64,000 nt of DNA. Origin: Methanolobus bombayensis. Lineage in GTDB: Archaea; Halobacteriota; Methanosarcinia; Methanosarcinales; Methanosarcinaceae. The notes under the pieces were generated by a model, which was not told where the DNA came from, made no database searches, and saw only the letters and a program-made list of their open reading frames with translations. Below are positions 1 through 64,000 of the stretch, one piece after another. The position numbers and the translations under genes were made by a program. Every line of letters begins with the position of its first letter. Position 1 is the stretch's first letter. The stretch lies in the NCBI RefSeq assembly GCF_017873415.1, contig NZ_JAGGKD010000004.1:248001-312000 (forward strand), given 5' to 3'.

Positions 1-1710
1 AATCTTACTGGTGCATTACTTATAATCCCCGAGTTCAGTGGTAAAAATGCTGATTATATTGATGCAGCAAAAATAACTATAGATAAAAACTACCTAATGA
101 AGGTAGAACTCGTGCGCCATAGAAAGTTAATTTCTGTTCTTGCTGACATTAATAACAAAAAGATCAAGGCTGAAGCTATAAAAAATAAACCGCGATATGT
201 TATTAATGATGGAACTAAAACCTTACGTAGATGGTTAGATGACAGTGATCCCGATGTTAAAAAGACATATGTTCCTTTAAGTATAGATGGAAAAAGAGCC
301 AACACTGAATTTTTACATTTTGGTTCAACTGCAGATTACAATAAAAGCAGAGCAGGTATCTTTCATAATGTGCTTGAGAGTATCAATGAGAATCTTTCAA
401 GTTATATGCACGTTGAATTATCACAGTTGGAAACACCACATACAATTGAACTGAAAGAAACCATTCTTAAGGCTCCAAAACAACTTCATTCGAAATTAGA
501 AGGAAAGTCTATCCGAATTGTGGATAGAGTAGATTCAGATGAATCCCGTGAGCTAGCTCAATCGCTCAAAGATGCACTTTTAAACTATGTTACAGATGAA
601 AAGCAATTGTCATTTGGCAAGAAAGATAAAAAAGATGCACTCAACATCAGAATAATTCACGATAAAAACTATTATGATAAAAGCGGGGAAGATGATGAAC
701 ATCTACCTTCAACCAGTGAATATCAAAGACAACATATAACTGTTGAAGGTGTAAAAGAAATATCAGATGCAATTGTTAAGACAACTATTAAGGAAATACT
801 TATTAAAAATGATATTAATGAAAGAATAATTTCTCTTTTTGAGTGGAGTAAGTTAAATGCTAAACACAGCTGGACATTTGCGATGTATGATGATAATACT
901 AAAAATGTCTTCTTCATGATTATTTCTCCCGATGGTACTTTTGAATTCAAAAAATTAGATGGGAATAATATTTTGGAATTTACAGAATATCAGGAGTATA
1001 TAGAGTTAATAGACCAGCACAAAAGAGATGAATGGAGAAAAGACAAGGTGCTGGAAGGTCTTGTGATTTCAGAAAATGGTGATAAGAATCTTATTTTTAG
1101 GACCGATGAAATTACAATCCCTGATTTGGATAGTATACAACAAATTATTGAAGATGTAGATACACAACTTCCAAATGGGATGCGAACAGGAAAAGAGCTG
1201 GCACAAATTGTAGAACAATGCTTTTCAGAAACGAATGAATCTGAAAAAGACAATGTCAATGCATTAGTAAATGAGCTCGAAAAAATAAATAATCAAGAGA
1301 TATCAAAAACAGATTTCAGAAAGCTTTCCAATGAATCTCTTTCTCCTACATCAAAATTGGGACGTAATCTCAGAGATTATTTACTTAGTGAACATGGAGT
1401 AAGGTTGCATTTTTCAAAATCAAAAGAGGTTATAGATAATTTATTTGCTGCTTCCATTAATATCAATTACTTTATGGATAATGATTCTGAAGCTCAGTAC
1501 TTTGTGGGACAACGCCGTGAAAGCATCCAATCTTCACTGAAGGATTCATCTCATCTCAGAAAAATAATTGCTGAAAAAGGATCTAACCTCGTATTTAAAG
1601 ATATTTTGAAGACCATGGATGTAGATTTTGTAAGAACGGGGCAAAGTACTGTTTTGCCATTCCCGTTCAAATACATACGTGAATACATGGAAATGGGGAA
1701 AGCTCAGTGA
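1..1710 (+). CDS. Unrecognised protein, 5'-truncated by the window edge; first visible gene of the defence cassette
   Basis: The frame is open from base 1 through the ATG at 97, so the true start lies left of the window and at least 569 codons are present. I do not recognise the family. The visible part is a soluble mixed alpha/beta protein. Around codons 230-280 there is a stretch with HDKNYY followed by YQRQHITVE, which looks like a conserved core, and the C-terminal third is rich in charged helices. It has no membrane segment or Walker motif. It ends in a GTGA overlap with a tiny ORF and lies 143 bp upstream of the DUF499 ATPase on the same strand. I infer it belongs to the same antiviral operon. 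A nuclease role is possible but unproven. Confidence 0.75.
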   Translation, partial: NLTGALLIIPEFSGKNADYIDAAKITIDKNYLMKVELVRHRKLISVLADINNKKIKAEAIKNKPRYVINDGTKTLRRWLDDSDPDVKKTYVPLSIDGKRANTEFLHFGSTADYNKSRAGIFHNVLESINENLSSYMHVELSQLETPHTIELKETILKAPKQLHSKLEGKSIRIVDRVDSDESRELAQSLKDALLNYVTDEKQLSFGKKDKKDALNIRIIHDKNYYDKSGEDDEHLPSTSEYQRQHITVEGVKEISDAIVKTTIKEILIKNDINERIISLFEWSKLNAKHSWTFAMYDDNTKNVFFMIISPDGTFEFKKLDGNNILEFTEYQEYIELIDQHKRDEWRKDKVLEGLVISENGDKNLIFRTDEITIPDLDSIQQIIEDVDTQLPNGMRTGKELAQIVEQCFSETNESEKDNVNALVNELEKINNQEISKTDFRKLSNESLSPTSKLGRNLRDYLLSEHGVRLHFSKSKEVIDNLFAASININYFMDNDSEAQYFVGQRRESIQSSLKDSSHLRKIIAEKGSNLVFKDILKTMDVDFVRTGQSTVLPFPFKYIREYMEMGKAQ

Positions 1711-1808
1711 GCAAGAATACTATTCAATACTCAGTTACATGTTACAATTCATCAGAGATGAGAGAATATCGAAATCCTAATATAAATTCAACAACATTAA
1801 GTTTATAA
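1707..1808 (+). CDS. Tiny 33-codon ORF coupled to the preceding gene by a GTGA overlap; possibly the 5' stub of a lost gene
   Basis: A GTG start overlaps the TGA stop of the preceding gene, the same GTGA coupling used 3 kb downstream between the DUF499 and DUF3780 genes. The frame encodes a polar 33-residue peptide beginning MSKNTIQYSV and stops at TAA. I see no domain. It could be a real microprotein, or the start of a longer cassette gene whose remainder has been deleted. Chance occurrence is also possible. Confidence 0.25.
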   Translation: MSKNTIQYSVTCYNSSEMREYRNPNINSTTLSL

Positions 1809-1853
1809 AAATATTTTAAGATTTGATGATTTTAGCCATAATGGAGGGTATAA

Positions 1854-4800
1854 GTGCAATCTATTGAAAACTTATGTAAAGCGCGTGATTCGATTTTTGA
1901 CAGGAATCGCAGGGATATTGTCCTTGATATTTCAGATGTAGTTGAGGGTAAGATTGATCCTTATGAGTTCTTTGAAGAGAACTATCTCACAGAAGGAATG
2001 AAATCACTTTTTAAACAGGTTTTCAGAAGATTTGCAAACGAATCCGATTCTTCTGTTTTCAAATTGACTCAGGCAATGGGTGGAGGTAAGACACACTGTA
2101 TGATCGGTCTTGCTCTTCTTGCAAAGTATCCTGAGATCAGAAAACACGTTATGGGTGAAGAGTTTGGGAAGAATGTCCTTGGTGAGGTAAAAGTCGTTGT
2201 TTTCAATGGACGTGAAAGTGATGCACCATATGGTATATGGGGATCAATTGCCGAGCAAATAGGTAAGAGTGATTTTTTCAAAGACTATTATTCTCCATTG
2301 AAAGCACCTGGTAAAAGTGCATGGGTTAACCTACTGAAAGGGCAGAAACTATTGATTCTCTTTGATGAACTGCCTCCATACTTTGAAAATGCTAAATCCA
2401 TTACAGTGGGAAATGGTGACCTTTCTATAGTAACAAAAACCGCTCTTTCTAATTTGATGGTCGCAATTGGAACAGATGAATTGTCACAGGTTTCTGTTGT
2501 TCTTTCTGATCTGAAAGCTACCTATGAAGGTGGAAGTGAGCAAGTAAATCAGGCACTTCATGATTTTGAAAATGAGGTCGGAAGAAGTTCTGTGAATATT
2601 GAACCTGTAGGACTTAATACTGATGAAGTATACCAGATTCTTAAGAAGCGCATTTTTTCAGAGCTTCCTGATGATGAAACCATCCTTTCGATTGCACAGG
2701 CTTACGGAGAATCCATCAAAGAAGCTGGACAAATGGACTTAATCCATGTATCTCCAGAAAAGATGGTACAACAGGTGAGGGATTCATACCCATTCCATCC
2801 TGCTATCAAAGATCTGTATGCACGTTTCAGAGAGAACCCAGGATTCCAGCAGACACGTGGATTGATTCGATTCATGCGTGTTCTTGTATCTCATCTTTAT
2901 GAAACAGATGGTGCAAAGAATGCTATGTTAATTCATCCTCATATGATTGATTTAAACAATCCAGAGATGAGTGCTGAGATTAATCTTATCAATTCAACCC
3001 TTGGAAACGCTATAAGTCACGATATAGCATCAGATGGTGACTCAGTTGCAGAGATGGAGGATTCCAAACGTGGAGGTTCTGATGCCCAGGATGTTTGTAA
3101 ATTAATCCTTATGGCATCTCTTGCAAATGTTGAGAATTCAGTACTTGGACTTACAACAGCTGAGATTATAACAGATATTGCAGCACCTGGCAAGGATATT
3201 ACTATACTTCCAGACACAATAAATACTCTTGAAAGCCAACTTTGCTGGTATCTGCATCGGGCAAATAATGGTAAAGTGTATTTCAAGAACACAGAGAATC
3301 TTGTAGCTCGTCTAAGATCACTTGCAGATTCTTATGCAAAAGAAGCAGCTTTAAAGGATGTCAAAGAATTCCTTCAAACAATATTTGCTCCTGAAAGGAA
3401 GGATTGTTATCAGGAACTTCAGATCCTGCCTGCGGTGGATGATATTAGTGTAAGCCAGGATAAAGTAAAATTAATTCTATACGAACCACATGGTGGTTCA
3501 TTACATCCTGACCTTATAGGATTCTATGACTCACTTGATTATAAGAATAGAATATGTTTCCTTTCTGGTCAAAGGGATACAATGAATAATCTGATATCCA
3601 TTGGTAAGGAATTTAAGGCTATCAAATTCATTCTTGCAGAAATGGATAGCAATGGTGTAAGGTCTGATGATACACAAAGGATTGTTGCCCAGGACCTAAA
3701 AGACAACATTATTCATCGTCTATTAAGTTCTGCCAGGGAGACATTTACTCGTTTGCATTATCCACACAGCGATGACCTCCGTGTCACTGATCTCACCATG
3801 AACTTTGAAGGAAATAAATGTCGTGGTGAAGAACTTATACGAACTACACTGACCGACAAACAAAAATTTACACTGGAAGTGGACGGGGATACCTTCAGAA
3901 AGAAATGCGAGCAGCGTCTTTTTACCCAGCAGACCATGCAGTGGTCAGAGATAAAGAAACGTGCTGCTATACTTACTAAATGGCAATGGCATCATCCTAG
4001 TGCTCTTGACAACCTTAAAGAAGAGATGCTGAGAAAAGAACAGTGGAGAATGGATGGTGGATATGTCGATAAAGGTCCTTTCCCTGCACCTTCCACAACA
4101 GTTCAATTAATGGAATGGAACAGGGATGAAGATACAGGCGAAGCCACATTAAAGGTGGTACCTGTTAATGGAGATACTGTCTATTATGATGTTGGAGCAG
4201 AAGCAACTACAGCTTCAGCCAAGGTTGACGATTTCCAGAATTTTGTGACAAAAGATATGCAGGTCTCTTTCCTTTGTGTTGATTCGAAGGGTGTGCATGA
4301 ATCAGGGCCAACCATTAAATGGAGTAATTCAGTCACCATGAAGAAAAGAGTATTTGGTGATGGGGATAAAAAGACTGTTGAACTGAAAGCAGCTCCAGAT
4401 GGGGCTACTATTAAGTATACAACAGATGGTTCAAATCCTAAAAATGCTGGTGGATTATACTCGAGTCCTTTTGAGATAGACAGATCTGTAAGAGTTGTGC
4501 TTGCCATTGCAGAAAAAGAGGGTATAAACTCTGAACCACTCCAGATAGACATCGACTGGAAGGCGGAAAAACAGGGCCTGGATCTTAACAAGCCTACTAC
4601 ATGGAAACACGATCACAGTATAAAATCTACGAAGGATACCTTTGATTTCACCGATCGCCTGAAAAAATACAGGGGACTTGTTCCCGAAGCAAGGATATCT
4701 GTTGTAGGTAAGAGCTGGATAGAACTCAATGTGGATTCAGGAATTGAGCTTTCTGGTGAGCAAATTGAAAAGCTCATTGAATCTCTTAGAGAAGTGTATT

Positions 4801-4916
4801 CAGACGGCCAGGTTAGTGTCAATGCCCGAAGCATTAAATTTACAAAAGGTCAGGACATGAAGGACTTTGCAGATGCGGAGAAAGTTGATATCAATATGGA
4901 TGAGGTTAGTCAGTGA
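1854..4916 (+). CDS. DUF499 family ATPase of an antiphage-type methyltransferase/helicase cassette
   Basis: This is a 1020-residue AAA-like ATPase. The Walker A segment AMGGGKTH is at residues ~74-81 and the Walker B-like LLILFDEL at ~166-173, matching DUF499 proteins found beside DUF1156 methyltransferases in bacterial and archaeal defence loci. Near residues 841-880 a segment with YTTDGSNP resembles the small C-terminal CHB_HEX/chitobiase-type beta domain. The start is GTG, set by GGAGGG at 1843-1848; the protein then begins QSIENLCKA. The gene overlaps the DUF3780 gene by GTGA, implying coupled translation. I infer that it uses ATP to drive or gate the cassette's action on foreign DNA. The biochemical role is not known from sequence. 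Confidence 0.88.
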   Translation: MQSIENLCKARDSIFDRNRRDIVLDISDVVEGKIDPYEFFEENYLTEGMKSLFKQVFRRFANESDSSVFKLTQAMGGGKTHCMIGLALLAKYPEIRKHVMGEEFGKNVLGEVKVVVFNGRESDAPYGIWGSIAEQIGKSDFFKDYYSPLKAPGKSAWVNLLKGQKLLILFDELPPYFENAKSITVGNGDLSIVTKTALSNLMVAIGTDELSQVSVVLSDLKATYEGGSEQVNQALHDFENEVGRSSVNIEPVGLNTDEVYQILKKRIFSELPDDETILSIAQAYGESIKEAGQMDLIHVSPEKMVQQVRDSYPFHPAIKDLYARFRENPGFQQTRGLIRFMRVLVSHLYETDGAKNAMLIHPHMIDLNNPEMSAEINLINSTLGNAISHDIASDGDSVAEMEDSKRGGSDAQDVCKLILMASLANVENSVLGLTTAEIITDIAAPGKDITILPDTINTLESQLCWYLHRANNGKVYFKNTENLVARLRSLADSYAKEAALKDVKEFLQTIFAPERKDCYQELQILPAVDDISVSQDKVKLILYEPHGGSLHPDLIGFYDSLDYKNRICFLSGQRDTMNNLISIGKEFKAIKFILAEMDSNGVRSDDTQRIVAQDLKDNIIHRLLSSARETFTRLHYPHSDDLRVTDLTMNFEGNKCRGEELIRTTLTDKQKFTLEVDGDTFRKKCEQRLFTQQTMQWSEIKKRAAILTKWQWHHPSALDNLKEEMLRKEQWRMDGGYVDKGPFPAPSTTVQLMEWNRDEDTGEATLKVVPVNGDTVYYDVGAEATTASAKVDDFQNFVTKDMQVSFLCVDSKGVHESGPTIKWSNSVTMKKRVFGDGDKKTVELKAAPDGATIKYTTDGSNPKNAGGLYSSPFEIDRSVRVVLAIAEKEGINSEPLQIDIDWKAEKQGLDLNKPTTWKHDHSIKSTKDTFDFTDRLKKYRGLVPEARISVVGKSWIELNVDSGIELSGEQIEKLIESLREVYSDGQVSVNARSIKFTKGQDMKDFADAEKVDINMDEVSQ

Positions 4917-5548
4917 GTCGTGAAAGTTCTGTTGTAGAGGGTTTTGGATTCAAACCTGCAGAGTCAGAGCATTATTTCCTTGTGTCCATTTCCTCTCCCA
5001 CTGGAGATGTTCAAATATCTGAGCATATGTCCTGGGATAATGAGATGTGGAAGGGCAAGATACGTGCAGTAAAAGATGAAAGTGATGAACGCCTACGTGT
5101 TTTCCTCCCAAGGGTCAAATGGGATGGAATTGCAGATGCAGTATCCTCTGAGTTCAACAGCCGCCTGAAGGAAATGGGTTACAAGAAAGGAAGCTGGAAG
5201 AAAAGAGGATTAACACCCGTTTCTCGTCTGTTCGGAAAAGAGCTTGTTCTCCTTGGCTGGGCAATAGAAGATGCTGATCCTGGACGTATTCATGCAGCTG
5301 TTGCCAACTGGCTTGGTCTTTTACCAGAAGAACGCTGGTGGCTCTATACTATGACCAATGCAGCTACAGGCCAGGCACTGCGAGGAAGAAACACAGGCTG
5401 GAGGGCAGCTGTCAGGTTTGCATTGTGCGATAATCCCATCAATTCATCTAAAGCTGAACAGCGTGTTGGTCTTATTGCAAGTCTGGATGACGAAGGAAAA
5501 AACGCGGATCTGGAAAAGAAAAAACAGGGTAGTTTACTTGATTTTTAA
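4913..5548 (+). CDS. DUF3780 family protein of the defence cassette
   Basis: This 211-residue soluble protein starts at a GTG that overlaps the DUF499 stop codon. Its position between DUF499 and DUF1156, its length, and the motif FGKELVLLGWAIEDAD followed by a tryptophan-rich stretch (EERWWLYTMTNAATG) and GWRAAVRFAL agree with DUF3780. No catalytic motif is visible. Since it is translationally coupled to the ATPase, a stoichiometric adaptor or specificity subunit is a reasonable inference. It is followed after 27 bp by the methyltransferase gene. Confidence 0.8.
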   Translation: MSRESSVVEGFGFKPAESEHYFLVSISSPTGDVQISEHMSWDNEMWKGKIRAVKDESDERLRVFLPRVKWDGIADAVSSEFNSRLKEMGYKKGSWKKRGLTPVSRLFGKELVLLGWAIEDADPGRIHAAVANWLGLLPEERWWLYTMTNAATGQALRGRNTGWRAAVRFALCDNPINSSKAEQRVGLIASLDDEGKNADLEKKKQGSLLDF

Positions 5549-5575
5549 TCTAACATTTTAAGTTTTGGAGATAAC

Positions 5576-8488
5576 ATGTCATCTAACAATATTCCTTTTA
5601 ACAAGTCATTCATAGAATCGCAATTTCCTGTGTCAAAAGTTTCAAAGGAGAGTTATAAGGAGCGGAAAGCTAACTATAGTCAAACACTTACAGGACTTGG
5701 AAAGTGGTGGGGAAGAAAACCATTGATTCTTGTAAGGGCAGCGATTCTTGGTTTACTCCTCCCAGCAACTGATAATCCTACTAAAGACCGTGAAATATTC
5801 CTTAAAATCCTAACAATGGATGACGAAGGAATGTGGCAAAGGAAGAAAACAAATATTACAGGTAAGGTGTTGAAAGGCTACCTTAGTCCTAGAGAAAAAA
5901 ACACTTATTTTGATGGTGATCGACTTTGCCGTGGCCTTTCATCTGAAGAAAAGGAAGAGCTTCAAAAGATGGTTTTTTTGCGAATGGGTTATGATGAACG
6001 CCTCACGTATTCTTATCGGCCTGAGGAAATTGATGGTCCATCAATGGAAACATGGAATGAAATTAATGATTATCTTGGAACCAATGCATCATCAATTCCT
6101 GAACTTGTAGAAGAGCTTGGCAAACGACAATTTGGAAAAAGACCATCAGTGGGGGACTGCTTCTGTGGAGGAGGTAGTGTTCCTTTCGAAGCAGCTCGCA
6201 TTGGTTGTGATGTTTTTGGATCTGACTTAAACCCTGTTGCTGCACTTCTTACATGGGCTTCAATGAATATTGTTGGAGGGGAAGGCGAACTTATTGTAGA
6301 AGTCAACAATGTTCTGCAGGAAGTCTATGATGCTGTTGACAAACAAATCATTGAGTGGGGTATTGAACAAAATGAAAAAGGTTGGCGTGCAGATGCCTAT
6401 TTGTATTGTTCAGAAGTGATTTGTCCAGAGTGTGGATGGAAAATACCTCTTCTCACTAAGATGGTGATAGGTGAAGGATCAAAAACAATTGCAAAATTGG
6501 AGGCAAATGAAGCTAACAAATGTTACAATATTCTTATTCATCAGAATGTTTCCACAGGAGAATTAGAATCTGCAAAATCTGCAAAAACTATTGATGATAG
6601 CGGAGTTATCTGTCCTAATCTCAACTGTCCTGCCCATTTCTCACCTACGCCCATAGAAGTCATTAGACAAGAAAACACTGGTGGACTTAGATTATGGAAC
6701 AAAGAAGATGTTTTACCTGCTATTGAAGACGTTTTCCAAGAACGTTTGTATGCTATCAGATGGTTAGAAACTTTTACAGATGAAAATGGTCAGCTTCAAT
6801 CTAAGAAAACGTATCTTGGAGCGGATAATTACGATTTACAAATGGAACAAAAAGTGTTTGTTCTTCTTAACGACAGATTTTCCGAATGGCAAGAGAAAGG
6901 ATATCTTCCAAGTATGAAAATTGAAGCAGGGTACAATACCGATCAACCTAAGAGAGAAAGAGGATGGACACACTGGCATCATCTGTTTACTCCTAGACAA
7001 TTGTTAACTAATGCTTTGTTCCTTAAAGAAACTGAACATAAATGCAAATCAAAATCATCATTTGTTTCATGCTTATTGGGACTTGGAAGAGTATTGGATC
7101 GCAATAGTAAACTATGCGTCTGGGATTCAAGCAAAGCAAATGAAAAGGTGGCAAATACGTTTTTGAATCAGGCTCTAAATACCATTAACAATTTTGGTTG
7201 CAGACCACTTATCCCTCTACAATCATCTTGGTTTAGCAAGATTAAGAATGAAAAAATAATAAATCAATTAAATATTCAAATAAAGACGATTGATGCACGT
7301 TCAATTCTAAATGACAATAGTTTTTGGGTAACTGATCCTCCGTATGCAGATGCTATCAACTATCATGAATTAACCGAGTTTTTCCTTGCATGGTATCAAA
7401 AACCCTTAAACGAAATATTTCCTGAATGGTATACTGACTCTAAAAGAGCACTGGCTATAAAAGGATCTGATGAAGAATTCAGAAAGAGTATGGTTGAAGT
7501 TTACAAGAACCTCGCTGAGCACATGCCTAAAAACGGTGCACAGATAGTTATGTTTACCCATCAAGATGCTAAAGTCTGGGCAGACCTTGCGATGATTGTT
7601 TGGGCAGCTGGACTACAGGTGACAGCAGCTTGGTGCATAGCAACAGAAACCGAGTCAGGAGGGATTAAAAAAGGTAAAGGAAACTATGTACAAGGGACTG
7701 TTCTCCTCGTCCTCCGAAAACAAACTTCAGATGATATTGCATTCCTTGATGAGATATATCCTGAAGTGGAAGAAGAAGTCAAAAAACAGCTTTCTTCAAT
7801 GTTGGATATTGATGACAAGGAAGATCCAAACTTTGCAGATACAGACTACCAGCTTGCAGCCTACGCAGCAGCTTTACGTGTGCTTACACGTTATAAGCAG
7901 ATAGAAGATATTGACATTGAACGTGAACTTTGCCGTGTAAGAGGAAAGGGAGAGGGAAATCCTCTTGAAGGAGTCATTGAAAATGCGGTAAAGATAGCCT
8001 GCGATTATCTTGTACCTGCAGGTATTGATTCATGGGTATGGAAACAGCTCATGCCTGAGGAGAGGTTCTATCTTAAAGGACTTGAGCTGGAAAGCCATGG
8101 AGAATACAGAACTGGAGCTTATCAGGAACTTGCACGTGGTTTTGGTATAAGGGAATATAAGAATCTCCAACAAAGCAAAAAAGCTAACGATACAAGACTC
8201 AAGACAGCTTCTGAATTCAAAGACCGTGATGTTGGAGGGGAAGGTTTCTCGTCTTCACTTGTAAGGAACATACTGTTTGCTATTAGGCAGACAAGACAGG
8301 AAGATGATACGGCAGCAGGTAAAGTATGGTTGCGAGAATATCCAGGGTATTGGGAAAAGAGGAAAGAAATTATTGAACTTCTCAGGTATTTCGCCGCGCT
8401 TGGAATGAACGATTCCATGGAACAATGGGAGGAAGACTCTAAGGCTGCAAAGATGTTGTCGGTTGTTGTGGAGCAGGACCACATATGA
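5576..8488 (+). CDS. DUF1156 DNA methyltransferase (adenine-type, DPPY motif) of the defence cassette
   Basis: This 970-residue protein has the DUF1156 N-terminal signature GKWWGRKPLILVRAAILG (residues ~41-58). A SAM-binding motif I, DCFCGGGSVPFEAARIG, is at ~193-209 and a catalytic DPPYADAINYHELTEFF at ~586. DPPY is typical of amino-methyltransferases acting on DNA adenine. Cysteine pairs at ~281-284 (CPEC) and ~345-350 form a possible zinc-binding insert. The start ATG follows GGAG at 5567-5570. By analogy with related systems it should mark host DNA while the ATPase/helicase parts act on unmodified DNA. That division of labour is inferred, not seen. Confidence 0.88.
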   Translation: MSSNNIPFNKSFIESQFPVSKVSKESYKERKANYSQTLTGLGKWWGRKPLILVRAAILGLLLPATDNPTKDREIFLKILTMDDEGMWQRKKTNITGKVLKGYLSPREKNTYFDGDRLCRGLSSEEKEELQKMVFLRMGYDERLTYSYRPEEIDGPSMETWNEINDYLGTNASSIPELVEELGKRQFGKRPSVGDCFCGGGSVPFEAARIGCDVFGSDLNPVAALLTWASMNIVGGEGELIVEVNNVLQEVYDAVDKQIIEWGIEQNEKGWRADAYLYCSEVICPECGWKIPLLTKMVIGEGSKTIAKLEANEANKCYNILIHQNVSTGELESAKSAKTIDDSGVICPNLNCPAHFSPTPIEVIRQENTGGLRLWNKEDVLPAIEDVFQERLYAIRWLETFTDENGQLQSKKTYLGADNYDLQMEQKVFVLLNDRFSEWQEKGYLPSMKIEAGYNTDQPKRERGWTHWHHLFTPRQLLTNALFLKETEHKCKSKSSFVSCLLGLGRVLDRNSKLCVWDSSKANEKVANTFLNQALNTINNFGCRPLIPLQSSWFSKIKNEKIINQLNIQIKTIDARSILNDNSFWVTDPPYADAINYHELTEFFLAWYQKPLNEIFPEWYTDSKRALAIKGSDEEFRKSMVEVYKNLAEHMPKNGAQIVMFTHQDAKVWADLAMIVWAAGLQVTAAWCIATETESGGIKKGKGNYVQGTVLLVLRKQTSDDIAFLDEIYPEVEEEVKKQLSSMLDIDDKEDPNFADTDYQLAAYAAALRVLTRYKQIEDIDIERELCRVRGKGEGNPLEGVIENAVKIACDYLVPAGIDSWVWKQLMPEERFYLKGLELESHGEYRTGAYQELARGFGIREYKNLQQSKKANDTRLKTASEFKDRDVGGEGFSSSLVRNILFAIRQTRQEDDTAAGKVWLREYPGYWEKRKEIIELLRYFAALGMNDSMEQWEEDSKAAKMLSVVVEQDHI

Positions 8489-8519
8489 GTGAAACAAAAT
8501 AATTTCAAGGACTAATAAA

Positions 8520-11225
8520 ATGATCAACCGCTTCTCATCTCGCCGTGAACCTATGGATGCAACATTTCTCAACAAACGCCTTGAAGGTGCCAGGAAGTAT
8601 GACAGAATAGCAGGCTATTTCAGTTCATCCATTCTTGAGGTTGCTGGAGAAGCACTGGATTCTGTTGAAGGAACTGTACGTGTTGTATGTAACTCACAGC
8701 TTGAACCAGAGGATGTTAAAACTGCACGTGCGGCTCTTGCAGCCATAAGGAAAGAGTGGTGTGCAGAGGAACCTGAAAAAATAGGTGACGAGGCACGTGG
8801 CAGATTCTTGAAGTTGTATCAGTATCTCAAATCAGGGAAGCTACAGGTAAGGGTGCTTCCTGACAAGGCATTCGGTCTCATCCATGGGAAAGCTGGGGTC
8901 ATAACAAAAGCTGATGGAACAAAGACCGCATTCATGGGAAGTACCAACGAAACATTGTCCGCATGGAAGCGTAACTATGAGCTTGTATGGGAAGATGATT
9001 CTGATGATGCTATTAACTGGGTGCAGGAAGAGTTTGATGCGCTCTGGAATCATCCAGACTATAAGGTTCTTGCAGAATTTATCATAGAAGACATTGGAAG
9101 GATAGCAAAGCGTGAGGTTATTCCATCCATTGTGGAATGGCAGAAACAACCAGAACCCGCTTCAGCTATTGTGGAAAGTCCTGTATACAGGAAAGAATTC
9201 GGACTTTGGGAACATCAGAAGTACTTCATTGACCTTGCCTTCAAGGCACATCAGACTGAGCATGGAGCTCGCTTTGTCCTTGCAGACATGGTAGGACTTG
9301 GTAAGACCCTGCAATTGGCAATGACCGCACAGTTGATTGCTCTTACAGGAGACAAACCTATATTGATCCTAACACCTGCAACTCTGAGATGGCAGTGGCA
9401 GGATGAAATGAAAGAACACCTGGATCTTCCATCTGCTGTCTGGGACAATGGTAGATGGGTAGATGAAGAAGGCATCGAATATCCGAAATATGGTGATGAA
9501 GGCATACTTAAGTGCCCACGAAGAATAGGCGTGCTCTCTTATGGTCTGATAACTCATTCCTATGGGAACGAAAGGTCAACTATACCTGACCTCCTGTGTT
9601 CAAAAAAATATGATTGCATCATAGTTGATGAATCCCACAGAGCCAGAAGAAAGAATCTAGGTCCAACACACGAAAATGAAAAAGCAGAACCGAATAATCT
9701 TCTTGCTTTCCTTCAGGATATAGCTGGTAACACCAAAAGTATGCTTCTTGCAACAGCAACCCCTGTTCAGCTCTATCCTATCGAAGCATACGATCTATTA
9801 TCAATACTTGGCGGTGGAAAAAATGAATCTGTACTTGGCAATAAGTTCAGCAAATGGAGAACAGAGTCATTTGAATCACTGAACATCATCCAGGGAAATA
9901 TAACAAATAATGATGCGGAAAATGATCTATTCAAATGGATAGCAAACCCATTCCCTCCCGCATCAGAAGGAATAGATTATTCAATCCTAAGGCGTTCTCT
10001 TTCGGTTGAGGATTCAGTGGCAGTAGTTCCACCATCAAGATGGCTGGATTTGAGTCCATCTGATAGATCCAGACTTGAAAGGATGAAAAATGACTTTTTC
10101 CAGAAGCATAATCCTTACATCAGGCACATTGTAAGAAGAACAAGAGATTTCCTTGAAAATGAGAAGAACCCTGAAACTGGGGAGCCTTACCTGCAGAAGA
10201 TAGAGGTCAAACTTTTCGGAGAGGATGACAAAGATGCAATACCTCTCCCAATATATCTCCAAGATGCTTACAAGGCTGCAGAAGAATTCTGTCAATTACT
10301 AGGTGAAAGAGCAAAAGGTACAGGTTTTCTGAAAACCCTTCTTCTCAGGCGTGTAGGTAGTACACTGTATGCTGGAAAAATTACTGCAAGCAAAATGTTG
10401 GGTATCCGTGAGGATTCAGATTTAGATTCTGAAGAGGAAGAAGATGTTCAGAGAAGTGAGCTTTTTGAGAATATGTCTGAAGCAGAAAGAAGCCTATTGC
10501 TGAGTTTTGTTCGAATAATTGATGAGCACATGGATAATGATCCTAAATATGAAAAGGTTGTGGAAATCTTAAAAAGCGATAGATGGATTGATCGTGGTTG
10601 CATAATCTTTTCCCAGTATTATGATTCAATACAGTGGCTTGCTGACAAATTAAAAGAAGAGTTGGTTGACGAGAAAATAGGAATATATGCAGGCAGCAAC
10701 CGTTCTGGTATTGTAGAAGATGGAATTTTCAGGCGTGCTTCCCGTGAAGAGATAAAATCACTTGTACGTAAAGGTTCTATCAAACTTTTATTGGGAACAG
10801 ATGCAGCCAGTGAAGGTCTGAACCTTCAGACACTAGGTACTCTCATCAACCTTGACTTGCCATGGAACCCTACAAGACTCGAACAAAGAAAAGGAAGGAT
10901 ACAACGTATTGGCCAAGTGTATGATGATGTATGGATTTACAATATGCGTTATAAAGGTTCAGTAGAGGACAGAGTGCATGAACTCCTTTCAGACAGACTT
11001 GAAAAGATAAACTCACTCTTTGGCCAGATACCTGATGTATTAGAAGATGTCTGGGTAGATGTTGCATTGAACATGATCGATGATGCAATGAAAACCATTG
11101 ATGCTATTCCACCACGGCATCCTTTTGAAATGAGATATGATGTTATTCAGCCTGTAGATTGGGAATCATGTGCACAAGTGCTTGATAATCATGAGAAGAA
11201 ACAGCATCTCTTGAAGGGATGGTGA
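8520..11225 (+). CDS. SNF2-type helicase with N-terminal phospholipase D-like nuclease domain
   Basis: This is a 901-residue protein. The N-terminal ~180 residues carry one PLD-type HxK motif (HGKAGVI, ~121) with GSTNET ~20 residues later, as in single-HKD nucleases that dimerise. The SF2/SNF2 motor follows: Walker A VGLGKTLQL (~258), DESH box (~370), ATATP (~415), and motifs V/VI TDAASEGLNLQTLGT and EQRKGRIQRIGQ (~760-800). An acidic run (DSDLDSEEEEDV) lies near 635. AAGG at 8507-8510 precedes the ATG. It closes the cassette and is the likely DNA-translocating and cutting effector. Confidence 0.88.
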   Translation: MINRFSSRREPMDATFLNKRLEGARKYDRIAGYFSSSILEVAGEALDSVEGTVRVVCNSQLEPEDVKTARAALAAIRKEWCAEEPEKIGDEARGRFLKLYQYLKSGKLQVRVLPDKAFGLIHGKAGVITKADGTKTAFMGSTNETLSAWKRNYELVWEDDSDDAINWVQEEFDALWNHPDYKVLAEFIIEDIGRIAKREVIPSIVEWQKQPEPASAIVESPVYRKEFGLWEHQKYFIDLAFKAHQTEHGARFVLADMVGLGKTLQLAMTAQLIALTGDKPILILTPATLRWQWQDEMKEHLDLPSAVWDNGRWVDEEGIEYPKYGDEGILKCPRRIGVLSYGLITHSYGNERSTIPDLLCSKKYDCIIVDESHRARRKNLGPTHENEKAEPNNLLAFLQDIAGNTKSMLLATATPVQLYPIEAYDLLSILGGGKNESVLGNKFSKWRTESFESLNIIQGNITNNDAENDLFKWIANPFPPASEGIDYSILRRSLSVEDSVAVVPPSRWLDLSPSDRSRLERMKNDFFQKHNPYIRHIVRRTRDFLENEKNPETGEPYLQKIEVKLFGEDDKDAIPLPIYLQDAYKAAEEFCQLLGERAKGTGFLKTLLLRRVGSTLYAGKITASKMLGIREDSDLDSEEEEDVQRSELFENMSEAERSLLLSFVRIIDEHMDNDPKYEKVVEILKSDRWIDRGCIIFSQYYDSIQWLADKLKEELVDEKIGIYAGSNRSGIVEDGIFRRASREEIKSLVRKGSIKLLLGTDAASEGLNLQTLGTLINLDLPWNPTRLEQRKGRIQRIGQVYDDVWIYNMRYKGSVEDRVHELLSDRLEKINSLFGQIPDVLEDVWVDVALNMIDDAMKTIDAIPPRHPFEMRYDVIQPVDWESCAQVLDNHEKKQHLLKGW

Positions 11226-11267
11226 CGAATTCTTTCTGAATCAATTTATATTGAAGTGAGTTTTACC

Positions 11268-12221
11268 ATGAGAAAATGTAAGTGTGGAACGCAGTTAGAT
11301 TCTAGAGAATACTGTCATCACTGTCAGCAGTATATGGTCTCCTATAAGAATAAGACTGATTTTAAAAAAAGATGTAGTATTTGCAATAAGCTTTTTAGAG
11401 ATTTGTCTAACTATATGGATCATCTCAAAAATCATCCCCAATGTGATTATTGTCAGGAAAGATTCTTCTCAGAAGATGCACTAAAAAAACATCTTGAATC
11501 TAATCATACATGTCCTATATGTAATGAATACTATTGCTCTGTTTCAAAACACCTTGTCATGGCGCATCCTTATTGTGAGTTTTGTGATAAGAGATTTTTA
11601 AATCGGGATATTTTTAAAGAACATATGAAGGATCATCCAAAATGTGAGTATTGTGGAAATAATTTCCAGGACAAGATACATCTTGATTCTCATATACTGG
11701 AAAAACATCATTGTCACGTGTGTAACCAATATATTTGTAATGTTGAAGAGCACATCCGTGAGCAACATCCATTCTGTAACTTATGCGATCAGTATTTTTT
11801 TGATGCAAAATCTTATGAGCAACACAATCAGCAGAAACATACACATCAATGTACCTATTGTGACAAAATTTTCAAGCTCAAGGCAAGCTTAGAAAATCAT
11901 ATATCAAATAGTCATAAGTGTAGTTATTGTAACAAATATTTTAGTGAACTTAAACAGCACTTTATTGATGAACACTTTTATTGTGAACGCTGCAAGAAGC
12001 CATTTTTCAATGCTAATGATTATAAAAAAGACCAGAGCTTTCATAATATGGTTACATACAAATTTGTAGCTCCTTCGAAAGGACGTAAACAATCAAAGAA
12101 CACTTCTCGAAAAATATTTGGTGGAAAAATCGAATGCCAGTTTTGTCTCAAAACTTTTGCAAGTGAGAACGAGAAAGATGAACATATCAAAGCATTTCAT
12201 TCAAAACGAAAAAAAAGGTAG
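11268..12221 (+). CDS. Multi-C2H2 zinc-finger protein, copy 1 (11 finger units)
   Basis: Of 317 residues almost all are Cys/His fingers. An N-terminal ribbon (CKCG...CHHC) is followed by 11 Cx2C...Hx3-4H units. Finger spacing cycles as 12, 12 and 9 residues between the last Cys and first His, three times in a row (fingers 1-3, 4-6, 7-9). Finger 10 is degenerate and finger 11 ends in a basic tail. A GTG at 11256 gives a 4-residue longer form. I chose ATG 11268 because it aligns with the start of its paralogue and has GTGAG at 11256-11260 ahead of it. Arrays this long are rare in archaea. It is likely a nucleic-acid binder. The gene ends TAG-TAA. Confidence 0.85.
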   Translation: MRKCKCGTQLDSREYCHHCQQYMVSYKNKTDFKKRCSICNKLFRDLSNYMDHLKNHPQCDYCQERFFSEDALKKHLESNHTCPICNEYYCSVSKHLVMAHPYCEFCDKRFLNRDIFKEHMKDHPKCEYCGNNFQDKIHLDSHILEKHHCHVCNQYICNVEEHIREQHPFCNLCDQYFFDAKSYEQHNQQKHTHQCTYCDKIFKLKASLENHISNSHKCSYCNKYFSELKQHFIDEHFYCERCKKPFFNANDYKKDQSFHNMVTYKFVAPSKGRKQSKNTSRKIFGGKIECQFCLKTFASENEKDEHIKAFHSKRKKR

Positions 12222-12331
12222 TAAATATTTTCCTGTAATAATAATTTAAAACAGAAGTGTTAATGAGTCAGCATATGGATGCAGAAAACAAAAGAGCATG
12301 CCTAAAAATCATACAAAAAAGAGGTAGCAAT

Positions 12332-12550
12332 ATGATTGAATCGGTAGATGTAGATATAAGTGACTTTATTGACGACGGTGACATTATTTCTGAAACAGTA
12401 TATAATATTGACATAAACATTGAAATTGACTGGGATACTGTTGCAGAAAAAGTGCTTGATATGTACACGGGTGGTTTTGATATTGATGAAATTGTGCACA
12501 GGGTAAGAACAAATGAGAATAAATATCTAAAAGCATCTCAGGATTTTTAA
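12332..12550 (+). CDS. Small acidic protein between the two zinc-finger genes
   Basis: This encodes a 72-residue, strongly acidic protein rich in Asp, Ile and Val (MIESVDVDISDFIDDGDI, later ending KASQDF). The start ATG at 12332 has GAGGT at 12321-12325. Upstream in-frame ATG 12263 and GTG 12257 would lengthen it to 95-97 residues but lack a good ribosome site. It stops 1 bp before the second zinc-finger gene, so the two are almost certainly co-translated. The charge is opposite to that of the basic finger proteins. I do not recognise the family. A DNA-mimic or inhibitor-like partner of the finger proteins is only a guess. Confidence 0.65.
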   Translation: MIESVDVDISDFIDDGDIISETVYNIDINIEIDWDTVAEKVLDMYTGGFDIDEIVHRVRTNENKYLKASQDF

Positions 12551-12551
12551 A

Positions 12552-13643
12552 ATGTCTAATTGCAGATGTGGAAACAAATTAGATTCAAAAGGATACTGCC
12601 ATGAGTGTCAGCAATATGACACATCTCACGAAAAAAAAGACTTTTTTGAGAAAAGATGTGTCATTTGCAACAAGCTGTTTACTGATTTATCTTTCTATAT
12701 GGATCATCTTGAAACTCATCCACAATGTGACTTTTGTAAGGAACGTTTCATATCAAAAGAAAAATTGAATGATCATTATGATTCAGACCATAAATGTCCC
12801 TTATGCAATGAATATTATCGGTACCTTTCAGAACACATTTACTATACTCATCCTTATTGTGATGTTTGCAATAAGAATTTTTTAAATAATGATATTTATG
12901 AAGAGCATATGAAGAAACATCCTCAATGTACTTACTGTGACAAAAAATTCAAGGATGATTCTGCTCTTTATATCCACGTTCAAGAAACTCATAAATGTCA
13001 TGTCTGTTTGAAATATTTCACTGATGTTAGTGATCACTTGAATTCAAACCATTCCTTTTGTAGATTGTGTAATCGTTATTTTATTGACGAGAAACGATAT
13101 ACGCAACACATTGAGCTGGAACATACTCATAAATGTATGTACTGTAATACGTTTTTCAATTTCAAAGAGGAATTGGATACACATTTAAAAAATACTCACA
13201 AATGCAAAGCTTGCAAAGATTATTATACTGATCTTCGACAACACTTTATAGATAATCATTTTTACTGTGAAATCTGCAGAAAGCCTTTTTTTACAATTCA
13301 AGATTACAATTTTGATAAAAAAATGCATGAACATGTGGGAAAAATTATGCAACAAATTGAAAAAGAGAATAAAGAAATGCTTGCAAGAGCATTTCCAGAT
13401 GGTTTTCCCAATAAAAAAAAGAAAAACACAAAAAAAATAGAATGTCCTTTCTGCTCTAAAACGTTTCTATACGAAGAAGCAAGAGATAGGCACATAAAAG
13501 AAATGCATTCTCATGAAAAAACAAAATCGTCAAAAACTGTAAAGAAATCTAATAAATATAAATGTCCTTTTTGTGAAAGAAAATTTAAAACAGAGGAGGG
13601 AAAAAGTCAACATATAACAGCAGTTCATCCAAATAAATTGTAA
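12552..13643 (+). CDS. Multi-C2H2 zinc-finger protein, copy 2 (12 finger units)
   Basis: This 363-residue paralogue of the gene at 11.3 kb has the same N-terminal ribbon (CRCG...CHEC) and the same 12-12-9 spacing cycle repeated three times. A degenerate finger, a lysine-rich linker (~residues 270-300, KKKKNTKK) and two further classic fingers follow. The finger order and many non-ligand residues (for example MDHL and HPYC) match copy 1, so the pair arose by whole-gene duplication after the internal triplication. It probably binds DNA or RNA at a long site. It follows the acidic small ORF by 1 bp. Confidence 0.85.
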   Translation: MSNCRCGNKLDSKGYCHECQQYDTSHEKKDFFEKRCVICNKLFTDLSFYMDHLETHPQCDFCKERFISKEKLNDHYDSDHKCPLCNEYYRYLSEHIYYTHPYCDVCNKNFLNNDIYEEHMKKHPQCTYCDKKFKDDSALYIHVQETHKCHVCLKYFTDVSDHLNSNHSFCRLCNRYFIDEKRYTQHIELEHTHKCMYCNTFFNFKEELDTHLKNTHKCKACKDYYTDLRQHFIDNHFYCEICRKPFFTIQDYNFDKKMHEHVGKIMQQIEKENKEMLARAFPDGFPNKKKKNTKKIECPFCSKTFLYEEARDRHIKEMHSHEKTKSSKTVKKSNKYKCPFCERKFKTEEGKSQHITAVHPNKL

Positions 13644-13816
13644 TTAGAAATAAATCAAATAGTCCTAATTAATAAACAACTGTTTTTCAAAACTATTTTT
13701 ATGTTATTCATAAAAATAAAATATATTCGTATTTTCTTCCCCTCTATATAGGTAAAATAATTATGAACAAACAATATAGTAACTTTTATTAAGTTATACT
13801 TGTTTGATAGTTTAAT

Positions 13817-15751
13817 ATGTTAAAAACAATTCCCAACTTAACCAATAAAAAAATAGATATTTTTATCAAATGGTTAAGGGAACAAAAACTAAAAATGGAG
13901 AGAGATAGGTCAAAGCATATCGATGCAAATGTGACAAGTACTCGCTTCAAAATGGCAAAGAACCGCATTTTTTATTATGTTGATTTTCAAGTGTCTGAAA
14001 AAGACAGAGATATTATTGAAAGATACTATAATCCATTTGTAATCAGAGAAAACAAGACATTCAAGGTTCAAAATAAACATGCTTCCGATGCACTAAAAAT
14101 TAACCTGAGAACTGCAAATTCACCCTCTCACCCTTTAGGTGAACTTGGTTCTTGCATATTTAAAGCATCTTTAATAGATTTCAGGCTTGTTTTTGAGAAT
14201 GACCCTCATCTAAAAATAGGAGAAATTGCTACTGTATACGACGTTCCTCCAATAAAGAACATAGAAAGACAGATTGCTCTTTTGGAAGAATTAAAAAACA
14301 ATGATTCAGTATTGAAATCAATCTTATTTGGTACCTATGAACCTTTACCTTATTCTGAAAAGCCAATCAGTTTTGCCAATGACAAATTAAATAATGTTCA
14401 GCAGGAAGCTATTTTTAAAGCCCTGAATACGAATGATTTTCATTTAATATTGGGTCCTCCTGGCAGTGGTAAAACAACAATGATAAGAGAATTATGTGAA
14501 CATCTCATTCAGCAGGATAAAAGGGTTCTTCTCACATCCTGGATGAATGTTGCAGTTGACAATGCACTTGAATCTATTATCAGAAATAAGAAGTTTGGAC
14601 AAAGAGATATTTGTCGGATAGGATCAGGAGATTATAAGATCTCTGAATTAGTTCAGCCATACAGTTTATCAGATGACCTTTCAGAGCTAGCTAATAAAAA
14701 AATAGTAGGTGTTACTCTTGCAAGTGCATATCGAGCAAAGGACATAAACAAGAAAAAATTTGATGTTGCAATAATAGATGAAGCTGGAGCTGCTACAGTT
14801 CCACAAACACTTTTAGCACTGGACATAGCTGACAAATTTATACTTGTAGGTGATCACCTTCAGTTACCGCCAATCGTAAATGAGGCTGATGAAGAATGGA
14901 TGTGTAGCAGTCTGTTTGAAAATTTATGGAAAATGTATCCTGACAAACATACAATGATGAATGTTCAATATCGTATGCATAGATCAATAGCAAACATTGC
15001 ATCAGAGCTTGTTTATGATGATTTAGGTGGCATTATCACACCTGATTTCATGGACTCTAGAAAAACTCCATTGGATCAGGTAGACCTTGGAAGGTTTCAA
15101 CGATATGAACAACAAATTGTCGACAAAAATCTACCAGTTTGCTGGATTGATGTGGATGGTCAGGTAGAATGGAAGCATATGGGCCAGGCTTCTGCAAAGA
15201 ATCTGCTTGAAATAGGTTATGTGAAGAAAGTTGTTGAACTTTTAGTCGATTCTGGGGTCGGTCTCGATGAGATTGGAGTTCTTAGTACATATAGATTACA
15301 ATTATCGAACATAATGATCAACTTTGAAAAAGAAATTGATCATGGATTAGTGGTAGATACTATTCATTCTTTCCAGGGAAACGAAAAAGGTATCATCATA
15401 ATTTCTTTGGTCGAAAAGGATTGTAACAAAAAGATATTTTCAGATATCCGACTTCTAAATGTCGCAATCACCAGAGCAAAATATAAACTTATATTGATTG
15501 GCTCTAAGCAACTAGCAGGATCAAAAAGCACTTCAAAAGGCTTTGCAAAAATAATTCACTTCTCCACGACTATTTCTAAATCAAATGGCAATACTGGCTT
15601 TATATCAGGTAACACACTCAAACCTGCTAAAATAGAAGAACTTGTTGAAGAAAGCAAAAAGCAAGATCTAATGATAGATACTGTTAGTGAAATTGAAAGC
15701 GAGCGGAAGCGTTTAAAGTTGCCTCCTAAAAAACAATATTATAAGCGTTAG
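13817..15751 (+). CDS. Superfamily 1 DNA/RNA helicase of the UPF1/DNA2-like group
   Basis: This 644-residue SF1B-type helicase has all main motifs: Walker A GPPGSGKTT (~213), DEAGA (~321), GDHLQLPP (~346), QYRMH (~385), HSFQGNEKG (~517) and NVAITRAK (~548). A ~190-residue N-terminal region precedes the motor and may be a nucleic-acid-binding beta domain. It is preceded by a 173-bp AT-rich spacer, so it likely has its own promoter. Its TAG stop is in frame with the TPR gene downstream and no stop lies between them. In the defence-island context it is probably a nucleic-acid-processing component. Confidence 0.85.
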   Translation: MLKTIPNLTNKKIDIFIKWLREQKLKMERDRSKHIDANVTSTRFKMAKNRIFYYVDFQVSEKDRDIIERYYNPFVIRENKTFKVQNKHASDALKINLRTANSPSHPLGELGSCIFKASLIDFRLVFENDPHLKIGEIATVYDVPPIKNIERQIALLEELKNNDSVLKSILFGTYEPLPYSEKPISFANDKLNNVQQEAIFKALNTNDFHLILGPPGSGKTTMIRELCEHLIQQDKRVLLTSWMNVAVDNALESIIRNKKFGQRDICRIGSGDYKISELVQPYSLSDDLSELANKKIVGVTLASAYRAKDINKKKFDVAIIDEAGAATVPQTLLALDIADKFILVGDHLQLPPIVNEADEEWMCSSLFENLWKMYPDKHTMMNVQYRMHRSIANIASELVYDDLGGIITPDFMDSRKTPLDQVDLGRFQRYEQQIVDKNLPVCWIDVDGQVEWKHMGQASAKNLLEIGYVKKVVELLVDSGVGLDEIGVLSTYRLQLSNIMINFEKEIDHGLVVDTIHSFQGNEKGIIIISLVEKDCNKKIFSDIRLLNVAITRAKYKLILIGSKQLAGSKSTSKGFAKIIHFSTTISKSNGNTGFISGNTLKPAKIEELVEESKKQDLMIDTVSEIESERKRLKLPPKKQYYKR

Positions 15752-15793
15752 ACTACGCGGTTATTTTTAATTTATTCATGTGGGGATTTAATA

Positions 15794-16894
15794 ATGGATA
15801 GGTCAAGGGAACATCGTGAAAATGATGTAAGTCTCTTAGCACATTGGATTAATAAGGGAAATAAAGCAAAAAATGGAGATGAAGCGATTTCATTTTATGA
15901 TAAAGCTTTAGAACTGGATTATCGAAATCCAGATGCTCTTTTTGCTAAAGGATCTGCCTTATACAAGCTGGGAAAATATCAGGATGCATTGAAGTATCTC
16001 AATTATACTACAGGTAATGACAGGAATCATGCAGAAGCTTGGTATTTAAAAGGACTTGTTGTCGAAAAAATGGATATTCCTTTTAGTGCTATTAAATGCT
16101 ATAAAGAAACGGTCAGGATTGAAAAAGATCATATTGATGCATGGAATTGTATGGCTGATGTCTTATTTCGAGTTAAAAGATATAAAGAAGCAATTAAATG
16201 TTACAATACAGTTTTGAAATGTACTACAAAAGATGTAAAGTGCCATATAAACAAAGGTAGATGCTTTGCTAATATTGGAGAAATGCGTTTAGCTCATGAT
16301 AGTCTAAATAAAGCAATTAAAATAGATTCTTCCAATGCACTTGCTTATCATTTAAAAGGAAAAATATTTAAACTAGAAGGTAAAAATAATTACGCTACAA
16401 AGTATTTTGAGTTACGTGATTTCTATTCAATATTATGTCCAAATTGCCATAAAAGACTTTTAAGTAACTCTTCTAACTGTCCATATTGTTCTACCAGATT
16501 ATTTAACAATTATACAAACCCTGACTTATATTCAGGATATTATACTGAGTTTATTCCACCTGCCCCCGTAACAATAATGTGTAAAGTCTTTAATCTCCCT
16601 TGGGGGATGTATAAATACAATAAAGGAGCCGATGCAAGCCTTGATGATATTAGATTAAAACAAATTCAGATGAGACTTACTAATAAGACATACTGTTGCG
16701 AAACGTGCAAATATTTTGTTGCTTCAGTTGCATGTGATTATAAACAGACAAAAGTAAATCCTAAGGCAATCTGTAAACATTTTGAACCTAAGAAAAATGC
16801 AGATTTTGTGAAACCATCAAACGAACCAAAGAAACACGAAAAGAAAGCTGTTGAAAAAGACTATCAATTTATATCTGAAAGAAAAACAAACTGA
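15794..16894 (+). CDS. TPR-repeat protein with zinc ribbon
   Basis: This 366-residue protein has about five tetratricopeptide repeats in residues ~12-210 (for example DEAISFYDKALELDYRNP and YKEAIKCYNTVLKC). A zinc ribbon CPNC...CPYC follows at ~214-235, then a second Cys/His group near 300-335 (CCETCKYF...CKHF), and a lysine-rich tail. TPR arrays bind protein partners, so this is likely an adaptor. It starts at ATG with GGGGA upstream, 42 bp after the helicase TAG stop and in the same frame. It converges on mcrC, whose end is 30 bp away. The exact function is unknown. Confidence 0.75.
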   Translation: MDRSREHRENDVSLLAHWINKGNKAKNGDEAISFYDKALELDYRNPDALFAKGSALYKLGKYQDALKYLNYTTGNDRNHAEAWYLKGLVVEKMDIPFSAIKCYKETVRIEKDHIDAWNCMADVLFRVKRYKEAIKCYNTVLKCTTKDVKCHINKGRCFANIGEMRLAHDSLNKAIKIDSSNALAYHLKGKIFKLEGKNNYATKYFELRDFYSILCPNCHKRLLSNSSNCPYCSTRLFNNYTNPDLYSGYYTEFIPPAPVTIMCKVFNLPWGMYKYNKGADASLDDIRLKQIQMRLTNKTYCCETCKYFVASVACDYKQTKVNPKAICKHFEPKKNADFVKPSNEPKKHEKKAVEKDYQFISERKTN

Positions 16895-16924
16895 AATAAC
16901 ATCTCTGTCTTTTTAGTATCTTGT

Positions 16925-18244
16925 TCAGAACTGGTCGCTGAACACATGTTCCAGTTTCACTTTAAGCCTCTCCTCAACACACTGATAACAATTCGCTGAC
17001 CAGAATGGTACATCAACAGCAGTAATTCTGATACATTCATCCGTACCACCTTGTTTAACAACAAAAGTACAATCCTCTGCCAGTTCTTCTGAAGTATTCG
17101 GATATATCAGTAAAACCTTCTCAGTACCTCTTCTGTAAGCATAGCTTACCATCTGATACATGTCAGCTTGAGAAATGCCTTTCTTTGAATCACTATTCTC
17201 CAGATCCCAGCGAGGTTTATATTTAGTATCAATAATTATTTGCTCGCCAGTTTCCTTATCAGTTAGCAGAATATCGTGCTGGAGATTGAAAGTTTTTGGA
17301 TCATCATGCAGGTAAAGATTTGACTTTTGAGCTTCCACTTTGAACTTGCCACTGAAATGTTTTCGAATAAAACCTGCTATGAACTCTTCAAAGATGAGTT
17401 CCATAGGAAACAACAGACTCCAATTCCTCATATCATAGTTCTCATGAGAATAAACCTGATTTTCCAATATCATACTACAGATATGGACTATCTCTTCATA
17501 ATCGCCATATATGGGAGATATTTGGAGACTCGAGAGCTGTTGGGATGAACATACCTGATCATCAACATCATCCAGCACAAAAATGATATCATTCAGCAAT
17601 CTCTGGGTTTCAGGGATTCTGGCTTTTGAAAGCAATAATCTGGTACAGTATTTAATTGTACGATTAAGTGAGTTATCAAACAGAAACGGTTCATAATCAC
17701 AATCTATCTGATGGTAGTTGCAATATGAAATTCGATTCACATAACGAGTGAAATTTATCCTTCCGCGTGGAGTCTGTAAAGCTTCAGATACTTCTTCATA
17801 AGCAGAGTAAGGCTGATTGCTTATAACCTCATGTATTTGATTTGCAAATAGGTATATGATAAGTTCTGGTAATTCGTATATATCACATTGATCAAGGAAA
17901 GCCTGATTGAATGGGAATTTTACTCTATTGCAGTAGCTGAACCAGTAGAACAAATGACGATGCATGAGCTCTCTGCTGATATCGCCATTATTTTTGAAGA
18001 TCTTAGGGAATATCTCGACCTTGAAGTCCTCAAAATGAATGAAGCCGATGTAGTTTCTTGCTCTGGCCAGTTCTCCATCAAATATCAAAAATGGCTGATA
18101 CTTATTTCTCTTTTTGAGAGAATCATCTTCCTTCTTAGGTGGCCAGACCTCTTTGTATTCTCTCCATAGGGAATACAAGTAAGATTCAAGAGAAACTCGG
18201 TCAGGAACCTTGACCTGCTCACCGTATTCAAATATCTCTTTCAT
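16925..18244 (-). CDS. mcrC: McrC, nuclease subunit of McrBC type IV restriction system
   Basis: This 439-residue protein lies directly downstream of mcrB (4-bp gap). The C-terminal half carries a PD-(D/E)xK nuclease core: HDILLTDKETGEQIIIDTKY, with Asp at ~324 and DTK at ~337-339. The N-terminal half matches the McrC specificity/partner region (YIGFIHFEDFKVEIFPKIF). In McrBC systems, McrB hexamers translocate on DNA containing modified cytosine and McrC cuts it. The family assignment is secure from the nuclease motif plus pairing with McrB. Confidence 0.9.
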   Translation of the reverse strand: MKEIFEYGEQVKVPDRVSLESYLYSLWREYKEVWPPKKEDDSLKKRNKYQPFLIFDGELARARNYIGFIHFEDFKVEIFPKIFKNNGDISRELMHRHLFYWFSYCNRVKFPFNQAFLDQCDIYELPELIIYLFANQIHEVISNQPYSAYEEVSEALQTPRGRINFTRYVNRISYCNYHQIDCDYEPFLFDNSLNRTIKYCTRLLLSKARIPETQRLLNDIIFVLDDVDDQVCSSQQLSSLQISPIYGDYEEIVHICSMILENQVYSHENYDMRNWSLLFPMELIFEEFIAGFIRKHFSGKFKVEAQKSNLYLHDDPKTFNLQHDILLTDKETGEQIIIDTKYKPRWDLENSDSKKGISQADMYQMVSYAYRRGTEKVLLIYPNTSEELAEDCTFVVKQGGTDECIRITAVDVPFWSANCYQCVEERLKVKLEHVFSDQF

Positions 18245-18248
18245 GAGT

Positions 18249-19919
18249 CTAGTGCTGTATTTGCCAGTCGTATTTCTCTATATCATATTTCACTGACCAG
18301 CTACTTCCTTTGAAGATATCCTCTACAATATCGGTTTTGCCTGAGAAGTATTCCATCAGAAGTGGTATCACTTTATTGTGCAGTACATCAGTTATACCTA
18401 TATTGTTCATGAAATATCCATGGCCTATAAGGTAATTAGTCGACTTCTTACGATCATATATTTCTTTATTTATGTGTCTGAGAATACTGCGTTCCTCATC
18501 CATCAGTAAACCATAATCAGGGAAATATCCAATGAACTCGAATCGTCTTCTTAGTGCAATGTCAATTAGTGCAATTGATTTGTCAGCAGTGTTCATGGTT
18601 CCTATAAGATAAAGATTCGGAGGCACTCCAAATACCTTGTCTTCATTTGGAATGTTAACCATAAGCTCATTCTTAGCTCCAATGCGCTTATCCTCTTCTA
18701 AAAGTGTAATCAATTCACCAAAGACCTTTGATATATTAGCTCGATTAATTTCGTCTATTATAAGAACATATCTTTTTAATGAAACCTCCGTCGCAGCTTC
18801 TTTTCCCAATTCCCATAATTCATTAACCAATGGATCAAAATAAGCCCTTCGACCACTATTAAGTTCTCTTATTCCTTCGTAAAGACCTTGGAGCGTATTG
18901 ATACTCAATTTATAAGTGTTATCAACGCGGTTTCTATAAACAATATAGCTATCATCAGGATTTACTTCCGTAATCCAAAATGATGATTTGCCACCTAATG
19001 TTTTGAGTTCAATTTCATCACCATTCTCAAGTGGTTCCATAAACTCGGAAAACACCTCCTCAAAAGGTCTAAGAGCATCTACGATATTCTGAGATTGTAA
19101 ATAGTTCTGCTCTGCTCTTTTACATAACTTGTAGAACACTCCTTCTGTTCTTTTAAATTTGAGATCTGAGCCATCTAGGTCTGGTCGGATACCTATCATG
19201 AAATCTTCATAACCGTAATTCTGGTGGAAGGTAACAAATTCTATTTGTCCTTCTTCTCGTAAAAAATCAAAAACGTCTTTATTTTCATCGTGGCTTGCAT
19301 TATTGCCAGTGATAATCTTGACTGCTTTATCAATGGTCTTGAATGTTTTCCCAGTACCAGGAGGACCATAAAGAATAATGTTGCATGGATGCTTTGGTAG
19401 TTCTGTTTCTTTTTTTACAAGTGGCACTTTATCGGACATGAATTTCACTCCAAAATAAGGTTTGAATAATATCTCATTAGCTTCATTCAGGTCTCTTGGA
19501 GTGATTTCTGTCAGTGTGCTGTTTCCACTTGGATAAATATCTTTTTTGTGTTTCTTCAAAGAATCTGGATAATTTTTGATAGCAGGTTTAATGTATTCTA
19601 CTTCCCTATATATCCATCCAGGTTCACCAGTAATATCTTCTGAAACATATTCCCACGAACCAGGCTTGACCTTAGCAATTGTGTAAACTTCATCCCCACC
19701 AACAGTGATGTATACATAATCGCCATCTTTGAGTGTATTTTTAAATCTCTCAGCCTGTCCTTTTTTGGTACTTTCATGAAGTACTATCCACTTATTTTGT
19801 TTTAATGTCTCTAGTATGTCAGCATATTTTTTGAGCTTAAAAGCACCATGTGACATTTTGTAGAGTCTTTGTTCCTCAAGAGGAATCTGTAATAATGTGT
19901 CTTGTAGTTCAGTTTCCAT
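18249..19919 (-). CDS. mcrB: McrB, GTPase/AAA+ motor of McrBC type IV restriction system
   Basis: This is a 556-residue protein. The AAA+ domain has Walker A GPPGTGKTFKTIDKA (~186), Walker B VLIIDEINRANISKVFGE (~382) and the McrB signature GTMNTADKSIALIDIALRRR (~440). The N-terminal ~120 residues (GDYVYITVGGDEVYTIAKVK...) look like an EVE/PUA-like beta-barrel that could read modified bases, replacing the usual McrB DNA-recognition domain. It ends in TAG just before the mcrC ATG. It recognises methylated or hypermodified DNA, which would complement the methyltransferase cassette upstream. Confidence 0.9.
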   Translation of the reverse strand: METELQDTLLQIPLEEQRLYKMSHGAFKLKKYADILETLKQNKWIVLHESTKKGQAERFKNTLKDGDYVYITVGGDEVYTIAKVKPGSWEYVSEDITGEPGWIYREVEYIKPAIKNYPDSLKKHKKDIYPSGNSTLTEITPRDLNEANEILFKPYFGVKFMSDKVPLVKKETELPKHPCNIILYGPPGTGKTFKTIDKAVKIITGNNASHDENKDVFDFLREEGQIEFVTFHQNYGYEDFMIGIRPDLDGSDLKFKRTEGVFYKLCKRAEQNYLQSQNIVDALRPFEEVFSEFMEPLENGDEIELKTLGGKSSFWITEVNPDDSYIVYRNRVDNTYKLSINTLQGLYEGIRELNSGRRAYFDPLVNELWELGKEAATEVSLKRYVLIIDEINRANISKVFGELITLLEEDKRIGAKNELMVNIPNEDKVFGVPPNLYLIGTMNTADKSIALIDIALRRRFEFIGYFPDYGLLMDEERSILRHINKEIYDRKKSTNYLIGHGYFMNNIGITDVLHNKVIPLLMEYFSGKTDIVEDIFKGSSWSVKYDIEKYDWQIQH

Positions 19920-20561
19920 ATGTATACATTCCTTTTAACCTGTGAAACTGCAATTCTAATATTTTCTGTAATGTAATTGATAAACACATTTAAATTATTT
20001 AAAATTTTCAAATTATGTGTGGTCAAAATTGTAGACAATGTAGATATACAAAAATTGTAGACACTTGGGTAAAGAGAAATCCACCAACCTGCACAGGAAT
20101 GGATAATCTATAGATTGTACATTGCACAGTATGGCATAATATCATTATTTCTGAAAGAGGATTAGATTCAATTAGAAGGCTACATCAAATAGAATCTCTT
20201 TCGTAATGCTCATCTATATAAACTGGCTGAACTGAAAAGAGATGTTCAGCCTATTTACATAAGATGAAAAATACATCTGATACAGTTCAGTTGAACATTG
20301 AATTGTATTAGCACAGCATCATTACTCCGTAATAATGTCTGCGGCTAACGTCGCCGATGGCTCATATTTAACAGAAGATGGGTATTTTAAGATGTTCGAT
20401 AACTTGATGATTTCAAAGATGTTATAAACAATGCCGACTTTTCTTAAGATGTGGCATTTCTTATGATGGTCAAAAAAGTCACTAACCCTTTGACCAATCA
20501 GCCTGTCATACCATATTTCTTAATAATACTTGGTAAATCTATATTGTGGTGGGGGTAAACA
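19920..20561. repeat. Gene-free stretch carrying copy X of a degenerate repeat and two GTAGACA units
   Basis: This lies between divergent mcrB and the 174-aa gene. At 20031-20037 and 20057-20063 are GTAGACA units, with a variant at 20040. From about 20155 to 20375 the sequence matches, with drift, stretches at 23165-23365 and 22176-22290. Shared landmarks include ATGAAAAATACATCTGATAC and TGAACATTGAATTGTATTA. Read on the minus strand the repeats contain the same broken coding remnant (…LAADIITE). It looks like a decayed gene or mobile-element end, not a functional gene. Confidence 0.55.
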
Positions 20562-21086
20562 ATGAGCAAAGCAATTTTATTTTCGCAGAGAAGATGGAAC
20601 AATAATTTTGAGCCTGCAAAAGATACAATTGAAGAATACAAGATTCTCTTGGAAGAACAAGGGTCAGTTGTGTGGCCACAATGGAAAATTGGCAAAGAAA
20701 GAGCATCTGAAGATGTACCTTTTCAGCACAAGGATATCAAAGTAGGATATGTCCATTCTTCAAAATTCCATAGAAGAGTGGATGGAATTGAAGAACCTTA
20801 TATGGGTAAAGTTGGACACAAAATAAATATCGAATGGATAAAAGATGGGAGTGAACTGACTCCTGATGACCGAGAGCTTATAATGAAACGTGGAGATAAA
20901 CCTCTTCCACTTTATGATTATGAAAATAAAGAATTTAGTGAATATTTTACAGCAAAGGTCTTTTGGATGAAAGTGACTGAAATAAATGAAATAAATCCGA
21001 TTAGCCCTACTACTTTTTCTAAATATTATACCAATAAGAATCTTAAAAGGCCACCAATTCAGTATGCAATTGTGAATGAGCAATAA
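20562..21086 (+). CDS. Unrecognised 174-residue protein paired with the JAB protease gene
   Basis: ATG at 20562 follows a G-rich ribosome site (GGGGGT). The protein is soluble, aromatic-rich and beta-looking (SVVWPQWKIG, GYVHSSKFHRRVDG, YFTAKVFWMKVTEI). It has no cysteines and no nucleotide-binding motif. The pattern of short aromatic strands makes a PUA/EVE/ASCH-like fold conceivable, but I cannot assign it. It lies 50 bp upstream of the JAB-domain gene on the same strand, suggesting a two-gene unit. The neighbourhood is a defence island, and it is divergent from McrBC. Confidence 0.65.
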   Translation: MSKAILFSQRRWNNNFEPAKDTIEEYKILLEEQGSVVWPQWKIGKERASEDVPFQHKDIKVGYVHSSKFHRRVDGIEEPYMGKVGHKINIEWIKDGSELTPDDRELIMKRGDKPLPLYDYENKEFSEYFTAKVFWMKVTEINEINPISPTTFSKYYTNKNLKRPPIQYAIVNEQ

Positions 21087-21136
21087 AAGAGATTTTATGA
21101 AAATATTGTTTTGATATTTTGTGAGGAGGTTATTTT

Positions 21137-21751
21137 ATGGATATATGGGAAAAAAAGGTCTTAATTGACTTCGGATGTTTTGCTAATATGATATGTGCTT
21201 CTATTGAATCTTATGATACAGAAACATTCGGATTAATAGGTGGCGAAAATAAGAAAAATGGTTTAAGATTGATGACTGCACCTCCGTTGTTATCTGCAGA
21301 ACAAGGTGAAGATTTCGTGGACTATTTGGCCTGTCCTGAGAAATACGAACTTGCAAAAGCACTGATAGATGATTTAGGACTATGGTTAGTAGGGGATTAC
21401 CATAGTCATCCAAATGCAATTGCCCATCCTTCTGAAGATGATTTAATTACTTGTTTGAATGATATAAAAACAGTAAGGGAACAGAATATTTCTACATTTG
21501 ACTGGTGGCTTCAGTTGATAATATCTATTGAAAGAAAAGATTATAAAAGAAATTTCAAACCAGTTTTTATTTTTGATGACGATGATGATGAAATCCAAGT
21601 AACTGTGAAGCGTGGCAAGGTTGGTTGGAAAATACATATTATGGGACATTGGTGCAGATTAGAAGAACTGAAAGAAGGGGATTGGTGTCAAAGAAAAGAT
21701 GCAAAACTTAGTTTAAATAAAAAAACATATCCTAGTAGTTGGGAGTTCTAA
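21137..21751 (+). CDS. JAB/MPN (JAMM) metalloprotease-like protein
   Basis: This 204-residue protein contains a full JAMM zinc-protease signature. Glu lies in TETFGLIGGE (~residues 30-38), and HSHPNAIAHPSEDD follows near 95-108, that is HxH-x7-S-x2-D. In prokaryotes JAB domains remove ubiquitin-like tags or cleave C-terminal tails, and in several defence systems they work with E1/E2-like proteins. No E1 or ubiquitin-like gene is visible here, and the only partner is the unknown 174-aa protein upstream. The start has a strong GAGGAGG site at 21123-21129. It has ~45 residues after the catalytic core. Confidence 0.82.
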   Translation: MDIWEKKVLIDFGCFANMICASIESYDTETFGLIGGENKKNGLRLMTAPPLLSAEQGEDFVDYLACPEKYELAKALIDDLGLWLVGDYHSHPNAIAHPSEDDLITCLNDIKTVREQNISTFDWWLQLIISIERKDYKRNFKPVFIFDDDDDEIQVTVKRGKVGWKIHIMGHWCRLEELKEGDWCQRKDAKLSLNKKTYPSSWEF

Positions 21752-22175
21752 AAATATCTACAATAAATGAGTGAGCGATACAGTATAGATATTTCTAGTT
21801 CATGTCAAATGATTTGAAAAGCGTTTTAATACAAATCCTATTTACAGCTAGATATTGAATACTTGGTGATGCCTGAATGCTTGTATATGATTCTCAAAAT
21901 GTTGACATGCTGTATCATATGTTCCCCCAAGCACATGCATTTCCTAGAATGATGATTTTCAGTACAATGTCAGCATGCAGATTACTTGATTGTGTTTCAA
22001 TAAAGTCTTGTACGCCGTAAGATGTTAATGCAGAGGTTCTTTGTAATTTTCGATATTCGTTAATTCTATCGTATAGCTCTTTTTCAGTTGTAATTGGTAT
22101 TTCATTCATGCAAAATGGTATGTTTTCAGTATATATGCTGATGTACCAAGTGGGGTGAAAGTGAAAAGAAAAGTT

Positions 22176-22290
22176 CGTTCTATTACATGATGAAAAATAC
22201 ATATGATACAGTTCAGCTGAACATTGAACAGTATCAACTCAGCAGATGCCATTCTGTAATAGAGTCTGCAGCCAACATCGCCAACGCCTC
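22176..22290. repeat. Degenerate repeat copy Z
   Basis: This matches copies X (about 20255-20360) and Y (about 23252-23352). Shared blocks are GATGAAAAATACAT, GTTCAGCTGAACATTGAA and a 3' block around GCC(A/T)ACATCGCC. In this copy the minus strand stays open into an ORF at 22234-22452, so it is the best-preserved version of the underlying coding remnant. Confidence 0.55.
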
Positions 22291-23036
22291 TCCAATTTGT
22301 TTAAATCTATGTACAGTCATCCAGTGTAATTTTTCATATTTCAGATGTTCAACTGCAGAACCTTTAACATGTTCAATATTCTGACAACTCCATGCAAAGT
22401 ATTTTAATATCCAAGCCCATACCACTAACAGGGATGCTATTAAAGCAGCCACAATTTCTGCAAGGGTGATTTGCAGTTGGAAATTGGAAGACGAAATCGC
22501 CCTTGCTTATTAGCAATAAGCCACCACCAGTTCAGCTAATTTTACATCATCACCCACATAGGAAAGATGAAAAATGAAAATGCTTCACAGGATAGTGGAA
22601 AATCTATAGATGCTGTTGCTCACATATGTGCGGACGATATTCATTTTACATGGGAACTAAGTAAAAATAGAAATTTAAATTCCATACTTATTATTGTCAT
22701 AAATAATGACATGTGTATAAACAAAAAGGGGTAGATACAAGTGGGAATGAGTAATGGCTTTTTAGCTCCATCTAAGCCATTACTCAACAATTATAATTCA
22801 GTCAATCCAAAATCCCTTGGATGTTGTCCTTCATGAACACAAATGATCAGATGCTTGACATCAAACTACAGGAAAATCATAGTAGTCAGACACATCGATA
22901 ACTATTCAGTGACCTGCCTGCAGGAGAAGTATCAACCATTATTGAGTGTGATTTTACATTGAAATAGTTTGAGAGGTAAATTGCCAATGTAACTTGGATG
23001 ATGGCTTCAATATGTCACCATATATTAGATATTGTT

Positions 23037-23090
23037 GTAGACACTTTGTAGACACTTTGTAGACACTTTCTGTAGACAAGTTTGTAGACA
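23037..23090. repeat. Iteron array: five GTAGACA units
   Basis: GTAGACA occurs at 23037, 23048, 23059, 23072 and 23084, spaced 11, 11, 13 and 12 bp, about one helical turn. The first three are exact tandem TTGTAGACACT units. Spacing on one DNA face is typical of cooperative protein-binding sites such as replication iterons, transposase ends or partition sites. Two more units occur at 20031 and 20057, upstream of a related repeat copy. Confidence 0.7.
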
Positions 23091-23164
23091 TGGGCAAAAT
23101 AAGAAATTAAATTTAAATCCGCATAGGGAATGTACAATCTATAGATTTATTTTGAAAAAATGGA

Positions 23165-23365
23165 TAAGATCTCAATTAGAGGGTTACATCAAATATAGTC
23201 TCTTTAGGAAAGTTTCATTTGATATAAACGAAATGAAAAGTTCATCCTATTTACATAAGATGAAAAATACATCTGATGTAGTTCAGCTGAACATTGAATT
23301 GTATTAACTCAGCATCATCACTCTGTAATGGTGTTTGTGGCTAACATCGCCTATGGTTTATATTT
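23165..23365. repeat. Degenerate repeat copy Y
   Basis: This follows the iteron array just as copy X follows GTAGACA units at 20031-20063. Landmarks shared with X include ATCTATAGATT upstream, TTACATAAGATGAAAAATAC and TGAACATTGAATTGTATTA. The order of landmarks is the same in both copies, so iterons and repeat moved as one ~330-bp unit. Confidence 0.55.
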
Positions 23366-23776
23366 CAAGGTAATGCTTGTTTTTCAGGATGTAATTGAAC
23401 CCGCATAATGTAACGAGACCTCTATAGGTGTTTCAGATCCTGTTCATACAGGTTAAATATCGATAGACCACATGGAACAATTACAATACAATACATGCGC
23501 TACAGGATTCAACCCATCTCAATTCCTATATAATCCATATGTCCATGGATACATAGGATAATAATTTCCTATAGATGCTTCCTACTTTACTATAAGCATG
23601 ACTAATTGAAGAAGGAATAATTGATGAGAAATCTACTCTTGAAAATGAAACCACATAATAGACATCTAACATTGCATTTGAATTCACTTCTTTGACATTT
23701 ATGGATGTTATTTCAGTGCTATTGCTGTTCAATAATTTGAATCGATAAAAAGGATTTAAATTTCAGTAAAGTATTA

Positions 23777-24412
23777 TTACTTCCCAAAATAAAATGTTAC
23801 AAAATCACTTGTATCTGAAAAATCATTCGAGTCACATCCATTCAAATATTTCTGTTCAATCGATTTAAAATCACTAAATGTTGATGGATCATAAGGCTCT
23901 TTGGCATGCGAATTACTCTTTTTTTCCAGTTTTTTTCTTTTTAAATAAATAATATGTTCCTGTTTCAACCAAATAACAATTTCAAGAAACATTAACATCA
24001 TAATTTTTTCACCAGATGGATTTTTTGAACATACATAGTCAACTAATTTTAACAACTCTTTTGGATAAATATACTTCAATGTTCGAATTAAAGAGTCGAA
24101 ATTTTCTTCTCTCACCACGGATATTATATTATTGACTAAACAACTGTCGACTGTATTTACTTTAGTATACTCGTTTTTTAAGAATTCACCATCAAAAACG
24201 TTTGCTAGGTTAGTGATTTCGATGTTCTCTATTCCATATTTTTCATTAATTTTTGCAGTTATAATTGACTTGCTTGCAGGCGAAACATATATATCATTAT
24301 ATAAATCCCAATCATCCAAACTTACACTATTGCGTATTTTGACACTACATGATCTTAAGATCTCTTCGTCGGTAATTCTAATTCCTCCTATAAATTGCAG
24401 AAAAAAAAGCAA
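23777..24412 (-). CDS. Unrecognised soluble protein, second gene of a membrane/soluble pair
   Basis: This protein of up to 211 residues has a predominantly helical, polar sequence and a Ser/Asp-rich C-terminus (CDSNDFSDTSDFVTFYFGK). No known motif is seen. The ATG at 24412 makes it overlap the upstream membrane gene by 25 bp. A much better ribosome site (AGGAGG, around 24381-24386 on the minus strand) sits seven bases before an ATT codon at 24374-24376, which would give a protein beginning at TDEEILRS. The true start is therefore doubtful. Tight overlap suggests co-translation with the membrane protein, possibly as a regulator or antitoxin-like partner. Confidence 0.6.
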   Translation of the reverse strand: MLFFLQFIGGIRITDEEILRSCSVKIRNSVSLDDWDLYNDIYVSPASKSIITAKINEKYGIENIEITNLANVFDGEFLKNEYTKVNTVDSCLVNNIISVVREENFDSLIRTLKYIYPKELLKLVDYVCSKNPSGEKIMMLMFLEIVIWLKQEHIIYLKRKKLEKKSNSHAKEPYDPSTFSDFKSIEQKYLNGCDSNDFSDTSDFVTFYFGK

Positions 24413-24954
24413 TAAATAAAAATGATATTTGTGGAGAGTCCAACCACTAAAAACAAGAAACTTAGTTTAATCCATTTCACTTTATCATCATTATTATCCA
24501 TATTTATTTTTGTCTTTTCAACAATTAGCCTATATAATGAAATGATGAGCGCAAGTTCACATAAGTCCTTTTTAACGTACTCTTCCATGAATTGATCAGA
24601 GTTAGGAACAATATTCCACGATTTAAAGTAATATCCTTTTAGAGCAACAATTATTGATAAAAATATAAATACAACACCTAAGAAAAACAGATAGCACAAA
24701 AGATTAGGTCCTTGTGTTTTTTCAAGAAGTAAGGCACCAAATCCAGCCTGCAAAGTAAGTATTATTCCTGCAAAGCTAATTATGTTTAATGCTTTTCCAT
24801 CAAGTATTTTTGTTCTTTCCAATTCGACATTAAAACGGTCAGAAAATACTTGATAGATAAAACGATTTTTACTGTGCAATGCTTCTATCTTTCTATTTTC
24901 TGAATTGGAATACATTTCAACTTCTTCAAAATGCTCTCCCATGCTCCTTCCCAT
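24388..24954 (-). CDS. Small membrane protein with three predicted transmembrane segments
   Basis: Of 188 residues, the N-terminal ~50 are cytosolic and charged. Hydrophobic segments follow at about residues 56-77 (LNIISFAGIILTLQAGFGALLL), 84-107 (LLCYLFFLGVVFIFLSIIVAL) and 163-186. The layout of a soluble N-terminus and paired helices with a short loop resembles SLATT/2TM-type effectors that sit in prokaryotic defence islands, but I cannot prove that relation. It ends in TAG inside the next gene's reading frame. No signal peptide is seen. Confidence 0.6.
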   Translation of the reverse strand: MGRSMGEHFEEVEMYSNSENRKIEALHSKNRFIYQVFSDRFNVELERTKILDGKALNIISFAGIILTLQAGFGALLLEKTQGPNLLCYLFFLGVVFIFLSIIVALKGYYFKSWNIVPNSDQFMEEYVKKDLCELALIISLYRLIVEKTKINMDNNDDKVKWIKLSFLFLVVGLSTNIIFIYCFFFCNL

Positions 24955-25435
24955 ATAAAACTAGAAGTTACAAGTATATGAATTTATTTGACTATAATCC
25001 ACAAATTGTGTTAACTGAGATTAATTCATTCATCTCTAATTTCGGTTCTGTAGAAATCCTCTTAAGACCCATAGAAAAACCAGTCTCAGGGATAATCGAT
25101 AGAATTCATGACGCAACATGAATTTGATCCTACAGATTCATACGATGATGGCTTATATAAAATAATTCTGTAAAAGCATATACTAAAGTCATGCCTATCA
25201 GGAAAATCCCCGAATATATCCTGCAATAGCCAAATCCACTCATTGATTTATTTTCAACTACAAGAGTGACCACTCTAGCATTCAGATAGTTTTATAATTT
25301 TGCGATTATATGAATTTTTTTAGAAGTTGAACCATTATCAGTAGGGATTATTTTAGTTATTATTTATTTATTTAAAATACCATTTTTCGTAAAAAATCCC
25401 TGTTTATTAATGTGTACTTATTATATAGTATCAAT
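24955..25435. other. Divergent intergenic region without a supported gene
   Basis: This lies between the minus-strand membrane gene and the plus-strand helicase. Frames are broken by stops. A very AT-rich stretch at about 25350-25390 (TTATTTATTTATTTAAAAT) could hold the helicase promoter TATA element. I see nothing else specific. Confidence 0.4.
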
Positions 25436-26398
25436 ATGAAGAAGCCTAATGATACTAAAGAGGAATTGGATGTTCTGCTTAAAATACCTTATCCTTTCTC
25501 GGCTGAACAAGCAAATGCCGTTATCCTATGTGTAAAATATCTCCAACTCATAGCAGGACCTGGTGCAGGAAAAACTGAAGTTATGGTACGAAGGGTACTT
25601 TACTTAATCCTATGCCTACAAGTACCAGCTGAATTAATTACGATTATTGCATTTACAAATAAAAATGTTGAATCTATAAAATCTACTATATATAAGCGCG
25701 CAGAATCTTATGGTGACAGCACTCTCATGGAGAAAGTAAATCGTCTTAACATCCACACAATTCATTCTTTATGTAAAAAAATAGTTCAAGAATTTGCTGG
25801 TTATGGGGATTTTGATGTGTTCCCTCCTGAAAGAGAGCTTCCATTGTTAATGCGAAAAGGAATTGATTTTGGAATCCAGTATCTTCCACCATTACCATCT
25901 AAACCTAAACCATGGAAGTGGATTCTCTTCTTGGATACTGTTTCATTGATTGAAAATGAAATGATGGATTTTAAGGAGCTAAAAATAGCTAATCCATTAT
26001 TCATGGATAAAATGGAAAATTACTATCGTTTCCTTGAGAAGCATCGATTTATGACCCACTCAATGATGACAAGAAAGGCAATTGAATATCTTGAACGGGA
26101 AGATTCCATTAAACCAGATATCAAGTACCTGATGGTTGATGAATACCAGGATATTAACCCTGCCCAGGATAAATTGATTCGTCTACTTTCAAAAGATGCA
26201 GATTTAACCGTTGTAGGCGATCCATTCCAGACAATTTATCAGTGGAGAGGTTCAGATAGATCCTTTTTTGAGAATTTTTCTGAGACTTATCCTTCTTCTA
26301 TAACCCTCAAATTGGAAAATAACTATAGGTCGAGGGGGGATATTGTCGGATTCATCAATGATGTCAAAAGTACGATCATATTTTCACCTGACAAATAA
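25436..26398 (+). CDS. UvrD-type helicase, N-terminal half of a split helicase-nuclease gene
   Basis: This is 320 residues from ATG 25436 (a GTG at 25412 would add eight). It has the SF1A Q-motif region (FSAEQANAV), Walker A GPGAGKTEV (~41), motif II DEYQDINPAQDKLI (~236), motif III GDPFQTIYQWRG (~262) and motif IV NYRS (~298). It stops at TAA just after motif IV. The remaining motifs V-VI and a nuclease domain are in the next ORF, in another frame. Alone it cannot be a complete helicase. Either the two halves assemble or the gene is broken by the insertion described at 26393-26483. Confidence 0.85.
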   Translation: MKKPNDTKEELDVLLKIPYPFSAEQANAVILCVKYLQLIAGPGAGKTEVMVRRVLYLILCLQVPAELITIIAFTNKNVESIKSTIYKRAESYGDSTLMEKVNRLNIHTIHSLCKKIVQEFAGYGDFDVFPPERELPLLMRKGIDFGIQYLPPLPSKPKPWKWILFLDTVSLIENEMMDFKELKIANPLFMDKMENYYRFLEKHRFMTHSMMTRKAIEYLEREDSIKPDIKYLMVDEYQDINPAQDKLIRLLSKDADLTVVGDPFQTIYQWRGSDRSFFENFSETYPSSITLKLENNYRSRGDIVGFINDVKSTIIFSPDK

Positions 26399-26483
26399 AC
26401 CGATTTGTGTCTCAAACATACAAGCAAAGGAGAGGTATAAAATGACAACAAGAAACAACAAATCAATTGATTTGTGTCTCAAA
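26393..26483 (+). repeat. 65-bp insertion bounded by imperfect 26-bp direct repeats that splits the helicase gene
   Basis: ACAAATAAACCGATTTGTGT (26393-26412, continuing CTCAAA) recurs 65 bp later as ACAAATCAATTGATTTGTGT (26458 on, also continuing CTCAAA). The first copy lies in the frame of the N-terminal half and contains its TAA. The second lies in the frame of the C-terminal half. Collapsing the repeats would join the reading frames cleanly (…FSPDK-SIDLCLKATR…). The added 65 bp shifts the frame but also supplies GGAGAGG at 26429-26435 and an ATG at 26442. Confidence 0.8.
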
Positions 26484-28238
26484 GCTACTAGGGTAGGTAT
26501 GAATAATATCTATTATAATGGGTTCAAATCAGAAAATGAAGAAACTTCATGGGTTGCTGATGCAATTGAAAAATATGTGTCAGATGGTGGTTCATACAAC
26601 GAAATATGTGTCTTGGTTCGAATCTTTAAATTTGCTGAATCATTGATATCGGAACTCAGGAAACGAAACATTCCATATTCCATTACAGGAAAAAGGAGAT
26701 TGTTTGGTTATGCTGAGGTAATAGTTGTTACAAAACTTATGGCGTGGTTGTCATTTAAAGGTTTCTACAATGAAAAAGGCTTAAAGAATAGTATAACAGG
26801 GGATAAGCTACTCGAATCGGCTCTTACTGATTGGCAAACACATTTCCCAAATTCTAGTTTGAATTCGAATGTCAGACGCCAACTTGAAAACTGGAAAGCA
26901 AAATCCCTTTCAGGAGGGTATGATGACATCAAATCAGTATATGAGGCAATGCTCAATATACTGAATTTTAAACAACTCGATGAAGCTGATAAGAAACAGA
27001 TGCAAGTGATACTTCATTTTGGACAATTTTCAACAATGCTGAATAATTTTGAACATTCTCTCAGACTAGGGGGTTCAAAAAGGAATTGGGAAGAAGATTT
27101 CAACACACTTTGCTTCTATTTGCATGAAGCAAAAAAAAGCTATGGCACGGTTTCTGAAGAAGTTTCAAATTCAGAAGGTGTTGCTATTTCAACTATACAT
27201 CAATTCAAAGGACTTGATAGGGATTGTGTCTTTATGCCATATCTCATCGATGGTCACTATCCTTCAAGCCAAATGGGTAAGTCCAAAAGCTATATGGTAG
27301 ATGTATCTTCTTTTGTTATTGGCAGATATGCAGGAACAAGGGAAGATGAAGCTAATATATTTTATGAGGGTATCAGCAGGCCAAAGCACTCACTTGTTAT
27401 GACATCTAATTACGGGAAGGGGACTGAGATCAGTCCATTCTTAAAGGATAGTCTACAGTCCAACTTTGTTATAAAATTAAACGATAAGTATTCTTTTCCC
27501 GATTTTCAAATAGATCCGACCACACATTCTGTAGATGAATTGAAGTCATATGGTGTGTCTGAGATTATGCTAAATCATAAATGTCCACGTCTTTACTTTC
27601 TACGTGAAATATGCGGTTATTCATCTAAATTTAATCAGATGCTTGGATATGGGAAGTGCCTTCATTTCTGTGTACAACAGATCGCGGAAAAAACCACCAT
27701 GGGTATTGATCCACACACAATAGTTGATGATATCGTTGAAAAGCATCTGCATCTTCCATTTGCACCTAATACTGATAATGTAATTGCGAAGCAAAAAGCC
27801 AAGAAAATGCTTCATGATTACATAGACAGGAATCCAGATGATATGGCCAACATGTCTGATACGGAAATCCCGATAACGATCAAGTTTCATGACTATCTCG
27901 TTGAAGGCAAGATAGACGCAATAATTGTTGATAATGATGGCAAGGATATCCGTGAAAACAAGACTTCTGAGGAAGTAATGAGCAAGGAAGATATGTCTCT
28001 ACAGGTCCAGATTTATGCTGTTGGGCTCACGGGGAACAACAGTTTCAAAAGAGGTAGTGTAGCTTTTCTGGATGATGGGACTGTGCATACAGTAGATGTT
28101 GGCAAGGAAAGCCTTAAGGCCGCACAGCAGATAATTGATGATTGTGTCAGTGGGATGGAGAGAGGTTATTATCCTCCAAAACCCTCCACATTTTGTGAAA
28201 AATGTGATATGAAAAATATCTGTAAATTTGCGAAGTAA
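26442..28238 (+). CDS. UvrD-type helicase C-terminal half fused to a RecB/Cas4-like nuclease
   Basis: This is 598 residues from ATG 26442, which has an excellent GGAGAGG site supplied by the 65-bp insertion. It holds the second RecA lobe with motif V HQFKGLDRD (~254) and motif VI FYEGISRPK (~308). A PD-(D/E)xK domain follows: GKIDAIIVD (~490) and ENKT (~506). Cysteines at ~379 (NHKCPR) and at the C-terminus (CEKCDMKNIC, ~585-594) fit the Fe-S cluster of Cas4/AddB-type nucleases. The upstream half supplies motifs I-IV. Together they would form a helicase-nuclease of AddAB/PcrA-Cas4 type. Confidence 0.85.
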   Translation: MTTRNNKSIDLCLKATRVGMNNIYYNGFKSENEETSWVADAIEKYVSDGGSYNEICVLVRIFKFAESLISELRKRNIPYSITGKRRLFGYAEVIVVTKLMAWLSFKGFYNEKGLKNSITGDKLLESALTDWQTHFPNSSLNSNVRRQLENWKAKSLSGGYDDIKSVYEAMLNILNFKQLDEADKKQMQVILHFGQFSTMLNNFEHSLRLGGSKRNWEEDFNTLCFYLHEAKKSYGTVSEEVSNSEGVAISTIHQFKGLDRDCVFMPYLIDGHYPSSQMGKSKSYMVDVSSFVIGRYAGTREDEANIFYEGISRPKHSLVMTSNYGKGTEISPFLKDSLQSNFVIKLNDKYSFPDFQIDPTTHSVDELKSYGVSEIMLNHKCPRLYFLREICGYSSKFNQMLGYGKCLHFCVQQIAEKTTMGIDPHTIVDDIVEKHLHLPFAPNTDNVIAKQKAKKMLHDYIDRNPDDMANMSDTEIPITIKFHDYLVEGKIDAIIVDNDGKDIRENKTSEEVMSKEDMSLQVQIYAVGLTGNNSFKRGSVAFLDDGTVHTVDVGKESLKAAQQIIDDCVSGMERGYYPPKPSTFCEKCDMKNICKFAK

Positions 28239-28301
28239 TTCCTCATTATTCCCAGACATTTTTTTTGAAAAAAATCTATACATTATTATAATTAAAATCA
28301 G

Positions 28302-28871
28302 ATGAGTATTATTATGACGCAAGAACTAAGTGATGAATGTAAACAAACTATGGAGGTATTTATTGAAGCTGGAATTTCAAGAGACAATGCAGAGGTATTA
28401 GCAGTTCTTTATCATGGAAGAGTAATGACCTTAGCAAAAATCCAACAGATGCTAGGCATTAAAAAATATCAATGCAATAAGGTTATACAACATTTGGTGA
28501 AAAGGAAATGGATTAAATCTTATAAAGCTTCCTCAGGCAAAAGAGGACACCTTGAAAATGCATATTATCCTATAATGGGAAAAGAAGAACTGATAATAGA
28601 TGCTCAAAAGCTGCCTTTTTCAATGTTATTTCCTAATAAACCAAGAGAAAGCTTTGCTATTTTCATTTATATTAATAATCATAAAAAAGTCACAAAAGAA
28701 TCCATAATAAAAGAGATACCAATCAGAGAACCTCGTCTTGATATAGTATTGGACGAACTAAAAAAACTGGGATGGATAGAAGTATCGATACAACTCTCTT
28801 CCAAAACTGTATTCTGTAAAAGTATTATTTCATTCGATGAACTACATATGAAATATAAGGATATAAGTTAA
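28302..28871 (+). CDS. Winged-helix DNA-binding protein
   Basis: Up to 189 residues are encoded; ATG 28314 is an equally possible start. The N-terminal ~90 residues form a helix-turn-helix of ArsR/TrmB type (AEVLAVLYHGRVMTLAKIQQ, ending KRKWIKSYKAS), with a basic wing region (SGKRGHLEN). A second wHTH-like part may lie at ~125-165 (VTKESIIKEIPIREPRLDIV). It sits 63 bp after the split helicase-nuclease and may regulate it. No ligand-binding domain is evident. Confidence 0.65.
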   Translation: MSIIMTQELSDECKQTMEVFIEAGISRDNAEVLAVLYHGRVMTLAKIQQMLGIKKYQCNKVIQHLVKRKWIKSYKASSGKRGHLENAYYPIMGKEELIIDAQKLPFSMLFPNKPRESFAIFIYINNHKKVTKESIIKEIPIREPRLDIVLDELKKLGWIEVSIQLSSKTVFCKSIISFDELHMKYKDIS

Positions 28872-29555
28872 GAAATAGCCAAAAATACAATGTAATTTAA
28901 ATGTGCATTCCTGATAGATCTTATTATGGTGATTATACTCCAATTTTTCAAGTTATCCGTGTGTTATATGGCCAATAAATTCTTGTAGGTCTGGATAACA
29001 AAATCCCTATAGAGTGTTGTGTTTGTCCATTTCGCGCATCATTTCCTTTTTCTTGAAAACTTGGATTCACAACGGAAGGGAAAGACGCAATAATAAATGG
29101 AGTCTCTTTCGGACATGTCGATTATTTTGAATCATATAATCAGATTAAAAACCACGTATCGAAATCTGGAGTTTCCAGTAAACTACTTTGCATAGTCATG
29201 ATCAAGCATAGTGTAGACTATTGTTACTACAATGGTAAAAACTGCTATATTCTACATTTATGGATTGTAAAATATCGTCGCATAAAACAGGTGTTTAATG
29301 TCGATATAAAACATACCCCTAAATTATGGGACTTTATGTGGTATAAAAGATGTTTTCTGTGATTTGTACGTTTTCACCCACTTTTTCAAAACTCTCCTGA
29401 AATTTGAACATGAATAATGGGAAAACTTCATTTTGGGATCTAATCGCATAATATGTAGGTATATTTATATACAATAATCACCTTATATATTATGTCTTAA
29501 ATTAAATATTACATAAGAAATAATTACTATACGTAAAACCGAATAAGTTGATACC
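28872..29555. other. Gene-free region with one open stretch lacking a start codon
   Basis: From 29057 to 29362 one plus-strand frame stays open for about 101 codons (including INGVSFGHVDYFESY and KYRRIKQVFNVDIKHTPKLW) but has no ATG/GTG/TTG with a ribosome site at its beginning. It may be a decayed gene. The sequence after 29460 is AT-rich and probably holds the promoter for the next gene. Confidence 0.4.
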
Positions 29556-29960
29556 ATGAAAAACGAAAAAGATTTTACAATCGATCACAAAACACTCGAA
29601 CACACAATGGGATGTCTTTGTGAACTCGTATTGAACGATGAGGCATACTTAAAAAGTGTATTTGAATCCTCATCGACACCATCCGATGAAGTCCCAGTTG
29701 TTGCATATGTAACACAACGATTATTCAAGATGTGCGAGGGATTCGATGATAGAAAGGGCAGGATGTTCTACGTCGACAAACTATTCAAAGGCACACTCAA
29801 AAGACTCAGGGACGAGTATCTGTCTGAATTGGAGGATATAGACCTGAGCGATGTAGCAAATCTCCCTGCTACGATCTATAATCTGAACGAGTTCCAAGCA
29901 TGGCATCTGGGCAAAATGCTGGATCAATATTCTGAATTCAAAGGTGAGATGGCAGCATGA
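29556..29960 (+). CDS. Unrecognised 134-residue soluble protein
   Basis: This is a mostly helical, acidic protein with no motif I recognise. It has two cysteines in MGCLCELVL near the N-terminus and a hydrophobic/aromatic C-terminal helix (LNEFQAWHLGKMLDQYSEF). Codon use is richer in C than its neighbours (many atc, ctc and gac codons). A strong hairpin terminator follows immediately, so it is a stand-alone transcript with an AT-rich promoter region upstream. It lies in a mobile-looking area next to a serine recombinase, so a phage or plasmid origin is possible. Confidence 0.6.
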   Translation: MKNEKDFTIDHKTLEHTMGCLCELVLNDEAYLKSVFESSSTPSDEVPVVAYVTQRLFKMCEGFDDRKGRMFYVDKLFKGTLKRLRDEYLSELEDIDLSDVANLPATIYNLNEFQAWHLGKMLDQYSEFKGEMAA

Positions 29961-29962
29961 TC

Positions 29963-29997
29963 GATCCCAATATATTGGGATCAACATGACATTTTTT
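29963..29997 (+). terminator. Hairpin plus T-run after the 134-aa gene
   Basis: The perfect palindrome GATCCCAATATATTGGGATC occupies 29963-29982 and forms an 8-bp stem with a 4-base loop. A six-T run lies at 29991-29996. The position is directly after the stop codon. Confidence 0.6.
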
Positions 29998-30384
29998 AAC
30001 AGTTTTTAGAACCTATCTCCAAAACTGAATCAACGCATTTTATATACGGAATGGTGTGCACTGAGGTACTATGAAAATCTAGCTGATCTGAAAGTACAGA
30101 TTGACCTAGTAACATCGTACTTTAATAAGCACCCATATGTCAAGATTAACAGTTATGGATTGTCTGACACGGTAGACTAATCGATGTACTTGTCGAGTAT
30201 TCATCATATCCAAAAGAGGGGTGATATCATGATGTACTCAGAATTATATCTCTATAATACTCACAACAACAACCAACCTCATAGGAAATATGGTCGCGAT
30301 AAATGTGGTAATCATAATCAACTGTGTGAATGGGGCCGCTATGGGAATATATAGATGGATGACAGGGGTTTCACTATGACTAAC
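29998..30384. other. Decayed region upstream of the serine recombinase
   Basis: A plus-strand frame from about 30007 to 30180 is open and coding-like (…ALRYYENLADLKVQIDLVTS…NSYGLSDTVD) but starts directly after a TAG and has no start codon, so I read it as a gene fragment. A 41-residue small ORF follows at 30229-30354. Nothing else is supported. Confidence 0.35.
30229..30354 (+). CDS. Possible 41-residue Asn/His-rich microprotein
   Basis: ATG-ATG at 30229 is preceded by GAGGGGTGAT at about 30217-30226, a good ribosome site. The peptide begins MMYSELYLYNTHNNNQPHRK and ends at TAG. No homologue is recognised. It may be chance, since the flanks are decayed sequence. Confidence 0.25.
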   Translation: MMYSELYLYNTHNNNQPHRKYGRDKCGNHNQLCEWGRYGNI

Positions 30385-31019
30385 ATGAAAATGTAGTAGG
30401 ATATGCAAGAACTTCAACATCGGGAGTTCATAATCACAGAGAACAGAATATTGAGACACAAATAAAGGAACTCAAGGACATGGGCATCGACACTTCACAT
30501 ATATTCTTCGATGAAGGTATCAGTGGAGATGTACCTGCAGATGATCGCCAGGGATTCCAGGACATGTTGAAACATCTTCGAAAAAATGATATTACATGGG
30601 TATATACCTTTGAAATATCATGGATAGGTAGAACGTACTATGATACTCTGGAAACGTTGATAGAACTCGAAAAAAGTGGAATACGCATAGTTTCTTTATC
30701 TCCAAACGAGAGCTGGACAAAAATAGAAGACCCAGTCATGAGGGGAGTATTCATTTCATTCTATGCATGGGCTGCAGAGAACGAGAAACGTTCAGTACAG
30801 GAAAGGGTCAAGAGTGGAATAAGGCGTGTGAGAGCAGAGGGTAAGACCTGGGGAAGACCTACAAAAGAACCTAACAGATCACTGTTCACACGGTACAAGA
30901 ACAAGGGGCATAATATAGCAGAGATATCACGCCTGATGGATATTCCAGACAGTACCTTGAGTAAGTATGTCAGGGAATGGAAACGCCAGGATGAACAGGA
31001 ACGCATAGCTGCAGTGTAA
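30385..31019 (+). pseudogene. Serine recombinase (resolvase/invertase type), frameshifted near its start
   Basis: From ATG 30480 an open frame of 179 codons encodes most of a resolvase catalytic domain (DEGISGDVPADDRQGFQ, VYTFEISWIGRTYYDTLETL, ENEKRSVQERVKSG). A C-terminal helix-turn-helix follows (NIAEISRLMDIPDSTLSKYV). The same frame continues upstream to 30384 and encodes the missing start of the domain, GYARTSTSG, with the catalytic Ser at 30414-30416, but no start codon. The ATG at 30385 is one base out of frame at the A-run 30388-30391. One extra A would restore a normal start. It is either a real inactivating deletion or an assembly error. Confidence 0.8.
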
Positions 31020-31114
31020 GTTGCTTTTATTTATTCTTTTCAAATGCATTCAGAAGATTAATACTCAATATCTATGCTAGATATTGCAGACAATATATGA
31101 CTCTACTATGTAAT
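31020..31114. other. Short spacer between the recombinase and the repeated element
   Basis: AT-rich sequence without a gene. The repeated ~330-bp element begins at 31115, about 95 bp after the recombinase stop. Confidence 0.4.
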
Positions 31115-31440
31115 ATCAGTACATCCGAAAGTAGATGAAGCTCTTCGGTTATAATTATGCGTTAATTATTATAATTATCAGGTGAGCTACATCATTTAGA
31201 ACAAGACAATCTTTTTTCATGTATATTAATAAACAAATGATATTTGTAATTCAACATCTAGTCCACTTGTACATCGCATCTTTAAATTGGGTAAATAAAG
31301 TTTACTTTACCTCACATTAATATTATTATCCTACCCATTCTGAAAGATTTACAAATACATATGAAATCAATGATTCGTTTATTTTAACTACTTATTTTAT
31401 CGTTAAAATTAAATATCGTCATTTTTAACGATACTTTTTT
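31115..31440 (+). repeat. Repeated ~330-bp non-coding element, copy 1
   Basis: This matches 47402-47733 in the same orientation. The shared start is ATCAGTACATCCGAAAGTAG, followed by GATGAA. Internal conserved blocks are a palindrome ACAAATGATATTTGT (31233-31247), AATTCAACATCTAGTC, TACATCGCATCTT, a second palindrome GTAAATAAAGTTTAC (31291-31305) and TTTAACTACTTATTTT. The 3' end holds an inverted repeat ATCGTTAAAA (31399-31408) / TTTTAACGAT (31423-31432) followed by TTTTTT, which could terminate transcription. No ORF is visible. It may be a small mobile element, a structured RNA or a regulatory cassette. Confidence 0.75.
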
Positions 31441-31485
31441 CATTTAGTTCCTCCAAAATCTATCGTGACTGAATCATGAAAATCA

Positions 31486-32700
31486 TCAAGTTTTATGTTG
31501 TCCTTGAGAATGTTGGAATTCCTTTCTTGCAACTTCTTCTGCTTTTCTCATGACTTCTTTTACTGGAATGCCACTTGTCTTGGCAATTTTCTTACAATCC
31601 TCGAATTCAGCAGAGATATTGAGTAAAATACCTTCAGAGTCTCTGGCAATCTTCACTGCAGATTCATACATTTGCCCTTCAAGTTCAAATTTAAGCATCT
31701 CTATGTTTCTTGCAGCCATTAACCTGTGACGTGCAGGCATAACTCTTACTCCCAGGGAACCTGTCTCGATAATGATCTTCCGTGCGAGCTTTACACTATC
31801 CTCAGGTTTTGCAATGACCTTAATAATATGAGCTGGACGGCCTTTTTTCATTGTTGCCGGAATAATTGCGACATCCCTTGCTCCCATGGCAAGTAATTCC
31901 TCGAACAAATTGCCCAGTACTTCTCCGCTTACATCGTCAGCATTTGTCTCAAGCACTTCTATCATATCCGGAATCAGGCAGGAATCAAGCTCAGAAATTA
32001 CTCCTTGAAATACGTTTGGACCACTAAGCTCAGCATCTCCAGCTCCATAACCTATTGAAATTACCCTGCCTTGAGGAAAAGTCTCTACAGGTCTCGCAAA
32101 ATGGGATAGAATGGCAGCCCCGGTGGGAGTCAGAAGCTCTTTTTGCTCATTCCCTCCTCTAAAATAGAGTTTCCCTTTACTTAGCACTTCAAGTGTAGCA
32201 GGAGCTGGCACAGGCAGAGTCCCATGTGCACATTCTATTATTCCGCTTCCCACATTGATTGGAGTACAGTAAACAGAATCACATCCAAGGGAATGGATAG
32301 CTGCCGAAGAGCCAATGACATCGGCAAGGGCATCACTTTGTCCAACCTCATGGAAATGAAGTTTCTCAAGATCATCCACTCCATGAACCGAAGCTTCAGC
32401 TTTTGCCATCTTTAAAAAGATATCAAGAGCACTTGTTTCTACTCTGGATGGTAGTTTTGCTTCCTTTATAGAATCCACAAGTTCTGGATATGTGCGTGAA
32501 TGTTCTCTTTCAGGTACATTAATCTTGACGTCAGTAGCTTTTATTCCTTTTTTCACGACTTCCTTTATATCCACAGATACGGGAGCAGAGGCTTCTATAA
32601 GTTCTTTTACGTTATCTCTGTCAGCTCCGAGGTTCAAAGTACATCCAAGGATCATATCTCCGGCTGCCCCGGAAAATGGGTTGAATATAAGTGATCTCAT
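31486..32700 (-). CDS. larC: LarC, nickel insertion protein for the nickel-pincer nucleotide cofactor
   Basis: This 404-residue single-chain LarC has an N-terminal part with NPFSGAAGDM (~residues 7-16) and HFHEVGQSDALADVIGS (~120). Its C-terminal domain has ELLAMGARDVAIIPATMKKG (~268) and ETGSLGVRV. LarC is a CTP-dependent cyclometallase that inserts nickel into the pyridinium dithiocarboxylate mononucleotide made by LarB and LarE. The start overlaps the larB stop by four bases (ATGA). LarE and LarA are not in the window. In many bacteria larC needs a programmed frameshift between LarC1 and LarC2; here the frame is continuous. Confidence 0.92.
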   Translation of the reverse strand: MRSLIFNPFSGAAGDMILGCTLNLGADRDNVKELIEASAPVSVDIKEVVKKGIKATDVKINVPEREHSRTYPELVDSIKEAKLPSRVETSALDIFLKMAKAEASVHGVDDLEKLHFHEVGQSDALADVIGSSAAIHSLGCDSVYCTPINVGSGIIECAHGTLPVPAPATLEVLSKGKLYFRGGNEQKELLTPTGAAILSHFARPVETFPQGRVISIGYGAGDAELSGPNVFQGVISELDSCLIPDMIEVLETNADDVSGEVLGNLFEELLAMGARDVAIIPATMKKGRPAHIIKVIAKPEDSVKLARKIIIETGSLGVRVMPARHRLMAARNIEMLKFELEGQMYESAVKIARDSEGILLNISAEFEDCKKIAKTSGIPVKEVMRKAEEVARKEFQHSQGQHKT

Positions 32701-33494
32701 AATTCTTCCTGTTCTTTCTTACATCCTGCACCCGCGGACGCAATCATGTTTGCTATCCTTGCTGCATACGCCCCTGCAACAAAACCTGCATCAATATTCA
32801 CAACTGCAAGTGTGGAACAGGACTGGAGCATTGACATCAGAGCAGCTTCTCCTTTACCGCCTGCCCCATAACCAGTGGATACAGGAAGACCGATCACAGG
32901 TACATCTACAAGTCCCGAAACTATTGTGGGAAGAGTTCCCTCCCTTCCGGCTGCAACTACGATAGCCCCAGGATTCTTCGATCTTAATTTCTGAATTTCG
33001 GGAACGAGTCTGTGAATTCCTGCAACTCCTACATCGTACACCGCAACAGTCTCACACCCCATCTCAGAAGCTACAACTCTGGCTTCTTCTGCGACTGGAA
33101 TATCTGCAGTACCTGCCGAAATGATACCTACAACTCCGCCGGTTTTTGGAGCAGAAGTGCCATCGTGAGCCACAACTGTACGAGCCCGGCTGTTCCACTC
33201 AAGTTTGTCTTCATCAAATGCTGCTCTTAAAGCTTCAAGATGCTTTTCAGATACACGTGTGATCAGGGCCCTTTTGCTCTGTGAGACCATGACCTTTGCA
33301 ATTTCAGCAACATCATCAGGTTTTTTGCAGTCGGCAAGAACAGCCTCGACAACTCCCGTTCTGCATTTTCTGTGAGAATCAAGCTTTGCTATATCCGAGT
33401 GGGACACAAAACCAAGACTACGGGCCTGCTGTTCCGCAGTCTCAATATCTATATTTCCATCTTTTACGGCTCTGAAAAGCTCAGTGAGTTCCAT
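32697..33494 (-). CDS. larB: LarB, pyridinium-3,5-biscarboxylate mononucleotide synthase
   Basis: This 265-residue protein has a PurE-like (AIR carboxylase) C-terminal domain: VGIISAGTADIPVAEEA (~120), YDVGVAGIHRL and VAAGREGTLPTIVSGL (~180), PVSTGYGAGGKGEAALMSML (~213). LarB carboxylates and hydrolyses nicotinate adenine dinucleotide in the first step of nickel-pincer cofactor synthesis. GGGGGT precedes the ATG. It forms a two-gene operon with larC. The cofactor is used by LarA-type racemases/epimerases, so a client should be elsewhere in the genome. Confidence 0.92.
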   Translation of the reverse strand: MELTELFRAVKDGNIDIETAEQQARSLGFVSHSDIAKLDSHRKCRTGVVEAVLADCKKPDDVAEIAKVMVSQSKRALITRVSEKHLEALRAAFDEDKLEWNSRARTVVAHDGTSAPKTGGVVGIISAGTADIPVAEEARVVASEMGCETVAVYDVGVAGIHRLVPEIQKLRSKNPGAIVVAAGREGTLPTIVSGLVDVPVIGLPVSTGYGAGGKGEAALMSMLQSCSTLAVVNIDAGFVAGAYAARIANMIASAGAGCKKEQEEL

Positions 33495-33634
33495 GTGATA
33501 CCCCCTTTCCTAAAAAAGATACTAATTTAATAATTAACGAAATGATTAGCAAATAAAATGGAATATTGTCTGATTTTTCAATGAAAATCTGATACAATAT
33601 TCCTTTTTGTCTTTTAGCACAGCAGATAACTTCT

Positions 33635-34837
33635 TCAATTTACCTGCTTGAACATTTCCCTTGCCATTGCAATTGTCTGCTCTATGTTAGGTCCTTCAAT
33701 TTCTTCCACAATGGTACCAAGAACAGTTGGTATATCAATATGCTGGGGACATTTCTCAAGACATTTTCCACACTGGACACATTGGGATGCAAGTGCAGGA
33801 TCTCCACCGTCAACAACGCCGCCCAGCCTTGCAGCATAAAGGAACTTTTCGCCTTCAGGATCATCGACTAAGTACACGTTGTTGTACTCCTCAAAACAGA
33901 GAGGAATATTCACACCTGCAGGACATGGCATGCAGTACTGACAGGCAGTACAGCCTACTTTCATCACTTCACGATATTTGGCAGCTACTCTGTTTACCAG
34001 TTGCAATTCCGCATCTGTCAGAGAATTTGGATGTGCTTCTCCTGCAATTCTGAGATTTTCTTCAATGTGCTCTTCAACATTCATACCAGAAAGTACTACT
34101 GTAATCTCCGGGTGGTCCCATATCCAGCGGAGAGCCCATTCTACAGGGGATCTCTTTGTCGGAGCTTCGTCCCATATATCCTGTACAGCCTGAGGCACGT
34201 TCTTTACAAGGTTTCCTCCACGAAGAGGTTCCATTATAATGACACCAAGACCTTTGGAAGCTGCATATTCCATACCAGCGGTACCTGCCTGGTTCGTTTG
34301 ATCTAGGAAGTTGTATTGGATCTGGCAGAAGTCCCAGTCATAAGCATCCACAATACGGTTGAAATCCTCTGATGCACCGTGGAAAGAGAAACCTGCATTA
34401 ATGATGCGACCATCAGCTTTGGCCTTATCAAGGAACTCAGTTACACCAAGCTTTTCAATATCGTCCCACAGGTCACCGACAAGATAGTGGAGAAGATAAT
34501 AATCAACATGATCGGTATTCAATTTCTCAAGCTGAGCATTGAGGAACTTGTCCATATCCTCCCTTGTTTCTATAAGGAATGAGGGGAGCTTTGTTGCAAT
34601 CTTCACTTTTTCGCGGTACCCATCTGCAAGAGCACGGCCCAGAAATGGTTCGCTCTCTCCCATATGGTATGGCCATGCTGTATCAACATAGTTCACTCCC
34701 TGATCGATTGCGTGACGTATCTGTTTAGTAGCTCTTTCTTCATCAATACTGCCGTCTTCTTTTGAAGCTAAGCGCATGCATCCGAATCCGAGTATTGAAA
34801 GCTCGTCTCCGTTCTTTGGCATTTTTCTGTATAACAT
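33635..34837 (-). CDS. Aldo/keto reductase with C-terminal [4Fe-4S] ferredoxin domain
   Basis: This is 400 residues from ATG 34837, chosen because GGAG lies seven bases ahead. A longer form from 34870 would begin inside the operator. The AKR barrel spans ~1-280 (LGFGCMRLASKEDG, VDTAWPYHMGESE, HYLLHYLVGDLW as the catalytic His region). The C-terminus has cysteine clusters CTACQYCMPCPAGVNIP and CVQCGKCLEKCPQHIDIP, typical of iron-sulfur AKRs that use ferredoxin-like electron flow. It is preceded by two TetR-type operators with 46-bp centre spacing, so it is likely part of the redox regulon controlled by the TetR gene at 39 kb. Confidence 0.9.
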   Translation of the reverse strand: MLYRKMPKNGDELSILGFGCMRLASKEDGSIDEERATKQIRHAIDQGVNYVDTAWPYHMGESEPFLGRALADGYREKVKIATKLPSFLIETREDMDKFLNAQLEKLNTDHVDYYLLHYLVGDLWDDIEKLGVTEFLDKAKADGRIINAGFSFHGASEDFNRIVDAYDWDFCQIQYNFLDQTNQAGTAGMEYAASKGLGVIIMEPLRGGNLVKNVPQAVQDIWDEAPTKRSPVEWALRWIWDHPEITVVLSGMNVEEHIEENLRIAGEAHPNSLTDAELQLVNRVAAKYREVMKVGCTACQYCMPCPAGVNIPLCFEEYNNVYLVDDPEGEKFLYAARLGGVVDGGDPALASQCVQCGKCLEKCPQHIDIPTVLGTIVEEIEGPNIEQTIAMAREMFKQVN

Positions 34838-34851
34838 TTTAGTTCTCCATT

Positions 34852-34915
34852 TGACTGAATAGTCATTCATTAATAGATTTTATTTATTTATACTTGTTGA
34901 TTGACTAATCATTCA
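34852..34915. promoter_or_regulatory. Paired TetR-type operators before the Fe-S aldo/keto reductase
   Basis: Site 1 is TGACTGAATAGTCATTCA at 34852-34869 and site 2 is TGATTGACTAATCATTCA at 34898-34915. Both fit TGA-n-TGA-n4-TCA-n-TCA. An AT-rich TATA-like stretch (minus strand GTATAAATAAATAAAAT) lies between them. The start-to-start distance is 46 bp. Confidence 0.8.
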
Positions 34916-34936
34916 TTGTTTAGAAAAAAATTAACT

Positions 34937-35764
34937 TTATTTCTGCGCAAGTTCACCATACCAATAGGCAGCTGTCACTCCACCATCTATAAGAAAATCA
35001 CTGCCCGTAATGAATGTACCTTCAGGTCCCATTAATAAAGCAGCAACGGCTCCAACTTCATCAGGAGTACCTCCGCGACCTGCTGCAGATACTTCTATCA
35101 TACGTCTGTATCCATCTCCACGTGGACCATTTAGCTCATCTCTGGCAAGTGGTGTGAAGATTATACCTGGGCTTATGGCGTTAACCCTTGCACCTCGCTT
35201 ACCCCAGCGTACTGCCTCTGCCATTACCCGTAGAGAATTTCCACGTTTGGATAGCTGATAAGCATGTAGTGAATCAGTAATATTATCTAATTGCAACAGT
35301 TCAAGATCCAGCAATTCTTCCGTTGGCGTAGTGGCTAGTTCCTTATTTTGTTCAACAGATAATGCTGGAAGCCTGTGTCCAGATTGTGAAGAGATAACAA
35401 TACCACTTCCTCCATGTGCAATTATATTTCCAAATTCTTCCAGTACTACAGCAGAACCATACAGGTCCACTTTTAAAATCGTTTCTGGTGATGCTTGGGA
35501 TGGTGATACTCCTGCTGCAAGGACTACACCGGTAATGTTTCCAATAGCAGTCGCTTTCTGAACTAATTCCTGAATCGAATCACGTGATGATATGTCTACT
35601 AATGCTGTACTCACTTTATATCCAGCATCCATCATGACTTCTGCAGCAGCATCAGCATTCTCCTTCTTTATGTCTGCCAACAAAACATGTTTTCCTATGC
35701 TCACACGACGTGCTATTGCCTGGCCTATTGACCCTGCACCTATGACTACAACTACATTTTTCAT
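34937..35764 (-). CDS. Short-chain dehydrogenase/reductase (SDR)
   Basis: This 275-residue Rossmann protein has the nucleotide-binding motif VIGAGSIGQAIARR (~6-19) rather than the classical TGxxxGxG. ADIKKENAD follows, then VLAAGVSPS (~84, the NAG-like position), Ser-125/126 in GIVISSQSG and YQLSKRGN (~168, catalytic YxxxK). AISPGIIFTPL is the PG motif. It is the last gene of a five-gene row with three flavoproteins and an AKR. Substrate unknown; NAD(P)-dependent alcohol/ketone conversion is expected. Confidence 0.87.
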   Translation of the reverse strand: MKNVVVVIGAGSIGQAIARRVSIGKHVLLADIKKENADAAAEVMMDAGYKVSTALVDISSRDSIQELVQKATAIGNITGVVLAAGVSPSQASPETILKVDLYGSAVVLEEFGNIIAHGGSGIVISSQSGHRLPALSVEQNKELATTPTEELLDLELLQLDNITDSLHAYQLSKRGNSLRVMAEAVRWGKRGARVNAISPGIIFTPLARDELNGPRGDGYRRMIEVSAAGRGGTPDEVGAVAALLMGPEGTFITGSDFLIDGGVTAAYWYGELAQK

Positions 35765-35797
35765 TGTCTTAACAACTCCATAATCTTTATTTCCAAA

Positions 35798-36334
35798 TCA
35801 AACCGCCTTTCCCATTTCATAAGCCTGTTCCATTGCTTTGCTTCCTTTGATTTCTCCTATGTTCCAGGCTCCTGTTCCATAGATAATACCTTTTTCAGTT
35901 GGTCCTTCAAGACATGAAGTAAATCCTCTGAAGCCTTCCAGTGTTCTTTCCATTGCCTGTATATCGGGATCTGCAGCAGCTACAATGAAATAGAAATCCT
36001 TGTCACTGATATCTGTGTATCTGGCACAGGTACGGTCGATAAGGGTCTTTAGTTGACCATTCATCGTGTAGAAATACACAGGAATTGCCATTACGATCAC
36101 ATCTGCTGCGACCATTTTGTCCAGAACATTAGTCATGTCATCCTTTATGGAACATTTTTTTGTGCCAAAACAGGTTCCACATCCTGTACAGTAAGCGATC
36201 TTCTTGTCTCTCACAAAGATCTTCTCTGCCTTATTGCCTGCTTCTGCTGCTCCACGCATGAACTGGTCGCACAACAAATCGGAATTTCCGCCTTTTCTGG
36301 GACTGGCGGACAATATTAATACATTTTTACTCAT
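35798..36334 (-). CDS. NADPH-dependent FMN reductase / iron-sulfur flavoprotein family
   Basis: This is 178 residues from ATG 36334, which has GAGG at 36345-36348. A TTG at 36349 would lengthen it by five. The flavodoxin-like fold has FMN phosphate loop LSASPRKGGNSDLL (~6-19), a cysteine group CTGCGTCFGTKKC (~48-60) and MAIPVYFYTMNGQLK (~86-100). The Cys spacing fits archaeal iron-sulfur flavoproteins that bind a [4Fe-4S] cluster. It is in the redox regulon and is probably a low-potential electron-transfer or O2/ROS-detoxifying protein. Confidence 0.85.
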   Translation of the reverse strand: MSKNVLILSASPRKGGNSDLLCDQFMRGAAEAGNKAEKIFVRDKKIAYCTGCGTCFGTKKCSIKDDMTNVLDKMVAADVIVMAIPVYFYTMNGQLKTLIDRTCARYTDISDKDFYFIVAAADPDIQAMERTLEGFRGFTSCLEGPTEKGIIYGTGAWNIGEIKGSKAMEQAYEMGKAV

Positions 36335-36378
36335 GTTTATGATCCTCAATTTGATTTCGTTTTAATATCAAGGAACTT

Positions 36379-36918
36379 TTATTCAATCATACTAAGTTTG
36401 TTCAGCCAGCTTTCAATATCCTTTTTTGCCGCACTCACACGTGAACCGTGAATATCAAGTCCTTTCAAAAGTGTTACTTTCGGGCAAAGCTTTGCAATAT
36501 CATTTTCGCTGTGCCCCATTCCGCTTCCTTCATGCGTACAGAATGGAACAATGGTCTTTCCAGAAAGGTCATATTCATCCAAGAATGTACAGACTGCCAT
36601 TGGCATCGTTCCCCACCAGTTAGGGTAACCCAGGAAAATCACGTCATACGACTGCATGCTCTCTACGTGGCTGGTAAGCTCGGGTCTGGCATTTTCATTC
36701 AATTCCTTTTTTGCCACGTTGGTGGTTGCAGTATAATCTTTAGGATATGGTCTTACAGTATCAATCTGGAAAACATCGCCTCCTGTGATTTCCCGGATCA
36801 TGTCGCCTACTACTTTTGTGTTACCTACTGGCAGATTCACGATCTTTCCACTGACATAGTTATTTCCTTTACGTGAATAATATGCTATTAGACATTTCTT
36901 TTCATTAAAATTCGTCAT
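36379..36918 (-). CDS. Flavodoxin
   Basis: This 179-residue flavodoxin-fold protein has an N-terminal YYSRKGNNY phosphate-binding loop, central VIFLGYPNWWGTMPMAVCTF (FMN ring contact region, ~98-117) and PFCTHEGSGMGHSENDI. The WW pair and GSGxGHS motif are typical of the flavodoxin_4 group. It sits in the TetR-controlled redox operon between two flavoprotein reductases, so it is a likely electron carrier for them. Confidence 0.88.
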   Translation of the reverse strand: MTNFNEKKCLIAYYSRKGNNYVSGKIVNLPVGNTKVVGDMIREITGGDVFQIDTVRPYPKDYTATTNVAKKELNENARPELTSHVESMQSYDVIFLGYPNWWGTMPMAVCTFLDEYDLSGKTIVPFCTHEGSGMGHSENDIAKLCPKVTLLKGLDIHGSRVSAAKKDIESWLNKLSMIE

Positions 36919-36972
36919 TTAAATCCCACGCTTTATGTTTGTTAATTTTCAATCCAAAATTTCAAATAATAA

Positions 36973-37608
36973 TCATTCCCGAATGAAATTCGTAGACATC
37001 CTTTCTTCTTTCACCGGGTGCGGTACGCCAGCTTTAATGCCAGCTTCTTTACACTTCAAAAACCATGCCATATTCCGTGCAAGCACACGCATGATCTGTA
37101 ATCCTTCCAGATCCTTTTTCACATCTTCCGGCTTTGCTCCATGAACCATATTCCAATATCGGGAAGAAATAACCGGCATCTCCGAAAGTGTGAAGTACTT
37201 ATTAAGCTGGTCAAATGTAGCTGTTGTTCCCGCTCTTCTCGCCGAGATAACTGCTGCTGCAGGTTTCAGATAAAAAGTATTTCTGCCTCCTTGCAGGTCT
37301 GTGTAGAAAGCACAGTCCATAAAAGATGTGATAGCACCGGTAGCAGATGCATAATGCACCGGGGAACCGAAAATAAATCCATCGGCATCTTTTGCAATGT
37401 CAAGGAAATAGTTGACCTTTTCATTGAATGCACATTTTCCTGTTCTGGCACAGCTCTTACAGGCTGTGCACCCTGTAAGTGGTTTTGTTCCAATCCAATA
37501 GATATCTGAATCAATACCTTCTTCCTTCAAGGTCTCTGCCACTTCAGTAAGAGCAGTATAGGTGCAACCTTTCTCATGCGGACTTCCGTTAACCAATAAT
37601 ACTTTCAT
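36973..37608 (-). CDS. NADPH-dependent FMN reductase / iron-sulfur flavoprotein
   Basis: This 211-residue protein has N-terminal LLVNGSPHEKGCTYTAL (FMN loop), cysteines CTACKSCARTGKC (~46-58), FIFGSPVHYASATGA (~83) and a VISARRAGTTATFDQLNKY segment. GGAGGTAA precedes the ATG. It starts 21 bp after the end of the AKR gene upstream, so it is in the same transcript. It is similar in layout to the reductase at 35.8 kb but clearly distinct in sequence. It lies in the TetR-type regulon. Confidence 0.86.
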   Translation of the reverse strand: MKVLLVNGSPHEKGCTYTALTEVAETLKEEGIDSDIYWIGTKPLTGCTACKSCARTGKCAFNEKVNYFLDIAKDADGFIFGSPVHYASATGAITSFMDCAFYTDLQGGRNTFYLKPAAAVISARRAGTTATFDQLNKYFTLSEMPVISSRYWNMVHGAKPEDVKKDLEGLQIMRVLARNMAWFLKCKEAGIKAGVPHPVKEERMSTNFIRE

Positions 37609-37629
37609 TCCGTTACCTCCATCGTGAAT

Positions 37630-38628
<999 letters not shown>

Positions 38629-38638
38629 TCATCGAAAT

Positions 38639-38747
38639 CAACTGAATAGTCCTTCATCAGTGAATTTGAGTCGCCGTGCATGTTGACTGAATAGTCATTC
38701 AGTAAGGAGGTTTGTGTATTTATGCTTTTTGATTGACTAATCATTCA
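38639..38747. promoter_or_regulatory. TetR-type operator cluster before the five-gene redox operon
   Basis: TGACTGAATAGTCATTCA (38684-38701) and TGATTGACTAATCATTCA (38730-38747) are identical to the pair at 34.9 kb and have the same 46-bp offset. A weaker third site, CAACTGAATAGTCCTTCA (38639-38656, three mismatches), lies 45 bp closer to the gene. The TATA-like minus-strand element GCATAAATAC lies between the two strong sites. Confidence 0.8.
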
Positions 38748-38980
38748 ATATGCCCGCAAATTTCCATAAATACAGTTGCAATAAAAAAAGAGCTATGCTA
38801 CTAACCTTTAGTGAATAATGATAGTCAATCACACACAAAAATAAAGATGCGAGACAAACACGTAGAACTGCATCAGGATTCAATCATGTTTGATCTATCT
38901 ATTTTCAATTTCACCCTGTTTGATGATGTTGTTTATTTTCACCACAATGATGACTACGCATTTACTCATGTAATAAAATA

Positions 38981-39556
38981 TTATAAATCGTCCAGCCCTG
39001 CCCAGACAACTTGAAATCCATATTCAATAATCTTATCTCTGTCCTGTGGTTCAGAATTCAGAATTAAGTTCACTACTACTCTGCTTGACTGATAGAACAT
39101 TGACTTGACCATATTTACAGAATGCTCCATTATATCAACATTTGTTATTTTTTCTTTTACAAGATCAGAGTAGAAAAGATACTCATCCATGACTACTTCC
39201 TGTGTATAGCTCGTAATATAAGGAGAAGAAGAGAATTGCCCTACAAAAAGAAACTCTTCCGGATTGTCGAGTCCCCATTCGATTATATTGCACCAGAGTT
39301 TCTTAAACTTATCATGTAAGGTACTTTGCGTATGGAGATCTTTTCCCATGCTACGACTTAACTTTCCCTTCGCATTAAAATACAGTTCATTGATAAGATC
39401 CTCTTTACTGGAAAAATAATGGTACAAAGTGCCTGTGGCCACACCTGCTTCTTTTGATATCTGGGCTGAGGTTGTTCCGTGAAAACCTCTTTCAGTAAAG
39501 AGCTTCAGAGCCGCTTGAAGAAGGGCTGCTTTTTTATCAGTTACTTGTTTTTTCAT
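38981..39556 (-). CDS. TetR/AcrR family transcriptional regulator of the redox regulon
   Basis: This 191-residue protein has an N-terminal HTH at ~12-58 (LFTERGFHGTTSAQISKEAG, then TGTLYHYFSSKEDLINELY), the hallmark of TetR. The C-terminal ligand-binding half is helical and hydrophobic. Its own promoter has a matching operator at 39571-39588. The same operator precedes both AKR genes, so autoregulation plus control of the AKR/flavoprotein genes is well supported by sequence. The inducer is unknown, perhaps a reactive carbonyl or an oxidant. Confidence 0.9.
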   Translation of the reverse strand: MKKQVTDKKAALLQAALKLFTERGFHGTTSAQISKEAGVATGTLYHYFSSKEDLINELYFNAKGKLSRSMGKDLHTQSTLHDKFKKLWCNIIEWGLDNPEEFLFVGQFSSSPYITSYTQEVVMDEYLFYSDLVKEKITNVDIMEHSVNMVKSMFYQSSRVVVNLILNSEPQDRDKIIEYGFQVVWAGLDDL

Positions 39557-39570
39557 GATAATCTCTAAAT

Positions 39571-39588
39571 TGACTGATTAGTCATTTA
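39571..39588. promoter_or_regulatory. Autoregulatory TetR-type operator
   Basis: TGACTGATTAGTCATTTA fits the TGA-n-TGA-n4-TCA-n-TCA consensus with one mismatch in the last half-site. It lies 14 bp upstream of the TetR start codon. Confidence 0.75.
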
Positions 39589-39851
39589 TACTAGTGAACT
39601 TGGTTTTAGTATAAATACATTATGGACTTGTAGAACTCTTCGTTTTGACAACAAACATAATCTTATCATATCTATCAAAGTTATGCACTTTAACTTAAAT
39701 TTGATTTCTTTTATTTGATTCCTTAGGTTCAAGCACTTTTTTGTATGAGGTAAGTTATCAACCTTTCTCCTACATCCCCGACTTCCCTTACACGTTATTT
39801 ATTATATAGAGGCATAAGAATAATACGAATCACACAATATATATAAGGTCT
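39589..39851. other. Intergenic stretch without a supported gene
   Basis: AT-rich, stop-dense sequence between the TetR operator and the decayed zinc-ribbon gene. I see nothing specific. Confidence 0.4.
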
Positions 39852-40178
39852 AAGCGTACTGTTTTTACTGAATCCTTACACGGCGAGAACCTGGCCTGGA
39901 TAGCAACCGTAGAAATTGAAGATGATAAACTCTTTGCAAGATGTGAATATAACCATCCCAATCTTATACGCCTTCCCGATAAGAGAAAATCATACTATTG
40001 CAAAATGTGGGGCTTTGTTTGTGGTTGATCCTAATTATTCTGAACTAATCGCTGAAAGCGACACGTGATGTTTCTTTTTGTTTCTGGAATATGGCATAAC
40101 TAGATAGACTTTATCGCTAAGATGGAAGAGAATGCTGAGCATGTGATTGAGAAGTTAAGAGAGAAGAAGTTGTTATAG
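39852..40178 (+). pseudogene. Decayed small zinc-ribbon gene, fragment copy 1 (best N-terminal part)
   Basis: One frame reads …GENLAWIATVEIEDDKLFARC… then RKSYYCK and is broken by a 2-base deletion relative to the copy at 44.76 kb, where the same segment reads YYCKTCGALFVVDPNFSELI. The C-terminal tail (MEENAEHVIEKLREKKLL, stop TAG at 40176-40178) follows about 60 bp later. No start codon is evident. Family members share a Cys-rich ribbon followed by a helical EETAELVIEKL tail. Confidence 0.6.
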
Positions 40179-40356
40179 AGATTCATATTAGATGCTTCGC
40201 ATTTTTATGAGGGGATACAGTTAACTTGTAAAAACAGAACTCTGAAAAACTATTTGATCTCTACTTAAATTGCATTTTATTCAAAAAATATTATGCAACA
40301 ATTCAATGAGGTTAAAAACTAGTAGGCATCAATAGAAGCTCATAACCTGAACCAGT
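40179..40356. other. Short intergenic stretch without a gene
   Basis: AT-rich sequence after the zinc-ribbon remnant and before the convergent TrmB-like pseudogene. I see nothing specific. Confidence 0.3.
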
Positions 40357-41185
40357 TTATGTGAAATTGAATCGCTTCCCCTTAGTCCAGAGGTCGTCGA
40401 ATTTAGCCTTGAAACGCTTTGTATATGACTTATCATGAATTTGCGTCATACCGAGACTCGTATCCGTATTGATCTGATCTTCAATATCAAGAAAGAGGGT
40501 TTTTGAATCAAAGATTACGAAATCATGCTTTGTTTCCAGAATTCTTATTTCCATGAATTTCTGAACATTACTTTTGATTGATTCATCTTCTATTGAAGTA
40601 ACAAGTTCTTTTATTGACGGTAACAGTTGAGAGTGAGAATCCAGAATTTTAACATGAATACCACGCTGTGCCAAATTTAAGTAAGCCCTGCTGAATACTG
40701 ACATTGAATTATCATATTGTTCAGATACTCCTGGCTTATACTTAATGGGAGTAACAACACATATTTCATGTTCAATATCCTCGAAAAATGAACTAACTGT
40801 CTCTTTTAGTTCATTATCATGGAACTTGTCGGGCCAGAATATTGTTTCAACATGCTTTGGAGAATCGTCATTAGAAAGTTGCCTTTCAATTTCAGCAAAT
40901 GCTTCCTTGAGTAGTTTGAGCTCATTGAGTGCTTCTTCTTCTTTTGTACATAACTTCAAAAGCAATTTTCGGATCAATAGTCCTGTATTTTCTTGGCCTT
41001 GAAGGTTTGATCTCCACAAGGCCATACTTGTTTAAATCACTCAAAATCTCATAGATCCTTCCAATGGGAACTCGTGATAACTGTGATAATTTACTTGCTT
41101 CCAGCTCTCCTTTTTTCAAAAGCATCCAGTAAACGGTTCTTTCATATTTGTTTAAACCGATATTTGCAAGTAACTTTTCATCCAT
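40357..41185 (-). pseudogene. TrmB-family transcriptional regulator, frameshifted
   Basis: The N-terminal ORF (41185-40922) encodes a winged helix (LNKYERTVYWMLLKKGELEA, VPIGRIYEILSDLNKYGLVE). The C-terminal ORF in another frame encodes the remaining coiled coil (EEEALNELKLLKEAFAEIE) and a PLD-like TrmB effector domain (EICVVTPIKYKPG, DFVIFDSKTLF). The halves join if one base is removed from the T-run at 40942-40945 on the + strand. The complete product would be ~275 residues, normal for TrmB. It is either a recent mutation or a homopolymer sequencing error. It is divergent from the methyltransferase gene, its probable target. Confidence 0.82.
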
Positions 41186-41327
41186 CTTTTCACTACTTTT
41201 TAGTTTATTGTAAAGTAAAATTGTTATCTATTCTGCGTGGTATTAAGAACCACTGCTTGAACATATAAATTTGTAATTATCAAAAAATCATATTGATTTT
41301 ATTGCACATTTATATCAAGTAAAATAA

Positions 41328-42098
41328 ATGATGAATATAGGTGCAAAAATGGAATCAGCAATTTTTGAGATATTTGATGGGTTACCTAGACAGGGTCCGG
41401 GCAGTAACGAATGTACTGAAAAAGCATTTAATATGCTTTCCTCCCTTCCTGCAGGTGCTAAGATACTTGACATTGGTTGTGGTGTGGGTATGCAGACAAT
41501 TCATCTTGCGAAGATTTGCAAGGGCTGTTGTGTCACTGCAACTGACATTTACCAGCCTTTTTTGGATAAACTGATGGAAAATGCAGCTAAAGAAGGAGTT
41601 GATGATAGGATTTCCACAGTTTGTGCTTCCATGGATGAACTGCCTTTTGAAGCTGAAGAATTCGACGTAATCTGGGCAGAAGGTTCCATCTTTATCCTTG
41701 GTTTTGAAAAGGGAATCAGCTACTGGAACCAGTTCTTGAAAAATGGTGGCTATATGGCAGTAACAGAGAACACATGGTTCACGGACGAACCTTCTCCGGA
41801 AGTTGTTGAATTCTGGCAGGAAATATATCCTGGTATAATGAACATACTTGACACTGAAAAAGTTATCACAGCAGTAGGATATGATGTCATTGATCACTTT
41901 AAACTGCCAGTTTCTGTCTGGTACGAGTTTTATGACTGTCTGGAAAAAAGACTTGATGAAATCAGTGATAACTATAAAGGAAACACTGAGGCAGAAATGA
42001 TACTTGAGTTTAACAGAAGAGAGATAAAACTCTTCAGAGAACGCCCGGATGAATATGGTTATGCGTTCTATATTTTTCAGAAGAACGCAAATAAATGA
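41328..42098 (+). CDS. Class I SAM-dependent methyltransferase
   Basis: This 256-residue protein has motif I ILDIGCGVGMQTIHLAK (~45-61), acidic loop TATDIYQPF (~72) and motif IV FDVIWAEGSIFILGF (~110). The C-terminal half is Trp/Tyr-rich and probably forms the substrate cap. The product resembles small-molecule methyltransferases of the UbiE/MenG type, but the substrate cannot be told. Two ATG codons (41328, 41331) are adjacent. Divergent arrangement with the TrmB-like gene suggests regulation by it. Confidence 0.87.
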   Translation: MMNIGAKMESAIFEIFDGLPRQGPGSNECTEKAFNMLSSLPAGAKILDIGCGVGMQTIHLAKICKGCCVTATDIYQPFLDKLMENAAKEGVDDRISTVCASMDELPFEAEEFDVIWAEGSIFILGFEKGISYWNQFLKNGGYMAVTENTWFTDEPSPEVVEFWQEIYPGIMNILDTEKVITAVGYDVIDHFKLPVSVWYEFYDCLEKRLDEISDNYKGNTEAEMILEFNRREIKLFRERPDEYGYAFYIFQKNANK

Positions 42099-42177
42099 CC
42101 TGTTACTGATGAACAATTAAATGACCCAGAAACTCAAAAGAAATCAAAGAAGAATAATGTCTAATATTCGAAAATGC

Positions 42178-42251
42178 AGAACAATCTAAGGAAAAAGCGA
42201 GTGGAAGAGACTGCTGAGCTTGTGATCGAGAAGCTGAAGAAGTTGGTGTAA
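42178..42251 (+). pseudogene. Decayed zinc-ribbon gene, fragment copy 2 (C-terminal tail only)
   Basis: The frame reads NNLRKKRVEETAELVIEKLK and then KLV-stop, matching tails at 40.1, 44.9 and 56.4 kb. Only the last ~24 codons remain. Confidence 0.5.
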
Positions 42252-42276
42252 AGTTTTCTAATCAGGTGTTTTGACG

Positions 42277-43146
42277 TTAGCACTCCATATTCTTGTAAAT
42301 ACTTGTTTTAGCTTCCATGTATGAATTGATAGCTATGTCCATCGTTCCATCTGTGTTGATAATCTCCATATCAAAGAGTGTTGCAAATTCGGAAGCGTTT
42401 CTATGAAAATTATTATCTTTATAGTTATGATTGTTGATCTTAAAAAGAAGACAATACATCGGGCTGCTTAGATATTTTTTAGCATTTTGATAAGATTCAG
42501 TAGATTTGTAATCTGTTTCATTCATGCTTGATAGCCACATTGGAGTTGCATATATAGCTCCTCTGCCGTTGCCAAGTAACATTGTTTTTGTGTAAACATC
42601 ATTTCCTCCAAGTGCTACGCTAACGCAGTCATCAACAACGTTTCTTTCATCATCTCTCAGAAAATAAACAGGGCAATCAAGCCCCTGCAGATCGTCCTGT
42701 ACTTTTTCAGAACTATAACCACATTTCCCATAGAAAAGAAGGATGCCATCTGATATTTTTGAGATTTCTCTGGCATTCAGATATACTTCAGATTGCAAAT
42801 GATCAATATCAGAATGCAGATCTTTTCTCAGAAGATTTACAACAACCGTTAATTTCTGTTGTTTCTTCCTATTAAACGAATCATATATTTGCCTTAAGGT
42901 TGGAATATCTGAAAACAGCTTTATGAACCTACCAGATGATCTTCTATTGTTTTCTAATACAATTGGATACAATCGATCAGATGAAAACACAAAAGGCTTT
43001 AGATTTTCAGACTTTAGTTTTTGTATAAACCTTAAGCTGTTTTTGTTCTCTACCACAAATAAGTTTTTAATTTCAAGGTCTTTTGAGAGAACATAAACCA
43101 GTTCATCTTCGAGCATTTCGCAGGCAAGTATACTTAACAGAGGCAT
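42277..43146 (-). CDS. DUF1638 family protein, left copy, second gene
   Basis: This 289-residue protein has DUF1638 hallmarks: ISDGILLFYGKCGYS (~132-146), FLRDDERNVVDDCVSVALGG (~160) and TPMWLSS (~193). The family is common in methylotrophic methanogens and some anaerobic bacteria near corrinoid methyltransferase genes; its biochemical role is not established. It follows the first DUF1638 gene by 8 bp and so is co-transcribed under the TetR operator. It is a close paralogue of 52705-53571 on the other arm of the inverted duplication. Confidence 0.85.
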   Translation of the reverse strand: MPLLSILACEMLEDELVYVLSKDLEIKNLFVVENKNSLRFIQKLKSENLKPFVFSSDRLYPIVLENNRRSSGRFIKLFSDIPTLRQIYDSFNRKKQQKLTVVVNLLRKDLHSDIDHLQSEVYLNAREISKISDGILLFYGKCGYSSEKVQDDLQGLDCPVYFLRDDERNVVDDCVSVALGGNDVYTKTMLLGNGRGAIYATPMWLSSMNETDYKSTESYQNAKKYLSSPMYCLLFKINNHNYKDNNFHRNASEFATLFDMEIINTDGTMDIAINSYMEAKTSIYKNMEC

Positions 43147-43154
43147 GATTATTT

Positions 43155-43958
43155 TTACATGGTTTTGTTCTTTATTTCATCCTTTATTGCAGAATAGCAT
43201 TTCTCGAATATCTCCTGATTACCGCTGACCTCAAAGGTGCTATATCCAAACAAATTGGCATATTCCTCGATCTTTGCATCAATATCTTTTACATATGTCA
43301 GGCCCGTATTGACCTTTGCAACCCTTGAATATCCTGCCATATCGTTGACCATTTTTGCCATTTTGAGCGCTTTTCCAGGATCAGAATTATATTTGTCGAT
43401 GTTCAAAAGTTCTCTCCACGAATTGGCATACATGGGTGTAAAGAAAAAAGCAGGTTCTTTACTGTGGGTTTTAAGCAGCTTCAGATAATTTGCTCCACCA
43501 CCGACTGTAGCTCCGATGCAGTCATCCACAATTCTTTCTTCATCCCTTAGTATTCGCACGACGCAACCATCTTTTTCAAGGCAGAAATCCTCTTCGACCT
43601 TTCCCAGAACATTACCACAAAGGCCGTAAAAAAGAAGTATGCCATCGGAGAAAGGAATCATTTCCTCAATACTATGGTAAACCTCGGATTTCAAGGTTTT
43701 TGGCACTGCATGAAGTCCAAGTTCCAGAATATTAACTACTACTATTGATTCATTTGTTTCAATGTATCCTAGAAAATCTGGTAGCTTTTCAAAAGGAACC
43801 ATTTCATAAGAGACATGCTGCTCATTCAGTTTTTCTCTAAATTCTGAAATATTTTCGTTTTCTACAATTATGATCTTATCAATTTCAGAATCATTGCTAA
43901 AAAGCCAGATAATTTCATCCTGCATTATCTTACATGAGATTATACTCATTACGGACAT
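43155..43958 (-). CDS. DUF1638 family protein, left copy, first gene
   Basis: This 267-residue protein has FSDGILLFYGLCGNVLGKVE (~102-121), VRILRDEERIVDDCIGATVG (~135) and FFTPMYANSWRELL (~173). The conserved Cys residues in GLCGN and DDCIG could bind a metal or corrinoid, but that is inference. GGAGGAGA precedes the ATG. A TetR-type operator lies at 44035-44054 just upstream. Its near-identical partner is at 51892-52695. Confidence 0.86.
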   Translation of the reverse strand: MSVMSIISCKIMQDEIIWLFSNDSEIDKIIIVENENISEFREKLNEQHVSYEMVPFEKLPDFLGYIETNESIVVVNILELGLHAVPKTLKSEVYHSIEEMIPFSDGILLFYGLCGNVLGKVEEDFCLEKDGCVVRILRDEERIVDDCIGATVGGGANYLKLLKTHSKEPAFFFTPMYANSWRELLNIDKYNSDPGKALKMAKMVNDMAGYSRVAKVNTGLTYVKDIDAKIEEYANLFGYSTFEVSGNQEIFEKCYSAIKDEIKNKTM

Positions 43959-44034
43959 TACAAATCTCCTCCTGTTTGATGTATTTTAGTTATTCAATTT
44001 CTTAAGAGCAAAAACAATATGATAACATAGTATG

Positions 44035-44054
44035 CCTACCTACATGTAGATAGG
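44035..44054. promoter_or_regulatory. TetR-type operator before the left DUF1638 pair
   Basis: CCTACCTACATGTAGATAGG is a 20-bp near-perfect palindrome, related to three others at 44710, 51120 and 51796. It lies between the TetR stop and the DUF1638 start. Confidence 0.75.
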
Positions 44055-44072
44055 TACCAGTTGGATAAAAAA

Positions 44073-44651
44073 TTAATCCCTCCAACCAAGACCAGATTTT
44101 ATTGAGGAAATTGACCTCACAAGTGTTTTTCTACCTTTAATACTGGATAGCAATCTGGCTCCCATCAATGTTACAAATACATCTTCTGAACGTGTTTCGA
44201 CTGAATCTGAAAAGTCAAACTCCCCCTGTTTCAGTCCGGTTCTCAGAACATTGGTGAGCCAGTCACGTATCTCATCCAGTAGCAATATCTCCTGCTTTTT
44301 AACTTTCTCAGGGAGTTCTTCAAAATCAATCATCACAGATCCAGGAGGACAGATACATTTTCCTTCCTCAAACTCCTGCAATGCATAATCGAAATAATAT
44401 TGAAGCTGCTCACGAGCAGACTTTTTGGATTCCACCATTTGCGCAATAGCTAGTGATAAGTTCTTTCTTCTCTCTTCAAGCAAGGCAGCAACGAGATCTT
44501 CTTTTTTAGGATAATAATGATGTATTGAAGCATTTTTTATGCCAAGCTTCTGGGAAATGTCCTTGTAACTGAATCCATTATAGCCTCTGCATTGCAAAAA
44601 GTGTCTTGCATAATGGAGTATCTGTTGGTTAGTAGGGTTAAGATCAGTCAT
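44073..44651 (-). CDS. TetR family regulator of the left DUF1638 pair
   Basis: The HTH (FSYKDISQKLGIKNASIHHY then YPKKEDLVAALLEERRK, ~25-60) is classical TetR, and the C-terminal half resembles TetR_C domains of stress regulators. CICPPGSV near 95 carries two cysteines that could sense redox or metal. Start taken at MTDLNP, 192 codons; a longer form from 44663 adds four residues. Palindromic operators on both sides of the gene indicate control of itself and the DUF1638 genes. It is ~90% identical to the protein at 51198-51776. Confidence 0.88.
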   Translation of the reverse strand: MTDLNPTNQQILHYARHFLQCRGYNGFSYKDISQKLGIKNASIHHYYPKKEDLVAALLEERRKNLSLAIAQMVESKKSAREQLQYYFDYALQEFEEGKCICPPGSVMIDFEELPEKVKKQEILLLDEIRDWLTNVLRTGLKQGEFDFSDSVETRSEDVFVTLMGARLLSSIKGRKTLVRSISSIKSGLGWRD

Positions 44652-44709
44652 AGAAATCCGCATGTTTTCTTATTCTTATAATAATTGCATAATACTCATC
44701 CATTAAATA

Positions 44710-44729
44710 CCTACCTATGTATAGGTATA
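44710..44729. promoter_or_regulatory. TetR-type operator upstream of the left TetR gene
   Basis: CCTACCTATGTATAGGTATA is a 20-bp palindrome with mismatches only at the right end, matching 51120-51139. Confidence 0.7.
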
Positions 44730-44739
44730 TGATAGATCC

Positions 44740-44981
44740 AATGGAGAAAATCATACTATTGCAAAACATGCGGTGCTTTGTTTGTGGTCGATCCCAACTT
44801 TTCTGAACTCATAGAAAATGACAATATCTAGATTGCTCTTTGTTCCGGGAAAAAAGTATGAAGCTAAGTGTTTATTATTGAAAAGTATTATTCCAAAAAG
44901 CAGAATAATATAAGGGAGTAGCCGGTGGGAGAGACTGCTGTGCTTGTGATTGAGAAGCTGAGAGAGAAGAAGTTGGTGTAA
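44740..44981 (+). pseudogene. Decayed zinc-ribbon gene, fragment copy 3
   Basis: The frame reads WRKSYYCKTCGALFVVDPNF then SELIENDNI and stops at TAG. About 100 bp later the family tail (ETAVLVIEKLREKKLV, stop TAA 44979-44981) is recognisable. The ribbon part is the best-preserved of the four copies. It has no start codon. The remaining sequence to 45137 matches, in reverse, the region downstream of the right NimA-like gene. Confidence 0.55.
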
Positions 44982-45137
44982 AGGTTTGGAGTAGATGCCT
45001 CGTATTTTTATGTGTGGATATAGGTAAGAAGAAAAAACAGAATTCTTATTCATTATGAAAAAAGTTGTATAACAATTGTAACTGAAAAACTATCTTTTCA
45101 ATCAATTTGTACTTACGCAACTTATTTTAAGTTACTT

Positions 45138-45623
45138 CTACTTCATTTTGGCAAGTTCAATGGCTTCTTTGCCTGTCATGTATTCAATCTTAATTTCAAC
45201 AAGACACAATTGCTTGAACTGGTCATCTATTTCTTTTCTCCTCCCTTCTTCATGATTGGGTGAGTATCTTGCTGCCAATTTTTCAATGGCTTTCATTTTA
45301 TCCTCCGGATTATCTAAAATGCTGGCTTTACCGAATACAATCACACTTCTGAAATAGGTGGTATATTTTTCTGGCACAACATTGTCATAGTCGATAACGC
45401 AAAATGAAACTTTTTCATTTCTTGCAATCGCATCCAACTTGTGACCGGTTTTGGCACAATGGATATAAATTTTTGAATCATCATATACAAAACTAAGCGG
45501 AACAGCATACGGATAATCATTATCTCCTGATACAGCAAGAATACCTGATGTCGCCCTTTTAAGTATGGCTATACTATCCTCTAAGGATAACTCCTGTTTT
45601 TTTCGACGCATTTCTCTGAACAT
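45138..45623 (-). CDS. NimA-like pyridoxamine 5'-phosphate oxidase-fold flavoprotein, left copy
   Basis: This is 161 residues from the ATG shared with the right copy (55785). The split-barrel FMN-binding fold has YPYAVPLSFVYDD, IYIHCAKTGHKLDAIARN and VSFCVIDYD, which match the nitroimidazole-resistance (NimA) branch; its His in IHCAKTGHK is the usual catalytic/cofactor region. It reduces small nitro or flavin-type substrates, or acts as a general flavin reductase. It is divergent from the Gdx transporter gene across an 18-bp palindrome. Confidence 0.86.
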   Translation of the reverse strand: MFREMRRKKQELSLEDSIAILKRATSGILAVSGDNDYPYAVPLSFVYDDSKIYIHCAKTGHKLDAIARNEKVSFCVIDYDNVVPEKYTTYFRSVIVFGKASILDNPEDKMKAIEKLAARYSPNHEEGRRKEIDDQFKQLCLVEIKIEYMTGKEAIELAKMK

Positions 45624-45757
45624 GTCAATAAACACCTCTTTCTTTCGAATTTATAAAATAGTAATCCAGTATCGTAATCCCATTTCTTATTTTTATGGCT
45701 GTGAACTAAATTACTTCTCCTTCCAAAATGTCTAAATACAAATTTAACATTAATAGT

Positions 45758-45775
45758 TTTTAATAATTATTAAAA
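45758..45775. promoter_or_regulatory. Perfect 18-bp palindrome between divergent nimA-like and SMR genes, left copy
   Basis: TTTTAATAATTATTAAAA is exactly self-complementary and conserved base for base at 55681-55698 in the right copy, although the flanks differ. It is likely the operator of the HTH regulator encoded next to the transporter, possibly overlapping both TATA boxes. Confidence 0.65.
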
Positions 45776-45787
45776 CTTGTGAAAATG

Positions 45788-46111
45788 ATGAACATGGAAT
45801 GGATACTTTTAATAATTGCAGGATTGTTTGAAACCGGATGGGCAATCGGGTTAAAATACAGCGATGGGTTAACCAAATTCTATCCAATGGTATTTACAGC
45901 TATTACTTTAATTTTAAGTATGTATTTATTGGAACGAGCTCTGAGAACATTGCCTGTTGGAACAGCTTATGCAGTTTGGACAGGTATTGGTATTATTGGG
46001 ACAACAGTGTTGGGAGTATTCCTTTTCAATGAGTCAATGAATATAACACGAATATTCTTTATTGGATTAATTGCCGTTGGCATTGGAGGATTAAAGCTGG
46101 TATCAACCTGA
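45788..46111 (+). CDS. sugE: Small multidrug resistance transporter, Gdx/SugE type, left copy
   Basis: This 107-residue protein has four transmembrane helices. Helix 1 has LIIAGLFETGWAIGLKYSDG with the membrane-embedded Glu and the W..GLKYS pattern of Gdx. Helix 3 has PVGTAYAVWTGIG. Gdx proteins are proton-coupled guanidinium exporters working as antiparallel dimers. Start chosen to match the right copy; upstream GTG 45779 and ATG 45785 are alternatives. The HTH gene follows after 52 bp. Confidence 0.9.
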   Translation: MNMEWILLIIAGLFETGWAIGLKYSDGLTKFYPMVFTAITLILSMYLLERALRTLPVGTAYAVWTGIGIIGTTVLGVFLFNESMNITRIFFIGLIAVGIGGLKLVST

Positions 46112-46163
46112 TTATTTATCTTTCAATATTTAATAGGAAATCTCTGATTAATGAGTGAGAAAT

Positions 46164-46652
46164 ATGACTGACATTGACGAAAAGATAATTGACATAGGCC
46201 ATGAGATTTTTAAAGGGTATGGTGTTGATGATATTACTGCACAAATTCTATCGATACTTAACTTCGAATCAAACGAAATAAGTATGGAGGAATTAGCACA
46301 GAGAACCGGCTATAGTCTTGCATCCATCAGTCTTAAGGTCAAAAATATTGAACAATTTTGGAGCATCAAAAGGATATCCAAGCCAGGATCTCGCAAGACG
46401 TATTTGTATATGGAAAAAAACTTGTTAGATGCTTTTGCAACCCAAATCAGAAATGGATTTGAAACCGAATTGAACCTTGCAAAAACAAAAATAACTCCAT
46501 TAATTGAAGAATATAAAGAAAATGCAACTACTCAGGAACAAAAAACTAAACTTCACACATATAAGAACTATCTATCCGAAATTAATAAGTTTGAAGAGTT
46601 GATCCGCCACATATACCATCAAATCGATTTGTTAAAAGAGAATCAAACTTAG
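46164..46652 (+). CDS. GbsR/MarR-type winged-helix regulator, left copy
   Basis: This is about 162 residues (GTG 46155 adds three). The winged helix spans ~20-85: ISMEELAQRTGYSLASISLK, and KRISKPGSRKTYLYMEK is a basic wing. A C-terminal coiled coil (ELNLAKTKITPLIEEYKE) provides dimerisation. It sits directly after the SMR transporter and probably binds the palindrome upstream of it. It ends in TAG. The right copy is 54804-55292. Confidence 0.84.
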   Translation: MTDIDEKIIDIGHEIFKGYGVDDITAQILSILNFESNEISMEELAQRTGYSLASISLKVKNIEQFWSIKRISKPGSRKTYLYMEKNLLDAFATQIRNGFETELNLAKTKITPLIEEYKENATTQEQKTKLHTYKNYLSEINKFEELIRHIYHQIDLLKENQT

Positions 46653-46670
46653 ATAATGTAAAATTGGCTC

Positions 46671-46800
46671 TGTTGAAAGCTTGCACATTGAATTTAAACC
46701 ACTGTGGTTGTACCTTGATCACAGTCGATATCTTAGCATGAGGATTTTCACGGGCCAAAATAATACACTTACCGAAATAAACATTCATTTCAAATTTTGA
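46671..46800 (+). mobile_element. Possible DDE transposase remnant
   Basis: One frame reads VESLHIEFKPLWLYLDHSR and then MRIFTGQNNTLTEINI. This resembles the segment around the first catalytic Asp and the following basic region of IS-type DDE transposases. It has no start, and stops after ~43 codons. No terminal repeats are seen. Confidence 0.35.
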
Positions 46801-46839
46801 TATTATATCGGAAAGAACTTATTTATAGGATAATCGCAA

Positions 46840-46855
46840 TTCGATAATTATCGAA
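46840..46855. promoter_or_regulatory. Perfect 16-bp palindrome upstream of the ArsR gene
   Basis: TTCGATAATTATCGAA fits ArsR-type operators. A half-matching TTTCGATAGTTT lies near 47207, before the truncated flavodoxin gene, so both may be under ArsR control. Confidence 0.65.
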
Positions 46856-46884
46856 ATGTCGTAAAATGGAGATATGAAATATTT

Positions 46885-47166
46885 ATGGATACTCAACAGA
46901 TGGCTAAAATTTTTAAGGCTCTATCTAACCAAAACAGATTGGAATTATATTTGAAAATAGTAAATGGATCAGATGTTGGTTATAAGAAGGATGAATGTTT
47001 GATCTCCGAAATTGTACATTCACTGAATATTGGTGCTCCTACCATCTCTCACCATGTTAAAGAATTAGCAAATGCCGGACTGATAACTACTGAAAAAAAG
47101 GGTCAATTTCTAGTCTGCAAAGCAAATAAAGAGTTAGCTGAAGAAGTTCTTGAATTGTTCAAATAA
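46885..47166 (+). CDS. ArsR family transcriptional regulator
   Basis: This 93-residue winged helix has FKALSNQNRLELYLKIV (~10-26), a GAPTISHHVKELANAGLI recognition helix (~58-75) and a C-terminal acidic helix. It lacks the CxC metal site of classic ArsR, but SHHVKEL carries two His in the recognition helix. It sits 103 bp upstream of a broken flavodoxin gene, its former co-regulated target. A perfect palindrome lies 29 bp before the start codon. Confidence 0.87.
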   Translation: MDTQQMAKIFKALSNQNRLELYLKIVNGSDVGYKKDECLISEIVHSLNIGAPTISHHVKELANAGLITTEKKGQFLVCKANKELAEEVLELFK

Positions 47167-47269
47167 AAATGTACTATAAATGACCATATCAGTCTTTATA
47201 AGAATACATTTCGATAGTTTGGAAAATATCAAATTAATAACTGAGATATAATTACTAAGGATGTGTGTT

Positions 47270-47425
47270 ATGAAAATATTTTATTTTACAGGTACTGGAA
47301 ACAGTTTATATGTTGCTAAAAGATTTGGAGGAGAATTATACTCTATTCCAAAGGTGCTAAAAAGCAATGAATTGCGCTATGAAGATGAGAAAATAGGTAT
47401 CATCAGTACATCCGAAAGTAGATGA
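47270..47425 (+). pseudogene. Truncated flavodoxin-domain (EFR1-like) gene
   Basis: This encodes 51 residues: MKIFYFTGTGNSLYVAKRFG (FMN-loop TGTGNS) through DEKIGII, the typical N-terminus of EFR1-type flavodoxin-ferredoxin proteins. After GII the sequence changes to STSESR-stop. The switch coincides exactly with the first base block of the 330-bp repeated element (47402). The rest of the flavodoxin and the ferredoxin domain are absent from the window. Confidence 0.75.
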
Positions 47426-47733
47426 AACTATTCCTGTGTAATTATACAGCTAATATTATAAATATGCAGGAGCAAAATAATTTGCAACAAAACACTATTT
47501 TTACAAATATACTAATAACCAAATGATATTTGTAATTCAACATCTAGTCGTGCTTGCTACATCGCATCTTCAAATTGTGTAAATAAAATTTACTTTATCT
47601 TATCATTAATGTCTTTATCCTACATGCTCTAAAAGATTTATTAATATATATGAAAATTAGTAAATCGTCATTTTTAACTACTTATTTTGTATTCAGAATT
47701 AAATATCGTTAATTTTGACGATACTTTATTAGT
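47402..47733 (+). repeat. Repeated ~330-bp non-coding element, copy 2
   Basis: Same orientation as 31115-31440. The start block ATCAGTACATCCGAAAGTAG is identical. Conserved palindromes are CAAATGATATTTG (47520-47532) and GTAAATAAAATTTAC (47579-47593). The 3' inverted repeat (ATCGT...ACGAT) and a T-rich end are also kept. Between conserved blocks the two copies differ a lot, yet palindromes and spacing persist. Confidence 0.75.
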
Positions 47734-48069
47734 TATGATCTAACTTGTTATATATGTATAGGTAATGCGAATGAAAAGAAATCAGAGATTTGCATGAATA
47801 AATACAATCAAAAATTATACTGGAATGTTTTTCCATTTGCATTCATTTATCAGAATAAAGAGGATTTGTGATGAATGGTTTTGATATAGTTTCTTTATAC
47901 ATCCCAAAAATAAGTTGAGATTCAAGTGAATACAAAAAAAAGCAAATCATAAACCACTTCAACCATATACTAATAGCACAGATTAATTTATCAAACCTAA
48001 TTTAAAAAAGTAATGGTTTTGAGATAACAAAACCATCTAAAATAGATCAAATGACATTTGTTTAAAATT
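47734..48069. other. Gene-free stretch
   Basis: AT-rich with stops in all frames between the repeated element and the ABM-like gene. I see no gene or conserved element in it. Confidence 0.4.
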
Positions 48070-48357
48070 TTATACACTATAGATCTTTACGTCAGGATCA
48101 GCTTTCAACAGTGGCTGAAGACCGACAACTACATCCTCGATGAATAATTCGCTGTCCAAATATGCTCTTGCATTTTCAGCACTATCAAAACCGTGAAGTA
48201 CCTGGACATCCTCATCACGAACAAGCAATTCTTTTGAAACTGCTCCTGTTATTTGTTCAAGGAAAGGCTGACGATAGTCATTATAGACTTTAGCTGCTGC
48301 CGGACGGTCGGAATCATCAATTGTCAATGTAATTTCTAGGTATGCTTTTACAGTCAT
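48070..48357 (-). CDS. Small dimeric alpha/beta-barrel (ABM-like) protein
   Basis: This is about 95 residues from ATG 48357, chosen for the AAAGGA site ahead. The ferredoxin-like alpha/beta layout (VKAYLEITLTIDD, VQVLHGFDSAENARAYLDSE) recalls antibiotic biosynthesis monooxygenase and stress-response dimeric barrel proteins, but no catalytic residue is identifiable. It lies 122 bp downstream of an HxlR gene on the same strand, so it is probably its target. Role unknown, perhaps quinone or small-oxidant handling. Confidence 0.65.
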   Translation of the reverse strand: MTVKAYLEITLTIDDSDRPAAAKVYNDYRQPFLEQITGAVSKELLVRDEDVQVLHGFDSAENARAYLDSELFIEDVVVGLQPLLKADPDVKIYSV

Positions 48358-48479
48358 TATATTATTTCCTTTTTGGTTTTTTGTGCAGGTTAGAACCTGC
48401 AATTCACAAATACTGCCGCATACTTTATAAAAATTTTCACATTAATTTACGAGTTACTAGCAAATTTCATAGTAAGGAA

Positions 48480-48857
48480 CTATAATTGATTACAGGTTTT
48501 ACATGGAGGTAGTTTTTTACCCAGATTTTCTTCTGTGTTATCTCTTGACCATTGACAGATATTTTGAAGAATTGTTAGCACTGAATTTCCTTTTTCCGTA
48601 AGGTTGTATTCTACTCTGGTTGGGACTTCAAGATATTGCTCACGATTAACTATTCCATCTGCAACTAATTCTTTCAGCATTTCTGCAAGTACCCCATCTG
48701 TAATATTAGAGAGTTCTTTTTTGATTTCATTGTAGCGCATTGTATCATTAGCAGACAACACGCAGATTATTCTTGATTTCCATTTACCACCAAATATATC
48801 AAGTCCATATTCAAGAGGACACATGATCTCTTTTTCGTTTTTTGGTTTATATCTCAT
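48480..48857 (-). CDS. HxlR family winged-helix regulator
   Basis: This is 125 residues from ATG 48857 with AAGGAGAT directly upstream. HxlR signature: CPLEYGLDIFGGKWKSRIIC (~13-32), MRYNEIKKELSNITDGVLAE (~41-60) and RVEYNLTEKGNSVLTIL (~82-98). It ends with CKTC. The N-terminal Cys in MCPLEY is the thiol-sensing position in oxidant/aldehyde-responsive HxlR members. It likely controls the ABM-like gene. Confidence 0.88.
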   Translation of the reverse strand: MRYKPKNEKEIMCPLEYGLDIFGGKWKSRIICVLSANDTMRYNEIKKELSNITDGVLAEMLKELVADGIVNREQYLEVPTRVEYNLTEKGNSVLTILQNICQWSRDNTEENLGKKLPPCKTCNQL

Positions 48858-49141
48858 ATTATCTCCTTCAGAATGCAACTCTGTTATTCCGAGTAACTAT
48901 GTATATCATGGTGACTATGAAATGTAGAGTTAGTGATATATTTCATATTTGATTAAACTATCTTATCCTGGAAACTTGGGAATTAGCTCAATATTTAACT
49001 GACAAAAAAACATTGATTTCGTTGTTTCTCAGTATGAGACAAAAAACAGGACAGAAACAATAGATTCATGAGACAGACAAATCAGACATAATATAAAATG
49101 TAAATATGAACAGGATTTACTCCTGTCCTTTTCAAATGTAT
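48858..49141. other. Intergenic region between HxlR and the MBL-like lipoprotein gene
   Basis: It holds the HxlR promoter and the 3' end of the lipoprotein transcript. I see no gene. Confidence 0.3.
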
Positions 49142-50071
49142 TCACTGTCCATAGAAGTAATCTGCTGTCATGCCCATGAACTGTTGATTCTGAGCATCCG
49201 GATAGGCAGCCTGCATATCCATAATGAAATCTTCTTTGTTTTCATTCTTTGCAGCTTCTCTCAGCGTTTCCAGATACTGAAGCTGGAAATCTGCAGCCTT
49301 TATGTCTACAGGCATCAAATGTGAAGAAATGATAAGATCATAGTCCTTAGCCTTCACTTCTGTCCAGTAGTCTTCCTGTTCATCGATCTTCTCCGGGCTT
49401 CCAACAAGCATGTGTGAATTATATGCAGCAAGGTGCGTAAAGAGTACGTTGTAGTCAGTGAACTCAAGATCGCTTGTAGGTGGGAACTCTTCTTCATGAG
49501 TCGTCATGATGAACTTCACTCCTTCAAGAGTGTTCTCGCCGTCTTTGATAGTTGAATTTATAGGAACGATCTTCTCGTCTATGTCATCTCCAAAAGCACC
49601 TTTGAAGATATCCACAAATACCTGTGCTCCTCCGTTCTCATTAAAAGAACTGATCTGTTCACTTGAAGCTACAGATGTTCCTTCATAATAATCAAGTCCC
49701 AGTGAATGCGAAGGAATCAGTACCTGCTTAACAGGTTTGTCCAGTGTGTCCATATACCTGAGCAATTCTTCTGAAGCGGAATGTGTGGGCTGTGCATCTA
49801 TAAGTATAAGGCTGTCTTCAGTTTCTATAATATTTGAAACATCACCGCTGTAGGATACATAACTGTGGATTGTGGCGTTGTTGACCTTGTTTACGTAGAT
49901 GTTCCCTGTATATTCTTCTGCTCTTTGCATGTTATCGTTTTCTCCTTTTTGTGTTCCTTCGTTTGTTTTTTCTGTCATTTCATCAACTGTTTTTTCCTGT
50001 CCAGAATTGCCAAGGCATCCCGAAAGCAAAATTGCTGTCAGCAAAATTGTCAGTATTATCTTGAATTTCAT
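49142..50071 (-). CDS. Metallo-beta-lactamase-like lipoprotein with degenerate metal site
   Basis: This 309-residue protein has an N-terminal signal KIILTILLTAILLSGC (~3-19) ending in a lipobox Cys, so it is probably exported and lipid-anchored. The core shows MBL-fold landmarks: YSGDVSNIIETEDSLILIDA and IPSHSLGLDYYEG where active enzymes have THxHxDHxGG. Only one of the metal-binding His is in place, so hydrolase activity is doubtful. A binding or sensor role is possible. It is divergent from an HxlR gene 97 bp away. Confidence 0.75.
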   Translation of the reverse strand: MKFKIILTILLTAILLSGCLGNSGQEKTVDEMTEKTNEGTQKGENDNMQRAEEYTGNIYVNKVNNATIHSYVSYSGDVSNIIETEDSLILIDAQPTHSASEELLRYMDTLDKPVKQVLIPSHSLGLDYYEGTSVASSEQISSFNENGGAQVFVDIFKGAFGDDIDEKIVPINSTIKDGENTLEGVKFIMTTHEEEFPPTSDLEFTDYNVLFTHLAAYNSHMLVGSPEKIDEQEDYWTEVKAKDYDLIISSHLMPVDIKAADFQLQYLETLREAAKNENKEDFIMDMQAAYPDAQNQQFMGMTADYFYGQ

Positions 50072-50168
50072 TTTGATACCACTTTACTAAGTAAATCAAA
50101 TAGGCAAGATAAAGTATATAACTTACAAGTTTCAATATGGAGACCAGATTACCTTGAGGTAAGTTGCT

Positions 50169-50504
50169 ATGTTCAGATATCCAGAAGATTTAAGGGACAT
50201 TCCGTGTCCAATAGAAAAAACCGTTACACTGATAGGCAATAAGTGGAGCATACTGCTGATTAGGGAATTCCATTTGTCAGGTAAAGCTTTACGATTTAAT
50301 GATCTTCTGAATTCCCTTAAACCAATAAGCTCAAAAACACTGTCCTCTAAACTCAAGGATCTTGTTCTCTATGAGATAATCGAAAGGAATGTTGAGGATA
50401 CGATACCTGTAAAAATAGAATATCGGCTGACAGAAAAAGGTAAGGATCTAGGGGAGATTCTCCGGTCAATGGCTGAGTGGAGCCAGAAATGGTATGAATC
50501 CTGA
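50169..50504 (+). CDS. HxlR family winged-helix regulator
   Basis: This 111-residue protein has CPIEKTVTLIGNKWSILLIR (~13-32), LRFNDLLNSLKPISSKTLSS and KIEYRLTEKGKDLGEIL. It retains the Cys before PIE. It is divergent from the MBL-like lipoprotein gene, sharing a ~97-bp promoter region, and is the likely regulator of it. Distinct in sequence from the HxlR at 48.5 kb. Confidence 0.88.
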   Translation: MFRYPEDLRDIPCPIEKTVTLIGNKWSILLIREFHLSGKALRFNDLLNSLKPISSKTLSSKLKDLVLYEIIERNVEDTIPVKIEYRLTEKGKDLGEILRSMAEWSQKWYES

Positions 50505-50617
50505 ATTCAGGAAAACTGCTTAAATATATTGTATTATATTTCAGTTCATTTATTCCGGATTTTGAGCATAAAATATGCAGCATGCAGACCATCCTGAGTA
50601 CAAGTATAAAGTGAAGA

Positions 50618-51112
50618 ATGGAGGAATTTCATATTAAGGCATGTGATCTATTGCTTTTATTAAAGGAAGAAGCTGCCGATATATCTTCTGAATTTTTAAC
50701 AAATACAAACAAAAAAGAAACAGAAGACATGCAGAGTCCTCGTGGAAGTCTCCAGTATAATATCCAATGTCTTGCAAGGTATAATCGCAAGAAGTTTTCT
50801 GAGCTAAAAGAAAGAGATTGCACAGATTTGTGTGAGGAAATAGACATTGGAAAGCTTGAAGATTTTATATTTAGGATTAACAAGTATATGAATGAGTATG
50901 CTCCCGATCAAAGGGATTTAAAGGAATATACTCGTATTATTTCCACATATCTTACTTTTATAGCGAAAGAACCACTTCACCCGCCAGGAATGTATGTAAA
51001 TGAAATTCATACGATTTTTGAAAATGGTGGCGTTTATTTCTGTCCTGCAAAGAGTAAGCATATGTTAGAAGAAATGTCCCTGTGTAAATACTGTGTTTGC
51101 AGGGTAACCTAA
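50618..51112 (+). CDS. DUF2115 (UPF0305) family protein
   Basis: This 164-residue protein has the family's C-terminal signature: EPLHPPGMY (~120), VYFCPAKSKHMLEEMSLCKY (~136-155) and CVCRVT. The conserved Cys group may bind a metal. The family is nearly confined to methanogens and its role is unknown. It stops directly before the TetR operator at 51120 and may be unrelated to the duplication, which begins after it. Confidence 0.8.
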   Translation: MEEFHIKACDLLLLLKEEAADISSEFLTNTNKKETEDMQSPRGSLQYNIQCLARYNRKKFSELKERDCTDLCEEIDIGKLEDFIFRINKYMNEYAPDQRDLKEYTRIISTYLTFIAKEPLHPPGMYVNEIHTIFENGGVYFCPAKSKHMLEEMSLCKYCVCRVT

Positions 51113-51119
51113 CCATTTG

Positions 51120-51139
51120 CCTACCTATGTATAGGTAGG
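51120..51139. promoter_or_regulatory. TetR-type operator upstream of the right TetR gene
   Basis: CCTACCTATGTATAGGTAGG is a palindrome apart from the central pair. It is the best match among four sites and defines the consensus for this TetR pair. Confidence 0.8.
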
Positions 51140-51197
51140 TATTTAATAAATGAGTATTATTCAATTATTATGCGAATAAGGATAAATGTGGATTTAT

Positions 51198-51776
51198 ATG
51201 ACTGATCTCAACCCTACTAACCAACAGATACTCCATTATGCAAGATTATTTTTGCAATGTGGGGGCTATAATGGATTTAGTTACAAGGACATTTCCCAGA
51301 AGCTTGGAATAAAAAATGCTTCAATTCACCATTATTATCCAAAAAAAGAAGACCTTGTTGCTGCTTTGCTTGAAGAAAGAAGAAAGCACTTATCTATGTC
51401 TATTACACAAATGGTTGAATCCAAAAAGTCTGCTCGTGAGCAGCTTCAATATTATTTTGATTATGCATTGCAGGAGTTTGATGAAGGCAAATGCATCTGT
51501 CCTCCCGGTTCAGTGGTAATCGATTTTAAAGAACTTCCGGAGAAAGTACAAAAGCAAGATATGTTGCTATTTGACGAAATACTTGAATGGCTCAACAATG
51601 TACTCAGAATTGGCCTGGAACAAGGGGAATTTGATTTTTCTGATTCAGTCGAAACACAAGCAGAAATGGTAGTTGAAACTTTAATGGGTGCCAGACTGTT
51701 ATCCAGTATTAAAGGTAGAAAGACACTTGTCAGAGCAATTTCTTCAATCAAATCCTGTCTTGGATGGAGGGATTGA
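51198..51776 (+). CDS. TetR family regulator of the right DUF1638 pair
   Basis: This 192-residue near-twin of 44073-44651 has the HTH FSYKDISQKLGIKNASIHHY identical and the C-terminal CICPPGSV conserved. Differences are concentrated in the C-terminal third (for example ETQAEMVVETLMG against ETRSEDVFVTLMG). ATG 51186 is an alternative start. Operators before and after the gene mirror the left copy, so the two regulators probably cross-bind. Confidence 0.88.
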   Translation: MTDLNPTNQQILHYARLFLQCGGYNGFSYKDISQKLGIKNASIHHYYPKKEDLVAALLEERRKHLSMSITQMVESKKSAREQLQYYFDYALQEFDEGKCICPPGSVVIDFKELPEKVQKQDMLLFDEILEWLNNVLRIGLEQGEFDFSDSVETQAEMVVETLMGARLLSSIKGRKTLVRAISSIKSCLGWRD

Positions 51777-51795
51777 TTTTTTTATTTAACATATA

Positions 51796-51815
51796 CCTAT
51801 CTACGTGTAGGTAGG
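51796..51815. promoter_or_regulatory. TetR-type operator before the right DUF1638 pair
   Basis: CCTATCTACGTGTAGGTAGG is the same motif as at 44035-44054, in the opposite orientation because the block is inverted. Confidence 0.75.
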
Positions 51816-51891
51816 CACACTATATTGCCCTATTATTTTTGCTATAAAGAAATGAAACAAATAAAATACATAAAATTGGAGGAGATTGGTA

Positions 51892-52695
51892 ATGTCCGTT
51901 ATGAGTATAATTTCATGTAAAATAATGCAAGATGAAATTATCTGGCTTTTTAGCAATGATTCTGAAGTTGATAAGATCATAATCGTAGAAAACAATAACA
52001 TTTTAGAATTTAGAGAAAAACTTAATGAACAGCATGTTTCTTATGAGATTATTCCTTTTGATAAGATACCAGATCTTTTCAGGGATACGGCTGAATATCA
52101 ATCAATTGTAATAGTTAATCTATTGGAACTTGGGCTTCATGCAGTGCCAAAAACGCTGAAATCCGAGGTTTACCAGACTATTGAGGAAATGATTCCTTTC
52201 TCCGATGGTATACTCCTGTTTTACGGTCTTTGTGGTAATGTTCTGGGCAAGGTGGAAGAAGATTTCTGCCTTGAAAAAGATGGTTGCATTGTCCGAATAC
52301 TCAGGGATGATGAAAGAATTGTGGATGACTGCATCGGAGCTACAGTCGGCGGTGGAGCAAATTATCTGAAGTTGCTTAAAACCCACAGTAAAGAACCTGC
52401 TTTTTTCTTCACACCCATGTATGCTAATTCATGGAGAGAACTTTTGAATATCGATAAATATAATCCTGACCCCGAAAAAGCTCTCAAGATGGCAAAAATG
52501 GTCAATGACCTGGCAGGATATTCAAGGGTTGCAAAGGTCAATACAGGCCTGACATACGTAAAAGATATTGATTCAAAGATTGAGGAATATGCCAATTTGT
52601 TTGGATATAGCACCTTTGAAGTCAGCGGTAATCAGGAGATATTCGAGAAATGCTATTTCTCAATGAAGGATGAAATAAAGAACAAAATCATGTAA
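51892..52695 (+). CDS. DUF1638 family protein, right copy, first gene
   Basis: This 267-residue close paralogue of 43155-43958 has the same FSDGILLFYGLCGNVLGKVE and DDCIGATVGG motifs. Start ATG 51892 follows GGAGGAGA. Most differences are in residues ~40-75. Downstream gene follows after 9 bp. Function of the family is unknown; occurrence in methylotrophic methanogens suggests a link to methyl-group or corrinoid metabolism. Confidence 0.86.
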   Translation: MSVMSIISCKIMQDEIIWLFSNDSEVDKIIIVENNNILEFREKLNEQHVSYEIIPFDKIPDLFRDTAEYQSIVIVNLLELGLHAVPKTLKSEVYQTIEEMIPFSDGILLFYGLCGNVLGKVEEDFCLEKDGCIVRILRDDERIVDDCIGATVGGGANYLKLLKTHSKEPAFFFTPMYANSWRELLNIDKYNPDPEKALKMAKMVNDLAGYSRVAKVNTGLTYVKDIDSKIEEYANLFGYSTFEVSGNQEIFEKCYFSMKDEIKNKIM

Positions 52696-52704
52696 AAAAG
52701 GATC

Positions 52705-53571
52705 ATGCCACTTTTAAGTATAGTTGCCTGTGAAATGCTTGAAGATGAATTAGTTCATGTTCTCTCAACAGACCTTGAAATTAAACGCTTATTTGTAGTA
52801 GAGAACAGAAACAGTTTCAGATTTGTACAAAAACTCAAGTCTGAGAATCTCAAACCCTTTACGTTTTCGTCTGATAGATTATATCCAATTGTATTAGAAA
52901 ACAATAGAAGATCATCTGGTAGATTCGTAAAGCTGTTTTCAGATATTCCAATCTTAAGGCAAATATATGGTTCGTTTAATAAGAAGAAACAACAAGAATT
53001 AACGGTTGTTGTGAATCTTCTGAGAAAAGACCTGCATTCTGATATTGACAATTTGCAATATGAAGTATATCTGAATGCCAGAGAAATGTCACAAATATCA
53101 GATGGTATCCTTCTTTTTTATGGGAAATGCGGTTATAGTCCTGAAAAAGTACGGGACGATTTGCATGGGCTTGATTGCCCTGTTTATTTTCTAAGGGATG
53201 ATGAAAGAAACATTGTTGACGACTGTGTTAGTGTAGCACTTGGAGGAAATGATGTCTATAAGAAAACAATGCTACTTGGAAACGGCCGAGGAGCCATCTA
53301 TGCAACTCCAATGTGGTTATCCAGCATGAATGAAACCGATTACAAATCTACTGCATCTTATCAAAATGCTAAAAAATATCTAAGTAGCCCGATGTATAGT
53401 CTTCTTTTTAAGATCAACAATCAAAACTGTAAAGATAATAATTTTGATAGAAATACTTCCGAATTTGCAAAAATCTTTGACATGGAGATTATTAACACTG
53501 AGGGAACGATGGATGTGGCTATCAATTCATACATGAAAGCTAAAATAGATATTTACGAGAGTATGGAATAA
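52705..53571 (+). CDS. DUF1638 family protein, right copy, second gene
   Basis: This 288-residue paralogue of 42277-43146 keeps ISDGILLFYGKCGYS, DDERNIVDDCVSVALGG and TPMWLSSMNE. AAGGATC precedes the ATG. The first and second DUF1638 proteins share the family core but are well diverged, so the two-gene unit is old and the block duplication recent. Confidence 0.85.
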   Translation: MPLLSIVACEMLEDELVHVLSTDLEIKRLFVVENRNSFRFVQKLKSENLKPFTFSSDRLYPIVLENNRRSSGRFVKLFSDIPILRQIYGSFNKKKQQELTVVVNLLRKDLHSDIDNLQYEVYLNAREMSQISDGILLFYGKCGYSPEKVRDDLHGLDCPVYFLRDDERNIVDDCVSVALGGNDVYKKTMLLGNGRGAIYATPMWLSSMNETDYKSTASYQNAKKYLSSPMYSLLFKINNQNCKDNNFDRNTSEFAKIFDMEIINTEGTMDVAINSYMKAKIDIYESME

Positions 53572-53666
53572 TGACAAATAAAGCAATATAAGACAGAAAT
53601 ACTCAGTATTTCTAATCCAATTGGAAAAAGTTAGGTTTTTCAAAGTATAGTTTTGATATAGTTTCA

Positions 53667-54458
53667 TCAAGAATCCAACAACATACCTTCGATTGCTGTT
53701 ACAGACTTGCCTGAAATCAGCATCCTGTTTCCCATGACATTTATTTTCAGGAATCCACCCCTTGCAGATGCTTGGTATGCAGTTAAATTGCTTTTATTCA
53801 GCTTTTTCATCCAGTAAGGTCCAAGGCAACAGTGAGCGGAACCGGTGACTGGGTCTTCAGGTACACCTACTGAAGGTGCAAAGAACCTAGATACAAAATC
53901 ATATTCATCAGACTTGGAAATAGCTGTTACACTGAAACCCCTGGCATTGATGTTTGCAAGCTTGGTAAAGTCTGGATTGATTTTACTCAGTTCTTCCTCT
54001 GAGCTGACCTCTACAATATAATCGAATATATTCCTGCCAACATAGACAGGCTTTATTCCAAGCGCTTCGACTAATCCTTCCGGTACTTCAGTCTCTTCTT
54101 CATCAAGTACCGGGAAATCAAGTCCTATCCAACCTTCTTTTAGGGTGGCAGTAAGGGTTCCACTTTTGGTATGGAACTCCAGAATATCCTCTTTATCTGC
54201 ATAGCACTTCTCCCAGAGTAAATGGGCACTCGCCAGTGTTGCATGACCGCAGAGGTCCACTTCAGCATTAGGCGTGAACCAGCGGAGATTGTAGCCAGAA
54301 TCTTCAGGATACAGGAATGCAGTTTCAGAAATTGCCATCTCTTTTGCAACATTCTGCATCCAGTTCTTATCTGCGGGTTTATCAAGGATGCACACTCCTG
54401 CCGGATTGCCCGTGAACGGCTTATCTGTGAAGGCATCTACTTGGTATATTTTAGTCAT
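53667..54458 (-). CDS. PhzF family isomerase-like protein
   Basis: This is 263 residues from ATG 54458, which has AGAGGG ahead; a longer reading to 54563 adds a spurious hydrophobic leader. It has TGNPAGVCILD (~16), the catalytic Glu in AISETAFLYPE (~45), VDLCGHATLASAHLLWE (~67) and GVPEDPVTGSAHCCLGPYW (~195). PhzF-like proteins catalyse isomerisation or epimerase-type reactions on small acids; the substrate is unknown. It is the only gene in the right duplication arm absent from the left one. Confidence 0.9.
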   Translation of the reverse strand: MTKIYQVDAFTDKPFTGNPAGVCILDKPADKNWMQNVAKEMAISETAFLYPEDSGYNLRWFTPNAEVDLCGHATLASAHLLWEKCYADKEDILEFHTKSGTLTATLKEGWIGLDFPVLDEEETEVPEGLVEALGIKPVYVGRNIFDYIVEVSSEEELSKINPDFTKLANINARGFSVTAISKSDEYDFVSRFFAPSVGVPEDPVTGSAHCCLGPYWMKKLNKSNLTAYQASARGGFLKINVMGNRMLISGKSVTAIEGMLLDS

Positions 54459-54803
54459 AACCCTCTTTCTTATTATCCGAGCATAAATAGCATTTACGCA
54501 TCCCATGAATATACACAGCAGTAATATATCCAAGATTATTATATTTATAACAAATTTGCTCATTTAAATTACTATTACAAAAGTGATTCAAAAAACAATT
54601 ATAGGGAATTACTCTATAAGTTAAAACTGTAAATGATATTTTCAACAAGCTTTGTGGATTTTATTGTGACTTACTTCTCAAATCTTTTGAAGAAAGTAAT
54701 CTTTTCGATTTGCTAGATAAAACATTTACATTTAATTTTCACGTCAGAAAAAGGTTGGAATTGTGGGAAGAGATGGGTTAGTAAATGAGAAAAACTACAG
54801 TGC
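54459..54803. other. Gene-free stretch between phzF-like and HTH genes
   Basis: It contains the phzF-like promoter region on the minus strand and the 3' end of the HTH gene. No gene seen. Confidence 0.35.
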
Positions 54804-55292
54804 CTAAATTTTCTTATCTTTTAACATATTGATTTGATAGTATATGTTGTGGATCAATTCTTCAAATATACTAATCTCTGATAGATAATTTTCATACGTA
54901 TGCAGTTTTGTTTTTTGTTCCTGAGTAGTTGCATTTTCTTTGTATTCTTCTATAAGGGGAGTTATTTTCGTCTTTGCAATGTTCAATTCCGTTTCAAATC
55001 CATTTCTGATTTGTGTAGCAAAAGCATCTATCAGGTTTTTTTCCATATACAAATATGTCTTGCGAGATCCGGGCTTGGATATCCTTTTTATGCTCCAGAA
55101 TTGTTCTATATTTTTAACTTTAAGACTAATGGAAGCAAGACTATATCCAGTTCTTTGTGCTAGTTCCTCCATACTTATTTCGTTAGATTCAAAATTAAGT
55201 ATCGATAGGATTTGTGCAGTGATATCATCAATCCCATACCCTTTGAAAATCTCATGACCAATGTCAATTATTTTTTCTTCAATATCACTCAT
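54804..55292 (-). CDS. GbsR/MarR-type winged-helix regulator, right copy
   Basis: This is about 162 residues, ~90% identical to 46164-46652: winged helix ISMEELAQRTGYSLASISLK and wing KRISKPGSRKTYLYMEK unchanged. The extreme C-terminus has diverged. GTG 55301 is an alternative start. It ends in TAG. Downstream of its SMR transporter gene, as in the left copy. Confidence 0.84.
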   Translation of the reverse strand: MSDIEEKIIDIGHEIFKGYGIDDITAQILSILNFESNEISMEELAQRTGYSLASISLKVKNIEQFWSIKRISKPGSRKTYLYMEKNLIDAFATQIRNGFETELNIAKTKITPLIEEYKENATTQEQKTKLHTYENYLSEISIFEELIHNIYYQINMLKDKKI

Positions 55293-55344
55293 TTTTCTCA
55301 CTCATGAATATAGATATTTCCTATTAATATTGGAAAATATATGA

Positions 55345-55668
55345 TCAGGCTGATACCAGCTTTAATCCGCCAATACCTATGGCAATTAATCCAATAAAGA
55401 ATATTCGTGTTACACTCATTGACTCATTGAAAAGGAATATTCCCAATACTGTTGTTCCAATAATACCAATACCTGTCCAAACTGCATAAGCTGTTCCAAC
55501 AGGCAATGTCCTCAAAGCTTTTTCCAATAGAGACATGCTCAAAATTAAAGTAATAACAGTAAATACCATTGGATAGAATCTGGTTAATCCATCACTGTAT
55601 TTTAATCCGATTGCCCATCCAGTTTCAAATAACCCTGCAATTATTAAAAATATCCATTCCATGTTCAT
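55345..55668 (-). CDS. sugE: Small multidrug resistance transporter, Gdx/SugE type, right copy
   Basis: This 107-residue protein has four helices. The conserved Glu lies in AGLFETGWAIGLKYSDG, and PVGTAYAVWTGIGIIGTTVL is identical to the left copy. About 12 conservative substitutions separate them, mainly in helix 2 and helix 4. Both copies look functional. Confidence 0.9.
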   Translation of the reverse strand: MNMEWIFLIIAGLFETGWAIGLKYSDGLTRFYPMVFTVITLILSMSLLEKALRTLPVGTAYAVWTGIGIIGTTVLGIFLFNESMSVTRIFFIGLIAIGIGGLKLVSA

Positions 55669-55680
55669 CAGTTTCGTAGG

Positions 55681-55698
55681 TTTTAATAATTATTAAAA
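55681..55698. promoter_or_regulatory. Perfect 18-bp palindrome, right copy
   Basis: TTTTAATAATTATTAAAA is identical to 45758-45775 and lies 12 bp from the SMR start codon. Its survival in diverged flanks marks it as a binding site. Confidence 0.65.
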
Positions 55699-55784
55699 CC
55701 TATTGATGTTAAATTAGTATAAAGATATTTTGGAAAGAGAAGTCATTTAGTTCATAGATTACAAAGAGTGAGGTATTTAGTAAC

Positions 55785-56279
55785 ATGTTCAGAGAAATGC
55801 GTAGAAAAAAACAAGAATTATCTTTAGAGGATAGTATAACCATACTTAACAGGGTGACATCAGGTGTTCTTGCCGTATCAGGAGATAATGATTATCCCTA
55901 TGCTGTTCCTCTTAGTTTCATATATGATAATTCCAGAATTTACTTCCATTGTGCAAAAAACGGTCATAAGTTAGATGCGATTGCAAGAAGTGAAAAAGTT
56001 TCCTTTTGCGTTATTGACTATGACAATGTTGTACCAGAAAAATATACCACCTATTTTAGAAGTGTAATTGTATTCGGTAAAGCCCATATTTTAGATAATC
56101 CAGAGGATAAAATGAAAGCCATTGAAAAATTGGCAGCAAGATATTCACCAAATCATGAAGAAGGAAGGAAGAAAGAAATAGATGACCAATTCGAGCAATT
56201 GTGTCTTGTTGAAATTGAGATTGAACACATGGCAGGCAAAGAAGCCATTGAACTTGTCAGAATGAAGAAAAATAACTGA
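55785..56279 (+). CDS. NimA-like pyridoxamine 5'-phosphate oxidase-fold flavoprotein, right copy
   Basis: This 164-residue paralogue of 45138-45623 has the same split barrel: YPYAVPLSFIYDN, IYFHCAKNGHKLDAIARS, VSFCVIDYDN. A GAGGT motif lies 12 bases before the ATG, the same layout as the left copy. The last five residues differ (RMKKNN). Confidence 0.86.
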   Translation: MFREMRRKKQELSLEDSITILNRVTSGVLAVSGDNDYPYAVPLSFIYDNSRIYFHCAKNGHKLDAIARSEKVSFCVIDYDNVVPEKYTTYFRSVIVFGKAHILDNPEDKMKAIEKLAARYSPNHEEGRKKEIDDQFEQLCLVEIEIEHMAGKEAIELVRMKKNN

Positions 56280-56424
56280 TTTAAGTTGTATAAGGATTAT
56301 TTTATCAAAATGATAATTTTTCAGTTACAATTGTTATACAACTTATTTCATTATGAAGAAGAATTCTGTTTTTTCTTCTTACCTATGTCCCCGCATAAAA
56401 ATACGAAGCATCTACTCCAAACCT

Positions 56425-56510
56425 CTATACTAACTTCTTCAGTTTAAGCTTCTCAATCACTAGCTCAGCAGTCTCTTCCATTCGCTTGTCCCTAAGATTA
56501 TCTGCATCTT
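56425..56510 (-). pseudogene. Decayed zinc-ribbon gene, fragment copy 4 (C-terminal tail)
   Basis: The minus strand reads NLRDKRMEETAELVIEKLKL then KKLV-stop (TAG at 56425-56427). This is the longest intact tail of the family. It forms part of the inverted duplication with 44.93-45.1 kb. Confidence 0.5.
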
Positions 56511-56824
56511 CAAATAATACTCTGTAATAAAGAACACTAGTGTGTTCCTTCTTGAAGAGAATGTTGAAGACGATAAACCATATACTCTAAATTCTCATGT
56601 TATGGATAGGTTGAAAATGTGGAAGAAGCTTGTCATAGACGGCTGATTTTATTATCTTTATAACTGTCCCTTTTGTCGTATTCAATGAAAATTCAGGAGA
56701 CAAATATAGGCGAAAGATTATAGAAAATACTCAGTATTTCCTATTCAGATTGGAAAAAGCTAGGTTTTTTAAAAGGAATTCTGCATTCTATGTAACAAAA
56801 TGTGAAAGCAGCAATAAGTAGTCG
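56511..56824. other. Gene-free stretch
   Basis: Remnant-like sequence upstream of the zinc-ribbon tail followed by AT-rich spacer to the end of the LysR gene. No gene. Confidence 0.35.
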
Positions 56825-57715
56825 TTACAACTTTTCTTCCTGAGAGTCATTTCTACATTGCAGATATTCTATAAATCGCTTAGCTGCAAGCGATACAGAT
56901 TTTTTATCTTTCATTGCAAGACCAATCTTACGATATGCCGGAATATCCAGTTCCTTTATCGCAATTCGATATGGAATACGCTGCAAAATAAGCTCCGGCA
57001 AAATACTAATCCCTAATCCACTTTCGACCATTGACATGATGGCATAATCATCCCATGTCGTAAAATGCACTTTTGGTTCAATATTATATTTTTCAAATAT
57101 TTCCGAGATTTCAGCCTTAGCACCCTTTTCTAAAAGCATGAAAGGATAATCACATAGAGCCTTTACAGGAAAGCATTCACAGTTGACCATCGGATGATCT
57201 TCCGGCAGAACAACAAGTAATTTATCCTGCTCCAAAAATATCGTTTCGAACTCCGCATGTGTAGGAAGCCGAAGGAAGCCGCAATCTACGCGTCCCTCGC
57301 TAATCCAGTTTTCAATTTCCGTATAGTCACCCAACAGAAGCTCATAATCAATATTAGGATAGTCTTTTTGGAACTCTTTGATGATATTTGGAAGCCAATG
57401 AGTAGCTACGCTTGAAAATGTCCCAATCCGAATTAGACCTGATTGCAATCCATTCAGTTCATCTACTTGTGCCTGTAATTTCTGAAACTCGTTACATACA
57501 TTTTGAGCAAATGGCAATAGCTTTAATCCATCAGAGGTCAGGCTTACACCAGCACGCCCACGTTTAAGAAGCGACACCGCCCATTCCTTTTCCAGATCGT
57601 TGATCATGCGACTGATGCCTGATTGGGAATAATTCAATACTTCTGCTGCTTTTGTAAAGCTACCATATTCAACGGTTTTGATAAAAGCCATATATTTTTG
57701 AATGTTTTTGTCCAT
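56825..57715 (-). CDS. LysR family transcriptional regulator
   Basis: This 296-residue protein has an N-terminal winged HTH (TVEYGSFTKAAEVLNYSQSG, ISRMINDLEKEW, ~13-47) and a periplasmic-binding-like effector domain (GLIRIGTFSSVATHWLPNII at ~92). Full-length LysR proteins of this style are typical of Firmicutes and much less so of methanogens. It is divergent from the YbaK-like gene with a 122-bp shared promoter region containing ATTCATGATAAAC, so it likely regulates that gene and proB. Confidence 0.9.
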   Translation of the reverse strand: MDKNIQKYMAFIKTVEYGSFTKAAEVLNYSQSGISRMINDLEKEWAVSLLKRGRAGVSLTSDGLKLLPFAQNVCNEFQKLQAQVDELNGLQSGLIRIGTFSSVATHWLPNIIKEFQKDYPNIDYELLLGDYTEIENWISEGRVDCGFLRLPTHAEFETIFLEQDKLLVVLPEDHPMVNCECFPVKALCDYPFMLLEKGAKAEISEIFEKYNIEPKVHFTTWDDYAIMSMVESGLGISILPELILQRIPYRIAIKELDIPAYRKIGLAMKDKKSVSLAAKRFIEYLQCRNDSQEEKL

Positions 57716-57837
57716 AAGATTCTCACCGAGTTTGCATCTGAATATGTCATGTTATTCATGATAAACATTTGTTTTCGTAATGCATAAATAGCTGATACAC
57801 TATAAATGCAGATGTTTCAAGTGAAAGGAAATCAATT

Positions 57838-58377
57838 ATGTTCTTTGTAAGTGATATTTATACAACAATACCATCCGGGTTTAAGACCGAGCTGCAAGAA
57901 AAAACATATAGAGTATTGCAAAAACTGTGCATTCCGTTTGAGCGCGTTGACACTGACGAGGCAATTACGATGGATGATTGCATTCAGATTAATAAGACGC
58001 TAGACATGAAAATGGTCAAGACATTGTTTCTGTGCAACAAAAAACGGACAGATTTTTTCCTCTTTGTTACCACGGCAGACAAACCATTTAGCGCAAAAGA
58101 GTTCAGTAAAGTATTGGGCGTTTCCAGCGTTTCTTTTACACCTGTGGATTTGATGGAACAAATGCTTGGAACAAAGATAGGTGCAACGACTGTTTTCAGT
58201 GCCTTAGTGGATAAGGAACATAGGATACAAATTGTTTTTGACAAAGATGTTGTTGCGGAAGAGTGGTACGGATGTAGCGATGGTACAACTACCGGATTTA
58301 TGAAAATTAAAACATCCCATATATTCCACGATTTTATGATGTTTACAAAACATACTCCAAAAACCATCAATATGTAA
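57838..58377 (+). CDS. YbaK/ProX-like aminoacyl-tRNA deacylase domain protein
   Basis: This 179-residue YbaK/EbsC-fold protein has KTLFLCNKKRTDFFLFVTTA (~60), the editing-domain lysine and strand region, and FSAKEFSKVLGVSSVSFTP. ATTVFSALVD is near 119. The family hydrolyses mischarged Ala- or Cys-tRNAPro (ProXp type). Adjacent proB suggests a link to proline metabolism, as in PrdX neighbourhoods of clostridia. GAAAGGAAAT precedes the ATG. Confidence 0.8.
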   Translation: MFFVSDIYTTIPSGFKTELQEKTYRVLQKLCIPFERVDTDEAITMDDCIQINKTLDMKMVKTLFLCNKKRTDFFLFVTTADKPFSAKEFSKVLGVSSVSFTPVDLMEQMLGTKIGATTVFSALVDKEHRIQIVFDKDVVAEEWYGCSDGTTTGFMKIKTSHIFHDFMMFTKHTPKTINM

Positions 58378-58396
58378 TGACAGAAAGGTGAATAAT

Positions 58397-59248
58397 TTGA
58401 GTTTATACCAAAACAGAATTGTTGTTAAAGTAGGGACTTCTACCTTGACAAATGATATAGGGAAAAGTGACCTGCGTTCCTTTGACCGCATTGCCTGTGT
58501 ACTAGCTGATATTCAGAACATGGGATATGAAGTTATTTTAGTTTCATCTGGTGCAATTGCTGTGGGTACGAATAAGCTGCAAATGAAAACACGCCCAACG
58601 AGTATGCGTTTAAAACAGGCGGCAGCTGCGGTAGGACAATGCAGCATTATGCACTTATATGACAAATTTTTTAATGACTATGACAAAGCTATTGCACAGA
58701 TTTTGTTGAACGCCGAGGATATGGAAATTGAGGAAAAAAAGGATAATCTGATAAACACTTTTGATGCCTTACTCGAAATGGGTATTATCCCTATTGTGAA
58801 TGAAAACGACTCGGTTAGCTATACAGAAATTGAATCTGAAGATAGGTTATTTGGTGATAACGATATGCTTTCTGCGGTTGTTGCAGTATTGTGTAGAGCG
58901 CAAAAGCTTGTCATTCTGTCCGACATTGACGGCTTTTATGACAACGATCCTCGCCTTTATCCTAACGCAAAACGGATAGAGTATATCAACGCAATAGACG
59001 AGGAGATGCTATCATTAGCCGGAGGTGCTGGTTCCAGGCGTGGTACAGGCGGTATGAAAACGAAATTGCAAGCGGCAAAACTGGCAACTACGCAGGGTAT
59101 TGATACTATAATTACAAACGGCAAAAATCCATCTGCCCTATATGAAATCATTAACGGTGATAGCGTTGGTACGCTTTTTTCCGGTAAATATCATCATACG
59201 GAATCAAAAGTAAATCCATCAAAAATAGTAAAAATTAGTACATCTTAA
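58397..59248 (+). CDS. proB: Glutamate 5-kinase
   Basis: This 283-residue amino-acid kinase starts at TTG 58397 after AAAGGTGA; a GTG at 58388 would add three residues but lies inside that site. It has VVKVGTSTLT (ATP site, ~8), LVSSGAIAVG (~48), IVNENDSVSYTEI (~135), LSDIDGFYDNDPR (~168) and GTGGMKTKLQAAKLAT (~215). It phosphorylates L-glutamate in the first step of proline synthesis. The C-terminal PUA domain of longer ProB proteins is absent. proA is not in the window. The gene's composition and neighbours suggest acquisition from Firmicutes. Confidence 0.92.
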   Translation: MSLYQNRIVVKVGTSTLTNDIGKSDLRSFDRIACVLADIQNMGYEVILVSSGAIAVGTNKLQMKTRPTSMRLKQAAAAVGQCSIMHLYDKFFNDYDKAIAQILLNAEDMEIEEKKDNLINTFDALLEMGIIPIVNENDSVSYTEIESEDRLFGDNDMLSAVVAVLCRAQKLVILSDIDGFYDNDPRLYPNAKRIEYINAIDEEMLSLAGGAGSRRGTGGMKTKLQAAKLATTQGIDTIITNGKNPSALYEIINGDSVGTLFSGKYHHTESKVNPSKIVKISTS

Positions 59249-59518
59249 AAATCAGGGTACACTTTACTTACTTCTTTCAAACATTCAATTCATAAATAGT
59301 TTCGAGATAGATTCACAATAGATCACAAAAACCAAGTTGGGCCAGGTGATCACAGGAAAGGCAAACTTTGAAATCACTTTAGCTAAACGGTATTAGCATG
59401 GCCCAATTCTTAAAGCTAAATTTCTTTTTAATAAAAGACGTATTGCACTTGATAAATTAGTTCCACCGGAACTAATGTTTGCACATCTGCATAAAGGTAT
59501 TATTAAATCAAGTTTCAA
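59249..59518. other. Intergenic stretch with a long-loop inverted repeat
   Basis: TTGGGCCA (59337-59344) and TGGCCCAA (59399-59406) are inverted arms separated by 54 bp. No gene is supported. On the minus strand the frame of the HTH_10 gene stays open beyond its TAG stop for about 40 codons. Confidence 0.3.
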
Positions 59519-60229
59519 CTAATCATTGATCTTGATATCACCAATATATCTTTCTACAAGTTTTCTGGTTGCTTCCTTTAGATGATGATGTGCAGTTGAT
59601 TTTGATATTGCCAAAGCTTTTCCTATATCTTCGATCGAAACCTTATGCTTACTGTCGAAATAACCCATTCCCTCTGCAGTAATCAGAACTTTTTTCTGCA
59701 TATTTGTCAGATTATCTTCGAACTCTTTCTTATCCAGATTACGCACTTCGTCAATCGACCATTTACATATTTCTTTTAGATTGGAATAAACTTCATTCAG
59801 ATGACTCAAATCTGGTGCAATTATTTTACAATACGCCTTTCCGTTCTTGAGAAGGGTGGGCTATATAATAAAGCAGCCTGCTTCTTCAAATAACTTGACC
59901 GGAGTCGTAATTCCCATTGAAATGAGAAATAATGTCTGATCCGGCGAAGCCTGAAGAAGTTCGAAATAATCGGTTGCATCATCTTCTTTCAATTGCTTAA
60001 GATATAATGGAGTTTTACTCGTACGCTTTCTTTCCCGGACAAGGAAAAGATCCCTTGATTCGGAATATGGCATATGAGAGAGAATATCCAATTCAAGATC
60101 ATTGCCTTGTGTTACTTGGGCTATACAACAGTTTGCCTGCTCTACAGAGATTTTTGCTTCAAGCATCTTTTCAACCTCAGTGTTCAATTCTTTATCTAGT
60201 ATACTTATCCAACTATTATAAATCACCAA
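59519..60229 (-). CDS. HTH_10 (bacterio-opsin activator-type) regulator with one in-frame TAG, possibly pyrrolysine
   Basis: Two ORFs (60229-59861 and 59809-59519) lie in the same frame and are separated by a single TAG at 59861-59863. Reading through gives one 236-residue protein. The N-terminal bacterio-opsin-activator-like sensor part has ELDILSHMPYSESRDLFLV and LLQASPDQTLFL. GCFII-TAG-PTLLKNGKAYCKIIAP follows, then a C-terminal HTH_10 (VSIEDIGKALAISKSTAHHH). The sequence after the TAG continues the expected fold without loss. In a pyrrolysine-using methanogen UAG can be read as Pyl at residue 123. A recent nonsense mutation is the alternative. Confidence 0.72.
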
Positions 60230-60377
60230 TAGTTTTTATGGATATACGTATTGTTTTGAAGTGTTTGATATATATCTATTTCTTTGTCCTATCCTAAATA
60301 TTGTACATGTCTCAAACTAATTATAATTACTATTTCTGCTACTGAATATTTTGTACGGTATCATGGAGGACGTTTAA

Positions 60378-61481
60378 TTGGAAAATGAAGCTTTAACTGA
60401 AGAAATGGCAAAAAATATTATAGAATCTTGCATAGATTGTGGAGAATGCATTGAAGCTTGCTATATTGCAAAAGTGACAGATAACAAGTACACTCCAAAA
60501 TCAAAGATTATGCTGCTTCAAAAATTGCTGGAAGGGCACGAACTTGAGCAGGAAGAAATTGATAACATATATCTTTCAACCGGTTGTGGAGCCTGTGAAG
60601 CTGTGTGTCCTGCAGATATATCAATAACAGATGTAATTAAAATTGAAAGGGCAATATTAGCTCAACAGGGAAAAGAACCCGCCTGGATCACGCAAGTATG
60701 CACTAATACCATGAAACTGGGAAATCTTGGTGGTGAGGACTCCTCAAATAAAAATTCATGGGTCACAGATGAACTTGAACTTTCAGACAACTCAGATGTC
60801 GCCTACATGGCAGGATGCTGGATCTCAGTTGCAAAACATGATATTGCCCGCTCAACTATCAAAATACTCAATAAAGGAGGGATTGTTCCGAGACTCATTC
60901 CTAAAGAGAAATGCTGCGGTCATATGTTAATAGCCAACGGACACATTCAAGAGACAAAACAGTATGTTAAAGACTATGTTGAGTATATTGAATCCCTTGG
61001 AATAAAGAAACTTGTAGTTTCTTGTCCAGGCTGTTATAGTCACTTCATGAAAGAATATCCTGAACTTTTCCGCAAACCTGATTTTGAAGTAGAATTTTCC
61101 GTATCGCTTTTCTCTCAACTTATTGAGGAAGGAAAACTTTCTCCAAAGAAGATGAATAAAACTGTGTCTGTAAAGGATGCTTGCGTAATTATGCAAAAAT
61201 CCGATATACCAAGAAAAGTGCTTTCATCAATGGGTATTGAAGTAAAAGAGCTGACTGACAGGAATATTTTCTGTTGCGGTGGTCCGGAGGTAAAGCCAGC
61301 TTTCCCGGAGATTTCATCGAAAGTAGCAATGTTTACAATTGATAATTTCAAGGAAACGCCAGACGGAGTCGTGTCATACTGTCCATTCTGCTATGTTCAT
61401 CTGGAAGATGTCTGTAAAGAAAAGGATAAGGAAATGGCTATGCAGGACATATCAAATCTGCTGCTGGAAAGTCTGAGTTAA
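60378..61481 (+). CDS. HdrD/GlcF-like iron-sulfur protein with two CCG domains
   Basis: This is 367 residues from TTG 60378, set by GGAGG at 60365-60369. Two [4Fe-4S] ferredoxin motifs come first: CIDCGECIEAC (~18-28) and CGACEAVCPA (~72-81). Two CCG-type cysteine domains follow: CW...EKCCGHM...CPGCY (~144-216) and DAC...FCCGGPE...CPFCY (~265-343). In HdrD/HdrB the CCG domains hold the non-cubane clusters that cleave heterodisulfide. This stand-alone protein is a likely electron donor or disulfide-type reductase. Its downstream neighbours are an unknown 593-residue protein and a LarC2-like protein. Confidence 0.87.
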   Translation: MENEALTEEMAKNIIESCIDCGECIEACYIAKVTDNKYTPKSKIMLLQKLLEGHELEQEEIDNIYLSTGCGACEAVCPADISITDVIKIERAILAQQGKEPAWITQVCTNTMKLGNLGGEDSSNKNSWVTDELELSDNSDVAYMAGCWISVAKHDIARSTIKILNKGGIVPRLIPKEKCCGHMLIANGHIQETKQYVKDYVEYIESLGIKKLVVSCPGCYSHFMKEYPELFRKPDFEVEFSVSLFSQLIEEGKLSPKKMNKTVSVKDACVIMQKSDIPRKVLSSMGIEVKELTDRNIFCCGGPEVKPAFPEISSKVAMFTIDNFKETPDGVVSYCPFCYVHLEDVCKEKDKEMAMQDISNLLLESLS

Positions 61482-61791
61482 ATTTAATAGCTGGTCTGCT
61501 CCGGCAGACCTGAATATTTGTAAAATAGAGATAAACTATCTATTATGATTTTATTTGGTATTTTGAATCAGTTAATTATCTGATTCATCCAATCTTTTTG
61601 TGTGCTTTTTCTCTCTTTATTATATCTCATAGTCCATTCTTCAAAATGTTATAATACATCTCAACTGCGTAATTATTTTTTATAATACGCATATGTCCTA
61701 TTCAAACTTTCGTACATGTCTTAACTCAATTATTTCATGTTTTGTGATTTCTTGGTCTGTATACAGATTACACTTCAAGGAGGACAATTAC
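61482..61791. other. Promoter region before the 593-aa gene
   Basis: No gene. A GC-rich short hairpin (GGTCTGCTCCGGCAGACC at 61492-61509) directly after the HdrD-like stop is a likely terminator or processing site. The long AT-rich leader to 61791 carries the ribosome site AAGGAGG at 61778-61784. Confidence 0.45.
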
Positions 61792-63573
61792 TTGGAAAAA
61801 GAAATTTTTGCAGCTGCAATGGCAGCAACCTACAAAATTGAGAACCTGACAAATGACAGAATAGAAGCATTGACAAAGAGTCATGGTATGACAAACATTT
61901 CTGCAATATGTGCTGCCAATGCAATTGCAGTAGAAGTACTAAAAGGTACAAATGTAAAATTAACTGATGATGATGCACCTACTCTATCTGTTGATGATGT
62001 ACTTCGGAAAGGCATCGAAGCAGCAAAGGAGGGAGGGGCTGACCCTACAAATGCTGCATTATTTGCTGCAGTTATCTCATATTTCGCAGGCTCGAACGCT
62101 CAGGCCGGAGTTCCTGCAGGTAACAGAAAGCTAGGTGCTCTTGCAAGAATGATAGCAGGTGTAACAAGGACCGGTGTTGCATCAGTTCCTACTCCAAAGC
62201 ACAACAACAAAGTATCAGGTTTTGCAGCAGTAGCCGCTCTTTATAATGCACTTGCAGAAGGAAAACTTACAAGAATTGTCGGAAAGAACTTACCTCTGGG
62301 TGTCGCCGGCGGTCCTCTCTACGGACACACCACCCTTGGAGAAGATATAGGATTTACAGATATTGCAGTCAATGGTTCAAAAATTGCAACCCAGGCTATG
62401 ATAGACGCTTTCAGTGGTGCAGGTGTGTCACCAAGTCCTGTTATAAGTGCTATTATAGGTGTAGCAGCAACCCTTGAAATTGCACATCCTGATTCATTTG
62501 TTAGCGAAGAGCATGGCGGCTTTTTTGCTGTGAACAGTGCGTATCTGGCTGGAAAAGCAGCATGTGAGGTTGCAGGTATTCCTGAAAAACTTCACATGAG
62601 AGGAACAAACGAAGAATATGATTCTGCAAGAGTCATAGGAGATCTTGGAGTAATAATCAAGGATATTGGTGCACCTACGGTTGTCGGAATGATGTCTTTT
62701 GGAGAAATGCTATGTGCATTCCAGGAAGCTATCCCTATTGGCGCAGGATTCTCCGGTGGACCTATTATGCCACCACTCGGACACATGACTGCTGATGCTA
62801 TTGTGGCACTCAGAGGCTTGATCACAAGCAACAATGATATCGACAAAACCGCAAGCATGATAGCTAATCTAAAGGATACGGAGTGGCTTGATCCTGAGGT
62901 GGCTGCAGTTGGTGCAAATACAATTGTCAGAAAAGCAGAACAGGTTCGCCGTGGACCAATCACCAATGTTATTATTAAAGCAACTGAACCAGCTCGCACA
63001 GCAGCAATATACCGTCGAGCAAAGAAAACATATGATGATCTGAATTCCGGAAAATCAGTAGAAGATGTTGTAAAAGAACTTGACATGCAAAGAATGGAAA
63101 CCGTGGAGAAAAACTCCGCTGCCATGCTTGGTATGATGACTGGTCATGAAGTAAGTGTAAAGATAACAAAGCTGACCGGCGGCGCAAGAAGGACACATCC
63201 ATTTGCTTGTTCATATTATGGATTTGATACTGATGTAGATGTGGAACTGATCATTGATGGAAATAAGTTTGAACTAAAAGGTCTGGGACACAATGTAATT
63301 CCTGATGCGGTTCTTAATGGAAAGCAGGAAATTCTTAATATAATTCCATTCGCTGCAGTTCCTGTTGCAGAACTTCAATTATCAGGACATACTATCATCA
63401 ATGTAACAGTTCCGGCTGCAGTAGCAGCAGCAATGAAAGTTGAAACTCCACTTGAAGCTGCTAAGAAATGTGAAAATGCTGCAAAAGGATGTACTGCTGC
63501 AATCCCTGGAGCAAAATCAAAAGCAAATGATGTTGCTGAGCTTGCTGTGAAAATGATGGAGAGGATGGGGTAA
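61792..63573 (+). CDS. Unrecognised 593-residue conserved-looking protein
   Basis: The start is TTG 61792 with AAGGAGG eight bases ahead; a longer ATG at 61693 would add a hydrophobic stretch that looks spurious. The protein is Ala/Gly-rich, without membrane helices. It has many glycine turns (GVAGGPLYGHTTLGEDIGF, PIGAGFSGGPIMPPLGHMTA) and His residues near them, suggesting a large active site. The C-terminal ~130 residues form a beta-rich domain (VDVELIIDGNKFELKGLGHN). I do not recognise the family. Neighbours (HdrD-like before, LarC2-like after) suggest a redox or nickel-cofactor-linked enzyme, which is inference only. Confidence 0.75.
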   Translation: MEKEIFAAAMAATYKIENLTNDRIEALTKSHGMTNISAICAANAIAVEVLKGTNVKLTDDDAPTLSVDDVLRKGIEAAKEGGADPTNAALFAAVISYFAGSNAQAGVPAGNRKLGALARMIAGVTRTGVASVPTPKHNNKVSGFAAVAALYNALAEGKLTRIVGKNLPLGVAGGPLYGHTTLGEDIGFTDIAVNGSKIATQAMIDAFSGAGVSPSPVISAIIGVAATLEIAHPDSFVSEEHGGFFAVNSAYLAGKAACEVAGIPEKLHMRGTNEEYDSARVIGDLGVIIKDIGAPTVVGMMSFGEMLCAFQEAIPIGAGFSGGPIMPPLGHMTADAIVALRGLITSNNDIDKTASMIANLKDTEWLDPEVAAVGANTIVRKAEQVRRGPITNVIIKATEPARTAAIYRRAKKTYDDLNSGKSVEDVVKELDMQRMETVEKNSAAMLGMMTGHEVSVKITKLTGGARRTHPFACSYYGFDTDVDVELIIDGNKFELKGLGHNVIPDAVLNGKQEILNIIPFAAVPVAELQLSGHTIINVTVPAAVAAAMKVETPLEAAKKCENAAKGCTAAIPGAKSKANDVAELAVKMMERMG

Positions 63574-63641
63574 GAAGAACTGCAGAGCAGGTTCCTTTTT
63601 CCTCTTTCTATTAATTTTTGACTTCTCCAGGAGGTATAATC
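63574..63641. promoter_or_regulatory. Ribosome site before the LarC2-like gene
   Basis: CAGGAGGT at 63629-63634 sits before TTG 63642. The spacer is only 68 bp, consistent with co-transcription with the 593-aa gene. Confidence 0.5.
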
Positions 63642-64000
63642 TTGCTTTTGATGACAAATGTGGATAATATCAGCTGTGATAATGTTCCATATATTATTGA
63701 AGAATTGATGAATTTAGGGGCTAAGAATGTCCATGTTATCTCTGCCATTACAAAAAAAGGGCGAACCGAGTATATTTTCTTTATAGATACAAAGGAAGAG
63801 AAGATCTCAGAGATAGCAGAGTTCATGGCAATTGAAACCGGAACACTTGGAATCAGGATATTCAATACTGAACATTACTCCTATGATCACGAGATCAGAC
63901 AACTAGAACTATCATTTGAGATCGATGGTAGGACCGAATGGTCCGGCACGATGAGTTTCAAGATCATAAAGAACAAAGAAAATGAAGTGATCTCAATTCG
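63642..64000 (+). CDS. Stand-alone LarC C-terminal-domain (LarC2-like) protein, 3'-truncated by the window edge
   Basis: The frame is open from TTG 63642 to the last base (119 codons seen). Residues ~20-70 read IEELMNLGAKNVHVISAITK, then TEYIFFIDTKEEKISEIAEF and ETGTLGIRIF. This aligns well with the C-terminal domain of LarC in this same window (ELLAMGARDVAIIPATMKKG, later ETGSLGVRV). The N-terminal LarC1 part is absent, so this is a separate LarC2-like paralogue. It may handle nickel or a pincer-type cofactor for the neighbouring 593-residue protein. ATG 63651 is an alternative start. Confidence 0.78.
   Translation, partial: MLLMTNVDNISCDNVPYIIEELMNLGAKNVHVISAITKKGRTEYIFFIDTKEEKISEIAEFMAIETGTLGIRIFNTEHYSYDHEIRQLELSFEIDGRTEWSGTMSFKIIKNKENEVISI

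Follow-up and report, generated by a model that had tools for sequence, protein, structure and literature searches.

Long arrays of C2H2 zinc fingers are regarded as a eukaryotic hallmark, and the locus described here raises the question of what two such arrays, encoded side by side in the archaeon Methanolobus bombayensis, are used for. Archaeal C2H2 genes are scarce (0.07% of genes; PMC3541406), and the collection of papers searched contained none describing long archaeal C2H2 arrays. The window, i.e. the whole stretch of DNA analysed, comprised 64,000 nucleotides (contig NZ_JAGGKD010000004.1, positions 248,001 to 312,000). The following features surround or constitute the zinc-finger (ZnF) module:

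1854-4916, + strand: DUF499 gene; Type-2 BREX-related system, outside the ZnF module
4913-5548, + strand: DUF3780 gene; Type-2 BREX-related system, outside the ZnF module
5576-8488, + strand: DUF1156 methyltransferase gene; Type-2 BREX-related system, outside the ZnF module
8520-11225, + strand: PLD helicase gene; Type-2 BREX-related system (1854..11225), outside the ZnF module
11268..12221, + strand: ZnF A, 317 aa; zinc ribbon, nine fingers (12-12-9, three times), degenerate finger 10, basic linker and finger 11
12257..12550, + strand: small ORF of up to 97 aa with an acidic product (charge about -11), assigned to no family
12552..13643, + strand: ZnF B, 363 aa; paralogue of ZnF A with one extra C-terminal finger
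13817..15751, + strand: SF1 helicase, IGHMBP2/UPF1-like, 644 aa
15794..16894, + strand: TPR protein with a zinc ribbon and, at its C terminus, a C4-zinc domain ('PPAP'); an accessory protein paralogous to a core family
16925-18244, - strand: McrC; McrBC pair (16925..19919), outside the module
18249-19919, - strand: McrB-like AAA protein; McrBC pair, outside the module

The five same-strand genes from ZnF A to the TPR protein form a module that has a complete BREX-related system on one side and McrBC on the other. The Type-2 BREX-related (BR) system, as defined in PMC12839542, lies immediately upstream of the ZnF genes and on the same strand, and the McrBC pair lies downstream, which bears out the defence-island setting of the initial annotation. 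The fingers had also been tied to the methyltransferase/helicase cassette, and this tie was not confirmed, as the cassette exists at 89-90% identity without ZnF genes. In the genomes concerned (G134 and G021), the DNA matches the window across all four BR genes but no further than the helicase stop codon (window positions 11226/11223); therefore, the segment 11268-16894 was inserted separately between the two systems. Nine further genomes of the class contain a relative of the PLD helicase, arrays being present in 0/9, and ZnF genes were absent from the flanks of the six other BR loci examined. The ZnF pair was rejected as a BR component on the grounds of the ZnF-free systems of G134 and G021. 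In G021, the BR helicase shared with the window has a DUF429-like gene (L153:6526-7251, assigned by eye) immediately behind it. Upstream, the gene order is a RecB/UvrD-like gene, DdmD, the DdmE-like gene of the window and then the BR genes, so that an archaeal DdmD (L019:6178-9615, PDB match 5e-58) and a DdmE-like Argonaute (97-1710, 2e-12) are located directly 5' of the BR system. DdmDE represents a separate insertion, because BR homology in other genomes begins only at about window position 1805-1839.

ZnF A starts with ATG at 11268 and its stop codon ends at 12221; an alternative in-frame GTG is present at 11256. Both proteins open with an N-terminal zinc ribbon (C-x-C, C-x2-C), followed by fingers with ligand positions identical in A and B (beginning at residues 36, 59, 82, 103, 126, 149, 170, 195 and 218). 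The spacing between the second Cys and the first His of these first nine fingers follows 12-12-9, 12-12-9, 12-12-9 in either protein, a 9-residue finger having one helix turn fewer ahead of the first His. Finger 10 (C239/C242) is degenerate, with 16 residues to H259 and, in A, no proper second His. Beyond a basic stretch of 50-60 residues, A carries one ordinary finger (residue 290) and B two (298, 338), which brings the totals to 11 and 12 fingers. Both proteins contain fingers of the form C-x2-C-x12-H-x3-5-H and pass the Pfam zf-C2H2 cut-off; the x12 spacing is present in 6/9 array fingers and in the terminal fingers, and zf-C2H2_4 matched A with E=2e-22 and B with E=3e-25 (78 and 87 bits, cut-off 27). 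A DNA pattern for a 9-residue finger followed by a 12-residue finger had four matches in the window, all inside ZnF A/B (0 expected from shuffles). The ligand positions and Pfam scores agree with the initial description of a ribbon plus 11 or 12 C2H2 fingers, and the 12-12-9 cycle, said to occur three times per protein, was recovered at identical positions in A and B.

The array had been explained by triplication of a three-finger unit followed by duplication of the whole gene. Since the units are only 30-39% identical to one another and the grouping of the 12-residue fingers into 1/4/7 versus 2/5/8 gave the best separation among the 10 possible splits (a register that is suggestive only), triplication of a three-finger cassette is plausible, though it would be ancient. 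The duplication was confirmed: with 49% identity, dN 0.34 and dS 1.41 (dN/dS about 0.24), the A/B pair is, as judged from these values, an old tandem duplication that has since been under purifying selection.

One possible function is regulation: by binding specific DNA sequences, the ZnF proteins would repress or silence the island or incoming DNA, as eukaryotic poly-zinc-finger proteins do. In Krueppel-type arrays, bases are read in the major groove through contacts at helix positions -1, 2, 3 and 6, which are often diversified, and base-reading eukaryotic C2H2 arrays require a linker of about 5-7 residues (TGEKP type). The ZnF proteins have tandem C2H2 fingers and, by prediction, a matching bba fold in common with proteins of this type (ZFP568, CTCF, PRDM9, TFIIIA), and their single fingers exceed the Pfam zf-C2H2 cut-off. 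However, the inter-finger linkers of A comprise 2,1,2,2,1,2,3,1 residues, a feature absent from the initial description. Across the seven arrays measured, linker length ranged over 1-3 residues for A/B and over 1-4 for P0002, L037, L038, L041 and L042, with TGEKP-type linkers of 5-7 residues absent throughout; moreover, every third finger of A/B is shortened to the 9-residue form. In most fingers, D, N or S occupies position -1 (an N-cap-like choice), other contact positions hold acidic or small residues, and hardly any arginine is present at -1, 2, 3 and 6. The contact positions are not faster evolving (A/B identity 0.50 there versus 0.33 at other surface positions), and base-contacting, diversified residues of the Krueppel kind were not found at -1, 2, 3 and 6 of A/B. 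Because of the 1-4 residue linkers, the D/N/S residues at -1 and contact positions that are not hypervariable, canonical base reading by these arrays appears unlikely. The same linkers and contact positions argue against the nucleic-acid recognition first proposed, if eukaryotic-style reading was meant.

The charge distribution bears on the regulator reading in both directions. The arrays of A and B are nearly neutral (+0.6, -2.5), with C-terminal tails of +10.6 and +13.2, whereas the arrays of another genus, composed exclusively of 12-residue fingers, are basic (+11 to +23). Also in favour of this reading, the archaeal virus protein AFV1p06, a single C2H2 finger with a C-terminal extension, binds DNA (PMC3541406). 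ZnF A/B are predicted to have the archaeal C2H2 fold in common with AFV1p06 and other archaeal C2H2 proteins, but differ from them by a compact array of 9-12 fingers, and neither protein has the single-finger-plus-extension layout of the AFV1p06 family. Taking the linkers, the contact residues, the shortened fingers and the near-neutral array of A/B together, regulation by sequence-specific DNA binding is unlikely.

An AlphaFold2 model of ZnF B, generated with 10 relatives, reached a mean pLDDT of 82 and a pTM of 0.40; it predicts strand-helix elements in each putative zinc finger (pLDDT mostly 80-94). Foldseek searches with this model matched DNA-bound arrays finger by finger, a point in favour of the regulator reading, but the chain as a whole did not superpose on them (TM about 0.1, at a model pTM of only 0.40). 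Against a viral library (BFVD), TRAF-type fingers of viral TRAF-like proteins were among the better TM values (0.16-0.22), which is a weak lead; compact tandem fingers are common to both. TRAF-type rods have their own finger spacing and coiled-coil or MATH partner domains, and TRAF Pfam families gave no match in A or B. From these observations we infer that the array is a compact rod and not a DNA-wrapping reader, although the pTM of 0.40 leaves the inter-finger geometry tentative.

The ZnF family was then traced through related genomes. The genome of the window contains two further arrays, at L016 and L017. The former (L016:9163-9855) is 86% identical to A (DNA 94% over 675 bp), is truncated after finger 8 and runs into a DUF429 fragment, with a dN/dS of about 0.8; its loss has therefore been tolerated. 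The region L016:9163-19000 is decayed and comprises this truncated copy with the DUF429 fragment, an MrfA-type zinc-domain fragment, PglZ and a BrxHI-type helicase. The latter array (P0002, L017:11089-12459), which lies downstream of a TPR protein, is 32% identical to B and shows the spacings 12-12-12-9-13-12-9-12-12-12-12, so that the spacing cycle, whose conservation the initial annotation had taken as decisive, is conserved in part but not kept exactly. Strong array matches among 60 relatives were confined to the window's own genome. At E below 1e-8, arrays were detected in 6/238 genomes of the class, in line with their presumed rarity in archaea; a broader profile added two more array genomes within the order, and a phylum sample of 393 genomes yielded no further arrays. 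The array of G114 is of the P0002 type, that of G106 mixes 9- and 12-residue fingers, and those of genus g3 consist of 12-residue fingers throughout (all-12), their repeats being nearly identical and accompanied by an extra C-terminal domain. The ZnF genes at L038, L039, L040 and L041 encode all-12 arrays with the nearly identical repeat CKYCxxxFQSxxxLxxHIKDxH and a conserved C-terminal domain; the near-identity of their repeats would suggest recent homogenisation.

Species genomes and viral contigs were scanned for the cassette with a fixed-spacing DNA pattern. The exact 9-then-12 spacing of A/B had no genuine match in ~85,000 species genomes, a collection from which the records nearest the window may be excluded; seven matches in these genomes and one in viral contigs were rejected as chance or low-complexity frames. 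An x3 variant, applied to viral contigs alone, gave no match there. ZnF relatives were absent from plasmid and phage collections, and viral contigs contained no close ones. A viral or plasmid origin was rejected, as phages and plasmids gave no match and viral contigs one distant endonuclease-like protein with a few fingers. The ZnF array family is thus patchy and so far confined to Methanosarcinales-like relatives.

The neighbours of ZnF genes vary from locus to locus. In G125 and G127, ZnF genes lie directly 3' of an apparently intact BglII-like restriction endonuclease (REase) gene, and one is found nearby in G133, a genome of the same genus; in G132, the ZnF gene adjoins an Mrr REase gene, and the array has a PPAP-C2H2 gene as divergent neighbour. 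The BglII-like gene occurs without ZnF genes in five genomes and was rejected as a conserved partner, being lineage-specific at best. The ZnF locus of G114 has housekeeping neighbours only, and that of G030 a transposase-like gene. Thus, the non-defence contexts that were to speak against a defence role do occur (G114, G030), while several ZnF genes of another genus adjoin REase genes. Recombinase or transposase-like genes are present near L039 and L128. Together with the very patchy occurrence and the within-genome spread seen at L016 (DNA copy, 94% identical), they are consistent with selfish or mobile cargo or with counter-defence factors that hitch-hike in islands and have no role in host defence. 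The purifying selection between A and B, the lack of plasmid, phage or close viral-contig relatives and the full defence systems on both flanks make this explanation decidedly improbable.

The partner genes recur independently of the arrays. The SF1 helicase matches the C-terminal region of the Mokosh protein MkoA (2e-74), with TIGR00376 below cut-off. Mokosh combines an MkoA-type helicase with a partner or fused PLD nuclease; the helicase of the module resembles the C-terminal part of MkoA, but has 644 aa instead of 1112 or more. No Mokosh partner was found beside the SF1 gene, and the PLD helicase nearby is part of the BR system. An SF1 relative (45% identical) is located directly 3' of PglX-PglZ-BrxL in G159. 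Relatives of the TPR protein were searched with the zinc domain alone, a whole-protein query being swamped by TPRs. Four Cys are invariant in the PPAP domain, which usually occurs with TPRs and is encoded by a single-copy core gene in most relatives (core genes at L102:7493-8686, L103:6702-7412 and L104:6819-7532); in the window's genus, this core gene adjoins topoisomerase VI genes (the topoisomerase having been assigned from sequence by eye). No Pfam or NCBIfam model matched the domain, and a search with its fold gave no significant PDB match. Accessory PPAP copies are fused to one or more C2H2 fingers in G132, G128, G002 and G015. In G002, the genes directly 3' of BrxL in a BREX operon encode a TPR protein and a PPAP-C2H2 protein; this island has the McrBC pair (87% and 69%) and a UvrD-like gene (66%) in common with the window. 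Further PPAP genes are neighbours of Hma systems, at two loci of G117 and in G155, and one follows a short pAgo with REase partner in G015. The BREX PglX gene of G002 is broken into ORFs of 614 and 576 aa (L055:13374-16962), and the methyltransferase may therefore be inactive or made in two pieces.

The genes of the module might constitute a stand-alone, undescribed defence system in the order ZnF A, acidic ORF, ZnF B, SF1 helicase and TPR protein, as they are five co-directional genes between two independent defence systems, with an MkoA-like helicase and with relatives of the SF1 and TPR/PPAP genes at defence operons elsewhere. Against this, the five genes occur together nowhere else: the other ZnF genomes lack SF1, so that ZnF and SF1 co-occur only in the window, and the partner-carrying genomes G159, G002 and G015 have no ZnF arrays. 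A conserved set of ZnF, SF1 and TPR genes was rejected for the same reason. The acidic ORF, which the initial annotation had grouped with the fingers, the helicase and the TPR protein, has no relatives among the loci compared, and the co-occurrence expected of such a grouping fails. A system standing on its own is quite unlikely.

The arrays could also bind RNA or dsRNA and act with RNA-processing enzymes such as the UPF1-like SF1 helicase and RNase III-like proteins. The Pfam family zf-C2H2_jaz, a dsRNA-binding type, matched the two ZnF proteins with 1e-7 and 6e-14, and an IGHMBP2-family helicase adjoins the ZnF pair. RNase III-like genes, which are unusual in archaea, were noted in three genomes in the vicinity of ZnF or PPAP-C2H2 genes: L016:7618-8742 near the truncated copy, L038:13073-13546 near an array and L087:8258-8782 near a PPAP gene. 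However, the jaz matches may reflect generic C2H2 similarity, no RNase III-like gene lies near the pair in the window, and an Rfam search of the region revealed no RNA family. This RNA-binding reading is improbable.

Because SF1/TPR partners recur at BREX 3' ends and several ZnF genes adjoin REase genes, an association of the ZnF genes with defence is plausible from gene context. The reading we prefer, to which we assign a probability of roughly four in ten, is that the ZnF proteins are compact adaptor rods. Fingers 1-9, with their tight packing, would form a stiff rod, which would bind partner proteins, or nucleic acid in a non-canonical manner, and would not read bases in the major groove. 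Contact with nucleic acid would be supplied by the zinc ribbon and by the basic tail with its last one or two ordinary fingers; in this way, the ZnF protein could bring the helicase and TPR proteins to invading nucleic acid, and the module would be an exchangeable add-on to operons for DNA-modification defence. Counting against this reading are the restriction of ZnF plus SF1 to the window, the change of neighbours between loci, the lack of defence genes beside some arrays (G114), the five genomes with the BglII-like gene but no ZnF gene, the truncated L016 copy and the pTM of 0.40. The more specific proposal that 11268-16894 is an undescribed exchangeable BREX/BR accessory module of methanogens, in which ZnF rods would connect invading nucleic acid with the SF1 helicase and with a TPR/C4-zinc sensor, is doubtful. 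If it is true, long C2H2 arrays would have a new use beyond base reading and beyond eukaryotes. A lineage-restricted archaeal family with tight linkers and shortened fingers, whose members apparently do not read bases, would show independent elongation of the C2H2 fold into rods. The partner genes at BREX 3' ends and beside Hma and pAgo operons suggest an accessory slot in archaeal DNA-modification defence that has so far gone unrecognised.

Two further observations were made downstream of the McrBC pair. The overlapping ORFs at window positions 25412-28238 (328 and 631 aa) both match a 909-aa UvrD/RecB-like protein of G015 (L088:2631-5360), and the region looks like a frameshifted helicase-nuclease gene. 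A serine-recombinase-like ORF at 30480-31019 is 50% identical to one near the ZnF array of G125 (L039:12308-12940).

Follow-up and report, generated by a model that had tools for sequence, protein, structure and literature searches.

The 64-kb window, the whole stretch of Methanolobus bombayensis DNA analysed here, carries a helicase–nuclease whose coding sequence lies in two reading frames (Table 1). ORF1 runs from an ATG at 25436 to a TAA at 26396–26398 (the ORF list began it at a GTG 24 nt upstream of that ATG) and encodes the N-terminal part of a UvrD-like SF1 helicase. ORF2 encodes the rest of the helicase (PF13361, 9.4e-24), followed by a Cas4-like C-terminal nuclease (PF12705, 3e-17; PF01930, 1.6e-7) with cysteines for a predicted Fe–S cluster. 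We found no internal stops over the 918 codons of ORF1 and ORF2. Alignment indicated that the helicase motif residues are retained, as are nuclease residues D492, E505, K507 and Q521 and the four cysteines. Helicase and nuclease are not joined in one polypeptide, a stop codon and an insert separating the two frames between motif IV (NYRS) and motif V, where an earlier note on this DNA had placed the break. On its sequence, we therefore file the gene as a split descendant, and not an intact member, of the UvrD–Cas4-like fusion family.

Table 1 Features of the split helicase–nuclease locus (window coordinates)
Feature	Position	Strand	Remarks
ORF1, UvrD-like helicase N-terminal part (motifs I–IV)	25436..26398	+	320 aa; PF00580, 1.9e-40
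Walker A / motif I (GPGAGKT)	25556..25576	+	From sequence and alignment
Helicase motif IV (NYRS)	26321..26332	+	From sequence and alignment
67-bp insert (copy 1 and following sequence), out of frame	26391..26457	+	Separates the ORF1 and ORF2 frames
Repeat copy 1	26391..26424	+	Past the ORF1 stop, same frame still homologue-like (TDLCLKHTS)
Shine–Dalgarno-like GGAGAGG before ORF2	26429..26435	+	6 nt before ATG 26442
Stretch between copies, holding the ORF2 ATG	26442..26457	+	Homologue match not seen here
ORF2, helicase rest (motifs V, VI) and Cas4-like PD-(D/E)XK nuclease	26442..28238	+	598 aa
Repeat copy 2, coding in ORF2 frame (SIDLCLKATR region)	26458..26491	+	Starts with 18-bp palindrome
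Helicase motif V region (STIHQFKGLD)	27189..27218	+	From alignment
Nuclease part	27537..28235	+	ORF2 cysteines 381, 585, 588 and 594 invariant with homologue
Winged-helix/MarR-type protein	28302..28871	+	Directly downstream of ORF2

The insert is bounded by an imperfect direct repeat of 34 nt, identical at 28 of 34 positions and spaced 67 nt start to start. The earlier note had recognized both insertion and repeat but gave their lengths as 65 bp and 26 bp. This is the sole pair in the window with at least 28/34 matches at a spacing of 34–200, and its similarity extends to 26441 and 26503 if one 5-nt gap is allowed. When the 67 bp are left out, the span 25436–28238 amounts to exactly 912 codons including the stop, which bears out the claimed uninterrupted protein of about 900 residues. 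Beyond the stop, the ORF1 frame of copy 1 gives TDLCLKHTS, and the ORF2 frame of copy 2 gives IDLCLKATR, where the closest intact relative has VDLCLTPTR. Residues 316–331 of that relative (about 16 codons) are thus encoded twice, in two different frames, and we conclude from this double match that the insert, by its sequence, is an out-of-frame short duplication together with about 17 nt of other sequence. Copy 2 starts with a perfect 18-bp palindrome (26458–26475), one of four in the window, which might have aided formation of the duplication.

The closest relative, from Methanococcoides seepicolus strain LLY (G107), has a single frame of 911 aa, equal in length to the window gene minus the 67 bp; relative to it the window gene contains an insertion, as had been proposed. 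ORF1 is 55.3% and ORF2 57.8% identical to it. Its protein gave two matches in the M. bombayensis genome, over residues 12–331 (through one TAA) and 316–909. A search with the same protein covered two overlapping sets, 392 genomes from the phylum and 237 from the class; 33 genomes in all, including this one, matched at E 1e-30 or better. None of the 32 others is interrupted at this site. The earlier note had held that a two-gene structure common among homologues would speak against its reading, and such a structure is not what the homologues show. In 28 of the 32 the gene is a single open frame of 900 codons or more; three of these (G433, G104 and G109) match over part of the query only. The frames in the other four are shorter and none breaks at this site; that of G062 ends about 30 nt short of a contig end, and G402 and G086 match the query only in part. 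The fourth, at L070 (G081:C39), is interrupted at the helicase–nuclease border, probably by an assembly gap since its contig holds 206 N. No relative was found in the viral contigs searched, and phage and plasmid records gave distant matches only, below 60% identity. In the alignment the relative, too, is unlike the rest of the family in motif III, so that this small subfamily is, judged from these sequences, divergent anyway. The scar of gene fission in this known kind of enzyme is real, and is seen in a single genome.

The break's place in the fold was taken from sequence alignment with PcrA only. It falls in a length-variable stretch after motif IV, opposite a stretch of PcrA sequence that we take to be loop-like; under the usual naming of PcrA domains and helicase motifs, ORF1 would cover domains 1A and 1B together with the first element of 2A. 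Structure prediction for the intact relative, based on a three-row alignment, gave no usable model (mean pLDDT 33.1). The ribosome site and ATG that the earlier note had described as placed for efficient translation of the second half are present and usable. The strength of the site is modest: of the window's 2,820 ATGs, both strands counted, 128 have a contiguous match of at least 5 nt to the consensus used. We also considered whether both frames might be read as a single protein with about 22 extra linker residues, through +1 ribosomal frameshifting near 26390–26398. The insert does not interrupt the ORF2 frame, which shares 26343–26398 with ORF1, but we estimate that an open stretch so long would be expected often by chance, and inspection by eye showed no recognized slippery site at the stop. 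The RNA folding of the junction was unremarkable (z −0.19), on which ground programmed frameshifting aided by RNA structure was rejected; we regard the +1 frameshift as highly unlikely.

A defence island makes up the left half of the window and includes a DUF499/DUF3780/DUF1156-methylase/PLD-helicase set. These genes are consecutive at 1854–11225, with PADLOC matches down to 1.8e-288, and form a candidate defence cluster. They are followed at 11256–13643 by two adjoining proteins that, by reading, consist mostly of repeated Cys/His zinc-finger-like units, which to our knowledge are unusual in an archaeon. A pair at 16925–19919 on the minus strand appears McrC-like and McrB-like by reading, with no PADLOC match at 1e-10. 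On the other side of the helicase–nuclease, the Methanococcoides locus also has a winged-helix gene directly after the nuclease. This is another gene: the relative's winged-helix protein has no tblastn match in the window, and what the two proteins have in common is limited to weak matches, under the cut-off, to a regulator family. A serine resolvase at 30390–31019 has its N-terminal catalytic region in frame without a preceding start codon. This frame lesion at the start of the gene falls in a short run of A. It is related (52% over 206 aa) to a resolvase downstream of the relative's gene (L037, 9696–10370), which is intact. From about 31385, next to the resolvase, the window is similar in nucleotide sequence to a genome of the same genus (G015). 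The larC-like gene at 31486–32700 is one of three such genes in the genome and is 92% identical to a copy in G015 over a match confined to residues 1–279.

As a clock for the duplication we used the divergence between the repeat copies, 6/34, on the assumption that the two began as identical sequences. With both copies drifting, neutral change would be expected to leave about 11 stops in the two frames, and none of 400 simulations stayed open; with only copy 1 drifting, about 20 stops would be expected and the open share was again 0 of 400. At the lower 95% limit under shared drift, 4.3 stops are expected and 7 of 400 simulations stayed open (0.0175). Single frames at this lowest distance were not decisive, ORF1 remaining open in 0.21 and ORF2 in 0.07 of 1,000 runs. 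Neutral decay should thus have left several stops if the copies diverged after the duplication, and that both frames are open supports two working subunits. The argument would be void if the copies already differed when joined. This genome contains no second copy of the helicase–nuclease gene that could have donated a diverged copy. Nor is there a convincing further copy of the insert, a search for it as a mobile repeat having returned only short, weak matches (best outside the locus, E 0.06).

We scored private changes in the window protein and in the relative at columns conserved in five outgroup proteins. At 173 such columns in ORF1, the window and the relative each had 18, with branch lengths of 0.52 and 0.47, respectively; ORF1, which codes for motor only, changes no faster than the relative, and this supports the two-subunit reading. 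The helicase part of ORF2 has 21 private changes against 8 in the relative, of 154 columns (binomial p 0.024, one of five comparisons), including residues adjoining motifs V and VI, and this acceleration weakens it. Corresponding counts for the nuclease part are 9 and 6. Branch lengths agree with the counts, those of ORF2 being 0.42 and 0.26.

The main competing explanation is that the gene is a young pseudogene, inactivated by the duplication in a decaying island too recently for further lesions to have accumulated, in which case the cell may produce an inert ORF2 fragment or no ORF2 product. The excess of changes in the helicase part of ORF2, the presence of the split in one genome only and the frame lesion at the start of the nearby resolvase would fit such an account. 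At 0.02 substitutions per site or below, moreover, both frames would often be open by chance (0.27 at 0.01 and 0.09 at 0.02). Yet the divergence between the copies, at 6 of 34 sites and with a gap besides, suggests that the duplication is older, and neither the complete lack of stops nor the unaccelerated ORF1 is what decay would predict; we regard inactivation as a serious possibility, though one that falls clearly short of even chances. A split produced by sequencing or assembly error is improbable. The genome is a draft in 35 contigs, and a short run of A, where errors are commoner, is also the site of the resolvase lesion. But each copy reads coherently in the frame to which it belongs, so that a single base error would not explain both, and an assembly duplication is unlikely because the copies differ at six scattered sites, unlike a misassembled duplicate.

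The earlier note had also raised a reversible on/off switch operated by recombination between the repeats, and this idea did not survive closer inspection. A direct repeat does flank the insert, and 7 of the 35 crossover points that we tried yield one open frame. These points (0–6) all lie left of the stop, within a 6-nt run of identity; the long identical block, a run of 15 nt, lies beyond the stop codon, which leaves the switch without support. The remaining 28 crossovers keep a stop at codon 321, and loss of a copy would be irreversible by the same route. We consider such a switch scarcely credible.

We slightly favour a maintained two-polypeptide enzyme over an early pseudogene. The chance that the split gene has been maintained as a two-chain helicase–nuclease since the duplication we put at close to even. 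In this explanation, a single-gene UvrD/Cas4-like helicase–nuclease beside a defence island would have been split by an out-of-frame 67-bp duplication that fell in the length-variable linker after motif IV. Copy 1 would now carry the stop that ends ORF1 as well as the ribosome site that serves ORF2. Both halves would probably be translated from one mRNA with separate initiation, ORF2 from 26442. We infer that they assemble as one active helicase–nuclease, ORF1 giving domains 1A and 1B with the first element of 2A, and ORF2 the remaining motor and the predicted Fe–S nuclease. The fuller proposal, a working heterodimeric SF1 helicase–nuclease whose RecA-like domain 2A comes from two polypeptides and which arose in one step by the 67-bp out-of-frame duplication, with the stop codon and the ribosome site drawn from the gene's own codons, we hold more tentatively, at somewhat less than even. 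Two further observations weaken the two-subunit reading: the ribosome site of ORF2 is not rare, and the nearby resolvase has lost its in-frame start, so that the island is partly decaying. If it is true, one small duplication would have yielded a stop, a ribosome site and the start of a second gene, and spread a motor domain across two chains. Cooperating halves would make a clear case of gene fission with the scar still visible, and would probe the tolerance of a UvrD-type motor for a break inside domain 2A; a young pseudogene would be an ordinary example of decay beside a defence island.

An earlier report of this split was not found in the open-access literature, searched by title and start of abstract. 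In the available passages of a survey of gene fusion and fission in archaea, a helicase case is absent and technical fissions are warned of (PMC11237513). UvrD–Cas4-like (pfam12705) fusions are described as components of several defence systems of archaea and bacteria, in restriction–modification contexts and as stand-alone copies (Hudaiberdiev et al. 2017, PMC5704561). The window gene has the same domain order, SF1 helicase then Cas4-like nuclease, and relatives at two loci (L038 and L039) adjoin a large DNA methylase, in line with the contexts described there (PMC5704561). It differs in that the polypeptide is interrupted within the helicase itself and not at the junction with the nuclease, and in that neither it nor its closest relative lies directly beside a large DNA methylase. 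The DUF1156 methylase cluster is about 14 kb away, and no restriction–modification or Dcm/Vsr neighbours were seen adjacent in the window or at the relative's locus (L037).

Helicase and Cas4-like nuclease also occur as two adjacent genes, mostly in Clostridiales (PMC5704561); there too consecutive genes supply the two activities, but the boundary runs between the domains, whereas the window break lies within 2A and, on its sequence, arose by duplication. AddAB, AdnAB and RecBCD resemble the window enzyme in joining UvrD-like motors to RecB-family nucleases. The AddA, RecB and UvrD/REP two-chain entries matched weakly, with all scores far below equivalog cut-offs (ORF1 against addA_Gpos, 79.8 bits against 707.65), so that the locus does not reach the AddAB or AdnAB equivalog level, and the motors combined in those complexes are complete ones rather than halves. 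A precedent is offered by reverse gyrase, which is naturally split in Nanoarchaeum equitans and in Methanopyrus kandleri. These are archaeal helicase-containing DNA enzymes made as two polypeptides, of which that of M. kandleri likewise has its break off the domain border (PMC8185306). They belong to an unrelated family and have been studied as proteins (PMC8185306), whereas the split in the window is known from sequence.
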